From: a virus
Direction: 5' to 3' (one strand)
Virus record (IMG/VR): IMGVR_UViG_3300048834_000330
Location: 1 to 45,370 of that record
DNA: 45,370 bases
The position numbers and the translations under genes were made by a program. This document shows, piece by piece, positions 1 through 45,370 of this stretch. Position 1 is the stretch's first letter, and each line of letters begins with the position of its first letter. Below the pieces are notes generated by a model that saw only the letters and a program-made list of their open reading frames with translations, made no database searches and was not told the DNA's origin.

Positions 1-1
1 C

Positions 2-88
2 CGGGCGATCAAACAACGCGCGGCGCGCGGGGTGGTGATTCCGGCGGATGGCAAAAGGCCGGGAAAAGCTGACACGCTGAAACACTGA
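2..88 (+). CDS. 3' end of small phage protein (partial)
   Basis: The last 28 codons of a gene cut by the window edge. The translation contains KQRAARGVVIPADGKRPGKA and is almost identical to the C-terminus of the complete 77-residue gene at 44938-45171; only the last few residues differ because of an 8-base indel. It therefore represents the same gene as that one if the genome is circular. Function is unknown. It is followed after 7 bases by the next small gene, as in the right-hand copy. Confidence 0.6.
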   Translation, partial: RAIKQRAARGVVIPADGKRPGKADTLKH

Positions 89-299
89 AACAGTTATGCG
101 GATCATCAAACCTGTGGCGGAGGCGAGCGAGCCGGAGCGATTGGAGGCCAGGGCGGAACAGTGGCGCGCGGAGTTGCAGATTGCCACGCCGGTGCGCAAG
201 GTGCAGTTGCTGGACTGGATCAACCGGGCGTATCAGAGCGCGGCGCATTTGCGGGCGATGCGGGCGGCGCGGCACCGGCTGGCGTGGGGGACAAAATGA
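14..299. repeat. Left copy of imperfect terminal repeat
   Basis: This segment matches 45097-45370 as far as the window runs, with about 96% identity by eye. The right copy has 8 extra bases in the short spacer before the second gene, and a handful of substitutions sit near 132-150. Offsets are 45,083 before the indel and 45,091 after it. It is either the overlap of a circular or permuted phage genome assembled from slightly different variants, or a diverged tandem gene duplication. The mismatches rule out a plain assembly overlap of one clone. Confidence 0.85.
96..299 (+). CDS. Small phage protein of unknown function
   Basis: A 67-residue, Arg/Ala-rich, largely helical protein (WRAEL..ATPVRKVQLLDWINRAY). 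I recognise the pattern only as that of small conserved phage early proteins and assign no function. The start is the ATG after the GCTGACACGCTGAAACACTGAAAC mini-repeat leader. The stop overlaps the next start as ATGA at 296-299, implying translational coupling. A near-identical but truncated copy starts at 45187, supporting circular closure or duplication. Confidence 0.6.
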   Translation: MRIIKPVAEASEPERLEARAEQWRAELQIATPVRKVQLLDWINRAYQSAAHLRAMRAARHRLAWGTK

Positions 300-571
300 A
301 TTGCACGAATTGCAACCTACCGAGCGCGGGTGAGTACTGCGACGACTGTGAACAGTTCCGGGAGCGGTTGGAGAAGTTGCGCGCGGCACAGAAACAATTC
401 TGGCGGCGGGTGCGGGCCGGGGAAATCAAGCTGGAACGCAAGGGGAAGAAACGGGAGGGGGCGTATTTCATGCAGCAGTGCCGGCTGGCAGCGGAACAGA
501 AGGCGGCGCGGTTGCAAAGCCTGCCACTGAGCGGACAGGACGCGGCGTTGCCGCCGGGGGATCGAGGATGA
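296..571 (+). CDS. Small zinc-ribbon-like phage protein
   Basis: A 91-residue protein starting at the ATG of the ATGA overlap with the preceding gene. The N-terminus has paired cysteines C3-x2-C6 and C16-x2-C19 (MNCTNCNLPSAGEYCDDCEQ), a compact zinc-ribbon pattern, followed by a long basic helix (residues about 25-75). It is the last ordinary phage gene before the integron: its TGA at 569-571 sits two bases before the outer repeat of the leftmost attC-like site. Function unknown; DNA, RNA or protein binding is plausible. Confidence 0.6.
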   Translation: MNCTNCNLPSAGEYCDDCEQFRERLEKLRAAQKQFWRRVRAGEIKLERKGKKREGAYFMQQCRLAAEQKAARLQSLPLSGQDAALPPGDRG

Positions 572-572
572 A

Positions 573-702
573 GGGTAACGGACCAAGCTGAGCTATGAGC
601 GACGAAATACCGGGACAATGGCACAAGCCAACATGCACGAAACCAGACGGGACGTGCAACTGCGTAGAGCCAAGCGAATTAGCTCCAGCGCGCTTGTTAG
701 CT
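573..702 (-). repeat. attC-like recombination site a
   Basis: Outer core TAAC (576-579) pairs with GTTA (696-699). The inner arm GCTGAGCTA (587-595) pairs with TAGCTCCAGC (680-689), leaving one unpaired base in the right arm. The core GTTAGCT (696-702) resembles GTTRRRY with one mismatch. Known attC sites carry extra bases in the left (L'') arm; here they sit on the right of the plus strand, so the site is oriented leftward. It is the terminal attC of the cassette farthest from intI, and it contains the start codon of the 595 gene. Confidence 0.7.
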
Positions 703-936
703 GGCGTCAAACTCGAAACAACCGAAGCCTGCAAGCAAATGTGGGACTTCTTCGACGACAACCAACCGCGAGAGGTAATGGACGCGCTGACGACGTGGGC
801 AAGTGAAGGCGCAACACTCGAAAAGATATACGGGATCATCATGCACTTCGGAGAACCGAAATTCGTAGGCATGACCGACAACGGAAGAAAGGGGCTGGCG
901 ATGGCGATTGAGTATGCCATACGGCAAGCCAGCTAA
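595..936 (+). CDS. Cassette-encoded protein of unknown function (cassette 5)
   Basis: A 113-residue protein filling the cassette farthest from intI (579-936). Its ATG is inside attC site a and its TAA is the TAA of the AGCTAAC core at 931-937. The N-terminus has three cysteines (KPTCTKPDGTCNC) that could bind a metal. The C-terminal half (from MWDFFDD) is acidic and helical, with a repeat-like region ITT/TLEKIYGIIMHFG. A shorter form could start at TTG 694 or ATG 739. I do not recognise the family. It reads with the phage operon and toward intI. Confidence 0.6.
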   Translation: MSDEIPGQWHKPTCTKPDGTCNCVEPSELAPARLLAGVKLETTEACKQMWDFFDDNQPREVMDALTTWASEGATLEKIYGIIMHFGEPKFVGMTDNGRKGLAMAIEYAIRQAS

Positions 937-1041
937 CGCCAAGCTCATGCGCGGCGGCGATTAACGAAAGGCAAACTATGCGGAAGAAAAACACTCAACT
1001 GACGTGCGCTCCCGCCGTCGTCATGCAGCGCGAGGTTAGAT
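931..1041 (-). repeat. attC-like recombination site b
   Basis: Core AGCTAAC (931-937) pairs with GTTAGAT (1035-1041, a perfect GTTRRRY). The arm GCTCATGCGCGGCGG (943-957) pairs with CCGCCGTCGTCATGCAGC (1012-1029), leaving unpaired bases after GCT and further in, on the right arm only. The unpaired-base position indicates leftward orientation. The central loop contains the ATG (978) of the next gene. Confidence 0.8.
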
Positions 1042-1232
1042 GCGCCATGACCGACAAAGACGGGACGTGCCGCGAACCGGCAACCGTGGAAATCTACGCG
1101 ATACCAAACCAGATGTGGTATCCGCTCTGTGAGAAGCACCGCGTCAACATGCTCGCCCCGACTCGGAAAATCTCACAACCCGATGGCGCATCTAACGCCG
1201 CGCTAAGCGAAGCGGCGGACAGGGCGCGTTGA
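978..1232 (+). CDS. Cassette-encoded cysteine-rich protein (cassette 4)
   Basis: An 84-residue protein. Cysteines and a CxxH-like end (RCAMTDKDGTC ... PLCEKH) suggest a small zinc-binding fold of the kind common in short phage proteins. The start at 978 follows GAAAGG at a suitable distance; in-frame ATGs at 1023 and 1047 are alternatives, but starting at 1047 would lose the first zinc cysteine. The coding region runs about 37 bases past the cassette junction at 1195/1196, so its last dozen residues come from the neighbouring attC and would change if the cassette moved. Function unknown. Confidence 0.6.
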   Translation: MRKKNTQLTCAPAVVMQREVRCAMTDKDGTCREPATVEIYAIPNQMWYPLCEKHRVNMLAPTRKISQPDGASNAALSEAADRAR

Positions 1233-1282
1233 AATTTGCGAGAGCGGTGGCCCGCCGCTTTCGCTTCAGCAAGTGGTTAGGG
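1190..1282 (-). repeat. attC-like recombination site c
   Basis: This is the clearest of the five sites. Core ATCTAAC (1190-1196) faces GTTAGGG (1276-1282). The arm GCTAAGCGAAGCGGCGG (1202-1218) pairs along its full length with CCGCCGCTTTCGCTTCAGC (1252-1270), except for two extra bases in the right arm. Two unpaired L-box bases a few positions apart are what known attC sites show. Leftward orientation is inferred from the arm that carries them. Confidence 0.85.
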
Positions 1283-1309
1283 CACGTCGGATAACAACAA
1301 AACAAAACT

Positions 1310-1576
1310 ATGCACTACAGAAACGGCAGAGAAGCAAAGAACGGCGATAAGGTAGTCCAACTGGAAACATCCAGCGGGAAAATCCTCGCCACCGGACAAC
1401 TCCAAAACGCAGTGGCCGGAAACGACTACTGCAACGGGGAACTGGTGATAACCGGCTACGGCCCGCAAGGCCCGGCCATCATCATCGGCGCGTGTATGTG
1501 CGACTGCGTCCATGTGGATGATGTCGCAACCATCCTCGCGGAAAAGGCGCTCGATAAACGCCCCGCCGGAAAGTGA
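1310..1576 (+). CDS. Cassette-encoded protein of unknown function (cassette 3)
   Basis: An 88-residue protein lying wholly inside cassette 3 (1196-1607). It opens MHYRNGREAKNGDKVV, a pattern resembling small beta-barrel phage proteins that start with 'NGREAKxGD', followed by a glycine-rich beta-type middle and a C-terminal CMCDCVHVDD with three cysteines. The leader AACAACAAAACAAAACT before the ATG is A/C-rich without a clear Shine-Dalgarno. The stop lies 25 bases before the next attC core. No function is assigned. Confidence 0.65.
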   Translation: MHYRNGREAKNGDKVVQLETSSGKILATGQLQNAVAGNDYCNGELVITGYGPQGPAIIIGACMCDCVHVDDVATILAEKALDKRPAGK

Positions 1577-1601
1577 ACCAACGGCACGAGGTGACTAAGT
1601 G

Positions 1602-1711
1602 CCCTAACGGATAAGCTATGAGACCACCGAACAATAATCCCACGAGCGCACCGGGCGTTGTCGAACCCACCGCAGGCGTGGCCGGTGGTTCTCATCAGCG
1701 CATGGTTCTGA
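1602..1711 (-). repeat. attC-like recombination site d
   Basis: Core CCCTAAC (1602-1608) faces a diverged core GTTCTGA (1705-1711). The arm GCTATGAGACCACCG (1615-1629) pairs with CGGTGGTTCTCATCAGC (1683-1699), with extra bases only in the right arm, again after the GCT triplet. The GTTC core departs from GTTRRRY. However, the flanking 12-base inverted repeat (1705-1716 with 1846-1857) shows it is a true cassette boundary. Confidence 0.75.
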
Positions 1712-1893
1712 GGCATGTGATGGCACACTCAGACAGCCCTACGTGGTGCGTGGCGTGCGGCACTTTCGACTGCTACTGCTTCGACGATAGCGGTCAACCG
1801 CATGAATGTGAACCGCTGCCGGAGTCTGAACGCTGGTGGAATCCAATGCCTCAGAACGGTCGGGATCAGAGGCCCGGCGACCAAAACGCATGA
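1618..1893 (+). CDS. Cassette-encoded cysteine-rich protein (cassette 2)
   Basis: A 91-residue reading frame starting inside attC site d. The first ~34 residues are low complexity and encoded by the attC stem-loop. From the in-frame ATG at 1720 it reads as a compact protein with CVACGTFDCYC, a CxxC and CxC metal-binding-like cluster, and an acidic Trp-containing tail. The true start could be 1618, 1702 or 1720. It runs past the cassette junction at 1856/1857 and ends in an ATGA overlap with the first gene of the next cassette. Unknown function. Confidence 0.5.
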   Translation: MRPPNNNPTSAPGVVEPTAGVAGGSHQRMVLRHVMAHSDSPTWCVACGTFDCYCFDDSGQPHECEPLPESERWWNPMPQNGRDQRPGDQNA

Positions 1894-1941
1894 ATACGAA
1901 TGAGACGCAATCGCCGGGTTCTCTGCATCCCGTTGTTCAGC
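1851..1941 (-). repeat. attC-like recombination site e
   Basis: Core TCAGAAC (1851-1857) faces GTTCAGC (1935-1941). CGGGATCAGAG (1861-1871) pairs with CTCTGCATCCCG (1921-1932), leaving one unpaired base. CCCGGCGA (1873-1880) pairs with TCGCCGGG (1911-1918). The pairing is nearly continuous over 20 bp, making this a strong cruciform candidate. It is the attC of the cassette next to intI. Confidence 0.8.
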
Positions 1942-2093
1942 CCACAAGACCGTGGACTCACGAACAAGAATCCGAAGAAATGCTCCGCACCACGGGCAGG
2001 CCAGAAATAAGAGCCTGCGTGGACTGTGGAGAAAATGCCCCCGAACATGGACTCATCTGTGATGAGTGCCGAGAACAGAATGGACTACTATGA
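1890..2093 (+). CDS. Cassette-encoded zinc-ribbon protein (cassette 1, first gene)
   Basis: A 67-residue protein with a clear four-cysteine ribbon near the C-terminus (CVDCG ... LICDEC, CxxC-x10-CxxC). This resembles the DksA/TraR-like or generic zinc-ribbon small proteins common in phages; the DksA acidic tip is not evident. The start at 1890 overlaps the preceding stop (ATGA) and lies in the attC loop; ATG 1980 inside the cassette body would keep the ribbon. Its stop overlaps the next start (2090-2093, ATGA), so this cassette carries two coupled genes. Confidence 0.6.
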   Translation: MNTNETQSPGSLHPVVQPTRPWTHEQESEEMLRTTGRPEIRACVDCGENAPEHGLICDECREQNGLL

Positions 2094-2452
2094 GCGACTG
2101 GAAACGAATCGAAAATATAGATGCCTCAATCCTCGACCGGATCACCGAAGATGAGGTGACGATGTGGATAGCGGCCAGGCTGCAACAAATCCGCGAAACT
2201 CTGCCACAGGTAAGCTGCCTCAGTGTGAATATCCACCGCTTCAACTTCTGCCACGATCCTCATATCAGCGCAGCCTGGGGAATGCACGCCGCCGACAAAT
2301 GCAGCGGGACATCTCCAAGCGTCGCCGCTGCGCTCAAGGCTGTGCGGGACGAGCTGATGGACCATCCCGCGAAACGGGCCGCCGAAGCGCGACGGAAAGC
2401 CAAAGCCCTGCTGGAAGAGGCCGCAGAAATAGAGGCGCTGCCTGTGGGCTGA
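2090..2452 (+). CDS. Cassette-encoded protein of unknown function (cassette 1, second gene)
   Basis: A 120-residue protein. It has an acidic helical N-terminus (MSDWKRIENIDASILDRITEDEV), a central segment with CL, FCHDPH and a glycine turn, and a long Ala/Lys/Glu C-terminal helix likely to form a coiled coil (residues about 85-118). Codon pattern and length make it the most convincing cassette gene. The TGA at 2450-2452 lies in the core of the outer repeat (GCTGAAC) nearest intI. The family is not recognised. Confidence 0.7.
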   Translation: MSDWKRIENIDASILDRITEDEVTMWIAARLQQIRETLPQVSCLSVNIHRFNFCHDPHISAAWGMHAADKCSGTSPSVAAALKAVRDELMDHPAKRAAEARRKAKALLEEAAEIEALPVG

Positions 2453-2494
2453 ACAAGGATTCTGCAACTTAGAAAAGTTATCTGTTCGCTTAAT
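2448..2494 (-). other. Candidate attI site between cassette array and intI
   Basis: Between the last cassette core (GCTGAAC, 2448-2454) and the intI ATG lie only about 40 bases. They contain AACTT/AAGTT and GAACA/TGTTC partial repeats but no long L-box palindrome like the five attC sites. In canonical integrons attI abuts the intI 5' end and is structurally unlike attC, so this position and weak symmetry fit attI. The intI promoter or leader must share the same stretch. Inferred, not proven. Confidence 0.45.
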
Positions 2495-3445
2495 ATGAAT
2501 ACGCAACAAGCCATTGAGAAGATGCGGGAGGTAATGCGGCGCAAGCATTTGGCTCATTCCACGGAGGCCAATTATTGCCAATGGCTGGGGCGATATGCCC
2601 GGTTTGTCTCGGAGCGGTGCACCCCGGCGGATTCGGTGGAACAAAAGCTGGAAGCGTTTTTGACGCAGTTGGCCACGCAGGACGTTTCCGCCAGTACGCA
2701 GAACCAGGCGTTCAATGCGCTGTTGTTCTTTTATCGGGAAGTCCTGGGGCAAACGGTGGGCAAGGTGGATTCGTTGCGGGCAAAAAAGGAGGTGCATTTG
2801 CGCTACGCGCCAGAAGTGGATGAGGTGCGCCGGTTGCTGGCCGCGGTTCAGGATGTTGGCGATTATCCCACGGCGCTGATCGTGAAGCTGATTTATGGCT
2901 GTGGGTTGCGCGTGTCTGAGCCCCTCAATCTGCGGGTGAAGGATGTTTTGCTTCAGGATTCCAAACTGGTGCTTTGTGGCGCGAAAGGGGGCAAGGATAG
3001 GTTTGTGGCATTGCCGTGTTCGCTCGTGCCGGAACTCAAGGCGCAACTGGTCTATGCCAAAGCGGTGGCGGAGAAGGATCGGCTGGCGCAGTTGCCGGTG
3101 AAGTTGCCGGGTCTTTTGGGCACAAAGTATCCGCATTGGCAGTTTGCGCCGAAGTGGGCGTTTGTGTTTCCGGCGCATCGGCCCTGTGAGTTTCGCGGGC
3201 AGGTGGTGCGCTGGCGTTGTCACGAGGCGAACGTGCAGCGGTGCGTGCGCCAGGCGGCCCGGCCGCTGGGCCTGGACATTACGCCGCACCATTTGCGGCA
3301 CGCGTACGCCACGCATTGCTTGAACGCGGGGCAGAATCCGCGGGCGATCCAGCAGGCGATGGGGCACAGCCAACTGGAAACGACGATGGGCTATTTGCAC
3401 GCGGAGGCGTTGAGTGTGAAAAGCCCCCTCGAATTTGCGACATGA
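2495..3445 (+). CDS. intI: IntI-type integron integrase (tyrosine recombinase)
   Basis: A 316-residue tyrosine recombinase. The N-terminal SAM-like DNA-binding domain (about 1-95) is followed by the catalytic domain with R139 (GCGLRVSEPL), K167 (GGKDR), H265 and R268 (HHLRHAYATH), H291 (GHSQ) and nucleophile Y300 (TTMGYLH). Between K167 and box II lies an extra block, KYPHWQFAPKWAFVFP (211-226), matching the KYP....W.W.YVFP insertion that separates IntI from XerC/XerD. In known IntI this segment helps recognise the extrahelical attC bases. It is slightly shorter than class 1 IntI (337). Its stop overlaps the next phage gene as ATGA, so it is co-translated with the operon. XerC-like is the alternative call, made unlikely by the insertion and the adjacent attC array. 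Confidence 0.88.
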   Translation: MNTQQAIEKMREVMRRKHLAHSTEANYCQWLGRYARFVSERCTPADSVEQKLEAFLTQLATQDVSASTQNQAFNALLFFYREVLGQTVGKVDSLRAKKEVHLRYAPEVDEVRRLLAAVQDVGDYPTALIVKLIYGCGLRVSEPLNLRVKDVLLQDSKLVLCGAKGGKDRFVALPCSLVPELKAQLVYAKAVAEKDRLAQLPVKLPGLLGTKYPHWQFAPKWAFVFPAHRPCEFRGQVVRWRCHEANVQRCVRQAARPLGLDITPHHLRHAYATHCLNAGQNPRAIQQAMGHSQLETTMGYLHAEALSVKSPLEFAT

Positions 3446-4134
3446 AATTTCCGTTTATTCAATGTTTTACGGGGGATTGGTTGAAAGACCCGGCGGTGTC
3501 CATGTTGTCGCCGGCGGCGCGGGGGATTTGGTGGGACTTCATTTGTGTGATGCACGAGTCGGACCGGAGCGGAATGGTGACGGGAAGTCGGCCCATGCTG
3601 GCACGACTCGTTCGCTGTTCGACGGACGAACTGGGCGGCGCCCTGAATGAATTTGCCATGTGCAAGACGGCCGACGTGAGCGAGGACGCAAACGGCATTG
3701 TCACGGTAATCAACCGCCGGATGCGCCGGGAGTATTTAGAGCGCGAAATGGCCGCAAAACGGCAGCAGCGGCATCGTGACAAGCCGGACGTGCCGGGCGG
3801 TGTCACGCCGGTGTCACGGGACATAACCAGAAGCTTAGAATCAGAACCAGAGTACTCCGACAAAGCTTGCAAGGGCGATGCTCGCCCGGCCATTGGGGGA
3901 GGGGACAAAAAGCCAACTGCTTTGACGGCCCGGCAGATCGAGGTTGCGGCTTTTGGGGAATCGGTGCTGAACGGGGAATGGGTGAATGACGCGGGCAAGT
4001 GGATTGGACGAATTAAAACCGATCCTGAACGGGTTTTCCGGGTGATGGCGGATGTGAAGTGCGCCAAGACTGAGGGGCGCGTGAAAACGACGCCGGCGCG
4101 CATGGCGGAATTTAATTGGGGCGTTTTCAAATGA
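3442..4134 (+). CDS. Phage replication-initiation-like protein
   Basis: A 230-residue protein starting at the ATG that overlaps the intI stop. The N-terminus (FPFIQCFTGDWLKDPAVSMLSPAARGIWWDFICVMHESDRSG) resembles the winged-helix domain at the head of phage replisome-organiser/DUF1376-type proteins. A basic linker (about 95-115) and a C-terminal helical domain follow. The linker carries ACKGDARP, encoded by a GGGCGA/TCGCCC palindrome (3873-3887), so a short repeat has invaded the gene in frame. Its position just before the terminase genes at the end of the early operon fits a replication role. No polymerase or helicase was recognised elsewhere. Confidence 0.5.
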   Translation: MKFPFIQCFTGDWLKDPAVSMLSPAARGIWWDFICVMHESDRSGMVTGSRPMLARLVRCSTDELGGALNEFAMCKTADVSEDANGIVTVINRRMRREYLEREMAAKRQQRHRDKPDVPGGVTPVSRDITRSLESEPEYSDKACKGDARPAIGGGDKKPTALTARQIEVAAFGESVLNGEWVNDAGKWIGRIKTDPERVFRVMADVKCAKTEGRVKTTPARMAEFNWGVFK

Positions 4135-4352
4135 GAGCGACGATTACCACGACGATTGAGACGCCGTTGTGCTGCAAAGAACTGGCGGCGGCGTTGTCGG
4201 TGTCGGTGCATTTTGTTTACCAGATGCGCGCGTGCGGGTTTACGATGACATGGGACAGCACGGCCCGTTGCGAGGTGGCTGATCCGCGCGAGGCGCGCGC
4301 CTGGTTGCGCCGGACCAAGTTTCGCGTGGTGAATGGTAGAGGGAAAGTTTAA
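4131..4352 (+). CDS. Small helix-turn-helix (excisionase-like) protein
   Basis: A 73-residue protein starting at an ATGA overlap with the replication-type gene. LCCKELAAALSVSVHFVYQMRACGF followed by DPREARAWLRR has the layout of a MerR/excisionase-type HTH with a short wing. It may be an excisionase or a late-gene regulator; there is no direct evidence for either. It is the last gene before the packaging module and ends at an A-rich mini-repeat. Confidence 0.5.
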   Translation: MRATITTTIETPLCCKELAAALSVSVHFVYQMRACGFTMTWDSTARCEVADPREARAWLRRTKFRVVNGRGKV

Positions 4353-4378
4353 GCCAAAACTCAAAAACTCAGAAAAGG
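4351..4378 (+). repeat. A-rich mini-repeat (AAGCCAAAACTCAAAAACTC family)
   Basis: A short tandem-like element AAGCCAAAACTCAAAAACTC plus AGAAAAGG directly after the stop codon. Members with the same core recur at 8992-9013, 19860-19886, 42690-42709, 43203-43222 and, inverted, at 42872-42893. The remaining bases up to the terminase small subunit (4379-4437) hold nothing I can assign apart from a possible AGGTGCG leader. Confidence 0.7.
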
Positions 4379-4437
4379 AGCGGGTCACAAAAGGGTAACA
4401 ACCGGCGGGGTTGCGGGAATCTTAGGTGCGATGTTAA

Positions 4438-5040
4438 TTGTTTGGCGTGGCTAAGAAAGCGCCAAAATCTGAAACGCGGAAATCTGAAACGCTAAAAGGA
4501 AAGCATCCGGGAGGGCGGCCTTCGGCGTACAAGGCGGAGTTTGCGCAAATTGCTTACCGGCATTGTCTCCTGGGCGCGACGGATAAGGACCTCGCGGCGG
4601 CGTTTGATGTTTCGGAATCCACCCTCAATCTTTGGAAGCAGAAATTCCTCAAGTTTTCGGAGTCCCTAAAGAAAGGCAAGGCGGACGCGGACGCGACGAT
4701 TGCCGAAAGCCTGTTTCATCGGGCCAAAGGTTATTCTCACAAAGCGGTGAAGATCATGCAGCATGAGGGCGTAGCCTTCGACCATGAATACACCGAACAT
4801 TATCCCCCGGACACCGCGGCGTGCATTTTCTGGCTGAAGAACCGCCGGCCTGACCAGTTTCGGAACAATCCCGAGGTGGCGGTGACGGTGAACAATGACG
4901 TGAAGGTGGATTTGGCCAAGCCGCCGGAGGAATGGGGACCGGCGGAGATCGAGGCGGAATTGAAGCGGCGGGGCGCGCCCGTGCCCGAGGCGATCACCAA
5001 AAACGGGAATGGACACGCCAAACCGCGGGGTGGGGCATGA
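4438..5040 (+). CDS. terS: Terminase small subunit
   Basis: A 200-residue DNA-recognition subunit of the packaging motor. GGRPSAYKAEFAQIAYRHCL, LGATDKDLAAAFDVSESTLNLWK (HTH) and SLKKGKADADATIAESLFHRAKGYSH are the typical motifs of this terminase small-subunit family. The start is uncertain: TTG 4438 or GTG 4447, since the ATG at 4431 is out of frame and closes quickly. The N-terminus PKSETRKSETLK is encoded by a tandem AAATCTGAAACGC mini-repeat. The stop overlaps terL as ATGA, the usual coupling of the two subunits. Confidence 0.85.
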   Translation: MFGVAKKAPKSETRKSETLKGKHPGGRPSAYKAEFAQIAYRHCLLGATDKDLAAAFDVSESTLNLWKQKFLKFSESLKKGKADADATIAESLFHRAKGYSHKAVKIMQHEGVAFDHEYTEHYPPDTAACIFWLKNRRPDQFRNNPEVAVTVNNDVKVDLAKPPEEWGPAEIEAELKRRGAPVPEAITKNGNGHAKPRGGA

Positions 5041-6620
5041 GTTTACTGCTTGCGCTCATGGCTTTGATTTCCACCGAACTGCTGCAAGAGCGGTTGCTGT
5101 ATGGCAAGCTCGCCCGCACGAACCTCCTAGCCTTCGCGCAACTCACGCACCCCGTCCCCAACGACTATTTGAACCCGCGCGTGTCGAAATACGCGATCAA
5201 GCCGCATCATGCGTTCATTGCCCGGCAGTTGGAAATGGTGCAGCGCGGGGAAATCAACCGCCTGGAAATCGAACTGCCGGCGCGGCATGGCAAATCCATG
5301 CTGGCGGTGCGCAAGTTTGTGCCGTGGATTAGCGGATTGAAGCCGGACGCCAGTGGCATCGTGGTGACGCACACGGATACGCTGGCGCGGGAGCATGGCC
5401 GGGCGGTGCGCGATGTGTTTCGGATGGGGGCCTACAAGCTGGTGTTCCCCAGTGACCGCGCGGCGTTGCGCGATGACACGCAATCGAGCGATTTGTTGCA
5501 GTTGGTGGGCGGGGGATTGCTGATATTCACGGGCCGGAGCGGCCTGGGGGCTGGGGCGGGGGCGGACTGGTTGATTTTCGATGACTTTTTTAAAAACTCG
5601 GAGGAAGCGCAGAGCCAGACGGTGCGGGATTCTGCCTGGCACACGTTTATTAGCGACTGCCAATCCCGGCTGAACACGGATGTGTCGCCCATCATCCTGA
5701 TCGGCACGCGGCGGCACGAGGACGATGTGCAGGGGCGGTTGTTTGATCCGACGAATCAACACTACGACGAGACGGAAGCCAAACGCTGGACGCGCATCCG
5801 ATTGCCGGCACTGGCCGAGGCGGATGATTTGATGGGGCGGGAGATTGACGAACCGCTTTGGCCGGAGAAATACGGGAAAAAATACTATCTGGCGCGGCGC
5901 AACCACAAATCCGAGATCGTGCGGATGGATCACCAAACGCAAGACCAGTGCAACCCAATTCCCGAGGAAGGCAAATGGTTCAAAAAGGCGTGGCTCAAGA
6001 CTTACACCCGCGCGGAACTGCCCAAGCAACTGCGCATCTACATTGCCTCAGACCATGCGTATCGCATCAAGGAAGCCAATGATTTGTCCTGCCTGCTGGT
6101 GGTGGGGATGGACCCGACCGGGGAGATATGGGTATTGCCAGATACCATTTGGGCCAAGATGGACACGGCGGAGTTGTGTGACGCGATTTTCAAGATCATC
6201 GAGACGCGGCGGCCGGCGCAGTGGTGGGCGGCGCGGGACGCGATTAGCGGCAGCATCATGCCGTTGCTGCGTCGGCGCATGTTGGACACGAAGAAGTTTT
6301 TTTACATTGACGACGAGATTGCGGAGAAGAAGGACCTCGTGGCGCGCTCGGCCTCCATTCGCGGTTTGATGGCGATGGGGATGGTGCATTGGCCGATTGA
6401 GTGGCCGCAGTGGGCGGCCGCGGAAAAGCAGATGGTGAGTTTTCCCGGCGCGAAGGACGATTTGATTGCGGCACTGGCGATGTTGGGCATGGGGTTGGAC
6501 AAGATGAACCCGGCGGAGGGATTGCGGCCTAGTGATGTGCCGAAGAAGGGGACACTGGCGTGGCATACGCATGGGCAGAACAAAGAACCAGAACACGCGG
6601 CGGCCTCGTGGTGGCGGTGA
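5037..6620 (+). CDS. terL: Terminase large subunit
   Basis: A 527-residue packaging ATPase/nuclease. The start is the ATG of the ATGA overlap with terS. ATPase half: Walker A PARHGKS (81-87), Walker B LIFDD (179-183), coupling motif LIGTRRHEDD (221-230). RNase H-fold nuclease half: acidic residues in ASDHAY (D339), ARDAISGS (D401) and KDDLIAAL (D474/D475). Length and motif order are standard for the Terminase_6-type family. The coding region ends inside a small palindrome (6610-6626). Confidence 0.95.
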   Translation: MSLLLALMALISTELLQERLLYGKLARTNLLAFAQLTHPVPNDYLNPRVSKYAIKPHHAFIARQLEMVQRGEINRLEIELPARHGKSMLAVRKFVPWISGLKPDASGIVVTHTDTLAREHGRAVRDVFRMGAYKLVFPSDRAALRDDTQSSDLLQLVGGGLLIFTGRSGLGAGAGADWLIFDDFFKNSEEAQSQTVRDSAWHTFISDCQSRLNTDVSPIILIGTRRHEDDVQGRLFDPTNQHYDETEAKRWTRIRLPALAEADDLMGREIDEPLWPEKYGKKYYLARRNHKSEIVRMDHQTQDQCNPIPEEGKWFKKAWLKTYTRAELPKQLRIYIASDHAYRIKEANDLSCLLVVGMDPTGEIWVLPDTIWAKMDTAELCDAIFKIIETRRPAQWWAARDAISGSIMPLLRRRMLDTKKFFYIDDEIAEKKDLVARSASIRGLMAMGMVHWPIEWPQWAAAEKQMVSFPGAKDDLIAALAMLGMGLDKMNPAEGLRPSDVPKKGTLAWHTHGQNKEPEHAAASWWR

Positions 6621-6626
6621 GCCACC
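6610..6626. repeat. Small palindrome at the terL stop
   Basis: GGTGGC (6610-6615) and GCCACC (6621-6626) form a 6-bp stem with a GGTGA loop that includes the TGA stop. A related GTGGCG...CGCCAC palindrome follows the capsid gene (11500-11516). It resembles REP-type elements more than a terminator, as there is no T-run. Confidence 0.5.
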
Positions 6627-6636
6627 GCGGGCAATT

Positions 6637-6744
6637 ATGAAAACAAAATCTCTGTTAGCGGCATTGAAAAACAGAAAACGAGATTGCCGGCGCTTTGGGC
6701 GGCGAATGCAAAAAGTAATTGAACAACTTATTTGGGGGAACTGA
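6637..6744 (+). CDS. Small basic protein between terL and portal
   Basis: A 35-residue, strongly basic peptide (MKTKSLLAALKNRKRDCRRFGRRM...) in a gap of otherwise non-coding length, ending directly before the portal start. Position and size are like minor head-gene leaders, but it could be only an upstream reading frame that delivers ribosomes to the portal gene. It has no recognised family. Confidence 0.4.
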   Translation: MKTKSLLAALKNRKRDCRRFGRRMQKVIEQLIWGN

Positions 6745-8985
6745 ATGAACGAAACACTTGAATCAAAACCGATGGGCTTTGCGGATCGCATCAAGGCGGC
6801 TGCGGGCGTGGTGTTGACTGGGCGGCGGATCAATCCGCTGGCGGAAGAACCCCAGGAGGGCGAGGCCGGCGAACTGGTAAAGGAATGGCAGACGCGCATT
6901 TTGGAAGCGCGCGAGTTTTGGCAGCCGGTGTTCAAGCGCATCCGGGAGGAACAGGCGTTTGCGGCGGGCAATCAGTGGCCGGATTCGGAGGGCTCGGACT
7001 GGTTTAAGGAGAAGTATGTGGGCGACCGGATTCAACAGATGTTGAACCGGCTGCAAGCGGCGCGCTATGCCAAGAATCCCAAGACTCAGGCGACGACCCG
7101 GGAGCGGATGTCGTTCGAGTTTTGGGATGAATCCGAGGAATCACTGGCCGGCGCGCGGGCATTGCTGGCCGCGGCCCAGCCGATTTTGGATCAAGCCGCG
7201 GTGGCGCTGAACCTGGGGAAGCAGCCGCTGGCACCGCCCCCGCCAGAAATCGAGATGGCGCAAAAGATCGTGGCGGATTACGAGCAGGGCATGGCGGAAA
7301 AGGCGTTGTTCGCCAAAGTGGCGCGGACGGCGGCTTTACTGGTGCAACAGCAATGGGACACGCAAACGCCGGAGTTCATCGTGCAGATGAAGCAACTGGT
7401 AACGCGGGTGGATACCTCGCGCGTGGGCTACATCAAGGTGAGTTATCGCCGGGACGAAGCGCCGCTAGACCCGATGCAGAGCGCCAAGGTGGTGAGTCTG
7501 AAGGCGCGGATGACGACGCTCAAGAGCCAGTTGGACAAGATTGCCGCGGGTGAGATTGAAGCCGACAGCGCCGAGGCGGAGGAAACGGCGATCCTGCTGG
7601 AAGCGGTGACGAAGGAATTGAGCGCGGCGGAAAAGCCGGAGTTCGAGGATGAAGGGCCGGTGGATGATTTCCTGACGGCCACGAGTGTGATTGTGGATCC
7701 GGCGTGCCGATGTCTCAAGGAGTTCATTGGCGCAAGCTGGATTTGCCATGAAATGCTTATGCCATTGGCGGAGGCCGAGGCGGAGCATGGGATCAGCCTG
7801 TTCGATGTGGGGGCGGTGCTGTATGACGATTACGGGCCACAAACCCGGGCGGACAGCCGCAACCAGAAAGCCGAAACGGCCGGCGCGTGCAAAAAGGTGT
7901 GCGTCTGGCATGTGGAGGACAAAAAGACAGGCATGTGTTTTGTGCTGATTGACGGCGTAAAGCACTTCATCAAACCGCCCTATGTGCGGCTGCCCAAGGT
8001 GAAACGGTATTGGTCCATCGTGGCGCTGACGTATCACGTCACGGAAGTGGAGGTAAACGACCCAAAAAATGATGTGACTTGTTACGGCAAGAGCACGGTA
8101 AGGCGGGTGATGCCCATGCAGGTGGACATCAACAGCCAGGGCGAGGAATTGCGGGCGCATCGGATTGCGAACCGGCCGGGCAAGGTGGGCGTGGCATCCA
8201 AGTTTGGGGAGAACGACCGGGCCAAGCTGGCGGCGCCGCGCAGTTCGCATGATTGCATCATGCTTCAGGATTTGCAGCCGGGCGAGAAGGTGGCGGATTA
8301 CCTGCAACCGATGCCAACGACACCACTGGACCCGGCGTTGTATGACACGGCGCAGTCCGATCAGGCGATGTTGCTGGCCGGCGGGGTGCAGTCCTCGAAC
8401 ATGGGCAACCAGAATCCGGGTGAGACGGCGACGGGACAGGCGATTGCGGAGGGCAGCCGGATCAGCGTGGACGACAGCCAGACGCAGGATTTGGATTATT
8501 GCCTGGGGATTGTGGCGCAGATGCACTGGGAAATGAGTTTGCAGGAGATGCCGCTGGAACTGGTGAAGAAGAAGGTGGGCCGGGGCGCGGTGTTTCCGGA
8601 TCTGGCCAAGGACAAGTTTGCGACGGACATCTTTGTGGAGATTGAGGCGGGCAGCTCAGGCAAACCGAATGCGGCGCTGGAAGCGGCCAAGGCGGAGAAG
8701 CTGGGCCCGTTGATCATCCAGGCCATGGCCGATCCGCGGCTGGCGTTCCTCGTGAAGATTTACGCGCGGCTGCTGGATTCCAACATTGATATTGATGAAA
8801 TCATGAAGGCCGGCAGCGCCGGCGGCCAAATGGGGGGACAACCGCAACCAGGTCAACCCGGTCAAGCGCCCGGACCGCTGCCTCCGGGGCAGCCGGCGGG
8901 GAACCTTGTGCCGGCGGGCCAACCAAGACCGCCCCAGTTACCACCCCAACAACGCGCGCAAGCGAGGGCGAGCGCGGGCGTTTAG
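6745..8985 (+). CDS. Portal protein (podovirus type)
   Basis: A 746-residue protein immediately after the terminase genes, with GGGGAA as Shine-Dalgarno. Length, an early EREFW-like segment (LEAREFWQPVFKRIREEQAFAAGNQW) and the conserved GETATGQAIAEGSR near residue 560 fit P22/N4-like large portals that form the dodecameric DNA gate at a head vertex. A helical, Ala-rich insert lies at about 130-200. The C-terminus is a disordered Pro/Gly/Gln tail of about 60 residues (GGQPQPGQPGQ repeats). Confidence is high from position and motifs together. Confidence 0.85.
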   Translation: MNETLESKPMGFADRIKAAAGVVLTGRRINPLAEEPQEGEAGELVKEWQTRILEAREFWQPVFKRIREEQAFAAGNQWPDSEGSDWFKEKYVGDRIQQMLNRLQAARYAKNPKTQATTRERMSFEFWDESEESLAGARALLAAAQPILDQAAVALNLGKQPLAPPPPEIEMAQKIVADYEQGMAEKALFAKVARTAALLVQQQWDTQTPEFIVQMKQLVTRVDTSRVGYIKVSYRRDEAPLDPMQSAKVVSLKARMTTLKSQLDKIAAGEIEADSAEAEETAILLEAVTKELSAAEKPEFEDEGPVDDFLTATSVIVDPACRCLKEFIGASWICHEMLMPLAEAEAEHGISLFDVGAVLYDDYGPQTRADSRNQKAETAGACKKVCVWHVEDKKTGMCFVLIDGVKHFIKPPYVRLPKVKRYWSIVALTYHVTEVEVNDPKNDVTCYGKSTVRRVMPMQVDINSQGEELRAHRIANRPGKVGVASKFGENDRAKLAAPRSSHDCIMLQDLQPGEKVADYLQPMPTTPLDPALYDTAQSDQAMLLAGGVQSSNMGNQNPGETATGQAIAEGSRISVDDSQTQDLDYCLGIVAQMHWEMSLQEMPLELVKKKVGRGAVFPDLAKDKFATDIFVEIEAGSSGKPNAALEAAKAEKLGPLIIQAMADPRLAFLVKIYARLLDSNIDIDEIMKAGSAGGQMGGQPQPGQPGQAPGPLPPGQPAGNLVPAGQPRPPQLPPQQRAQARASAGV

Positions 8986-8991
8986 GAGGTT

Positions 8992-9013
8992 CAAGCCGAA
9001 ACTCATAAACTCA
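8992..9013 (+). repeat. A-rich mini-repeat before a small gene
   Basis: AAGCCGAAACTCATAAACTC followed by AGAAAAGAAATG, so the repeat forms the leader of the small gene at 9022. It is the same element, base for base over 20 positions, as that at 19861-19880. Confidence 0.7.
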
Positions 9014-9021
9014 GAAAAGAA

Positions 9022-9189
9022 ATGAAGCGCGGATTTGAAGTCATTATTGAACGAGACGGCACGCTTGGTAGTTGGATGGCGCTGAATGTTTGGTGGCCTT
9101 TAGCCTCAGCTACAAAGTGGAAATGGCTGCAAAACTTCGCCCTTAACCGGATCGTGCGCCGGAAACGTCGTGCCCCAAAACTTAGATAA
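9022..9189 (+). CDS. Small Trp-rich basic protein
   Basis: A 55-residue protein (MKRGFEVIIERDGTLGSW ... basic tail IVRRKRRAPKLR) between portal and scaffold. Five tryptophans (SW, NVWWP, KWKW) suggest membrane or protein contact. Its leader is an A-rich mini-repeat, the same arrangement as the 54-residue gene at 42710. It does not resemble a known head protein and may be a moron. Function unknown. Confidence 0.45.
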   Translation: MKRGFEVIIERDGTLGSWMALNVWWPLASATKWKWLQNFALNRIVRRKRRAPKLR

Positions 9190-9220
9190 GCCAGAAATTC
9201 TTTGACAAACCAAACAATGT

Positions 9221-10393
9221 ATGGAAACTCCCCTTATTGACGATACCACTGCCTCGTCAGCAGTGACCGGGCCGGAAACGCCCGAAGTCGAAACCGTTTC
9301 CACGGATGCTACTGCCGAATCATCCACGGCACCGGGTGCTGAATCGGATTCACCCACCGAAGGCGATAAACACCGGGCGGAAATCCACAAGCTGTTTGAT
9401 GAAGCGGAAGGGACGAAGCCGGCGGCGGATTCGCCAACCACCAGGACGGACGGAGCGGATGACGGGGACGTTTCCGACGGGGCCGAGCCCAAGAAGGATG
9501 AGCCGGGCGCGGCCAAGGAGACGACCACCGCGGACGCTTCCCAGGAAGCAGAGTTCAACAAAGGTTTTGCGAGTGATGCCAGGTGGCAAAAGCTGGTCAA
9601 GCTGGTGCCGAAGGGACAGGAAAAAGAGTTGCGGGCGGTGGCCCGCGAGTTTCTGACCACGGAGCACAAGCTGAAGGCGCAGGTGGAGAAGGCCAGGCCG
9701 GCGCTGGAATACGTGGACCGGATCAAACGCACGGGCGTGGAACTGGAAAACACGGTGGCGCTGGTGGAGTCGTGGCAGCGGGGGGACGAGCAGGCGGAAA
9801 AGATTCTGCAAGACTTGATCACCGACCTGCAAACCCGGCGGGGCACGGTGTTAAGCACCCCGGAGCTGGTGGCGGAATCCAAAGAACTGGATCAGCAACT
9901 GGCGGACGGGATGGTGGACGAAACCTACGTGACCAAGCGCAAAGCGGAGTTGTTGGAACTGCAAAAGGGCAAGGCGGTGTTGAAGCAGACGGAGGCGCAA
10001 AAGGCCGAAGCTGCCAAACAGGCCGAGCAGCAAAAACTGGGGAAGTTGTTCCAGGCATGTGACGCGGCGTTTGCGAATTGGGAGAAGGCCGGGCCTTTGA
10101 AGAATCCCGATTACACGCCGGAGTTGAAGAAGCTGATGATGTCGGTGGGGGATCAGTTCGTGGCGGACAAGGCGAACCAGTTGGGCCGGTATCTGAATCC
10201 GGCGGAAGTGGTGGAGTGTTCGCAAAAAGCCTACGAGCAAGTCCTGGGAGCGATGAAATCAGCCCTGCCCAAGCGGACCGTGATCAAGGCAGCCGGAACA
10301 GGTGGCAACTCATCCACAAACAGCAGGCGCGAGCCAACAAACGACCGGCAACGCTGGATGGCGAAACTGGACGAGTTGGAGGCGGGCCAATAA
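9221..10393 (+). CDS. Putative scaffolding protein
   Basis: A 390-residue protein directly upstream of the capsid gene. The first ~105 residues are acidic and low complexity, rich in Thr/Ser/Asp/Glu (disordered). From about 110 to the end it is dominated by charged helices and coiled coil (QEKELRAVAREFLTTEHKLKAQVEKARPALEYV, LLELQKGKAVLKQTEAQKAEAAKQAEQQK). The acidic disordered start, coiled-coil body and position between portal and capsid are the classic profile of a podovirus scaffold that guides shell assembly. Sequence families of scaffolds are poorly conserved, so the call rests on context. Confidence 0.65.
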   Translation: METPLIDDTTASSAVTGPETPEVETVSTDATAESSTAPGAESDSPTEGDKHRAEIHKLFDEAEGTKPAADSPTTRTDGADDGDVSDGAEPKKDEPGAAKETTTADASQEAEFNKGFASDARWQKLVKLVPKGQEKELRAVAREFLTTEHKLKAQVEKARPALEYVDRIKRTGVELENTVALVESWQRGDEQAEKILQDLITDLQTRRGTVLSTPELVAESKELDQQLADGMVDETYVTKRKAELLELQKGKAVLKQTEAQKAEAAKQAEQQKLGKLFQACDAAFANWEKAGPLKNPDYTPELKKLMMSVGDQFVADKANQLGRYLNPAEVVECSQKAYEQVLGAMKSALPKRTVIKAAGTGGNSSTNSRREPTNDRQRWMAKLDELEAGQ

Positions 10394-10408
10394 CGAACAG
10401 GAAGTTTT

Positions 10409-11500
10409 ATGTCATTCTCAGTCGCAGTTGCAACACGGATCACGGCGGAAATTCTCGAAGGCTATCAACGCCCCAAAAACCCCAAGGACGCGCTGTTGCG
10501 CATGGCGGAAAAGCCGCTCTTGCGCATTTTGATGGCGACCAAGGAGGAATACGGCAGCGCCGGCATGGCGGCCGGGGCGGATACCACCACGGCGGACACG
10601 AACCTGCGCGAGTACGTGCTGGGCGACCAGATGAAAAGCCAGTCCGGCTTTTACCACGGCACGCGCGGCGACGGCACGCTGGTGTTCAAGTCGTCCAGCG
10701 GCGGCGTGCAGACCATCTGCCCGACCGGCCACTGTCATGCGGGTTGGTCCATCACCCATGATGAACTGAACGCCGCAGGCATTCACGTCACCAACAACAA
10801 GGCGACCACGACCACGGCGGAGCGCAATGTGTTGATTGATTTTCTCGAAACCCGCAAGGCGGAGTATTTCGAGAGCATTGATTACGCGCGCAACATCACC
10901 TTGTTCCTCGACGGCACGCAGGACGCCGATGCGTATGCGGGGCTCAAGAGCATTCTCACCGATGACCCGACCACGGGCACGACCCTGGGCATTGCCCGCT
11001 CGAACCTCTGGTGGCGGCACATTGCGGACACGGGCGTGGGCGGGGCGAATCCCAAGCTGGTTTACAACAAGGCGAATCAAACCCTGACGGAACGCCTGAT
11101 CAGCGCGTTCAAGTATGACCTGCCAACGTATGGCGGGCGGCCGGACGCGGCGATTGCGGGTCGTGACCTGCTGGATGCGCTCGAACGCGAAGCGCGCGCC
11201 AAGGGATTGCTCACCCAATCCGGTTGGGCGGACAAAAAGACCAATGTGGAGGTCAAGGGCGTCAAGATCGGCAACCTCGAAATCGAGCATGAGCCGATGT
11301 TGGACGAGCAGGGCGAATCGAAGCGCATTTATGCGTGGGATACCCGCCGGCTCAAACTCCGCCCCCAACGCGAGGAATGGGGCAAAGTCATCCCGCAGAA
11401 TCAGCCGCCGGATCAGCTCGTCATGCTGACTTCCACCCTGGACCGGGCGGCACTGACCTGCCGGCAGATGGACTGCAATTACGTGGGGGAAATGGAGTAA
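10409..11500 (+). CDS. Major capsid protein
   Basis: A 363-residue protein with an AGGAAG leader. Features fit an HK97-fold shell protein: an N-terminal arm, LKSILTDDPTTGTTLGIARSNLWWRH (the loop/strand region seen in many phage capsid proteins), PDAAIAGRDLLDAL, and a C-terminal segment with EIEHEPMLDEQ. No long N-terminal delta domain is visible, which agrees with a separate scaffold gene just upstream. Length, position and expected abundance support the call. Confidence 0.82.
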   Translation: MSFSVAVATRITAEILEGYQRPKNPKDALLRMAEKPLLRILMATKEEYGSAGMAAGADTTTADTNLREYVLGDQMKSQSGFYHGTRGDGTLVFKSSSGGVQTICPTGHCHAGWSITHDELNAAGIHVTNNKATTTTAERNVLIDFLETRKAEYFESIDYARNITLFLDGTQDADAYAGLKSILTDDPTTGTTLGIARSNLWWRHIADTGVGGANPKLVYNKANQTLTERLISAFKYDLPTYGGRPDAAIAGRDLLDALEREARAKGLLTQSGWADKKTNVEVKGVKIGNLEIEHEPMLDEQGESKRIYAWDTRRLKLRPQREEWGKVIPQNQPPDQLVMLTSTLDRAALTCRQMDCNYVGEME

Positions 11501-11516
11501 GTGGCGAGCCGCCACT
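11500..11516. repeat. Palindrome after the capsid gene
   Basis: AGTGGCG, AGC, CGCCACT: a perfect 7-bp stem with a 3-base loop that starts at the capsid stop codon. There is no T-run, so intrinsic termination is unlikely; it may stabilise the capsid transcript or be a mobile REP-type unit related to 6610-6626. Confidence 0.55.
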
Positions 11517-11560
11517 GGCATTTCTGAAACAACACTGAAATTCACGACAACTCGAAATCT

Positions 11561-12235
11561 ATGAAAATCAAACATCTGTTTATCATCGCGGGCTTGCTGG
11601 CATTGCTGGCGGCTTTTGCCATCCCGGTGCAGGCGCAACGGGTTCACACGTCGGATCGGCCGGGGGCGGGTTCGTTCTTTGGGCCGAATGTCGCATCGCT
11701 GATCGTCAGCAACCTGGTGAGCATTACCAATTACACCATTCCCGGGGTGTTGGGGGGCACCAATATGACGGGCACGACCTACACCAACAAAGCCGGCTCG
11801 CGCGTGGTCACTACGGCGACTGTGGGCACGAATACGGCCTTGCTCTCGCGCGTGGGCTTATGGTCGCGCAGCGATGGCAGCCCGGCATTCAGTCCCGGCA
11901 GCACCAACTACTGGGCGGTAGCCAATATGGGGCTGGGAGATGGGAATATCTCCGTTACCACGCAATCCGGATCAGGCGCGAACACGGCTTTGTTGCTGGT
12001 GTTTGCGCCGGTATGGGACGGGGTGAACGTGGACACGTCTGGCAGCTTCGATTTTGTTTGGAGCACGGGCAATCTGACGGCCTCAAGCACGCAAACGCTG
12101 CATACCAATCTGCCCATGGCGCGGTGGACGGGGGCGAAGGCGCTCGCGTGTAAATCCATCACGTATGCCGATACCGACGCCAGCTCGCAAGTGGCGGTGC
12201 GCGCGTTGAATATCAATGGCTTTGTGCCGCAGTAG
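11561..12235 (+). CDS. Secreted or decoration-type protein with signal peptide
   Basis: A 224-residue protein between the capsid gene and a terminator. The N-terminus MKIKHLFIIAGLLALLAAFA followed by IPVQA-QRV is a textbook Sec signal peptide with cleavage after about residue 26. The mature part is Thr/Ser/Gly-rich, beta-type, with repeated NTALL and STNYW phrases and little charge. Position suggests a capsid decoration or head protein, but a signal peptide is unexpected there; the product may instead act at the cell surface. No family recognised. Confidence 0.5.
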   Translation: MKIKHLFIIAGLLALLAAFAIPVQAQRVHTSDRPGAGSFFGPNVASLIVSNLVSITNYTIPGVLGGTNMTGTTYTNKAGSRVVTTATVGTNTALLSRVGLWSRSDGSPAFSPGSTNYWAVANMGLGDGNISVTTQSGSGANTALLLVFAPVWDGVNVDTSGSFDFVWSTGNLTASSTQTLHTNLPMARWTGAKALACKSITYADTDASSQVAVRALNINGFVPQ

Positions 12236-12245
12236 CGGTACGCAA

Positions 12246-12315
12246 CGCGCGGCGGCGGTGATGATTTAATTTTCTCCTTTTCATCATCCCTTCCCCGCCG
12301 CGCGCTTTTCCTTTT
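12246..12315 (+). terminator. Rho-independent terminator of the head gene cluster
   Basis: CGCGCGGCGG (12246-12255) pairs perfectly with CCGCCGCGCG (12295-12304), with an inner GATGAT/ATCATC pair (12260-12265, 12283-12288). The T-rich run TTTTCCTTTT (12306-12315) follows. It is the strongest terminator-like structure in the window and separates head genes from the connector and fibre genes. Confidence 0.8.
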
Positions 12316-12417
12316 GCCGGGGCCGGGCCAGGTGTTTTGTTGGGGGTTTGGCCGGGCCCGCTCACGGTAAATCAAACCAAACCAACACCCCAACAGCAAA
12401 ACCAACAGACCCATATT
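12316..12417. promoter_or_regulatory. Intergenic leader with a long imperfect inverted repeat
   Basis: A G/T-rich half (GGTGTTTTGTTGGGG, 12330-12344, then GTTTGG) faces a C/A-rich half (CCAAACCAACACCCCAACAG, about 12378-12397, then CAAAACC), so the leader could fold into a long hairpin. GGCCGGGCC also occurs twice. The 40 bases before the next ATG are almost purely A and C with no Shine-Dalgarno. A restart promoter after the terminator is expected here, but I see no clear -35/-10 pair. Confidence 0.35.
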
Positions 12418-13212
12418 ATGGAAATAGCCCAAGGTTCAATCCATCGAAATCCCCACAGCATCGCGTTATTGCGCGAGATGACGCCCGCGGAGGTGTTGCT
12501 GCTGCATACCATTCACTTCAAAAACGCGCAAGGCTCGCCCCTGGGGGATGACTTCGCCGTTTATGGCGTGGCTGAAACCGTGGAATCCCGCGGGAAACCC
12601 GCCGAGGACGCGACTTTTAATCCAGTTACTGGCGTTACCATGCCGCCAATTCCGGCCGTGGCTGCCAAAAAGCACAAGCGGACCAATGCCGAGGAAGTGG
12701 CCCGGCTGAAGAAGAAATACGCCAATGCGCGCGTGCGGCTGGAAAACGGAACGGACGTGGAAGCCTTTTCCAGCGTGTTCCCGGGCATCATGCCGAAGCT
12801 GCCGCAGACGTTCGATGAAATCGAGGACGCGGTAGGCAAGGTGTTTCCGCAATTGACGGCCCCGCCCAAGGTGGATTCGGACGCGGTGGCCTACCGGCTG
12901 GCGCTGCAAAGCAAACCGCGGCACGCCCTGGTGACGATGGCGCTGGCGGCCAAGATCCGCGTGGACGTGGCGGACGACAATACCACGATCGTGGACAAGA
13001 TCATTGCCGCGCAGACGGCGGAAACCGGCGAGGCGGTGACGATCACTTTGACGGCCAAGGACAGGTTTGTGGCCGAAGCCAACGAACATACCGTGGCTGA
13101 ATTGAAGGAACAGGCGGCCAAGCATGGCGTGGCGCTCGAAGGCGGCGAGAAGAAGGCCGAAATCATCGAGGCGCTTTGGGCCAAGATCAGCACGGAAACG
13201 GCGGGCGAATAA
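12418..13212 (+). CDS. Head-completion type protein with C-terminal HeH/SAP-like motif
   Basis: A 264-residue protein. The start is ATG 12418 (MEIAQGSIHRNP); upstream in-frame starts would run into the terminator region. The middle has a basic helical stretch (AAKKHKRTNAEEVARLKKKYANARV). The C-terminus (HTVAELKEQAAKHGVALEGGEKKAEIIEALW) fits the HeH/SAP-like helix-extended-helix fold found at the ends of phage head and head-tail proteins. It probably takes part in head completion; no exact family assigned. Confidence 0.45.
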   Translation: MEIAQGSIHRNPHSIALLREMTPAEVLLLHTIHFKNAQGSPLGDDFAVYGVAETVESRGKPAEDATFNPVTGVTMPPIPAVAAKKHKRTNAEEVARLKKKYANARVRLENGTDVEAFSSVFPGIMPKLPQTFDEIEDAVGKVFPQLTAPPKVDSDAVAYRLALQSKPRHALVTMALAAKIRVDVADDNTTIVDKIIAAQTAETGEAVTITLTAKDRFVAEANEHTVAELKEQAAKHGVALEGGEKKAEIIEALWAKISTETAGE

Positions 13213-13218
13213 CGCATC

Positions 13219-13929
13219 ATGGCGCGCGGAATTGCATGGTCGGTGCTGCGGACGATGTTCAAGGCCGAAGTCGGCGTGGAACTGGATGAAACCGTGGCGT
13301 CTGGCGACAACGCGCGCTACCTGCAACTCGCCAACAATCAAATCAAGTGGCTTATCAGTCAAAACTCCTGGCTGCTGGGCAAAACCCGGGCCGAGGTGGC
13401 GCTGGTGGCGGGGACGCGCTACTACACGTTTCCCGAAACCACGATTGATATAGACCGGGTGGATAAAGAGGCGTTTGTGAAGAAGGCGGACGGGTATCGG
13501 TATCCGGTCCAGTTCGGCATCGGGCAGCACCAATTCAACGCGTACGCCAGCGAAACCCGGCAGGACAGCCCCATTTTGCGCTGGGACTTGGTGGTGGATA
13601 CCACGCTGAAGATCGAGGTGTGGCCGCTCCCCAGTGAAGCGCAAACGCTGATGCTTTCCGGCATTGGCGTGTTCACTCCCATGACGGTGGATGCCTCCGT
13701 CTGCCCCATAGATGACATGCTGGTGGTGTTGTTCATGGCGGCGGAACAACTGGCGCGGGACAAGGCGGCGGATGCGCAGGCCAAGCTGGCCAAGGCGCAG
13801 GCCCTGTTGAACAGCCTGAAGGCGAGCCGGCAATCCGGGTTTGAAGTCATCAACCTGGCGGGGGCGAACACGATGACGGGCGGAATGTTTCGGCGGCCGG
13901 TGGGATTCACCAATGGAGTCAGCAACTAA
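13219..13929 (+). CDS. Putative head-tail adaptor (tail tubular A-like)
   Basis: A 236-residue protein. The N-terminal half is helical with AEVGVELDETVASGDNARYLQLANNQIKWLISQ. A beta region follows (GTRYYTFPETTIDIDRV ... LKIEVWPLPSEAQTLMLSGIG), then a long Ala/Lys helix (MAAEQLARDKAADAQAKLAKAQALL). This helix-beta-helix layout is that of podovirus adaptor proteins that dock on the portal (P22 gp4 or T7 gp11 type). Position after the head-completion gene agrees. Confidence 0.55.
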   Translation: MARGIAWSVLRTMFKAEVGVELDETVASGDNARYLQLANNQIKWLISQNSWLLGKTRAEVALVAGTRYYTFPETTIDIDRVDKEAFVKKADGYRYPVQFGIGQHQFNAYASETRQDSPILRWDLVVDTTLKIEVWPLPSEAQTLMLSGIGVFTPMTVDASVCPIDDMLVVLFMAAEQLARDKAADAQAKLAKAQALLNSLKASRQSGFEVINLAGANTMTGGMFRRPVGFTNGVSN

Positions 13930-13937
13930 GGATCACT

Positions 13938-14645
13938 ATGAGAATCGAATATGAAGATTTGGCGGCGGTCAGTGCCGTGGTCAACACGAGCGGGACGGAA
14001 TTGACGAAGATTTACGGCTTTTTTAACGGCAGCACGGCCACGCGCTACCTGCAATTGTATGACGCCAAGGCCGTGCCGGCGGACAACGCCAACGAAGCGG
14101 CGGCGGTGGCGGCGGGATTGATCCGCACCTGGCCGCTTTATACCACGGCGCCCTTCGAGTTTGATTTTGTGGGCGACACGATCCGGCTGGGGAGCGGGTG
14201 TGTGCTGGTGATTTCCACGACCAAGGACAATCTGACGGCGAGCGTGGACACGGCGGACTTCTTTGTGACGGGGGAAAGCTCCTGGAACAACGCGGGGACG
14301 ACGGCGGTGGGGGATTATACCACGGACGAAACCGAGCAGGAAGTTTGGGCGACCGGGGCCGGGCCGAAAACCTTGCTGCGGGTGGAGTTCACGGCGGTGG
14401 CGGATGCCGGGGCGGATCTGTACGCCAAGATTTACGGGGCCGCGCCCGCGGCGGGCGATCCGCCCATGGCGCAAATGAAACTGCGCCAGAATACGAGCGA
14501 GGACTTCTATTTCCACCTGACGCCCACCTGGATCAAGGCGGGCGTGACCTACATCGGGTGTCACATCGTCATTGACGAAACGCCGGGGGACTTTGTGGGC
14601 ACTTATGCCGGGGGACATTACGCGATCAAATCAACCTACCGATGA
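13938..14645 (+). CDS. Putative beta-rich virion protein
   Basis: A 235-residue protein with an AAGGAT Shine-Dalgarno nine bases upstream. It is all-beta, Thr/Ala/Gly-rich, with few basic residues and two similar halves (LQLYDAKAVP ... FEFDFVGDTIRLGSGCVLVIS and LYAKIYGAAPAAG ... VTYIGCHIVIDE). It looks like a decoration or tail-surface protein. The stop overlaps the first fibre gene as ATGA. Confidence 0.45.
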   Translation: MRIEYEDLAAVSAVVNTSGTELTKIYGFFNGSTATRYLQLYDAKAVPADNANEAAAVAAGLIRTWPLYTTAPFEFDFVGDTIRLGSGCVLVISTTKDNLTASVDTADFFVTGESSWNNAGTTAVGDYTTDETEQEVWATGAGPKTLLRVEFTAVADAGADLYAKIYGAAPAAGDPPMAQMKLRQNTSEDFYFHLTPTWIKAGVTYIGCHIVIDETPGDFVGTYAGGHYAIKSTYR

Positions 14646-16603
14646 AAACGAAGTTATTTCTAGCACTGTTGTTTCTGGCCGGGCCGGCGTTGGCCATCCT
14701 GCCACCGCCTCCGGCGAGCGTGGATGAAGTGACGGCGGGGACGGACCGTTACAAGTACGTCACATCCTACTCACTGCGCCAGGCGGGCATCAGCAGCCCG
14801 ACCAACGGGATCACGGCGGAGGTGGCCGAAGCCATTGCCATTGGCAGTGATGCCAGCGGCACGAACAGCTTTGCGGGGGATGGGGGCGGGTTGACCAATG
14901 TAACAGCGGCCACAGCAACTCGCGCCACCAATGCGCCCGATGGTAAAACGATTATTTCACGCGAGTCTGCCCTGACCAATCGAGTTTCTTATTTCGGCGG
15001 CAGTGTGGCGATTGCTACTAATAGAGAACCATATTGGCAAGGCTCGTTCGCCACTGGGTTTCAGCTTTATGACACGCTAGCAAATCCGCTCCTGCTGGTT
15101 GATCCAAAAGTTCCAAACGCTGGCGGATATGGCTATTACTGGGGCAGTGCTACAAATCAGTATCACGCCTTTCAGGTTTCTGAAACGCCACATGATGGAA
15201 ATGAGCCGCGCATCGTTTTTAATTTTTTGAGCGAAGATACTTTGGAGCTTTCCAGACAGTGGGGGTTTCGCACAAATAGTCTGACATACCGGATTAGCGA
15301 TATTACCTATGACGAGCTGATCTTGGTGGACGAGAGTCAAAACTTCACCTTTGGCGGCACCAACCAAAACACATATCGCGGTGGCTCAAACTCAATCGTC
15401 ATTGACAATAACGCGATTTCCGCAACCACCGGCACCAACTCACTAACCATTGCTAGCAACCGCGTTGCCATCGACGGCGATGTGTATCGGAACGCCGACA
15501 CTTATTACGGGAGCGCGACTGATAACACGGGCGGATTTTATTTTTGGGATTCTTTGAATGAGCTATATCGTGGGCTAACCTATACTCCCGGCGACGAAAC
15601 TTTTGATCTGAATGCAGCGCTACGGATGAATGGCTCAGCGGTTTTGCAGCTAGGTTCTTACTACGGCAACGGCAGTGGCATTACCAATCTCCCCGTAGCT
15701 GGAATCGACGCCACCGGCACGCCAAGCGGGACTACGTATCTGCGCGGTGATGGGGCGTGGGCGACGCCAGCCGGTGGCAGTGGCGACAGCTACATCTTCA
15801 CCAATGCCGCTGCCGGGGGACTGCGGTTTACTAATGAGTTTGGCTTGGGTGCTTTTGTCACAGGAGGCACAGCCTCTTTCTTAACTGCGACTGGCCTAGT
15901 AACAACTGTCAGTGCTGCCAACACAGCAGTGTATGGGAGTCAGTATATCTCTTATGCAGGAGTTAATGGCATAGATTTGGCCACCGGGTTTACGTTGCTT
16001 GATACTGGAGGTAGTCCTGCTATTCAGCCACAAAGCAGAGTGTTGAATGGTAACTGGAACGCACAAGGCAATCTGGATGTGGATGGTGATTTGAATGTGG
16101 ATGGGACGATGACGGTGACGGATTTGGTTGTCACCAATTTTTATACTGGCATTACCAATGCAACCGGGCTTGGAACTGATGCTGATGGTAAGTTGATTTC
16201 TGTGCCTAATGGACCGTCCATTGTTGGCGCGATCATCTCCGGGGCAAACATCAATTCCGGCGCGCCGCGTTATGTAACGCCAGCAGCAGCCACTTATTCT
16301 AGCACCACCGAATCTTCGGCAGCCATTCCTTGTGTCGGCGGAACATGGTCAAACTTGAACTTCAAAGTGGTCGCAACGCTACAAACCGGAACGAACTTTA
16401 CTGTGACGCTTTGGACTAATGGAGTCGCGAGCCATTTAGCAGGTACAGTGGTGGGAAGCGGAACGGGGATCTATAGTGCGAGCAACTACACCGCCTCGGT
16501 TTACGTGACTAACAACACTCCAATTTCGTTTGCTGTTACTACCACCTCGGGTTCGTCGGTTGCCCCAACAGTTTTAATCACCGCCGCCGTCGCCACTAGA
16601 TGA
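14642..16603 (+). CDS. Tail fibre-like protein with signal peptide
   Basis: A 653-residue protein. It begins MKTKLFLALLFLAGPALA, a Sec signal peptide with ALA-I cleavage. The body has repetitive beta-helical fibre phrases: FAGDGGGLTNVTAATATRA, YYGNGSGITNLPVAGIDATG, GTPSGTTYLRGDGAWATPAG and GNLDVDGDLNVDGTMTV. These are hallmarks of intertwined phage fibres and of fibre-like proteins in Verrucomicrobiota-type genomes. It starts and ends in ATGA overlaps, so translation is chained with both neighbours. A signal peptide on a fibre is odd, as phage fibres normally assemble in the cytoplasm. The middle region (about 15000-15600) has lower GC than its flanks, suggesting module exchange. Confidence 0.65.
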   Translation: MKTKLFLALLFLAGPALAILPPPPASVDEVTAGTDRYKYVTSYSLRQAGISSPTNGITAEVAEAIAIGSDASGTNSFAGDGGGLTNVTAATATRATNAPDGKTIISRESALTNRVSYFGGSVAIATNREPYWQGSFATGFQLYDTLANPLLLVDPKVPNAGGYGYYWGSATNQYHAFQVSETPHDGNEPRIVFNFLSEDTLELSRQWGFRTNSLTYRISDITYDELILVDESQNFTFGGTNQNTYRGGSNSIVIDNNAISATTGTNSLTIASNRVAIDGDVYRNADTYYGSATDNTGGFYFWDSLNELYRGLTYTPGDETFDLNAALRMNGSAVLQLGSYYGNGSGITNLPVAGIDATGTPSGTTYLRGDGAWATPAGGSGDSYIFTNAAAGGLRFTNEFGLGAFVTGGTASFLTATGLVTTVSAANTAVYGSQYISYAGVNGIDLATGFTLLDTGGSPAIQPQSRVLNGNWNAQGNLDVDGDLNVDGTMTVTDLVVTNFYTGITNATGLGTDADGKLISVPNGPSIVGAIISGANINSGAPRYVTPAAATYSSTTESSAAIPCVGGTWSNLNFKVVATLQTGTNFTVTLWTNGVASHLAGTVVGSGTGIYSASNYTASVYVTNNTPISFAVTTTSGSSVAPTVLITAAVATR

Positions 16604-18168
16604 GGACACTGGTTTTAATTTTATTTGCAGCCACCAGCGTGGTTGCGGCGGTTACACCAGTGGAATACCTGGACTTGCTGCCCAAGCCGCAGTTCAAGCC
16701 TGGGCATCGGTTGCTGCCCTTGACCCGCTGGGGTTACACACTAGGGTCAAACACCACCGTAGTGCTGGCGCGAGATTGGGGCTATACGCTGACCTTGGAA
16801 AATTTTGCCACCCCCGCCAAGGCGGCGGACGTGACGACTCCGGGAACCTATAGCTATGGAATGGCGCAACTCGCCAGCAATTATCCGAACACCTTCAAAT
16901 TGTCCGTTTTGATTGATTTAACCTTTACCAATCCACCGGCTGGATATTATTGCACGAATGCCGCAGGTGAGTTCGTCAACAATCAAGGGCAGGTCGTGCC
17001 GGCTGGCATCATCCCTTCTCCCGAAGGACCGGACAGCTATTGGTCCGACATCACCGACTATTGGATTCACAGCCTGCGCGTCATCCAATCAAACGCGCCA
17101 ATCGCCATCATCTTGAACGGCGGGGAGTATGGGTTGAATACGGGCGGGCAGGATCATCTCGCTTGGCGGCAAGACCCCCGAGTGCAGGCGGCGACCAACG
17201 GTCTCTCTTTGCTTAGATATTCCTCCGACCGCAAGGCCCATCAACTGGGATTCCTCACCCGGGCCATTGAGCAGCACTTTCCCAACCGCTCCCTGTATGT
17301 GTTTTACAGCACTTCCCGCGAAAATTATCGCTCCTATCAAGTGCCCGGTTATATCCAATGGGATGACATCAGCATGTGGGGATGGGATTCCGACGTGATG
17401 AATACCAACACGGATTTGCCGAGCTTTGAAGCCTACTGGTCAGGGAATCACGGCTGGACCAACGCGCCGGGAGTGCATTTCTCCGAAATCTCCGACCTGC
17501 TGACGCGCTATCTGAACGGCGTGGGCTACAACTTGAAACTGAGCGCGAGTTACAGCACCAATTACAATTGGGTTAATGCTGGTTCGGGCGGGGGATTCTC
17601 GGAGATTGAGCGTTACCAGGGGTTTCTCCGATGTCTCTATACGGCGGGCATGGTGGGCGGCGTGGCGGCTTATTTCGAGATACCTGCCGGCGGATTTGAC
17701 GCAACTTTTCTCCCCAACAATCCGCCGCACTGGTTGTTGCAGATGACGGCGCTATCCCAAGTCCATGCCCAGTTTACGTATCTGGAGGATTACGTTTGGA
17801 ATGGCGCATTAATTGAGGGCAATGGAAACATGGTTGCGGCGGCGGGTGTCGTATTAACCGGCCACGCGATGTCCCAAGACCAGTCTTCTTATGAATTTAC
17901 TAACACGGTGGCAGATGCAACGTGCCGGGTGCTGGCCCGCAAGCATAATGATCGCAATGAATGGCTGGTGTGTGCATGGGCCGCTGATGGAACGAACCGG
18001 GCGGTGACAGTAACCATTCCAACGCTGGGAGAAATCACAGTGACCGCTGCGGATTCTGGCAATTTGTATTCTGCGATTCCGGGTCGCGTATCATTACTTA
18101 ATGCACTGGGCCGACGTGTTGATGCCAAAGAAATGATTGTGCAAGGGTTGATGACTATTAACCGATGA
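16600..18168 (+). CDS. Glycoside-hydrolase-like secreted or tailspike protein
   Basis: A 522-residue protein with an N-terminal Sec signal (MRTLVLILFAATSVVAA). The body reads as a TIM-barrel-like hydrolase: PIAIILNGGEYGLNTGGQD, LTRAIEQHFPNRSLYVFYSTSRENY, WDDISMWGWDSD and MVGGVAAYFEIPAG. A small beta-sandwich follows (about 430-500). It ends in KEMIVQGLMTINR, a terminus echoed by the next protein. It may cleave host surface polysaccharide. I cannot name a GH family or catalytic pair with confidence. ATGA overlaps tie it to both neighbours. Confidence 0.5.
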   Translation: MRTLVLILFAATSVVAAVTPVEYLDLLPKPQFKPGHRLLPLTRWGYTLGSNTTVVLARDWGYTLTLENFATPAKAADVTTPGTYSYGMAQLASNYPNTFKLSVLIDLTFTNPPAGYYCTNAAGEFVNNQGQVVPAGIIPSPEGPDSYWSDITDYWIHSLRVIQSNAPIAIILNGGEYGLNTGGQDHLAWRQDPRVQAATNGLSLLRYSSDRKAHQLGFLTRAIEQHFPNRSLYVFYSTSRENYRSYQVPGYIQWDDISMWGWDSDVMNTNTDLPSFEAYWSGNHGWTNAPGVHFSEISDLLTRYLNGVGYNLKLSASYSTNYNWVNAGSGGGFSEIERYQGFLRCLYTAGMVGGVAAYFEIPAGGFDATFLPNNPPHWLLQMTALSQVHAQFTYLEDYVWNGALIEGNGNMVAAAGVVLTGHAMSQDQSSYEFTNTVADATCRVLARKHNDRNEWLVCAWAADGTNRAVTVTIPTLGEITVTAADSGNLYSAIPGRVSLLNALGRRVDAKEMIVQGLMTINR

Positions 18169-19514
18169 AACTGCGCCTCGCCATCCTGTTTTTGCTCTCT
18201 GCTTTCACCAGCAACGCGGCGACGTGGTATGTGTCCACGGCGGCGAGTGGCGCGAACAACGGCACAAGTTGGACGGATGCTTGGGAGAATACCACAGACA
18301 TCAATTGGGCCAGCATCGCAGCGGGAGATACAATTTATTTGGATGGTGGTGCAAGTGGGTTGAGTTATGCGGCATTCAATGAAATCACGGCGGACGGGGC
18401 GAGCGGTAATCCGATCACGATTGCGGCATCAACCGAGAGCGGACGCAACGGCATCGTCACCATTGATACAGCGTTTGTCGTCAGTGGCGATTACATCCGG
18501 TTTAATGGCCAGGGTTACAAGCTTGTTTCCGGGACAACCTACCGCTGCGGCATCGTGTTCACCTGCAACGATGTCACCGTGTTGCCGGTTTCTTACAACA
18601 GCGGGCAAAGCATTAACTGCGTGGGCGTGTCTCCGCGCTTCGACTACTGCTATTTCCTTGGTGATTACTCCGCCGGCCAAGGTCATTCGCTCGGGGTGCG
18701 CAATGGCAGCGGGATCACGCTCTATCGCTGCTGGTTTTACGGCAGCGTTTGGGAAGATCAAATGACATGGGAGCCGACGGCGACCGGGGCGACGTTTGCG
18801 CTGACGAATTGCATTTTCCAAGACAACGATTTGCCAGATAGGGCGGATGACGATCACCGCGACATTGTGAATCCCTACACCGGCGACGGCGGTTATGACT
18901 TGTTCGTGGTGGGTTGTATGCACCTGGTTACTCCGGGGCACGCCTCGGATTCGCCACAAGGGGATGGCTTCTTGATGCAGGACAGTTTCTATGCGGAGGC
19001 GACTCAGTTGGGGCAGGTTTATTTCTACAACAATGTGAGCGCGAACGCTGGGCGGTTGCTGGCCTTTGGCACGGCCAACGCCGGAGCGGATCGAATTGAT
19101 TACTTCAATAACACCGTTTTCAACTGCGGCGCGGAGGCGGACGGGTTTCAAGTGACCAGCGGCGCTTATTCCGCATCCCCGGACAACGCTGGCACGTCGG
19201 GCACGTTCCTGGACAATTCGCAGGACAATCTGATTACCACGTCCAGCGGGATGAATTTTATCAATACGGGGAGTCCGTTGGGAGCGGATGGGATTCCATT
19301 CACGGATGATGACGGGTTCTTACCACAAACCGGGAGCGCGGCGATTGACGCGGGCAACGATGTGAGTGTGGCGTTTGATATTCGGGGTTACACGCGAACG
19401 GGGACGGTGGACGACGGAGCTTATGAGTTCGGCGCGACGGGTGGGGAGAGCGGCCAGGGCGGCGCGCTGACCAATACCATGATTGTGCGGGGCTCAATGA
19501 CGATTGCCAGATGA
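18165..19514 (+). CDS. Right-handed beta-helix (pectate-lyase-like) secreted protein
   Basis: A 449-residue protein. The signal peptide MKLRLAILFLLSAFTSNA is followed by TWYVSTAASGANNGTSWTDAWENTTDINWASIAAGDTIYLDGG, the standard opening of right-handed parallel beta-helix proteins (DUF1565/PbH1 type). Successive coils follow (ITLYRCWFYGS, FALTNCIFQDN, YFNNTVFNCG). The end (GSAAIDAGNDVSVAFDIRGYTRTGTVDDGAYEFG) is the typical cap of such proteins. It then carries a short tail TNTMIVRGSMTIAR like that of the preceding gene. Likely a polysaccharide-binding or -cleaving enzyme acting outside the cytoplasm. Confidence 0.7.
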   Translation: MKLRLAILFLLSAFTSNAATWYVSTAASGANNGTSWTDAWENTTDINWASIAAGDTIYLDGGASGLSYAAFNEITADGASGNPITIAASTESGRNGIVTIDTAFVVSGDYIRFNGQGYKLVSGTTYRCGIVFTCNDVTVLPVSYNSGQSINCVGVSPRFDYCYFLGDYSAGQGHSLGVRNGSGITLYRCWFYGSVWEDQMTWEPTATGATFALTNCIFQDNDLPDRADDDHRDIVNPYTGDGGYDLFVVGCMHLVTPGHASDSPQGDGFLMQDSFYAEATQLGQVYFYNNVSANAGRLLAFGTANAGADRIDYFNNTVFNCGAEADGFQVTSGAYSASPDNAGTSGTFLDNSQDNLITTSSGMNFINTGSPLGADGIPFTDDDGFLPQTGSAAIDAGNDVSVAFDIRGYTRTGTVDDGAYEFGATGGESGQGGALTNTMIVRGSMTIAR

Positions 19515-19521
19515 ACACTCA

Positions 19522-20148
19522 ATGACACCCACCGAACATCTGAACGAGATTGACGAGTTTTATGGGCGACCGGCGGCGACGCTGACTCTCGCCCAGATCA
19601 AGTTCGGCGCGGTGTTGTGTGAGTTGCGGCGGACAAACCATAACGTGGCGGAAGCGGCGGCAAATTTGGGACTGGGGCGGGCGTGTGTTTACGGTCTGCT
19701 GAATAACTTTTGCCGACTCACGCGGGCGATCAGCAGCACCGCGCCCAAGGTGGCGGTTGCGGCTTTGTTGCTGGTGGTGGGATGCGCCACGCCAAACGCG
19801 GGAACGACCAAGGCGGAGCAGCAGCTCCGCCCTACCGGGCCGCCGATGCCGCCGATGGTTCAAGCCGAAACTCATAAACTCAGAAGCCATGTTGCCACGG
19901 TAGAGAGTCAGGCGGCGGCGGTAGCACCGCAAGCGCCGCGGCTGAACACGATCACGCTCGCCTGGGACAAGAATGTTCCCGGGGCGCTGACGCAGGTTTG
20001 GAGCGGGCCGACGATTTACAATCGCACGGTGTGGCACAAGACGAACGTGGTGGGGTCAATCGTGACGTTGCCGTGCGATCAGCCGGCGGAGTTTTACCGC
20101 ATCCGCAACCAGGTGGGGGAACAGGTCAGCAAATGGCATGACGAATAG
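19522..20148 (+). CDS. Chimeric Fis-type HTH plus lipoprotein-like protein
   Basis: A 208-residue protein starting at ATG 19522; the ATG at 19511 closes after four codons. Residues about 20-65 resemble a Fis-family HTH (LCELRRTNHNVAEAAANLGLGRACVYGLLNNF). A hydrophobic stretch with a lipobox follows (VAVAALLLVVGCATP). Next come two inserted repeats in frame: a perfect GGCGGAGC/GCTCCGCC hairpin (19812-19831) and the AAGCCGAAACTC mini-repeat (19861-19880). The end is an FN3-like segment (ITLAWDKN ... AEFYRIRNQV). A lipidated start could also occur at an internal codon. This could be two fused genes; its place before the holin-like genes hints at lysis or envelope function. Confidence 0.5.
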   Translation: MTPTEHLNEIDEFYGRPAATLTLAQIKFGAVLCELRRTNHNVAEAAANLGLGRACVYGLLNNFCRLTRAISSTAPKVAVAALLLVVGCATPNAGTTKAEQQLRPTGPPMPPMVQAETHKLRSHVATVESQAAAVAPQAPRLNTITLAWDKNVPGALTQVWSGPTIYNRTVWHKTNVVGSIVTLPCDQPAEFYRIRNQVGEQVSKWHDE

Positions 20149-20159
20149 GGGCAACAATT

Positions 20160-20387
20160 ATGACCAACCAACAGGACGACACGCAAACGGAGATGGCCAA
20201 AGACATCCGCGAGATCAAGCAGGCGGTGCTGGGAGACAAATCAATCGGGCTGAACGGACTGGTGGATGACATGCGCGAGATGAAGTCGTTCCGGCAAGGG
20301 TTGGAAGTGCGCGTGGCGGCGGTGGCCGGCGGGGTGACTGTGCTGGTGATGGGCGGCAAGGCGGTGCTGGCGAAACTGTTGGGGTAA
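20160..20387 (+). CDS. Small membrane protein with coiled coil, holin-accessory-like
   Basis: A 75-residue protein. The N-terminal half is a charged helix (DDTQTEMAKDIREIKQAVLGD ... VDDMREMKSFRQGLEVR) and the C-terminal half one membrane segment (VAAVAGGVTVLVMGGKAVLAKLL). The layout matches haemolysin XhlA-type proteins that accompany phage holins. It directly precedes the four-helix membrane protein at 20429. Confidence 0.5.
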   Translation: MTNQQDDTQTEMAKDIREIKQAVLGDKSIGLNGLVDDMREMKSFRQGLEVRVAAVAGGVTVLVMGGKAVLAKLLG

Positions 20388-20396
20388 CTGAACCAA

Positions 20397-20428
20397 AGCA
20401 GAAAGCAGAAAGTAGAAAGCAGAAACTT
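20397..20428 (+). repeat. AGAAAGC mini-repeat leader
   Basis: AGCAGAAAGCAGAAAGTAGA and so on: four tandem AGAAAG-type heptads ending six bases before the next ATG. It fills the whole gap between two lysis-type genes and may act as an A/G-rich ribosome-loading leader. Same general family as the GCTGAAA heptads at 42343 and 45153. Confidence 0.6.
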
Positions 20429-21076
20429 ATGAACACGATCAATGTTGAAGCGGGAGACATGGGCTTGGTAATCGCCTTTGTGCTGATGCTCGGGGGCATC
20501 ATTAAGAATTTCACCCCCATCAAAAACGAATGGATTCCGCTGGTCACTTGGATTTTGGGCGGGCTGCTTTATCAGTGGCTGTCCGAAGGCTGGGCCGACC
20601 CGCGCCAGTGGATGATGGCGCTGCTGTCGGTGGCCGGCGCGACGGGATTGCATTCGGCCACGCGCAGCACCACGGAGGCGATCAAGCCGGCGGCGCTGCC
20701 GCTGTTGGTGATTGGCGCGTTGCTGGCCTTTGGCGTGACGGGTTGTCGCAGTCTGGCGCCGGGCGGGCCTTACGAGGGGGACAAGGTGGTGTTTCAGGCG
20801 GAAACCACGATCACCACGAGTTACGAACTGGTGGACACGTTTCTGGCCTGGGAGAAGGAGAACCGGACGACGCTGGCCAAGTGGCCGGAGATTCGCCAGG
20901 CGGCGGACGCCATGCGGGTGGCGTATCCGGGCTATCACAAGAGCGCGATTGCCCTGCTGGAAGCGTACAAGTCGAATCCGGGCGGGGATGACGCGCAGTT
21001 GCAGCGGGTGCTGGCGCTGTTGCGCACGGCACTTTTACAGGCGGCGAATCACATGGCCAATGCGGCCGGAGCTTAA
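20429..21076 (+). CDS. Holin-like protein fused to a lipoprotein-type domain
   Basis: A 215-residue protein. Hydrophobic helices lie at about 10-25, 35-52, 62-78 and 87-104. The first three (GLVIAFVLMLGGIIKNF, WIPLVTWILGGLLYQWL, MMALLSVAGATGLHS) look like a small phage holin. The fourth ends in a lipobox (LLAFGVTGC-RS) and is followed by about 105 polar helical residues. Read whole, it joins a holin to a lipidated, spanin-like outer domain; alternatively a second start makes a separate lipoprotein. It lies in the expected lysis position, though no endolysin was recognised nearby. Confidence 0.5.
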   Translation: MNTINVEAGDMGLVIAFVLMLGGIIKNFTPIKNEWIPLVTWILGGLLYQWLSEGWADPRQWMMALLSVAGATGLHSATRSTTEAIKPAALPLLVIGALLAFGVTGCRSLAPGGPYEGDKVVFQAETTITTSYELVDTFLAWEKENRTTLAKWPEIRQAADAMRVAYPGYHKSAIALLEAYKSNPGGDDAQLQRVLALLRTALLQAANHMANAAGA

Positions 21077-21089
21077 CCCAAACCCATTT

Positions 21090-21311
21090 ATGAACGAAAT
21101 CGCAGCAGCCGGAGCGGCCCTGTTACTGGTGGAGAAACTGATTCCACTGATCGAGGAACAGGTGAAAGCGGGCCAAGTGCCCGTGGCAAAGCAGATCGAG
21201 TTGCGCGCCCGTTACGAGGCGTTGCGGGCCAAGGGGGACGCGGCCTTTGGCGCGGCGCATTGGCAGGTGGAAGCGCCGGTGGAACAGGACGCGCCGCAAG
21301 CGCCGGTGTAA
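21090..21311 (+). CDS. Small protein of unknown function in the lysis region
   Basis: A 73-residue protein. A hydrophobic N-terminus (MNEIAAAGAALLLVEKLIPLI) may be a signal anchor or amphipathic helix, followed by charged helices and a Pro/Ala tail. The start is ATG 21090 after an A/C-rich leader. Not recognised. Confidence 0.45.
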   Translation: MNEIAAAGAALLLVEKLIPLIEEQVKAGQVPVAKQIELRARYEALRAKGDAAFGAAHWQVEAPVEQDAPQAPV

Positions 21312-21336
21312 TCAGGCGGGTGACGGATGCGGACCA

Positions 21337-22986
21337 ATGAAATATCTCCTTTTAGACGGGTTTCCGCGGGGACTGGATGCGCGCAAGTTTACGCTGAGCG
21401 CGCCGGCGGGGACGCTCGTGGAGTTGCACAACGGGCATCTGACCAACGGCGGGGAGATTGAGAAGCGCAAGGCGTTCGTGGAATATGCCAACGTGGCGAT
21501 TGCCGAGACGGGCGCCACGCTGACCGCAGGCGTCAGGACCTTTGGAATGCAGGCCACGCTGGCGGGGTTGACGGTGTTCGGCTCGGCGCTGCCTAACGGT
21601 GTTTCGCCAGGCGCGACCGCCCAGCCAGTGCTGGCTTCCGCAATGCCATCGGGCATCACTTACCAACAGTTGCAACACCCGGCGGTGACGGATGGCGAAA
21701 CCTACGTGGCGGCGACTCATGCGATGACGGCGGTGCTGAAGTCCTGGACGTATGGCGGGCTGATTTATGCGCTGGCGACCTATGCGGACGGAAACACGTT
21801 TGGATTCTACAATGGCACGCTGGCGCGGGATTTTACGGATGGGTTGATCATGGCGCACATGAACACCAACGTGAAGATTGCCAAGGCGATCACGGAGATG
21901 TTCAACCGTTCCGAGGACTATACAGCCACGCAACTGGCCAATCCCAACGATCACAAGACGAACGCGACGGGCCCGCTGGGAGAAAGCTTTTCCACGTCGG
22001 TGCTTGACGACAGCGCGGGGACGTTGGCAGGGGACAAAGTGAGCGATCCGACGGCCGCCACGGAAGCACGGCAGGCGATCGGGAGTTTCCAGATCATTGC
22101 CGGCAGTTACAGCGCGGGGACGAACAAGATCACCAAGGTGGAGATTGGCCCGAGTGGCGGGGCGTTTGTGGAAATCACCAATGCGGCGGTGGACTGGACC
22201 AACAGCAACGAATTTACGGCGGCGTTGCTGGCGGCCAGCATCAACACCAAGAGCAGTACCCCGGAATACACGGCGGAAGCGACGGGCGCGACCGTGACGA
22301 TCAAGGCCCTGCCGGCGGATGGGGATGCGAGCAATAATTACGTGGTACGGGTGACGGCGGCGGGTGATGTGTGTGTGGGCAAGGTGCAGTTTCAGATTCA
22401 GCGGGCGTTGACGTTCAACATCACGGCTTTGATGATTAACGGGGTGGACCAGTTGATTGACACGTCTGCGGGTGACATTGACGTGACGGTTGACAACATC
22501 GCCACGGCAGCGGCGGCGATTGCGGCGGCGATCAACGCGAATACGACCGCCGGACAGGCCCGGGGTTATGTGGCCAATGCCACGGGTTCGGTGATTTCGA
22601 TTGCAAAAGCGGTGACTCGTAGCGACGACCCGGATTTGCCGGTTTACTTCATTCATAACGGAACAGCCGGTAGCGGGGTGTTTGAAGTGGGCGGGGGCGG
22701 CGGCTCAGTGCCGACGATTGCTTTGCTGCTGGTGTTCGTGGGACGGACTTTGATCGGCAGCCGGTATCCTTACACGGTGCGGTGGAATCTGACGTTGGCC
22801 ATTTCCGGCGGAATTGCCCCTTATCTGGCGCCGGTGTGGAACACCACTGTGATTGCGGTAGGTGGGGGGCAATATTATGTGGAAGGATACATTTACGCGG
22901 GCGAAAGCTTAACCCCACCACCCCCCCATGTTTATTGCACGGTGACAGACTCAGGGGGACAAGCGGCAACCAGTAACACGATTTAG
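21337..22986 (+). CDS. Tail tubular/stabilisation-like protein, N-terminal part
   Basis: A 549-residue protein. The opening (MKYLLLDGFPRGLDARKFTL ... LVELHNGHLTNGGEIEKRKAF) is typical of podovirus tail proteins that begin with a 'nGxitrGGeieKRkaF' motif. The middle is Ala/Thr-rich and beta-type, with NITALMINGVDQLIDTSAGDIDVT repeats resembling flagellar/tail modules. The C-terminus is an Ig/PKD-like domain ending HVYCTVTDSGGQAATSNTI. The next gene starts two bases after this stop and looks like the second half of the same protein type, so the pair may be a split tail gene. A C7 run lies at 22921-22927. Confidence 0.6.
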   Translation: MKYLLLDGFPRGLDARKFTLSAPAGTLVELHNGHLTNGGEIEKRKAFVEYANVAIAETGATLTAGVRTFGMQATLAGLTVFGSALPNGVSPGATAQPVLASAMPSGITYQQLQHPAVTDGETYVAATHAMTAVLKSWTYGGLIYALATYADGNTFGFYNGTLARDFTDGLIMAHMNTNVKIAKAITEMFNRSEDYTATQLANPNDHKTNATGPLGESFSTSVLDDSAGTLAGDKVSDPTAATEARQAIGSFQIIAGSYSAGTNKITKVEIGPSGGAFVEITNAAVDWTNSNEFTAALLAASINTKSSTPEYTAEATGATVTIKALPADGDASNNYVVRVTAAGDVCVGKVQFQIQRALTFNITALMINGVDQLIDTSAGDIDVTVDNIATAAAAIAAAINANTTAGQARGYVANATGSVISIAKAVTRSDDPDLPVYFIHNGTAGSGVFEVGGGGGSVPTIALLLVFVGRTLIGSRYPYTVRWNLTLAISGGIAPYLAPVWNTTVIAVGGGQYYVEGYIYAGESLTPPPPHVYCTVTDSGGQAATSNTI

Positions 22987-22988
22987 TT

Positions 22989-24431
22989 GTGGCAGCGAAC
23001 ATTACAACAACAGCCAAACCGATGCTCGGCGGCGCGGATGCCAGCTCCGGCGTGGGCGGAATTGCGCAATTTACCGTCACGGGCACATGGACCGCGGGCG
23101 ATACCTTCAGCATCACCCTGACCAACCCGACGACGGCCCGCAGCGTGACGCTGGGCGCGGGCGCGTTGACGAACCAAGATCCAACCTTTGGCCTGACCTA
23201 CAAGAAAAAGGTGTATTTGCTGGGGGGCGGGACGATCCTTTACTTCAGCGCCCTGGCGCAACCGACGGTGTTCAACGACTTGAACGCCGCTGGCAACGGA
23301 TTCATTGACCTGGCCAACGAATACGGTTTTACCGAGAACGTCCTGGGGGCGGCGATTTACCAGGGACGGCTCGCGTGCTTCGCGCGGAACAGCATCCAGA
23401 TCATTGCCGTTGATGCGGACCCGGCCAATTACACGAATCCGCAGACGTTGGAGAGCATCGGCACGGTGAACGCGGCGAGCCTGCAAGGCATTGGCGATTT
23501 GGACGTGTTGTTTTGTGCGGACAGCGGTTTCCGCAGTCTGCGCGTGCGGGATTCGAGCAATAACGCCAGCGTGGTGGATTTGGGCACACCGATTGATTCA
23601 CTGGTGCAGGCGCGGCTACTGAGCGCCGGCGTGACGGCCATGGCCAGCGTGGTCGAGCCGATCAGCAGCCGGTATTGGTGCAGCATTGGCGATCGGGTGT
23701 ACGTGTTCAGTTATTTCCCGAACAGCGGAATCAGCGCGTGGAGCACGTATGACGCGAGCATTTCCAAAGCGCCGGTATCCACGACTTGGACCGACTTTCC
23801 CGGCGGTTACTGGACCATCACCTATTCCGGGTTGACAGTGGGGCGGACGTATCGGTTTACGCGCGGATCGGTGGAACTGGCGGGCACGAGCTGCGCGATT
23901 GCCGAAGGGGTCACTTATGTGCCGTATCTGAGCAATGCCGATGGAACTTTTGTCGCCACGGAAACCACGGCGGTGGTGTTTGTGGCTTCCGCCACGCAGC
24001 CGGCGGCGGCAACGGCCATTCTGGCGGAGTTTTTCACGGCGGAGAAGTTCGAGAAGCGCGCGGGGTTGGTGTATGTGCGCAGCACGAGCGGGCGGATTTA
24101 CGCTTACGGCGGCACGGACAACGCGACGTATGACGACACGGTTTGCAGTTGGGAAACGCCCTGGTTGGATGCGCGCAGCGCGGCGACGAACAAACTGGGC
24201 AGCGGCATTGACGCCGGGCTGGAAGGCGGTTGGGTGCTGAAGCTGGGACTGGATTACCGCAGCGGCGTGTTAAAGGAGGTGTTCCGAAACACTACATCCA
24301 GCTTTGGCCTGGGGGTGATTCCGGCCACGGCCAAGGGCACGCATTTCAAGACGCGCGGGCAGACGTATGGCAGCACTTACGCGCGGTTCAGTGTGTTCGC
24401 GTTTCATTTCGAGGGAGGCGATTCCAGATGA
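22989..24431 (+). CDS. Tail tubular/stabilisation-like protein, C-terminal part
   Basis: A 480-residue protein beginning at GTG 22989, two bases after the preceding TAG, so translation is probably coupled. FGLTYKKKVYLLGGGTILYFSALAQPTVFND, GAAIYQGRLACFARNSIQIIAVDADP and LDVLFCADSGFRSLRVRDSS are beta-propeller-like phrases seen in podovirus tail-tube/nozzle proteins. The frame differs from the upstream gene and is closed upstream by a stop, so simple readthrough is excluded. The end overlaps the next gene as ATGA. Confidence 0.6.
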   Translation: MAANITTTAKPMLGGADASSGVGGIAQFTVTGTWTAGDTFSITLTNPTTARSVTLGAGALTNQDPTFGLTYKKKVYLLGGGTILYFSALAQPTVFNDLNAAGNGFIDLANEYGFTENVLGAAIYQGRLACFARNSIQIIAVDADPANYTNPQTLESIGTVNAASLQGIGDLDVLFCADSGFRSLRVRDSSNNASVVDLGTPIDSLVQARLLSAGVTAMASVVEPISSRYWCSIGDRVYVFSYFPNSGISAWSTYDASISKAPVSTTWTDFPGGYWTITYSGLTVGRTYRFTRGSVELAGTSCAIAEGVTYVPYLSNADGTFVATETTAVVFVASATQPAAATAILAEFFTAEKFEKRAGLVYVRSTSGRIYAYGGTDNATYDDTVCSWETPWLDARSAATNKLGSGIDAGLEGGWVLKLGLDYRSGVLKEVFRNTTSSFGLGVIPATAKGTHFKTRGQTYGSTYARFSVFAFHFEGGDSR

Positions 24432-24850
24432 CCTTTGATCAAGCCATGCTGATCACGAAGGGCAACCGGGAAGCCGCGTTGTGGCTGGTGGATTACGACG
24501 CCTTTTGCGGGTTGATGGACGACATTATTGACGAAGGTGAAGTGTCCCAGTCACGATTGGTGCAGGAGACGCTGAATCTGTTGGGAGATTTGAGCAATCC
24601 GGGCTGGGCGCGCGAGAATGCGCCGCGGTTGTTTCCATTGATCGTGGCCGCGGCCAATACCTGGTTGGACAGCAACAAACTGGCTTTGGAGGTGGACGCG
24701 CGCAAGCGGCTCGCCAGTGATGTGCTCAAGAGTCAATACACGGAAATGGAGCGGTTTGTGGCGTTTCTGTGCGGCGGGTTTGAACACATGCGCGCGGTGA
24801 GCCAGAACCGGCATTTTGATTTCGATTTAACGCCCAAGGAGGACAAATAA
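24428..24850 (+). CDS. Putative tail or assembly protein
   Basis: A 140-residue, mainly helical protein (MTFDQAMLITKGNREAALWL ... WLDSNKLALEVDARKRLASDVLKSQYTEMERFVAFLCGGFEH). The start is the ATG of the ATGA overlap. It lies between the tail tube and internal virion genes and may be a small tail or ejection-assembly protein. Not recognised. Confidence 0.5.
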   Translation: MTFDQAMLITKGNREAALWLVDYDAFCGLMDDIIDEGEVSQSRLVQETLNLLGDLSNPGWARENAPRLFPLIVAAANTWLDSNKLALEVDARKRLASDVLKSQYTEMERFVAFLCGGFEHMRAVSQNRHFDFDLTPKEDK

Positions 24851-24851
24851 T

Positions 24852-25448
24852 ATGGGATGCGGAGGTGGCAGCAACAACGCCGGAGCGGAACAACGTCAAC
24901 TGGAAGCCGAGCGGCAAGCCCGCGTGGAGCAGGGCCGCGCGAAGATTGACGAGCAATTTGCCGGGTTCGATGACGAGTTTTACAACTCGCGCGCCCAGGA
25001 TTACGAGGCGTATGCCGTGCCGCAAGTCACGCAGCAATACGACAACACCAAGCGCAACCTGAAGTATTCGCTGGCGCGATCCGGTTTGATGGGGTCGAGC
25101 GTGGAAGCCAGCAAAGGCCGGGCATTGGATCAGGAGAACGCGCAGCAGTTGCGGAACGTGGCGGATGCCGGGCAATCGCAGGCGAACGAATCGCGACGGG
25201 AGATTGAGGGGCAGCGCAGCAACCTTTACAGCCAGCTTGAAGCCAGTGCCGATCCGGGCATGGCCAGCAACCTCGCCTTGCGCACGGCCCAAGCCTACGA
25301 GAAACCGACCAGCTTCGCGCCGATCGGGAACTTCTTCAAAAATTTTGCAGAACAGTATATTTCCAATAACGAAGCGAAGCTTTACAACAACGCCACCGCT
25401 CCCGCGTATGGGTGGGGTGGGGTTAATCAACGGATGGTCAACGGATAG
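24852..25448 (+). CDS. Putative internal virion (ejection) protein, small
   Basis: A 198-residue protein with the strongest Shine-Dalgarno of the window (AAGGAGG, about 10 bases upstream). It starts MGCGGGSNN and continues as long polar helices rich in Gln, Ala, Arg and Glu (EQRQLEAERQARVEQGRAKIDEQF). GMASNLALRTAQAYEKPTSFAPIGNFFKNF is a phrase I associate with phage internal virion proteins. Position ahead of two further helical proteins and the giant protein supports an ejection role. Confidence 0.5.
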   Translation: MGCGGGSNNAGAEQRQLEAERQARVEQGRAKIDEQFAGFDDEFYNSRAQDYEAYAVPQVTQQYDNTKRNLKYSLARSGLMGSSVEASKGRALDQENAQQLRNVADAGQSQANESRREIEGQRSNLYSQLEASADPGMASNLALRTAQAYEKPTSFAPIGNFFKNFAEQYISNNEAKLYNNATAPAYGWGGVNQRMVNG

Positions 25449-25455
25449 GCGCATT

Positions 25456-26184
25456 ATGACACTGCTAAACTTCTTCCTTCAGGCGCAACCGATGTTCGCG
25501 GACTTTGGCGCGAGCGCCATCATTGGCATTATCGGGCTGGCCCTCTCGGCGGCCGGCACGGCGGCGCAAATGAGCGCGCAGAACAAGACCCAACGCGCGC
25601 AGGACCAGGCGCGGGCGGCGGAACTGTATCGGCAGAGCCAATACAGCAAGCGGGCCGGGGCGGTGGTGGACCAGCAGATTGAAGATTCCAGTGCGGCCAA
25701 GGCCAAGCCGGCGATTGCCGAGGCGGGCGCGAACCGGGCGGCGGTGTATAACCGGATTACTTCGCAGGTGCAACCCAAGGCGCGGGCGGTGACGCAGACG
25801 GTTAATTCCTCGCCGTTTGCCGCGGCGACGGCGCAGCAATCCGCTTTGGCGGAGCAATGGAACAAGATTATTGGCGGGGCGCAATCTCGCATTGGCGGGA
25901 TGCAGGATTGGGGACTGAAGCGGAACATTGCCCAGCAACGCGCGGCGGGCGAGATTGATTTAATTTCCCGCAATGCCAACGCCTCGGCGGTTATCAGCGA
26001 CACCGAACAGAATGATGCCAAACATGCGGGCGATGGGTTAGCTGCTGGCGGCGATTTGTTAAACAGCGCAGGTAACTTGGTGAGTGCTTATGGTAAAAGC
26101 CGCCCGTCTCAGACTACCACAAGCTATGACCCCTACGCGACAGCCGCCTGGGGACAGGAGGATTGGTCTAACCCAACGTATTGA
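25456..26184 (+). CDS. Putative internal virion (ejection) protein, middle
   Basis: A 242-residue protein. The start is ATG 25456; a much longer reading frame upstream in the same phase overlaps the previous gene and is ignored. A hydrophobic segment (ASAIIGIIGLALSAAGTAAQ) is followed by long Ala/Gln/Arg helices (KTQRAQDQARAAELYRQSQYSKRAGAVVDQQIEDSS). An N-terminal glycine-zipper-like hydrophobic patch plus coiled coil is typical of podovirus internal virion proteins that insert into the envelope at infection. Confidence 0.55.
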   Translation: MTLLNFFLQAQPMFADFGASAIIGIIGLALSAAGTAAQMSAQNKTQRAQDQARAAELYRQSQYSKRAGAVVDQQIEDSSAAKAKPAIAEAGANRAAVYNRITSQVQPKARAVTQTVNSSPFAAATAQQSALAEQWNKIIGGAQSRIGGMQDWGLKRNIAQQRAAGEIDLISRNANASAVISDTEQNDAKHAGDGLAAGGDLLNSAGNLVSAYGKSRPSQTTTSYDPYATAAWGQEDWSNPTY

Positions 26185-26187
26185 TTT

Positions 26188-27174
26188 ATGCCAAGAGGAA
26201 CTGATTGGAACAGCATTTCTGAACCACTGGCGCAGAGCATGGATATGGTGGCGCAACGCATGTTGCGCGCCCCGCAGATCCGTTACCGGCTCGACCAGGA
26301 AGCGCGCAAGCTGGCCAGCCAGCAAATGGTAGATGCCGCGCAGGCGGGCAATTACAACGCGCAGGCGCGCGGCCACACGGCCCGGGCGGTGGGCGATGAA
26401 CAGAAAAACGCAGCGTTCGACCGGCTGAACACGGGCGGCGGCATCGCCAAGCTGCATGGGATGATCAGCGGGACGACGCCGTTTGACCCGGCGCAATACG
26501 ATCAGGCCATGAGCGACGCGAGCTTGGCCTTTGGCGTGTCTGGTCGGGATTTCATTGAGTTGCTGAAGCAAGGAGCGCAGTCCGCTGCTGCCAAAACCGG
26601 CGTGCCCGCGCGGGCCAATGCCGAGGCGACGGGGGACATTACCAGCATTGCCAACAATGACGCGGATAACAAGGCCACGGCGGCGCGCGGGTATAGTTTG
26701 AGCCCCGGCGCGCGGCGCTACGATGCCGCGGGCAACATCATTGCAGAAAATCCCAGTGCGGCGAGTCAGCGAGAAGCAGAATATGAATCAACGACGGTGG
26801 AATATCCTGAAGTAAAGGGCAACAAGGGAACGCCCGCCACTCCGGCGGTGCAACGTAGTTTCATGGGCATAGATGCCTTGAGGAAGGATGTTCCCGCCAA
26901 TCCCGGAAAGCCCGCAATTCCGGGTCAACCTGCCCGGAAAGTGACCACCCGGAAACGGATTGGTGATTTCAATGCCATCACTGCCCCGGCAGCCAATCAG
27001 GAGCAAGACCCGAATGATTCGGAGATGATGGACGAAACCACCATGCCCGCGGCGCAACCGGCGGCAGCGGGGAAACCCTTGGATGCCGCGACGGCCAAGC
27101 AATTGTTGCGGGAAGCCGGCGGGGACAAGAATAAGGCCCGGGAACTGGCCAAGGCGCGCGGTTACACGTTTTAG
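26188..27174 (+). CDS. Putative internal virion (ejection) protein, large
   Basis: A 328-residue protein, four bases after the preceding stop. The N-terminal half is helical (SQQMVDAAQAGNYNAQARGHTARAVGDEQKNAAFDRL). The C-terminal half is Pro/Ala/Lys-rich and probably disordered (NKGTPATPAVQ, VPANPGKPAIPGQPARKV). The extreme end (LLREAGGDKNKARELAKARGYTF) resembles the short C-terminal helices of virion proteins. It belongs to the ejection set before the giant gene. Confidence 0.5.
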   Translation: MPRGTDWNSISEPLAQSMDMVAQRMLRAPQIRYRLDQEARKLASQQMVDAAQAGNYNAQARGHTARAVGDEQKNAAFDRLNTGGGIAKLHGMISGTTPFDPAQYDQAMSDASLAFGVSGRDFIELLKQGAQSAAAKTGVPARANAEATGDITSIANNDADNKATAARGYSLSPGARRYDAAGNIIAENPSAASQREAEYESTTVEYPEVKGNKGTPATPAVQRSFMGIDALRKDVPANPGKPAIPGQPARKVTTRKRIGDFNAITAPAANQEQDPNDSEMMDETTMPAAQPAAAGKPLDAATAKQLLREAGGDKNKARELAKARGYTF

Positions 27175-27256
27175 GGGCGAATCCAAACAGGCCAGTTTTT
27201 AGGTGGAAAAATAAGAAAAGCCCTGTAAACATTGGGCAAAACCGGGAATCCAAACC

Positions 27257-30200
27257 ATGCCGGATATTTTCGATCAAATAGCCCCGGAAACCTCAGACGC
27301 CGGCGACATCTTTGACCAGATTGCGCCGTCTGGACTTCATCCTGATACCCTCGCCCAGTTAAACCGGGACATTCGCCTGACGGAAGGCGGCCGGCAGATG
27401 GGCGCGGGCAATGATCAGTTGCTTTCGGCCGTGGTGGATAGTGTTGTTCCGGACCCGCCCACTCCCCAAGAATTACGGCAGCGCGAGATTGCAAAAGCCG
27501 CAGGGGTTGAAACCATCCCGCTTGGGTTGCGGGTGGCGTCTGGACTGGATACAGGCATCCGGCAAGGCATGGCTACGCCCGCGCGGCTCGTGCATGGCGC
27601 GGCGGACCTGGCTTTGGGAGCAGTCGGCGCGGGCAATACTGCCCCGGCGCGGTGGAACGCGGACATGCTCCGCCAATACGCCCAATGGGAAGCCGGGATG
27701 AACGCGCGGGACGTGGCGACGTTTGGGGACAATGACATTGCCAACCAACTTGCCAGCGGCACAGGCCGGGCGGTGACGGAATTGCCGCTTTACCTCGCTC
27801 CCGGCATGGCGGCGGCGAATCCCGCGCAAGCCGTGGCGCGATCTGCAGCAGCCGGCGGGGTGGTCGGTGGCGGCACGCAATACGCCCAGGACCGTGGCGA
27901 AGGACGGGGCCGCGCGGATGCGGCCACGTATGCGACGGCGAGCGGTTTGATTACGGCGCTGACGACTCGAGCGTTTGGCGCGACGGGTGCGGAGTCTGTT
28001 TTCCGCAATGAAGGGGTGAGCGGGTTGCGAAATCGCGTCCTGCAGGTACTCAAAGACGCCGGATTGGAAGGCGCGGAGGAAGCGGCGGACCAGGTGCAGC
28101 AGGACTTTCTGGAACGCTACTCGCGCAATCCAGACAAGCCGGTGGATGCCACGCTGAAGGAAGTTTTGATGGCGGGCGCAATCGGCGGAATCGTGGGCGG
28201 CGGGGTGGCGGGAACAGCGCAAGGCGTGCAGGCCGGGGCGGGGCTCGCCAGTGACCTGCTGACCATGCGCAATCCCGAGCAGGACATGATGGGCAGTCCG
28301 TTGGATACCCTGGCGGGGGAGGCGGCTCGCGGGGACGCTCGCCCCACCGGCGGCGAGCAAAACCAGAATCAGGAGGTATTGGATGCCGCAGCGGCGGAGT
28401 TCAACCAGCAGCGCGCCGCGGAAACGCGCGGAGACATCTTCGATCAAGTAGCTTCCGAGTCGCAATCTGCGCAATCTGCCAGTGCTTCCAATACCGATGG
28501 GAAACAACAAACGCCCGGCGCGGCGGTGACGACTGACGCCCCGGCGGGCGCTTCTCCCACCCAAGCAGCCAAGGTGCGCGCGGAATTGCAGGCGTTGCCG
28601 GGAGCCAATCAAGATTTGGTCGAGGATGGAGGATTGAAGATGGAGGATGGCCGGAAAGCGCCGGCGTTGACGGCGGAACAGACGGACGCCGGGTTGCGGG
28701 AGGCGAGCCCCGAGGACGCGGCGCCCGTGACCAAAGGCGACTTGAAGGCGCTGGTAAACTTTTTCCAGAACGGCGGGCCGAATCCGTTTGCGGCGAAACC
28801 CCAACCGATTCAACAGAAGGAAACGAAGGAAACGGAGAACTTACCTTCCGGGACACCGGATGCTCAGGGAAAGCCCCCGATAACTTTACCCGCGTCCGCT
28901 GCGCCGGTGGAGTGGACATCTGACGAACCGGACGGCGAGTTGCAACGGCGAAATAAACGCGAGTTTCTGAATCAACTACCAAAAGCAGAGCAGGCTGCGT
29001 GGGGAAAATACTTTGACCAATGGGGAGTGGATCAAACACTGGTTTCCAGAGTTGAGTTTCTTGAGGATGAACTGCAAAACATGGCATCCGGTGGAGTTGA
29101 TCTGCTTGGGGCGCTTCAAACTGAAGCGGTAAAAATGCCATTGCCGGAGTATTGGCAACGATTGGAACGCGCGTATCAAAAGAATTTCCCGCAAACCATC
29201 ACTGGCTCCAATGTGCAAACGGGCACTGCAATGCCGGTGCCGCCACAAGCGGGCGGGGCAATCCGGCAAGGGAATGAACGGCAAGGGAATGAGGTCACCA
29301 CCGCAAAAGTAGATTTCATCGCCCCGGAGACGCCGGCGGCGCAGAAGATCGAGATTAAGAACGGGGACACGGTTTCCGTGGTGACTCGCGCGGGGGCGAA
29401 ACCGCGCAATGCCCGCGTCATCCAGATGCAGCCGGATGGCAGCGCGCAAGTCGTGGTGGCGGGCGAAAAGACGGCGCGGATGGTGAACGCCAACCAGATT
29501 ACGCCCAGCCGGCGCACGGTGACGTTGCAGGCCAAGGCGGACGAACTGGCCGGGTTTACCCCGGAACAGCAGACGCAGATCAAGACTCGCGCGGCGGAGT
29601 TTCGGCAACTGGTGGAGGATTACGCGCCCCAACTGGAATGGACGCCCGCCGAGGCGTATGACGAAAGTTTCGGCGCGGACACCAAGGACGTGGGTTTCCG
29701 CAAGGCGGAGTTGCGCACCAATGCCATCCGGCAGGCGATGCGCGCGGTGTTCCCCAACGGACAGGAAAACAGCCAGGTGGATCAGGCCAATGCCCTGCCG
29801 AAGTTGGAGGCGTATTTGCGCCAGCAATTCCCCGGTGACAATTCAGTTGCCAAACGCCGGACGTTGGAGGAATTTGGACGCAGTGAAACCCCACCCCAAG
29901 AGACTGCCGCCGTTGAGCGCGACCAAGCCACTCTCGACCAACTCGCCGCCGCTAATCCTCGAAAAAGTTACTTGCAAGGACTCCGCAGTGTTGGCCGCAC
30001 TGGACGAACTGGGCGGGGACAAGGTGGACTTCGACAGCGCGGAGCAGGGGCAGGCGTTCTTCCGAGCACTGGCGCAAGCGCGGTCACGGAATTAGAACGC
30101 ATCTTCGGCGTTCGGATCATCTTCGTGGATGGGGCTGAGTTTAACGGATTAAAAGTCTCCGGCAGCAAAGTCATTCTAATCAACACCAAGTCTCCCCGGG

Positions 30201-33200
30201 CCACGATGGCGATTGCCGGGCACGAGTTGTTGCATCATATCAAGGCGGTTCACCCCGGATTGTATGCGGATTTCGTGGCGCAGGCGCGGGCCCTGCTGAA
30301 GAACAGTGAACAATTCCGGGCGGAACTGGCGCGCAAAGGTTACTCGAATCTGACGGAGGACGTGGTGACGGAAGAAATGTTTGCGGACGTGCTGGGGGAC
30401 GCGGTGCTGGACCCGGCATTCCTGCAACAATTGGCGAAGTCGGAGCCGAACTTGTTCAAGCGGTTCGCGCGGACGGCGGTGAAGTGGCTGGAAAAACTGA
30501 TTGCCAAGGCCAAGGCGTTGACGGGATTCGATTCCGCGCAGTATGTGACGGACCTGACGGAGATGCGGGAACAGTTGCTGAACCTGTTGCGGGAGGCGGG
30601 AAGGCAGACGCAGTTTCGCAATGCGGGCATTGCGGAGAATGAAGAAGGCGGAATGCAGAATGAAGAAACCTTCTCCCGCCAGCGGATGCAACTGAGCAAC
30701 GCGACGATCACGGCGCCGGGACTGGTGGACATGGGGGATCGGTTTTCCCTGACGGCGCACCACGGCACGCCGCATAAGGTGGACAAGTTCACCACGGCGA
30801 AGATCGGCACAGGCGAAGGCGCGCAGGTGTATGGGTGGGGACTTTACTTCGCGGAAAATCCAGCCGTTGCCGATGTCTATAAAGAAAACCTGAGCAAACA
30901 GTATCCGACCAAGATTGAGTACAAGGGCAAGAAACTCTCGCCAGATGAACGCCTGCAACGCGAGAATGATTACAAACTGATTACGCCCGAGGAAAAGGCG
31001 GCAATCATGGTGGGGCATTTTGGGAAGGACGGAGCGATTGAGCGGCTGAAATCTGACAGGGATTACATCCAACAGGCATCCCCCTATGATTTGCAGGTGG
31101 ACAATCCGACTTTTGACAAAGCGGCGTCCCTGAAGTGGCTGGCTGAATCTATTGGCGCGGTGGCGAACATCAACGCCGCGGACATTAAGGTGGAAAAACC
31201 CGGAGCGACATACACCGTCACTCTGAACGCCGAGCCCGAGGACTTGCTGGATTGGGACAAGCCATTGAGCGAGCAGAGTGAGAAGGTGAAGCGCGCAGTT
31301 AGTAGTTTAAGTGTTAATGAAGGACCCAATGCGTCTGGCCAACTGATTTACTCGGCCATAGCCAACTTTCCAAGTGATTATGATGATCACAAGATGGCAG
31401 CAGCATCTAAACAATTGCTGACCGCCGGCATCAAAGGCATCCGGTTTCTGGATCAGGGGAGTCGAGGCCAAACCGACGTTTTTGAAAGTGGCGGCAAGTG
31501 GTATGTGGTCGGGGACAAGTCATCAAAAACAGCCAAAGAGTTTGCCACAAAGAAGGAAGCGGATGATTACGCTGATTCACTGCCTAATCGAACCTACAAC
31601 TACGTCATATTTTCCGACGACGACATCACGATCACGCACGAGAACGGGCAGGAGATTACAGCGCGGGACATGTTCTCAATGGAAGGCGGGGACATGTTTG
31701 GGTTTGCTGCGCCGGAGAGTGTGGCGGAACAGAAGCAGCGAATTAAAAATGAGAAATTAAAAATTCAAAATGCCAAGGCCAAGGAAGCCATGCAGGAACG
31801 CGCGGGGGCGCGGTTGATCGGCAAGGACCTGGATACCACCCAGGAAATGTTCGGCGCGGAAGTCAAACGCGACAAAGCCGGGCAGGGGGATATGTTCAGT
31901 TTGGAGAAGAAGCAATTTCCAGAACGGTTTGCGCTGGCAAAACCAATCAAAGGCCCTACCGGAGCAAGCATTGTTGGCTATGAGTGGCGTTCGACAATGG
32001 GAGAGAAATACAGCGCCCGCGAGGGGGGCATGGTGGATGCGCGCGTTTCGGATTGGGATAATGCCGACGAATCTACTGGCACCGGGCGGGCAATAGTGCA
32101 TGTGTTTTATGTAGAGCATCCCAACGGAACAGTTCACCCCGAGGGAATCCGCAGCGCGCAGACCGTGCTTGGCATCAACGAAAGCCGATTGATGACCATT
32201 GCCAAAAAGGAGCGCGCCGCACAGCAATACCGCCAAGACCAAGAGCGATCGGAGATGGCGAGCTATGACAAGGCTGCGGTAGCAACCGCCCAAGAAGCCG
32301 CCCGCGATTACCGCAAAGTGAACTACAGCCCAATGCGGACGTTTGAGGAAAACAACGATGGATTCAATGAAAGCGCACTGTTTGAGAAGAACGGGAAATT
32401 TATCCGGCGGAACTGGAAATCAGCGGAGCGGATGCAACGCAATGGGTGGACACTGGTTAAGGACGACCCGGCGCGAACTGGCGGAACAGCTAAGGCGATT
32501 GATGCAGTTCGAGAGACTGAGCCGGAAAGCCAATCTAGTGGTGGGTTTCCCCAAGAAATAACCGATGCAGTAAGGGACTGGCGCGGCGCAGAAAAGCGGT
32601 ATCGGCGCGCGAAAAGGCAAGATCCTGGTGACGTTGAAGATGCCCAAGACGCGCGGGAAGAAGCTGAAATTAACTTTAGGATGCTCGCGCAAAAACACAA
32701 CATCACCCAAGCGCAATTTGATGAACTTACCGAATCAGCAAAGGCGACCGATACGGAGCAAATGGGTGACATGTTCAGTCGGGAGAAAGGGCAATCCGAG
32801 TTTACCAAGCTTCAGGCGGACATCACGGCGGCGGAAGCGGAGTTGATGGATGCGATCCGCAACCATATGACCCCGCCGGAAGGGGTGCGCAAGGCGGAGG
32901 CGTTGCAGGCCAAGAACGCTGCGGCGGCGAAGTTGAACCGGCTTTTGGTGCAGCAGTTGAAGCTGATGACCAGTGCCAATGTGGACGCCGCCCGCTCGCC
33001 TGAGCAGACGGCAGAGATGATCAGCCAAACCGTGGATTTGTTAAACCAGTTGAGCGATGAGATTTCCACGTTCAACGCGCGCAGTCAGGAAGTCCCGGCA
33101 GACCTGACCAAGTTACGCCAGGATTTGCAGACGCGGTTGAATCTGTTGAAAGGCTGGACCGATGACCAGATTGACAAGGAAGCGCAAGGCCGCGTAGAAC

Positions 33201-36200
33201 GCGACAAGCCGGAGAGTCTGGAAAGCCGGATGCGCTACATGGAAATCGAGGGCGCGACGAATCCCAGCAAACTATCGTTCCCATACTGGTATGAGCGGTT
33301 CAAACTGGGACTGAAGAAGTTCACCAGTCCGATCCCGGAACTGCCGATGTTCGGCGACAGAGCGCGGTTTACGGCGCTTTTCAAGCGTGGGTATCGGCTT
33401 TTTTCCGTGGAGAACAACCGGGTGAAGAAGGAGGCGGCGGAGAAGGTGCAAAAGGTGTTGGATCCGTTGGCAAAGTTGGGCCGCAAACCGGCGGACAATG
33501 ATGCGTTGCAGCGGTATTATCGGCTCTCGGAACGGTTCGCCAATGCGCGCAAAGCCGGGGACGAAACCCGCATCAAGGAACTGGCGCAGCAGCTCTACGA
33601 CTTGGAACAAACCACGCTCAATAAAGACCCGATGAACCTCTTTCGGCGGATGGTGTTGTATCGGGATTTTTATTGGCGCGGCACGTACCTAAAAAACGAG
33701 AACGGCAAACCCATCACATTGCCGGGTGGATTGACGGCGGATGAAGTCTTGGTGCAGTTGCGCAAGTTGACCAAGGCTATCAGCGAACACCCGGACGGCT
33801 TGGCCATCACGGAAGCGTTGCGCCGGCATTACGCGTTGATGGAGGAATTGCGGCAAAGCATCCTCGATCACGGCGAAATCATCCCCGAGGCGTTGAACAA
33901 CCCTTGTTACTGGCCGCATTTGCTCTCGGAGTATTACAGCGACAACCTGGGGCGGGTGAATCCGACGACCGAAGAATCATTCCGCAAGTACCTGATTACG
34001 CCCGTCGGTTCGGACCGACTTATTCAAACCGATTACATCAAGGCCGTGTTGCAACACACAGCGGAAGTCTTGAGCCACAATGCCCGCGCGGATATGGTGG
34101 AGAAATACTGGGCTGCCTACGATGTGAGCGAACAACTGAAGGAGCAGCACGGGGACAAGTGGGATCATGCCTACAACCTGCCACCCGGTTATTCGTTGTA
34201 TGCGCCTTACAAGAAACTTCCACTTCGGGCGACCTATATCCTGCCAAGGGATGTTCTAGCCAACCAACTTGGCGTTTTGCTGAACGCCGGCGATTTGCGG
34301 ACCAAGATGGTCGGGAAAGTGGTAAAGGTGAAGCCGGAGGATTTACGCACGGCGATGGTGGCGGGTGAAAAAATCAAATGGGCGTTACCGACGGAAATTG
34401 TGGACGCGCTGCATGGGATTGAGAAGCGCGAGGCGGCGTTGATGAATCAGCCAGGGCACATCGGCGCGGCGGCGGGCAAGTATGTGCGCATGGGACAAAA
34501 CATCTGGAAGAAATTGAAGCTGTTTGGCCCGACCAGCTTTGCGCGCTACACCTTTGGCAATCTGACGACGGATGCCATTGACAAGGTTTTGGCGGGTGAT
34601 CCGAAGATTGCGGCGCAGATGCGGCGCGCGGCCCGGGAACTGTGGAGCGCGGACGATGGCGACCTGAGCCCGGAATATAAGGCTGCGGCGCGCGAGGGCG
34701 TATTTGAGACGGTGACAGCGGCCGAGGTGGGGGAATTGGAGAAAATCCCCGAGTTCAAAGAGTTCCTGACCACAGGCCAGATCCGCAAGGTGGCGGCGGA
34801 CAAAGTGCTGGGCGCGCCGGCGGCGTTGAACAGCTTCCGGGAAGCAGTGTTCCGGTATGCCAAGTTTCTGGCGGACGTGGAACGGTTGCGCGCGGGTGAA
34901 GAACTGCCGTTTACCGGCATGTATCACAAGGACATTGATGCGCTGGGCGCGATGCCCAACGGCAAGAAACCCGTGCTGGAAGGCGATGAATTGATTTACG
35001 CGCGGGCGGGGGAGAACAGCCTGAAGCATTTTGGCGATTACGCCATGCTCGCGGTCAACACTCAATGGCTGCGCCGTTACCTGATGCCTTTCGTGTCCTG
35101 GACGGACGTAAACCTGCGCTATCACGCCACGCTCGCGGCCAACATGATTGACGCTTTCAAACCGGGCGCATCGGATACGCAGCGAGTCCATGCCTTGCGC
35201 GTTTCCGGGGCGAAGATTGCCCTGACGCTGGGCTTGATCGGGCTGGGAAAAGAGTTGTGGAATCAGGTGGGCGGCCCGTTGCTTGGCCTGTGGAGAGATG
35301 ATGACGACTTGGAGAACAAACTGAGCCCAGCCGACCGGCGGCGCGGGCACGTCATCTTGGGCAAGGATGCCAACGGCCAGGTGATGGTGGTTTACACTCC
35401 GAGCGCCTGGGGCGACGTGGCGGAATGGGTGGGCGGCCAAAATTTTAAGAGGTTGTTTCTCGAATTTGCCCGAGGCGAAATCACGATGGATCAGTGGCTC
35501 GTGGATTACACCAAGCAGGTATTCCCGGATTTTGCCAACAAGTTGATCCAGAGCGCCGGCCCGGTCGTCAAAGGCCCATACGAATTGGTGAGCGGCAAGG
35601 CGGTGTTCCCGGATTTCTTTGACCAACGGACCATCGCCAAGTCGGAGCAATGGTGGCGATTTGTGGGCACGATGACCGATGACCGCATGGCCAACTGGGT
35701 GCGCGGGGTGTTTGATGAGGATTACTACAATCAGCCGATGGCGGAACAGTTGCAACAGATCGTGCTTCAGGTGCGGCGTCGTGACCCGCTGGCGTGGGCG
35801 TTTTACGAAATCAAGGACAAGGTGGGCGATTGGGAGTTTGAAAAGACAGGCAAACGGAACAGTATGGGCGATTACACCGCGCCCGAAGCCATGGCCTTGC
35901 GCAATTTCCGCAAAGCCATCTATCGAGGGGACGTGGTGGCGGCGGATCGGTTCTACAACAGTCTGCTGCGCTACGGTTACACGGCGAAACGATTGGATCA
36001 GAGCATCCGCAACCAAGCGCCCTTGGCGGCGCTGAACGAGCAGCAGCGCGAACAATTCCTTTCTGAGCTATCCGCGCGGGATCGGAAACAGTTGGAACTG
36101 GCGGAGGCGTATTACGCGCGGTTTTCAGCGATGGACGGCCGGGAAAAAGATTTGTTCCCGGAAGAAGGAGACGAACCTGCACCAGACCCATCACTTTTGC

Positions 36201-36235
36201 GTGAAATCATCGAAAGTCAGCGCAACAGCCAGTAA
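27257..36235 (+). CDS. Giant polyvalent virion protein with peptidase-like and ADP-ribosyltransferase-like domains
   Basis: A 2,992-residue protein, one fifth of the genome. An N-terminal repeat DIFDQIAP occurs at residues 3-10 and 16-23, and again near 393. An Ala/Gly-rich membrane-active region spans about 80-350. GHELLHH (H989, E990, H993) is a zinc-peptidase motif. HHGTPHKVDKFTTAKIGTGE ... YGWGLYFAEN (about 1168-1202) matches ADP-ribosyltransferase domains of polyvalent proteins. A second globular domain lies at about 1550-1650. GDMFS motifs (about 1471, 1544, 1837) separate domains. Residues 2500-2650 (RYAKFLADVERL ... NTQWLRRYLMPFVSWTD) resemble a large polyvalent-protein-associated domain (LPD38-like). 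Such proteins are thought to be ejected with the DNA to modify host targets. REP-like and mini-repeat insertions are seen in the coding sequence at 28324, 28625, 30634 and 31742. Confidence 0.75.
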   Translation: MPDIFDQIAPETSDAGDIFDQIAPSGLHPDTLAQLNRDIRLTEGGRQMGAGNDQLLSAVVDSVVPDPPTPQELRQREIAKAAGVETIPLGLRVASGLDTGIRQGMATPARLVHGAADLALGAVGAGNTAPARWNADMLRQYAQWEAGMNARDVATFGDNDIANQLASGTGRAVTELPLYLAPGMAAANPAQAVARSAAAGGVVGGGTQYAQDRGEGRGRADAATYATASGLITALTTRAFGATGAESVFRNEGVSGLRNRVLQVLKDAGLEGAEEAADQVQQDFLERYSRNPDKPVDATLKEVLMAGAIGGIVGGGVAGTAQGVQAGAGLASDLLTMRNPEQDMMGSPLDTLAGEAARGDARPTGGEQNQNQEVLDAAAAEFNQQRAAETRGDIFDQVASESQSAQSASASNTDGKQQTPGAAVTTDAPAGASPTQAAKVRAELQALPGANQDLVEDGGLKMEDGRKAPALTAEQTDAGLREASPEDAAPVTKGDLKALVNFFQNGGPNPFAAKPQPIQQKETKETENLPSGTPDAQGKPPITLPASAAPVEWTSDEPDGELQRRNKREFLNQLPKAEQAAWGKYFDQWGVDQTLVSRVEFLEDELQNMASGGVDLLGALQTEAVKMPLPEYWQRLERAYQKNFPQTITGSNVQTGTAMPVPPQAGGAIRQGNERQGNEVTTAKVDFIAPETPAAQKIEIKNGDTVSVVTRAGAKPRNARVIQMQPDGSAQVVVAGEKTARMVNANQITPSRRTVTLQAKADELAGFTPEQQTQIKTRAAEFRQLVEDYAPQLEWTPAEAYDESFGADTKDVGFRKAELRTNAIRQAMRAVFPNGQENSQVDQANALPKLEAYLRQQFPGDNSVAKRRTLEEFGRSETPPQETAAVERDQATLDQLAAANPRKSYLQGLRSVGRTGRTGRGQGGLRQRGAGAGVLPSTGASAVTELERIFGVRIIFVDGAEFNGLKVSGSKVILINTKSPRATMAIAGHELLHHIKAVHPGLYADFVAQARALLKNSEQFRAELARKGYSNLTEDVVTEEMFADVLGDAVLDPAFLQQLAKSEPNLFKRFARTAVKWLEKLIAKAKALTGFDSAQYVTDLTEMREQLLNLLREAGRQTQFRNAGIAENEEGGMQNEETFSRQRMQLSNATITAPGLVDMGDRFSLTAHHGTPHKVDKFTTAKIGTGEGAQVYGWGLYFAENPAVADVYKENLSKQYPTKIEYKGKKLSPDERLQRENDYKLITPEEKAAIMVGHFGKDGAIERLKSDRDYIQQASPYDLQVDNPTFDKAASLKWLAESIGAVANINAADIKVEKPGATYTVTLNAEPEDLLDWDKPLSEQSEKVKRAVSSLSVNEGPNASGQLIYSAIANFPSDYDDHKMAAASKQLLTAGIKGIRFLDQGSRGQTDVFESGGKWYVVGDKSSKTAKEFATKKEADDYADSLPNRTYNYVIFSDDDITITHENGQEITARDMFSMEGGDMFGFAAPESVAEQKQRIKNEKLKIQNAKAKEAMQERAGARLIGKDLDTTQEMFGAEVKRDKAGQGDMFSLEKKQFPERFALAKPIKGPTGASIVGYEWRSTMGEKYSAREGGMVDARVSDWDNADESTGTGRAIVHVFYVEHPNGTVHPEGIRSAQTVLGINESRLMTIAKKERAAQQYRQDQERSEMASYDKAAVATAQEAARDYRKVNYSPMRTFEENNDGFNESALFEKNGKFIRRNWKSAERMQRNGWTLVKDDPARTGGTAKAIDAVRETEPESQSSGGFPQEITDAVRDWRGAEKRYRRAKRQDPGDVEDAQDAREEAEINFRMLAQKHNITQAQFDELTESAKATDTEQMGDMFSREKGQSEFTKLQADITAAEAELMDAIRNHMTPPEGVRKAEALQAKNAAAAKLNRLLVQQLKLMTSANVDAARSPEQTAEMISQTVDLLNQLSDEISTFNARSQEVPADLTKLRQDLQTRLNLLKGWTDDQIDKEAQGRVERDKPESLESRMRYMEIEGATNPSKLSFPYWYERFKLGLKKFTSPIPELPMFGDRARFTALFKRGYRLFSVENNRVKKEAAEKVQKVLDPLAKLGRKPADNDALQRYYRLSERFANARKAGDETRIKELAQQLYDLEQTTLNKDPMNLFRRMVLYRDFYWRGTYLKNENGKPITLPGGLTADEVLVQLRKLTKAISEHPDGLAITEALRRHYALMEELRQSILDHGEIIPEALNNPCYWPHLLSEYYSDNLGRVNPTTEESFRKYLITPVGSDRLIQTDYIKAVLQHTAEVLSHNARADMVEKYWAAYDVSEQLKEQHGDKWDHAYNLPPGYSLYAPYKKLPLRATYILPRDVLANQLGVLLNAGDLRTKMVGKVVKVKPEDLRTAMVAGEKIKWALPTEIVDALHGIEKREAALMNQPGHIGAAAGKYVRMGQNIWKKLKLFGPTSFARYTFGNLTTDAIDKVLAGDPKIAAQMRRAARELWSADDGDLSPEYKAAAREGVFETVTAAEVGELEKIPEFKEFLTTGQIRKVAADKVLGAPAALNSFREAVFRYAKFLADVERLRAGEELPFTGMYHKDIDALGAMPNGKKPVLEGDELIYARAGENSLKHFGDYAMLAVNTQWLRRYLMPFVSWTDVNLRYHATLAANMIDAFKPGASDTQRVHALRVSGAKIALTLGLIGLGKELWNQVGGPLLGLWRDDDDLENKLSPADRRRGHVILGKDANGQVMVVYTPSAWGDVAEWVGGQNFKRLFLEFARGEITMDQWLVDYTKQVFPDFANKLIQSAGPVVKGPYELVSGKAVFPDFFDQRTIAKSEQWWRFVGTMTDDRMANWVRGVFDEDYYNQPMAEQLQQIVLQVRRRDPLAWAFYEIKDKVGDWEFEKTGKRNSMGDYTAPEAMALRNFRKAIYRGDVVAADRFYNSLLRYGYTAKRLDQSIRNQAPLAALNEQQREQFLSELSARDRKQLELAEAYYARFSAMDGREKDLFPEEGDEPAPDPSLLREIIESQRNSQ
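28324..28344. repeat. REP-like element inside the giant gene
   Basis: The core CTCGCGGGGACGCTCGCCC is identical to 40242-40260 on the same strand and encodes ARGDARP in the giant protein. It is followed by CACCGG and a further GGCGAGC that can pair with GCTCGC. Read from the other strand at 40.2 kb it encodes GRASPRAD. It lies in a disordered linker, suggesting insertion of a mobile palindromic unit. Confidence 0.7.
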
Positions 36236-36507
36236 AAAAACGGTTGCAACACAACTCCGATAGGTATCCCGAAGATGAATATTCCGGTTATACAGCGAAC
36301 ATCCGGATTGCCACCAATGAACAATGAAAGACCAACAAGCCAGCCGATAAGAAAGGCGATTTGAAGCAAGACTTTGGGTTGTGAAACCAACCCGTAAGCC
36401 AGCGCACAACACCACAGGGCTGCAACGGCAACAAGTCCCCACTTAATGACGGGCCAAAAAACACGGTTCACGCCGCCAGTTATCCGGTAAAACCGGACAA
36501 CTGGCAA
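36217..36507 (-). CDS. Small membrane protein of unknown function
   Basis: A 96-residue protein read leftward, its 3' end overlapping the giant gene by 19 bases. Three hydrophobic segments are visible (VIKWGLVAVAALWCCALAYGL, VLLQIAFLIGWLVGLSLFIG, CITGIFIFGIPIGVVLQPFFYWLL). Start is TTG 36507 or, more likely, the in-frame GTG 13 codons later, because the first codons lie in a 31-bp palindrome (36475-36505). It may be a holin-like or superinfection-type membrane protein. It appears to have been inserted at the 3' end of the giant gene. Confidence 0.5.
   Translation of the reverse strand: MPVVRFYRITGGVNRVFWPVIKWGLVAVAALWCCALAYGLVSQPKVLLQIAFLIGWLVGLSLFIGGNPDVRCITGIFIFGIPIGVVLQPFFYWLLR
36475..36505. 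repeat. 31-bp near-perfect palindrome
   Basis: GCCAGTTATCCGGT (36475-36488), AAA, ACCGGACAACTGGC (36492-36505): 13 of 14 positions pair. It overlaps the 5' end of the leftward membrane gene. It could be an operator, a REP-type unit, or the scar of the event that placed this gene here. Confidence 0.6.
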
Positions 36508-36539
36508 GCGCGAGTGTTACGGACAAAGGCCAGAAGGCG

Positions 36540-36596
36540 AGCCCCAAGCCGGAGTTGCTAAAGAGGATCGTGGAGGAACAGGGGCGCAAGCCTTAA
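36540..36596 (+). pseudogene. Possible displaced C-terminus of the giant gene
   Basis: An open stretch encoding SPKPELLKRIVEEQGRKP then TAA. It resembles the giant protein's own end, APDPSLLREIIESQRNSQ then TAA (P.P.LL..I.E.Q shared in register). The intervening 36236-36539 holds the leftward membrane gene. The simplest reading is insertion of that gene near the 3' end, with a new C-terminus upstream and the old one left as a remnant. Only 7 of 17 residues are identical, so this is tentative. Confidence 0.35.
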
Positions 36597-36736
36597 TCCC
36601 ACAGGGGCGTCAGGCGGAACAGATAGGTGTCAATCAGGTAGAAAATGCCGTAAAAGCACCACATGGCCGCCGGAATGAGCAACCACCCAACGAAGTGCGC
36701 CCAGCGGCGTTGTTGCGGAGTAAGCGGAGTGTTCAC
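36593..36736 (-). CDS. Small membrane protein
   Basis: A 47-residue protein starting at GTG 36736, which overlaps the upstream stop as GTGA. Sequence MNTPLTPQQRRWAHFVGWLL followed by a hydrophobic helix with several aromatic residues (AAMWCFYGIFYLIDTYLF). One or two membrane passes. Its stop overlaps, on the other strand, the putative remnant end of the giant gene. Unknown role. Confidence 0.5.
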   Translation of the reverse strand: MNTPLTPQQRRWAHFVGWLLIPAAMWCFYGIFYLIDTYLFRLTPLWD

Positions 36737-36963
36737 GCTTCCGACACTGCCACGGGCGGTGCGGGCGGGCAAGTCCGTAGAAATGCGTGGACGGCCGTAA
36801 CGTGGTGGCAGCGCCAGTATTTGGGGGTGCGGTGATGCTCAATGGCACAACCGCATTGGGGCATGTCGTAACCCGGGAACAAGTCCACGAGCCAAGGTAT
36901 AGGCTCCGTTTCGGAATCCACCAAGTAACGCCCCGGCTCGTACTCAATGGGGGTGACGGTCAT
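36733..36963 (-). CDS. Small SWIM-type zinc-finger-like protein
   Basis: A 76-residue protein. The start is ATG 36963, overlapping the upstream gene's TGA (ATGA). The spacing CGC-x12-CHH (CGCAIEHHRTPKYWRCHHV) fits the CxCx(n)CxH SWIM zinc motif, preceded by RYLVDSETEPIPWLVDL, the beta strands that usually open a SWIM domain. SWIM domains bind DNA or proteins; here it sits alone, downstream of a Gp37/Gp68-type gene. Confidence 0.55.
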   Translation of the reverse strand: MTVTPIEYEPGRYLVDSETEPIPWLVDLFPGYDMPQCGCAIEHHRTPKYWRCHHVTAVHAFLRTCPPAPPVAVSEA

Positions 36964-37922
36964 TTGTAAAACTCGCGGATTTGAAGATCCTTGGGCCATT
37001 GCTCCATAACGTCCCCTTTGGTTGCGAGAACCACGACCCCTTCAGGATTTGCCCCCAACTGCTTCACGAAGCAGGGCGCGCCGGCATATTTGCACTGGTC
37101 AACAATCAGCCGAATCCAATCCAGGTTGCAAATTCTGGCATCCGGGCCGGATTCACCGCCGGCAATCACCCAGTCAATGCAATCAATCATGTCCCGGAAA
37201 TCAACCCGACCCAGCAACGGCTCGCAGGATAGCCCGCGGCGGACGCCGGGTATCTTCAGCAGTTCCGGGATGCGGGTGTCCGCGGCGGCCTGATCCTCGA
37301 CGCTGGTAAGAACCATGACATTGTCCGGCCCATCCCCATCAAGCCACTTTTGAACCCACGGCCGCGAGCCGGTAAAGCACTTATCCCGGGCTGAATGAAT
37401 CCGTGACTGCCACAACTCCGGGCGTTTCGTCACCAAGAGCCAGTCCAGATGCTCGCAGCGGCGGACGACATCGAGGAAATCCGCCAGCCATTCAATCGGG
37501 ACTTCATCATCGAGCCAATCCCCCAAGGACAGGCTGAACACCCGGCGGCGGTGGAATCCCTGTTTCCCGCACATGCCGCAAAGCGGGTTGTTTGGCATAG
37601 CCTTGGCAAACCCGCAAGAGTCGCACACCCAAGGCTTGGCATTCCAGCGCAACGGTTCATCCAGGTCCACGGCGCGAATGCGGGGCGATCCTTTCCCCCA
37701 AAACTGGATGCCAGAGGCAGCGGGCCCGAGGGCGGTTGGGTGAAACTGCTTGCTCGTGCGTTTTCCACCGTCCGCAGTGGCAGCCGCGTAATGCACATGG
37801 CGCAGTCGCGTCGTAATCAGCTTTTCTGCGTAGCAGTTTTTGCAGCCGGCAGAGACTTTAGTGCAACCGCGCCACGGGTTATACGTGTCATCGGTCCATT
37901 GGATTTTGCTGTTTTCGCTCAT
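36960..37922 (-). CDS. Phage Gp37/Gp68 family (DUF5131) protein
   Basis: A 320-residue protein. The N-terminus IQWTDDTYNPWRGCTKVSAGCKNCYAE is the family signature, with C20, C27 and C30 likely binding an iron-sulphur cluster in a radical-SAM-like barrel. LDWLLVTKRPE, NVMVLTSVEDQ, GLSCEPLLG and DWVIAGGESGPDAR are conserved later motifs. A four-cysteine ribbon (CDSCG ... CGMCG, about residues 99-117) is inserted after the first strand, as in several family members. Its reaction is not established to my knowledge. It is coupled by ATGA to genes on both sides. Confidence 0.85.
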   Translation of the reverse strand: MSENSKIQWTDDTYNPWRGCTKVSAGCKNCYAEKLITTRLRHVHYAAATADGGKRTSKQFHPTALGPAASGIQFWGKGSPRIRAVDLDEPLRWNAKPWVCDSCGFAKAMPNNPLCGMCGKQGFHRRRVFSLSLGDWLDDEVPIEWLADFLDVVRRCEHLDWLLVTKRPELWQSRIHSARDKCFTGSRPWVQKWLDGDGPDNVMVLTSVEDQAAADTRIPELLKIPGVRRGLSCEPLLGRVDFRDMIDCIDWVIAGGESGPDARICNLDWIRLIVDQCKYAGAPCFVKQLGANPEGVVVLATKGDVMEQWPKDLQIREFYK

Positions 37923-38302
37923 ACTATTTCGATTCTGACTAGGACGCCTTCACGCCCGCGGGTTTGGAGTTGTTGATATTGCCAGCAGATGCGTTTGTCG
38001 CCGTCGTCAATGCCGAGGCTGGCGGCAATGGCATCCCGGAGGTGTTTGCACGCGCCATTAAAGTTGTCATCGTCGAGAGGCCGGCGGCGTAATCCGATGA
38101 GGCTGACGACCAGGCGGCGCGGGCGGCGGCCTTGTCCTGCATGTGCCGGCGGAGATGGCCGTCCGAGCGGTTGCGCGACGGCGGGCGATACGGGACGAAG
38201 ATTTGCAACGCCCACGGATCGCGCGGCATCTTCGGCGGCAAGCTGGGCTTGGATGCGGGCGCGGAGTTTGGCATCGAGTTGGGAGAGTTGGCCGAGGGAC
38301 AT
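37919..38302 (-). CDS. RusA-like protein (putative Holliday-junction resolvase)
   Basis: A 127-residue protein; start chosen at ATG 38302 (MSLGQLSQLDAKLRARI), after the ASCH gene stop. The C-terminal half RRRPLDDDNFNGACKHLRDAIAASLGIDDGDKRI has the DxDN and DD acidic pattern of RusA-like nucleases, ending TRGREGVLVRIE. The N-terminal ~50 residues are Ala/Pro/Arg-rich and poorly ordered. In phages RusA-like enzymes resolve replication branches. The ATGA at its end couples it to the Gp37/Gp68 gene. Confidence 0.6.
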   Translation of the reverse strand: MSLGQLSQLDAKLRARIQAQLAAEDAARSVGVANLRPVSPAVAQPLGRPSPPAHAGQGRRPRRLVVSLIGLRRRPLDDDNFNGACKHLRDAIAASLGIDDGDKRICWQYQQLQTRGREGVLVRIEIV

Positions 38303-38306
38303 GGGT

Positions 38307-38666
38307 TCATTTGCTCCAATAGATGACTTTGCCGACAAAGGGCAACCCGTGGGCATTTACGAACCAAGCGCGCAGTTCCGCGAAGTCTTTGAATCCGTCG
38401 TTGTGGGCAAAGTCCTCGCGGCCTTGCGGGGACAGTTGGACATTATCCAGATGGATTTCTCCGTCCGTGATGATGACCCGGCAAACGTCTTTGACCGTAC
38501 TTTTCAAAAACTCCCGCTGCTTGGAGCGATAGGGTTTGCCGGTCCAGACGCGCAGCGACAAAGCCATGCCGACCCGCAGGCGCGACTTGCCCAGCGGCCG
38601 GACGGTGTGCAGTTTGATCCCGCTGACAATCAGCGGCTCGAATTGGGGTTGAAACATGAGGTTCAT
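38307..38666 (-). CDS. ASCH-domain protein
   Basis: A 119-residue protein. MFQPQFEPLIVSGIKLHTVRPLGKSRLRVGMALSLRVWTGKPYRS, then CRVIITDGEIHLD and DFAHNDGFKDFAELRAWF, follows the ASCH (PUA-like) fold: the 'F.p.f...I.sG.K..TiR' start, a GxxL strand and the C-terminal D-F-F region. ASCH proteins bind RNA or modified nucleotides. First gene of the leftward accessory operon, starting close to the attP-like region. Confidence 0.7.
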   Translation of the reverse strand: MNLMFQPQFEPLIVSGIKLHTVRPLGKSRLRVGMALSLRVWTGKPYRSKQREFLKSTVKDVCRVIITDGEIHLDNVQLSPQGREDFAHNDGFKDFAELRAWFVNAHGLPFVGKVIYWSK

Positions 38667-38679
38667 AAAGCGTCATTCT

Positions 38680-38898
38680 AAGTCAGTACTTAAGTCAGTT
38701 TTTGGCAAAAAGGTCATGCGGCGGTTTTTGGGGTGAGTGAGAAAAGGCCCGTGAATACTGGTCGAGAGTCATCTTGGGGCGTATGGTGACTGTGCGCGAA
38801 AGGACTCATAAGCCTTTGGTCGCAGGTTCAATTCCTGCCTCTGGCACCACGTTTTCCGCACTTTCGGATTTCTCCGAAGTCAGTACCGAAGTCAGGTT
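38680..38898. other. attP: attP-like region with paired arm-type repeats
   Basis: Two matching repeat pairs flank a tRNA-derived core: AAGTCAGTAC (38680-38689) with AAGTCAGTTT (38692-38701) on the left, and AAGTCAGTAC (38877-38886) with AAGTCAGGTT (38889-38898) on the right. Spacing within each pair is 12 bases. The core is the 3' half of a tRNA (38799-38849). The integrase gene ends 80 bases to the right. Short repeated arm sites around a tRNA-identical core beside int are the standard attP design. Bases 38702-38798 hold nothing else I can assign. Confidence 0.75.
38799..38849 (+). other. 3' half of a CAT-anticodon tRNA (attachment core)
   Basis: AAAGGACTCATAAGCCTTT gives the anticodon arm with CAT, then GGTCG, the T-arm GCAGGTTCAATTCCTGC and the acceptor strand CTCTGGC-ACCA. 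No matching 5' half (GCCAGAG and a D-arm) lies upstream, so this is not a functional tRNA gene but the host tRNA segment carried by the phage to restore the gene on integration. Anticodon CAT could be tRNA-Met or the lysidine-modified tRNA-Ile. Confidence 0.8.
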
Positions 38899-38982
38899 TT
38901 CCGCCTCATGCAGCAAACGCCGCGCTTCCTCAATCAAGGTGTAGGCGACGACGACTTTGGCAAGTTGGGCGTCCATCTTCAT
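38806..38982 (-). CDS. Small protein coupled to integrase, reading through the att core
   Basis: A 58-residue protein whose ATG overlaps the integrase TGA (ATGA at 38982-38979). The N-terminus is helical (MKMDAQLAKVVVAYTLIEEARRLLHEAENLTS). The last ~14 residues (VVPEAGIEPATKGL) are the antisense translation of the tRNA core, with the stop formed at the anticodon loop. In the prophage the C-terminus would therefore come from the host tRNA side. Size and place fit an excisionase or directionality factor, but no HTH is visible. Confidence 0.5.
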   Translation of the reverse strand: MKMDAQLAKVVVAYTLIEEARRLLHEAENLTSVLTSEKSESAENVVPEAGIEPATKGL

Positions 38983-40124
38983 GCAATCCTCGCTATTTTG
39001 TTTTGGGCGGGTTGCCAGAGTTGCCAGGCTGGCAATCCTTTGCTGGGCAGCCAGCTTAGTTTGGTGCCGCCGGTGTTTCTTCCGTAGGTGACGGCGATCA
39101 GGCTCACGGTGGTGTCGCCTATCTCGCCGGCCACGACGTTATCATTGGCGCCGTCCCGGCGGCGTTTGGTGACGTAATACGCGCGCAGGCCGTGCGGGGT
39201 GATGTGCGGGAGTTTCAGCTTGTTACACGCGCGGGTCAGGGCGTGGACGTGGGCGGTGTCGTCGAGGACGGTGCCGAAGGGGCCGCAAAAGTAGGGTTGA
39301 AACTTCGGGAAGCGGGCTTTGTGCCAGCGTTTGAAGCAATCAATCATCTGCGCAAACTCCGGGCCGATGTTCACCCACGGATCAATGCCGCCTTTGCTGC
39401 GATGGCCAAGGTGGAGTTGGCCCGCGCTGATGTAGCCGCTGCCGCCGGGCTCGGCATCGAGACGCAGGCGCAGGAGTTCCGAGGTGCGGCAGCCGGTGAA
39501 CATCTGGAACAGGGTGATCCAGGCAAAGACTTCACTGCGGATGGCGCGGCCGTCTTTGGCGCTCCCGCTCAGGAAGTAATCGGCCAACTGGTGGATGACA
39601 TCGGCGCTCTCGGGCATCCGGTTGCGGCTGGGGCTTTGGACGCGGTGAATGTTGTCCCGGTTGCTGCGCACAAAGTTGAGTTTGACCACGCGCAGCCGGA
39701 ACAGGGCGTAATTGATGAGGTTGCTGAGGGTTTGCGCGCCTTTGTCGGCGGCGCGGGTGCCGAACTTCTTCCCGGCCCACGCCTGATACTCGGCGCAGCG
39801 GAACAGATCGTTTACTGCGTCAATGTGCTGATTGCCGAAGTATTCGACGAGGCGCGCGGCGTGAAGCTTGGACTCGTAGATGAAGTTCTCGCCGGGTTGC
39901 CTCCATTTCTGCTTTTTGGTGATGCAGCCGGCGGCGATCCACAGCTTGACGATGGCGGGCAGGGAATCGCCGCGGGCGGGAGTGGTGGCGGACTGGGCGG
40001 CGGCGATGGCTTCTCGCTTGGTGGTTTCTTTCAACAACCGCCAGGTGTAACGCCCATTGACGGGATAGCGCGCATGGTAGCGGCCTTGGGCGTCAACATA
40101 GGTTCTTGGGGCGATGCGTTTCAA
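38979..40124 (-). CDS. int: Phage integrase (tyrosine recombinase)
   Basis: A 381-residue protein with TTG start at 40124, two bases after the upstream TAA. The frame stays open to 40292, but that would overlap the upstream gene by 167 bases. The N-terminal arm-binding region is about 1-55, the core-binding domain about 55-170 and the catalytic domain from about 175. Catalytic residues: R213 (TGCRTSELL), K244 (HRSKGG), H311 and R314 (HGLRAYYVTK), nucleophile Y347 (AVTYG). The usual second H/W position reads G/D (GEIGDTTV), a tolerated variation. It acts on the adjacent tRNA-core attP. Distinct from the IntI at 2495: no KYP...VFP insertion. Confidence 0.88.
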   Translation of the reverse strand: MKRIAPRTYVDAQGRYHARYPVNGRYTWRLLKETTKREAIAAAQSATTPARGDSLPAIVKLWIAAGCITKKQKWRQPGENFIYESKLHAARLVEYFGNQHIDAVNDLFRCAEYQAWAGKKFGTRAADKGAQTLSNLINYALFRLRVVKLNFVRSNRDNIHRVQSPSRNRMPESADVIHQLADYFLSGSAKDGRAIRSEVFAWITLFQMFTGCRTSELLRLRLDAEPGGSGYISAGQLHLGHRSKGGIDPWVNIGPEFAQMIDCFKRWHKARFPKFQPYFCGPFGTVLDDTAHVHALTRACNKLKLPHITPHGLRAYYVTKRRRDGANDNVVAGEIGDTTVSLIAVTYGRNTGGTKLSWLPSKGLPAWQLWQPAQNKIARIA

Positions 40125-40125
40125 C

Positions 40126-40563
40126 TTAGTTGAGGGTTGATGGCGGAGGGTTGATGGTTCGCAAATCTTCGGATGCACCGGGCAGGGCGGCGAGTTCGGC
40201 GGATACTTGGGCGCGCTGGGATGGGGATGCGGCGGAGTCGGCTCGCGGGGACGCTCGCCCAACCGGGCGATCCACGGGCGGGGTTTTATCAATGCGGTCG
40301 CCTACGTGCCACAGGGCCGCGACCAGTCCAATGCCAGCCAAGTAGTAAGCCCAATCGTAAAGTCGAGTCCAAGGATTTTTGAGGGAACGATGATACCGGC
40401 CTTCGCTTTCAATCTCGCGCCCCAGCAAATCACTGTGGCCGCCAGTTTGAGGGTTTACCTTGGTGACGAGTTCATTAGCCACGAGCGGCGCGGCCACGGC
40501 GATGCCCACGACCACGGCAGCGATCCGGAAGCCGGAGGCAATTTGTTGGCGGGTGGTTTTCAT
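40126..40563 (-). CDS. Membrane protein upstream of integrase
   Basis: A 145-residue protein; ATG 40563 preferred over GTG 40602. Hydrophobic segments lie near residues 10-27 (GFRIAAVVVGIAVAAPLVA) and 68-87 (LYDWAYYLAGIGLVAALWHVG). The C-terminal part is a patchwork of repeats. GRASPRADSAAS comes from the REP-like element at 40240-40260. QVSAELAALPGASEDL resembles a segment of the giant protein (VRAELQALPGANQDL). TINPPPSTLN then stop comes from a tandem TTGATGG mini-repeat. Unknown function. Confidence 0.5.
   Translation of the reverse strand: MKTTRQQIASGFRIAAVVVGIAVAAPLVANELVTKVNPQTGGHSDLLGREIESEGRYHRSLKNPWTRLYDWAYYLAGIGLVAALWHVGDRIDKTPPVDRPVGRASPRADSAASPSQRAQVSAELAALPGASEDLRTINPPPSTLN
40240..40260. 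repeat. REP-like element inside the membrane protein gene
   Basis: Identical over the CTCGCGGGGACGCTCGCCC core to 28326-28344 in the giant gene. Followed by AACCGGGCGA, again a partial palindrome with TCGCCC. Confidence 0.7.
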
Positions 40564-40797
40564 GGCGCGGCGTTTCAGTTGGACCGTTTTTGTCTGACCC
40601 ACGGGCGTGTAATCGAGTTATTCACAGAAGTGAACTTTTGCGGGCGGGCGGTGTCTGTATCTGCACGTTCCTCAAGCGACGGGATTAACAATTCAACTAA
40701 CATGGGTGTATTATGGCTAAGGGGCTTACCAAACAATCCTTCCGATTGGCGGTGCGGCGTGGAACTCGGTTGATGCAGGCGTTTTTGCATGGCCGGA
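40564..40797. promoter_or_regulatory. Intergenic region with a TTCAC/GTGAA dyad
   Basis: 234 bases between the int-side membrane gene and the 3' end of the repressor gene. TTCAC-AGAA-GTGAA (about 40620-40633) is a perfect short dyad that could be an operator for the leftward int operon. The right part holds a possible small rightward gene (40713). No convincing -35/-10 pair was found by eye. Confidence 0.3.
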
Positions 40798-40880
40798 TTA
40801 TTTCTCCGGGAGATGTTCAGCGAGGAACAAAATCATATCTCGCAGTTTCGGATCGCTCCCGCAATGGGCGGAAATCTTGA
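40713..40880 (+). CDS. Possible small basic protein
   Basis: A 55-codon frame, MAKGLTKQSFRLAVRRGTRL then MQAFLHGRIISPGDVQRG. It is strongly basic and starts in an otherwise empty gap, but its last third overlaps the repressor gene on the opposite strand and it has no Shine-Dalgarno. It may be a small antirepressor-like or regulatory peptide, or a chance frame. Confidence 0.25.
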   Translation: MAKGLTKQSFRLAVRRGTRLMQAFLHGRIISPGDVQRGTKSYLAVSDRSRNGRKS

Positions 40881-41232
40881 GCATGGCTTTCTCGACCTTG
40901 GGCGGTAGTCCCCCGAAATAATCCGGGGATTCGTCGTGCATGATACTGGGAGCGGTGGCGCCGTCCACGGTGATGCTGACTTGTTTCGCGCCGGGTCCGT
41001 GACATTCATCGCGCAGGCGCGCGGCCAGCAGGCGCGCGGCCCACAGCCCGACGTTGTTGAACGCGCGGCGCAACAGCGCGACATCCTCGAACGTCATGGG
41101 GCGCACGCCGGCACGAACGCGGGAGAGCGTGGCGGAATCAATGCCCGCCGCGGCGGCGAGTTCGGTTTGGTTCATGCCGCGATCTGCTTTCAGGGCTTCG
41201 ATTTCGTGGGCGAGTTGATACTTAAGTTTCAT
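40798..41232 (-). CDS. Phage repressor (XRE-family HTH)
   Basis: A 144-residue protein starting at ATG 41232 (MKLKYQLAHEIEALKADRGM). An XRE-type HTH at about 19-45 (MNQTELAAAAGIDSATLSRVRAG) is followed by a helical C-terminal domain without the Ser-Lys peptidase pair of LexA/cI, so it would not self-cleave. It diverges from the early operon and shares a dyad-rich 84-base control region with it, the usual place of a lysogeny repressor. The probable transcript starts only a few bases before the ATG. Confidence 0.75.
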   Translation of the reverse strand: MKLKYQLAHEIEALKADRGMNQTELAAAAGIDSATLSRVRAGVRPMTFEDVALLRRAFNNVGLWAARLLAARLRDECHGPGAKQVSITVDGATAPSIMHDESPDYFGGLPPKVEKAMLKISAHCGSDPKLRDMILFLAEHLPEK

Positions 41233-41316
41233 CGTCGGAATTGATGATTGCGGCAATTTGTAAAAATGTCAAGAAAGGTATTGACGAACTTTTGCGGATA
41301 TGTCAAATTGACGCCG
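41233..41316. promoter_or_regulatory. Divergent lysogeny control region with two TGTCAA/TTGAC dyads
   Basis: TGTCAA (41267-41272) faces TTGACG (41281-41286), and TGTCAA (41301-41306) faces TTGACG (41308-41313): four copies of one half-site, likely repressor operators. For the repressor, TTGACA (complement of 41272-41267), a 17-base spacer and AATCAT (complement of 41249-41244) form a good sigma-70 promoter, predicting an almost leaderless mRNA. The rightward early promoter probably uses TTGACG at 41281, but its -10 is weak. Confidence 0.55.
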
Positions 41317-41499
41317 ATGAAAGAAAAACACTCTCCCAACCCCCGGACGCCGAGCGGGAAAACTCCGGCGGCCAAAGGGGCGCTGCTGGCGCAGTTGATT
41401 ACGATTACCGACCTGACGCTGCGTAATTCCACTGACACGCAGGAGCAAAAGGAAGCTCTGGCGCTGAAGGAACTTTTGGAATCACGGCGCGCGGCCTGA
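41317..41499 (+). CDS. First early gene, small protein opposite the repressor
   Basis: A 60-residue protein (MKEKHSPNPRTPSGKTPAAKGALLAQ ... QEQKEALALKELLESRRAA), basic at the start and helical at the end. It holds the Cro position but shows no HTH. Start at ATG 41317 immediately follows the second operator-like dyad. Confidence 0.5.
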   Translation: MKEKHSPNPRTPSGKTPAAKGALLAQLITITDLTLRNSTDTQEQKEALALKELLESRRAA

Positions 41500-41556
41500 A
41501 CGATTTCCGGCGGCAATCCCGCTGCCGGGGAAACCAACAACAGAAAGAGTCACCAA

Positions 41557-41862
41557 ATGAAAACACTACTCGGAATTAACGGCGAAACCTACCTCCTGCC
41601 AGACGCCAAAGACTTGGCCAAGGTATTGGAAGTTCTGAAGGGGATTCAGCCGGTGCGGTCCAAGACCGTTTACGGCCCGGACGGGGAACACCGATACAGC
41701 GAAGAACATGGGTATTGCACCAAGGAAGTGCTGGACCCAAACCCAGCGAGAATCAAGGTTGAGGTTGTTTTGGACGGCGAGATTGTTACCCGCGAGGAAT
41801 ATGAGCGGCTGCTTGAAAAGGCGTCGCCGAATAAGCCTATTTTGCCGGAAACGGTCGGGTGA
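41557..41862 (+). CDS. Hypothetical early protein
   Basis: A 101-residue protein, MKTLLGINGETYLLPDAKDL at the start, with mixed alpha/beta character and a charged C-terminus (DGEIVTREEYERLLEKASP). GAAAGAG lies upstream as Shine-Dalgarno. Not recognised. A REP-like hairpin follows at 41883. Confidence 0.5.
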   Translation: MKTLLGINGETYLLPDAKDLAKVLEVLKGIQPVRSKTVYGPDGEHRYSEEHGYCTKEVLDPNPARIKVEVVLDGEIVTREEYERLLEKASPNKPILPETVG

Positions 41863-41882
41863 CTCTTTCCGCTCTGGCAAGG

Positions 41883-41908
41883 GGCTGCCGGTGTTACCGC
41901 CGGCAGCC
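41883..41908. repeat. REP-like hairpin
   Basis: GGCTGCCGG, TGTTACCG, CCGGCAGCC: a perfect 9-bp stem with an 8-base loop between two early genes, without a T-run. More like a REP unit or mRNA-stabilising hairpin than a terminator, since the operon continues. Confidence 0.6.
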
Positions 41909-41933
41909 TCAAACCAAAACTGAACACCATTTT

Positions 41934-42137
41934 ATGACGCAGATCATCACCGCACTGTTTGAAAAAGCCGAACGCGCCAAAATCGTGCGCGAGCGGAATG
42001 CAAAATCACTCGCGGAGCACCAGTTGAATCTGGCCCGGGCGGAGCACGCCGGGGACGTGGAGGGGGTGCGGATCGCGCGGCTGGGCATTCTGCGCTGTAA
42101 CGGCGTGGCCAGCATCATGGAAAGGGCCGCCGCGTGA
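41934..42137 (+). CDS. Small helical early protein
   Basis: A 67-residue protein from ATG 41934 (MTQIITALFEKAERAKIVRE), almost wholly charged helix with a cysteine near the end. The stop overlaps the next gene's GTG (GTGA). Unknown function. Confidence 0.5.
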   Translation: MTQIITALFEKAERAKIVRERNAKSLAEHQLNLARAEHAGDVEGVRIARLGILRCNGVASIMERAAA

Positions 42138-42325
42138 TAACGACGTTTACGATCATCTTTGCATCCGCTTGTGTGCTCTGGCTCTGGATGACGGTTCTGG
42201 CGTGTTTGTTCCTCGCCGGCGCGGCGGATGAACTGGCGGCGGAGTTGCGCCGCAAGGAGAACCGCCGGCGCCACACGCTGGGCAAATGGCTGGTGCGCAG
42301 CCGGCAATTGCGGAGGGTGAGGTGA
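42134..42325 (+). CDS. Small membrane protein
   Basis: A 63-residue protein with GTG start overlapping the previous stop. One strong hydrophobic segment (TFTIIFASACVLWLWMTVLACLFLAGAA) is followed by a basic cytoplasmic tail (LRRKENRRRHTLGKWLVRSRQLRR). Possibly a superinfection or membrane-recruitment factor; not recognised. Confidence 0.5.
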   Translation: MITTFTIIFASACVLWLWMTVLACLFLAGAADELAAELRRKENRRRHTLGKWLVRSRQLRRVR

Positions 42326-42339
42326 GCGGAGGGGGGAAA

Positions 42340-42370
42340 CGCTGAAAAGCTGAAAAGCTGAAACGCTGAA
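42340..42370 (+). repeat. GCTGAAA heptad mini-repeat
   Basis: Four tandem heptads of the form GCTGAAA/GCTGAAAC end at the start codon of the next gene. The same heptad precedes genes at 96 and 45187. Confidence 0.7.
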
Positions 42371-42691
42371 ATGATTGCGACATATCCAGATCATCCGGGC
42401 GCCAAGGTGGCGGGGACAAGCCAGGACGCGGCGGACGCGATGGCGGAACATGCTCCGACTCTACGCGAGCGGTGTCTGGACCTGATTACCCGGCGCGGCG
42501 ACCTGACGACGGATGAAGCTGCGGACCTGCTGAATGTGTCGGTGCTGGCGGTGCGGCCGCGGTTCTCGGAGTTACGGACGATGGGGAAGATTGAGCACAC
42601 GGGCGCGAGGCGCACGAATGAAAGCGGCATGACGGCCAATGTGTGGCGCGCCGTGCCGGCGCGGCCAAAGGTCCAAGCGGAACTGTTCTAA
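42371..42691 (+). CDS. Winged-helix phage regulatory protein
   Basis: A 106-residue protein. GTSQDAADAMAEHAPTLRERCLDLI, GDLTTDEAADLLNVSVLAVRPRFSEL, then GKIEHTGARRTNESGMTANVWR form a winged-helix domain that I recognise from many phage early regions, where it is a short conserved protein of unknown role. The wing RRTNESGM is well kept. Likely DNA-binding. Confidence 0.65.
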   Translation: MIATYPDHPGAKVAGTSQDAADAMAEHAPTLRERCLDLITRRGDLTTDEAADLLNVSVLAVRPRFSELRTMGKIEHTGARRTNESGMTANVWRAVPARPKVQAELF

Positions 42692-42712
42692 GCCAAAACT
42701 CAAAAACTCATG
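42691..42712 (+). repeat. A-rich mini-repeat leader
   Basis: AGCCAAAACTCAAAAACTC runs straight into the ATG of the next small gene. An inverted copy (GAGTTTATGAGTTTTGGCTT, 42873-42892) lies at that gene's 3' end, so the gene is bracketed by inverted repeats. Confidence 0.7.
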
Positions 42713-42874
42713 AAAAGAATTTTGAAATGGCTGGGGTGGAAAGTGGTTTACCAATGCAATTGGGGAACTTATTCGCACCGCTATGACGCAGTAGATGCCT
42801 GTGCGGGGCGGCCAATCCACCGTGACATGTCAGTTGCGCCGCCGTGGGCAAAAATGAAACTGGTCCGTTTGTGA
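42710..42874 (+). CDS. Small Trp-rich protein bracketed by inverted mini-repeats
   Basis: A 54-residue protein (MKRILKWLGWKVVYQCNWGT ... MSVAPPWAKMKLVRL) with four tryptophans, two cysteines and basic residues. It is preceded by a mini-repeat and followed by an inverted copy. Its size, Trp content and leader recall the 55-residue gene at 9022. Function unknown; perhaps a mobile small gene. Confidence 0.45.
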   Translation: MKRILKWLGWKVVYQCNWGTYSHRYDAVDACAGRPIHRDMSVAPPWAKMKLVRL

Positions 42875-42897
42875 GTTTATGAGTTTTGGCTTTAACC

Positions 42898-43236
42898 ATG
42901 ACTGAAGAACTGACAACGCAGGCGGAACGGGCGGTGGCGGATTTGGAAGCGGTGGCGGCCTTCCTTAAAGGGCCGTTCTTCCAGGCGCAGATGGGTCAGG
43001 CGGTGCGGCAGGCGGTGATTGAATGTCAAAGCCCGTGGGTGGACCGGGCGGGGGCGGCGGCGCGCTGGCGCTGTTCGGAGACGGAGATTGATCGGGCGGT
43101 GCGGGCGGGGATTTTGACGCGGTTGGAACGCTCGGAAACGCCGTTGTTTGACAAGGCCCAGGGCGATGAGGCGTTGCGCTCGGGCCGGTGGAAATATGGC
43201 AAAGCCAAAACTCAGAAACTCGATAAAGCGGCATAA
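42898..43236 (+). CDS. Helix-turn-helix early protein
   Basis: A 112-residue protein; ATG 42898 preferred over TTG 42886. A helical N-terminus is followed by WVDRAGAAARWRCSETEIDRAVRAGILTRLERSETPLF, an HTH of MerR/excisionase type. The C-terminus KAKTQKLDKAA is encoded by an AAGCCAAAACTC mini-repeat (43203-43222), so the element has altered the protein end. Confidence 0.5.
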   Translation: MTEELTTQAERAVADLEAVAAFLKGPFFQAQMGQAVRQAVIECQSPWVDRAGAAARWRCSETEIDRAVRAGILTRLERSETPLFDKAQGDEALRSGRWKYGKAKTQKLDKAA

Positions 43237-43245
43237 TTTTTTCCT

Positions 43246-43647
43246 ATGAGCACACAACACAATGACGACGAAGTAAACCAAGCAGAACCGGCGATAGATG
43301 CCGCGTTTCTGTCACTGTTGCAACTGCATCGCGGCGGGCAGGTCCTGACGGACTTGTCGCAAGCGATGCGGGAGGCAATTGAAGCGGCCCAGGCCCAAGG
43401 TAAACCGGCTGGGATCACCCTGAAGATGGTATTCAAACCGGCCGCCAATGGCAGCAATGCCGTGGTGGTGGCGGACAAGATCAAAACCACGCTGCCCGAG
43501 CCCAAGCCCGTCACGAGTTTCTTTTTCTCGGACGCGCACGGGAACTTGCATCGGAATGATCCGAACCAGCGGGAATTGGCGTTGCGCCCGATCAGCGGGG
43601 GCAAGGCGGTGGATGTCACGACGTTGCGCCAGGCCAAGGCGATTTAA
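43246..43647 (+). CDS. Phage protein paired with DUF2303 gene
   Basis: A 133-residue protein. LLQLHRGGQVLTDLSQAMREAIEAAQAQGKPAGITLKM ... VVVADKIKTTLPEP ... SFFFSDAHGNLHRNDPNQREL is the pattern of a small protein that commonly sits just before DUF2303 genes in temperate phages. Its role is unknown, perhaps recombination or replication support. Confidence 0.6.
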   Translation: MSTQHNDDEVNQAEPAIDAAFLSLLQLHRGGQVLTDLSQAMREAIEAAQAQGKPAGITLKMVFKPAANGSNAVVVADKIKTTLPEPKPVTSFFFSDAHGNLHRNDPNQRELALRPISGGKAVDVTTLRQAKAI

Positions 43648-43682
43648 GCCCGGAAACGGCAGGCCATTAACCAAACAAAACC

Positions 43683-44528
43683 ATGAGTGAATTGAACAAG
43701 GACGCGCTGCAACTGTTGCTGGATACCGGCAAGGCGCAGCAGGAGGTACAGGAGAACAAGGACGGCAATCCGTTTGTGATTCTCCCCAGTGGGACGGTGC
43801 AGGATTTGAGCGGGTATTTTCCACCGCGGCGGATCAATCAGACGGTGCGGATGATTGATGCGGGCTCGTTTGTGGAGTACGTGAACCGTTTCAAATCTGA
43901 CGAAACGCTGATTTTCGCGCAGGTGGGCGAAACCTCGGCCACGTTCACGGCGGTGCTGGATTATCACGCCCAGGACTTGACGCCGAATTATTGCCAGCAT
44001 CGGGCGACGTTCACGACGTTGCCGACGCCGGAATGGAAGGCGTGGCTGGATGCGAACCGCAAGCCGATGGATCAGGTGACGTTTGCGACCTGGTTGGAGG
44101 ACAACTTGGGGTTATTCGTGCAACCGGAAGGCGTGGATGCCCCGAGCGGGGCGGCGTTGCTGGAATTGGTGCAAACGCTCCATGGCCATCAGAACGCGCG
44201 GTTCAACACTTCGCTCCGCTTGCAGACGGGGGCTTACTCCGTGAACTACGAGGAAGATGTGGACGTGAAGGGGCAGGTGGGCGGCGGCAGCATCGAGTTG
44301 CCCAAGCAGATTGTGGGCGGGTTTGCCATCTTCCAAGGGGGCGATGCGTTCCAAGTGCCCGCGCGGCTGAAGGTGCGGGTGACGGAGCGCAAGATGATGT
44401 TGCACTTTGAAACGATCGGCGTGCCGCAATTGATCCGGGACAACCTGATTGGGGACGCGGAACACCCGGGCATCGTGCGCCAGATCGAGGCCGAGACGGG
44501 CATCCTGCCGTTACTCGGAAGCGTGTAA
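43683..44528 (+). CDS. DUF2303 family protein
   Basis: A 281-residue protein. LPSGTVQDLSGYFPPRR, SFVEYVNRFKSDETLIFA, VLDYH, WLDANRKPMDQVTFATWLEDNL, SLRLQTGAYSVNYEEDVD and LKVRVTERKMMLHFETI are the hallmarks of DUF2303 proteins found in the recombination or replication region of many temperate phages. Biochemical role not established. An A/C-rich leader precedes the ATG. Confidence 0.85.
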   Translation: MSELNKDALQLLLDTGKAQQEVQENKDGNPFVILPSGTVQDLSGYFPPRRINQTVRMIDAGSFVEYVNRFKSDETLIFAQVGETSATFTAVLDYHAQDLTPNYCQHRATFTTLPTPEWKAWLDANRKPMDQVTFATWLEDNLGLFVQPEGVDAPSGAALLELVQTLHGHQNARFNTSLRLQTGAYSVNYEEDVDVKGQVGGGSIELPKQIVGGFAIFQGGDAFQVPARLKVRVTERKMMLHFETIGVPQLIRDNLIGDAEHPGIVRQIEAETGILPLLGSV

Positions 44529-44665
44529 TTACCCGAGTGCTTGGCGGGTCGAACACTGGGGCGTCCATGTGTGACAATCCAGTGAACCAAGCAGCCTGCT
44601 TGCCTGGGCGGATGGCAAGCCAAACGCGGGAAGCGTGACAGCCGGAGAGACGGCATTCCACTTTT
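44529..44665. promoter_or_regulatory. Intergenic region with two stem-loops
   Basis: CACTGG (44554-44559) pairs with CCAGTG (44579-44584), and GCTTGCC (44598-44604) pairs with GGCAAGC (44614-44620, 9-base loop). No T-run follows, so read-through into the next gene is likely. No clear promoter seen. Confidence 0.4.
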
Positions 44666-44941
44666 ATGAGCAAGCGCAGCAAACGATTTCAGGAGGCAAT
44701 TGAGGCGACCAAGCGCAATCAGTTGATCGAACACCTGGACATGGGGGGGTATCCGCCGGCCACGACGCCGAAAGACGCGATTGACCTGGATTGGATGGCG
44801 GTGCTGACGATCGGAACTAGCGACGTGGCGGAGGCGTTGCGTTATACCGCGCCCGAGGATGAACGCGAGCGGCGGCGCTTGGTGCGCAAGGGGCTGGCGC
44901 TGATCGTGGCCACGGCGGAGGAATGGGAGAATCGGATATGA
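44666..44941 (+). CDS. Small phage early protein
   Basis: A 91-residue protein (MSKRSKRFQEAIEATKRNQL ... DLDWMAVLTIGTSDVAEALRYTAPEDERERRRLVRKGLALIVATAEEW). Helical and charged; I recognise it only as a type of small phage protein that precedes the next gene. Stop overlaps the next start (ATGA, 44938-44941). Confidence 0.5.
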   Translation: MSKRSKRFQEAIEATKRNQLIEHLDMGGYPPATTPKDAIDLDWMAVLTIGTSDVAEALRYTAPEDERERRRLVRKGLALIVATAEEWENRI

Positions 44942-45171
44942 AAGGCTTGCCCATCACGCAGGAGGAACATGAGGCGGCGCGTCGCTATCTGGCGGCGAGC
45001 ATCGCGGCGGGGCGCACGAAGGTGACGCGGAGTTTTGCGGTTGTGCCGCGGGAGCGGAAGAATTGGACGTATTCCATGAGCCCGCGGGCGGTGAAGCAAC
45101 GCGCGGCGCGCGGGGTGGTGATACCGGCGGATGGCAAAAGGCCGGGAAAAGCTGAAATGCTGACACGCTGA
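44938..45171 (+). CDS. Small phage early protein (complete copy of the 2-88 fragment)
   Basis: A 77-residue basic protein (MKGLPITQEEHEAARRYLAA ... MSPRAVKQRAARGVVIPADG), started by the ATGA overlap. The C-terminal 27 residues match the fragment at the left edge except after an 8-base indel that changes the last codons. Function unknown. Confidence 0.55.
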   Translation: MKGLPITQEEHEAARRYLAASIAAGRTKVTRSFAVVPRERKNWTYSMSPRAVKQRAARGVVIPADGKRPGKAEMLTR

Positions 45172-45370
45172 AACACTGAAACCTTTATGCGGATCATCAA
45201 ACCTGTGGCGGAGGCGAGCGAGCCGGAACGGTTGGAAGCACGCGCGGAACAGTGGCGCGCGGAGTTGCAGATTGCCACGCCGGTGCGCAAGGTGCAGTTG
45301 CTGGACTGGATCAACCGGGCGTATCAGAGCGCGGCGCATTTGCGGGCGATGCGGGCGGCGCGGCACCGGC
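45097..45370. repeat. Right copy of imperfect terminal repeat
   Basis: Counterpart of the left-end repeat; differs by one 8-base insertion (within AAAGCTGAAATGCTGACACG) and about eight substitutions. Confidence 0.85.
45187..45370 (+). CDS. 5' part of the small gene seen at 96-299 (cut by window end)
   Basis: 61 codons, identical in translation to the complete left-end protein over the readable part, although several bases differ (silent or near-silent changes around 45222-45243). Mostly synonymous differences point to two natural variants rather than sequencing error. Confidence 0.6.
   Translation, partial: MRIIKPVAEASEPERLEARAEQWRAELQIATPVRKVQLLDWINRAYQSAAHLRAMRAARHR

Follow-up and report, generated by a model that had tools for sequence, protein, structure and literature searches.

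Integrons are usually regarded as bacterial devices that are occasionally picked up by phages. Complete integrons have been described in the temperate phages Va_90-11-286_p16 of Vibrio and M16-3 of Shewanella and in E. coli P1, and these are parts of host or class 1 integrons, the IntIA of the Vibrio phage matching that of V. cholerae at 75% and the integrase of the Shewanella phage that of S. oneidensis at 95% (Qi et al. 2023, PMC9892861). The same study reported methyltransferase cassettes in phages and CALINs in the virulent phages TJE1, PH101, and P12002L. These reports contradict an initial sequence-only reading of the DNA described here, according to which phage integrons are rarely or never described. 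Phage integrons are already known, and what is new in the present locus is a phage-borne clade of IntI and an inverted orientation of the cassettes. Like the integrons of temperate phages, the locus combines intI, attI, and attC cassettes in a phage genome, but unlike them it appears not to have been captured from a host. With the CALINs of virulent phages it shares small attC cassettes among phage genes, some of them for methyltransferases; however, those CALINs lack IntI, whereas intI is present here, and in TJE1 attC lies on the gene strand, whereas here it lies on the opposite strand. In the atypical integrons of Treponema, intI is transcribed toward attI (PMC3607928); here, in contrast, attI precedes the start of intI, so that intI and attI are normally placed, and it is the genes within the cassettes that are reversed. 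On the evidence below, we consider it very likely that this is a phage-adapted integron with normal attC polarity and reversed genes, its cassettes being joined at attI beside intI.

The locus lies in a stretch of viral DNA of 45,370 nucleotides (IMG/VR record IMGVR_UViG_3300048834_000330), hereafter the window, which carries genes for a terminase, a major head protein, a phage integrase, and a repressor elsewhere along its length. A complete integron, consisting of intI, attI, and five attC-bearing cassettes, is embedded in a phage operon, as the sequence-only reading had proposed together with the presence of phage structural genes; the attC model, the grouping of IntI, and the gene content of relatives all agree with that proposal. 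The phage gene on the left flank (96–299, plus strand) is also present in an integron-free relative (L182) and in a second relative (L004), and the gene on the right flank (3442–4134, plus strand) is 59% identical in L182, where gene order at the locus matches that of the window and no integron intervenes. L004 has an integron at a place other than this locus, so that gene content among relatives varies. An Rfam scan of the window gave no matches.

An attC covariance model trained solely on bacterial sites was run on both strands of the window, and its five top matches are the attC sites of cassettes C1 (573–702, 13.0 bits), C2 (931–1041, 13.1 bits), C3 (1190–1282, 19.7 bits), C4 (1602–1711, 22.4 bits), and C5 (1851–1941, 18.2 bits), all with the canonical top strand on the minus strand and all also recognized by arm pairing; the next-best match (11.7 bits) lies outside the locus. 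The five perfect inverted repeats of 10–14 bp beginning with GTT that had been noticed from the letters were all located (10 bp at 696/937, 14 bp at 1035/1196, 10 bp at 1276/1608, 12 bp at 1705/1857, and 12 bp at 1935/2454), and five shuffles of the sequence contained no chain of at least three such units. The imperfect palindromes of 91–130 bp with unpaired bases hold up equally well: each contains the interruptions of attC (AAC, an unpaired spacer, 3 bp, an extra base, about 5 bp, and a second extra base) and thereby the AAC...GTT ends, unpaired spacer, and extrahelical bases of integron attC hairpins. On the strand that should recombine, the extra base is a C where a G is canonical. Folding of the sites, which the sequence-only reading had suggested as a check, was clear for the attC of C5 (z about −3 on both strands) and for a hairpin at attI, but with unconstrained folding of single strands few sites stood out from shuffled sequence, and our calls of attC sites and their polarity therefore use arm pairing and the covariance model.

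The intI gene (2495–3445, plus strand) encodes an integron integrase of 316 amino acids. Its best NCBIfam model is TIGR02249 (243 bits versus 110 for XerC, the curated cut-off of 265 not being reached), its best PDB match is VchIntIA (2A3V, E = 2e-44), and the KYP...W...FP insertion specific to IntI, already remarked upon from the translation, aligns with that of VchIntIA. The catalytic residues R139, K164, H265/R268, H291, and Y300 are conserved in the clade alignment. Our phylogenetic analyses, proposed earlier as a check against XerC/D, place the recombinase with integron integrases and far from XerC/D (Xer outgroup, 100/100), in a well-supported clade (100/99) whose members, nearly all of them metagenome contigs, comprise 33 contigs of phages, another viral contig, and three sequences from cellular genomes. 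The three sequences from cellular genomes are two short contigs of Verrucomicrobiota MAGs and a Geminisphaera prophage (L065, in Geminisphaera colitermitum TAV2), and many lineages of phage and prophage carry the clade; the cellular Verrucomicrobiota IntIs (L094, L100, L122, L134) fall outside it. In the Geminisphaera prophage, the genes flanking the clade IntI encode DUF2303, terminase small subunit, and portal proteins, and a methyltransferase gene lies directly upstream; we do not claim this locus as an intact integron because an attC search there gave nothing significant. The best full-length match to the window IntI in INPHARED is 38.6% identical. The deposited phage Virus Rctr41k (KX853513) has an IntI-like gene (38.6%, annotated as xerD) that ends a run of small genes; we considered whether it might be a named carrier of such a device and rejected this, as no attC array was found in it and its IntI-like gene lies outside the clade.

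An attI-like site had been claimed for the integron, and such a site is present at about 2443–2494, between the last cassette and the start of intI, rather than at the left edge; it comprises the end of C5 (AA^C at 2452–2454) and then the clade motif AACA..GATT, and the intI start codon lies 41 bp downstream. This motif precedes most intI genes of the clade by about 30–60 bp. In two sister phage contigs, L144 and L146, the 8,996 bp that extend rightward from attI agree at 99.98%, yet in L144 a cassette X is joined directly to attI (a junction that lies at the end of the contig, which retains 127 nt of this cassette), whereas L146 has about 1.45 kb more cassettes there, with clean AA^C junctions. 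Because one of two near-identical phages has a cassette block that the other lacks, with a clean junction at attI, we conclude from these sequences that cassette exchange is active in the lineage, and from such relatives, whose IntIs are 73–79% identical, we infer that the IntI of the window phage is active as well. That exchange has instead ended in the window phage, leaving a decayed cluster and an inactive recombinase, seems improbable to us. In its favor, no direct variation of the array was seen in the population of the window itself, and the proteins of C1 and C5b have no relatives among 2.9 million viral contigs, so that the cassettes of the window are not traceable elsewhere except for C3, whose attC and beginning of body are about 82% identical to a cassette in phage contig L037; against this stand an intact IntI with its catalytic residues conserved, five undecayed attC sites, an attI of the clade type, and the exchange in the sister phages.

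Five cassettes were correctly recognized from the letters, but the units were drawn as gene then attC, and both unit boundaries and attC polarity point to attC then gene. In L014 (254 bp, 99.6%), L025 (305 bp, 100%), and L155 (368 bp, 100%), the duplicated cassettes begin at the left AAC and end at the right AAC, so that the left attC forms part of the unit and the right one does not; the second copy adjoins attI in L014 and L155, and in L025 it is the cassette nearest intI. Read in this way, the mobile unit is an attC followed by a gene, each attC belonging with the gene on its right. All window cassettes have their predicted genes on the plus strand: C1 (579–936) with an ORF at 595–936 whose TAA stop lies within the CTAAC box; C2 (937–1195) with an ORF from 978 or 1047 to 1232 that runs into the next attC; C3 (1196–1607) with an ORF at 1310–1576; C4 (1608–1856) with an ORF at 1618–1893 that starts inside its own attC; and C5 (1857–2453) with ORFs at 1890–2093 and 2090–2452, an overlapping ATGA linking reading frames at 1890 and again at 2090. 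Of the predicted cassette ORFs, about two thirds do not stop at the unit boundary but continue into the attC that follows, and their last residues would therefore change on moving. Symmetry of the GTT/AAC repeats makes the inverted-repeat test uninformative on polarity. The covariance model, however, places 49 of 50 attC matches in 11 further loci, and 37 of 38 in a second set of 22, on the minus strand when intI is taken as plus, and an independent arm-pairing detector applied to the window and 22 clade loci places the extra base in the arm on the side of intI at 57 sites and the opposite polarity at none. In a control class 1 array (L141) attC polarity equals that of the clade and the genes are on the minus strand. 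By these measures, attC polarity relative to intI is the standard one. Our first reading was a normal gene-then-attC array with attI at the left edge, near 573–696, and intI displaced to the far end; most ORFs do fit better in a body plus its right-hand attC, and the symmetric repeats say nothing against it, but we now hold it to be very unlikely, given that duplications take the left attC, leave the right one, and place copies at the intI end, that the difference between L144 and L146 lies at the junction on the intI side, that two independent methods agree on attC polarity, and that most of the clade has the attI motif upstream of intI.

Textbook cassettes consist of a gene then an attC, read away from attI; those of the window consist of an attC then a gene, read toward attI and intI on the strand opposite to attC. 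Codon-usage scores favor plus-strand genes in the clade (25 plus, 4 minus, and 6 undecided) and minus-strand genes in cellular integrons (3 plus, 15 minus, and 7 undecided), 115 plus-strand ORFs match 14 Pfam families while 103 minus-strand ORFs match none, and a long plus-strand ORF shows an excess of mismatches at third codon positions; a codon-position test of window C3 against L037 gave no informative signal. We conclude from coding signal that the cassettes are inverted, their genes running opposite to those of textbook integron cassettes, and that this orientation probably serves the plugging of genes into a phage operon. With chromosomal and class 1 bacterial integrons the window shares IntI, attC architecture, an attI by the 5′ end of intI, and attC polarity away from intI; it differs in gene orientation relative to attC, in its phage-borne IntI clade, in the attI motif, and in attC sites that carry start and stop signals. 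Capture by the phage of an ordinary bacterial integron with standard cassettes, as in the Vibrio and Shewanella phages, would suit what has been reported to date of complete integrons in phages (Qi et al. 2023, PMC9892861) and the presence of integrons in cellular Verrucomicrobiota, but it is the least likely explanation of all, given that the IntI clade stands apart from the cellular Verrucomicrobiota IntIs and is not nested among integrons of the host, that the Geminisphaera prophage has its clade IntI among phage genes, and that the standard cluster of TJE1 has attC and genes on one strand. Viral contigs with remoter IntIs (L024–L037, L040), whose phage nature was checked by terminase searches only, also tend to have plus-strand genes, by 11 to 1, and we keep them out of our main claim.

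We posit that integration follows the usual route, in which the attC of a circular cassette recombines as a folded single strand, and that IntI inserts the cassette at the attI that directly precedes the intI start codon; excision would take place by exchange at AA^C. The array would be transcribed from the left as part of the phage operon; a consensus scan, which may not cover the promoters of the host, found no sigma-70-like promoter facing the array at attI. New genes would enter beside intI, in the part of the array most distant from the operon promoter. ATGA occurs on the coding strand of 64% of 89 clade attC sites versus 32% (sd 4%) in dinucleotide shuffles, and on the other strand in 15% versus 14%. 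The start codon of a cassette gene commonly lies inside its own attC, often as an ATGA that also stops the upstream gene, and the site that gives mobility may also couple translation of the cassette to whatever gene precedes it. Cassette products are mostly small proteins of no recognized kind, and the recognizable cargo, DNA methyltransferases and Mom, suggests that the cassettes serve anti-restriction through exchange of early genes. We lean, by a little, toward a wider hypothesis in which Verrucomicrobiota phages, perhaps along with phages that infect other hosts, have an integron world of their own, with a phage-only IntI clade, the attC hairpin as a translational coupler, early anti-defense genes plugged in and out of a running operon, and a reversed-polarity cassette pool isolated from bacterial integrons because its genes would be antisense there. 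Cassette exchange with host arrays, as proposed earlier, finds no support: the IntI clade is separate, and genes in this orientation would lie antisense to a normal integron promoter. A phage-resident integron lineage would offer a site-specific route for swapping single early genes, an exchange usually explained in phages by homologous recombination and mosaicism alone. Whether the polarity of cassette genes is set by integrase chemistry at the site or merely by promoter position becomes testable; in the window, site chemistry looks unchanged and gene polarity follows the operon. For annotation pipelines, it follows that attC strand and gene strand can disagree.

The gene at 2495–3445 (+) encodes an IntI-type recombinase, as the sequence-only reading had proposed from its KYP...W insertion: the protein scores 243 bits against the integron integrase model TIGR02249 (curated cut-off 265, which it falls below) versus 110 against XerC, and its best match among solved structures is VchIntIA (PDB 2A3V, E = 2e-44), in an alignment that includes the KYP...W...FP insertion. 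That reading also described five inverted repeats of 10–14 bp beginning with GTT, and all five are present exactly as claimed. We scanned both strands of the window, with speed filters off, using a covariance model trained exclusively on 28 bacterial attC sites, all in canonical orientation and including class 1 integron sites (aadA, cmlA, qac). The top five matches in the whole window are the five proposed attC sites, every one on the − strand; numbering the cassettes C1 to C5 from left to right, these belong to C4 (1602–1711, 22.4 bits), C3 (1190–1282, 19.7 bits), C5 (1851–1941, 18.2 bits), C2 (931–1041, 13.1 bits), and C1 (573–702, 13.0 bits). All five share the same anatomy: AAC, an unpaired spacer, three paired bases, an extra base, about five paired bases, and then another extra base. 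On the strand predicted to recombine, the extra base is C, whereas strand choice is set by an extrahelical G in the work of Bouvier et al. (2009; PMC2727003). Elsewhere, two unlike cassettes (contigs L012, 7676–7762, and L021, 7424–7510) carry attC sites that are 95% identical, as if attC had been exchanged between bodies.

The array of a standard integron is located 5′ of intI, and attC polarity and genes are both directed away from intI. The attC polarity in the window is directed away from intI, as in this standard arrangement. Upstream of intI in the window and 22 loci of its IntI clade, an arm-pairing detector identifies 57 sites whose extra base lies in the arm nearer to intI and 0 of the reverse kind, and cellular arrays and a class 1 control (L141) show the same polarity; in two further locus sets, 49/50 and 37/38 matches of the bacterial covariance model are on the strand of this polarity. 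The cassette genes, in contrast, sit on the intI strand. Codon usage assigns 25 clade cassettes to the + strand and 4 to the − strand (6 undecided) versus 3 and 15 (7 undecided) for cellular integron cassettes. A Pfam search of clade arrays matched 14 families among 115 + ORFs and none among 103 − ORFs, and homologous cassettes (L012/L037, L004/L012) show an excess of third-position mismatches on the full-length + ORF (0.41–0.43 vs. 0.21–0.24). As a control, the phage TJE1 cassette cluster from Qi et al. (2023; PMC9892861) yields three attC matches of 24–25 bits on the strand that also carries its genes (10.8 on the wrong strand for the same site), unlike the window, where attC is on the − strand and the genes are on the intI strand. 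The same authors had already reported phage integrons and attC clusters, with methyltransferase cassettes among them, so the initial impression that phage integrons are rarely or never described does not hold. Among openly accessible journal papers, we found no later publication on a phage-specific IntI lineage or inverted cassettes. Treponema integrons have a reversed intI and cassettes that are not reversed, whereas here the cassettes are inverted. In viral contigs whose IntIs belong to other clades (L024–L037, L158–L177), attC polarity is again directed away from intI, and in several the genes share the strand of intI; cassette inversion may have had more than one origin.

The limits of the mobile unit are indicated by three fresh duplications, in contigs L014 (5566–5819 = 7717–7970, 99.6%), L025 (6863–7167 = 7543–7847, 100%), and L155 (5613–5980 = 7582–7949, 100%). 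Each copy starts at the left AAC, includes the left attC and the body, and ends at the right AAC, leaving out the right attC, and in 3/3 cases the second copy is the one nearer to intI; the unit is therefore attC then gene, with new copies added at the intI end. The window units are accordingly C1 579–936, C2 937–1195, C3 1196–1607, C4 1608–1856, and C5 1857–2453. C3 together with its left attC shares ~82% identity with a cassette in L037, although the IntI of that contig is just 38% identical to that of the window. In L014, an attC-like stretch (16056–16142) with 94% identity to the attC of the duplicated cassette lies outside the array, 7 kb downstream of intI.

A motif, AACA..GATT..., is common to most clade members ~30–60 bp before the intI start codon; the window version of this putative attI is AACAAGGATTCTGCAACTT at 2452. 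Comparisons of contigs across this point indicate that cassette exchange occurs in the lineage. Contigs L144 and L146, which come from different metagenomes, have 99.98% identity across 8,996 bp from attI rightward; L144 has one cassette directly on attI (...AAAAAATCTAAC|GATGTTTCTGC...), and in L146 the same cassette is separated from attI by ~1.45 kb of other cassettes, the junction there reading ...AAATACAAC|GATGTTTCTGC.... L147 and L149 share 89% identity over the stretch that begins at the attI AAC and includes intI, and are dissimilar upstream. Contig L145 starts at the attI AAC and L008 one base earlier, a pattern expected if assembly stops at points of difference between populations. 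By extension, we infer that the window's own integron would exchange cassettes.

Start codons lie inside the cassette's own attC for 52/84 cassette ORFs, and stop codons inside the next attC for 55/84; in the window, starts within attC are at 595, 978 (uncertain), 1618, and 1890. Of 89 clade attC sites, 64% have the stop–start overlap ATGA on the coding strand, compared with 32% (sd 4%) after dinucleotide shuffling; for the opposite strand the figures are 15% and 14%. Transcription of the phage operon would pass through the array toward intI, with attC acting as a translational joint between adjacent cassettes. Most clade cassettes, including all five in the window, have no confident match. 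The recognizable cargo comprises N6/N4 and C5 methyltransferases, Dam, MT-A70, Mom, PAPS reductase, and HNH proteins, a set that suggests a role in anti-restriction.

The window is a viral record of 45,370 bases encoding a terminase, major head protein, integrase, and repressor. Its termini (2–279 and 45,085–45,370) are 93% identical, with the final ~110 bases identical, and we therefore regard it as a near-complete circularly permuted genome with strain variants; the record, in which 1–279 and 45085–45370 represent two such variants, is classed as linear. The integron locus varies among relatives, and the module is optional within this phage group: L182 has the gene order of the window with the module missing, L004 carries it ahead of another gene of the same operon, and intI was not seen in L049, L054, or L055. 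The window also encodes a 2992-aa polyvalent-protein-like product (27257–36235), with no PHROG match, that is partly present in L004.

Phylogenetic analysis places the window IntI in a phage-borne clade (support 100/99) composed of IMG/VR contigs together with L057, L058, L158, and the Geminisphaera locus L065; cellular Verrucomicrobiota IntIs fall outside it. IMG/VR holds >30 contigs with IntIs 41–79% identical to that of the window. Across 85,462 species genomes, the closest among the best 80 loci listed are two short Verrucomicrobiota MAG contigs (L057 and L058, 56%), with none of the others listed >43%; the top PLSDB match is 39.8%, and INPHARED has none >38.6%. The INPHARED phage Rctr41k (KX853513, L137) encodes at 4680–5678 an IntI-like recombinase (38.6%), annotated as xerD, that ends a run of small + genes; no attC sites were found there. 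At least eight clade records have terminase-model matches. L154 (289–11985), an isolate genome judging by its IMG/VR name, is a Mu-like phage (Gam, head protease, major head protein) with a clade IntI amid its head genes. L065 is a prophage locus with the order DUF2303, methyltransferase, intI, terminase small subunit, and portal. It lies in a Verrucomicrobiota isolate genome (Geminisphaera colitermitum TAV2, 3612–15995), the clade IntI sitting between the methyltransferase gene and replication/terminase genes; attC sites were not detected, and the prophage is a possible laboratory model. The IntI of viral contig L025 is nearly identical to that of L079, a contig assigned to a Myxococcota MAG and perhaps a prophage.
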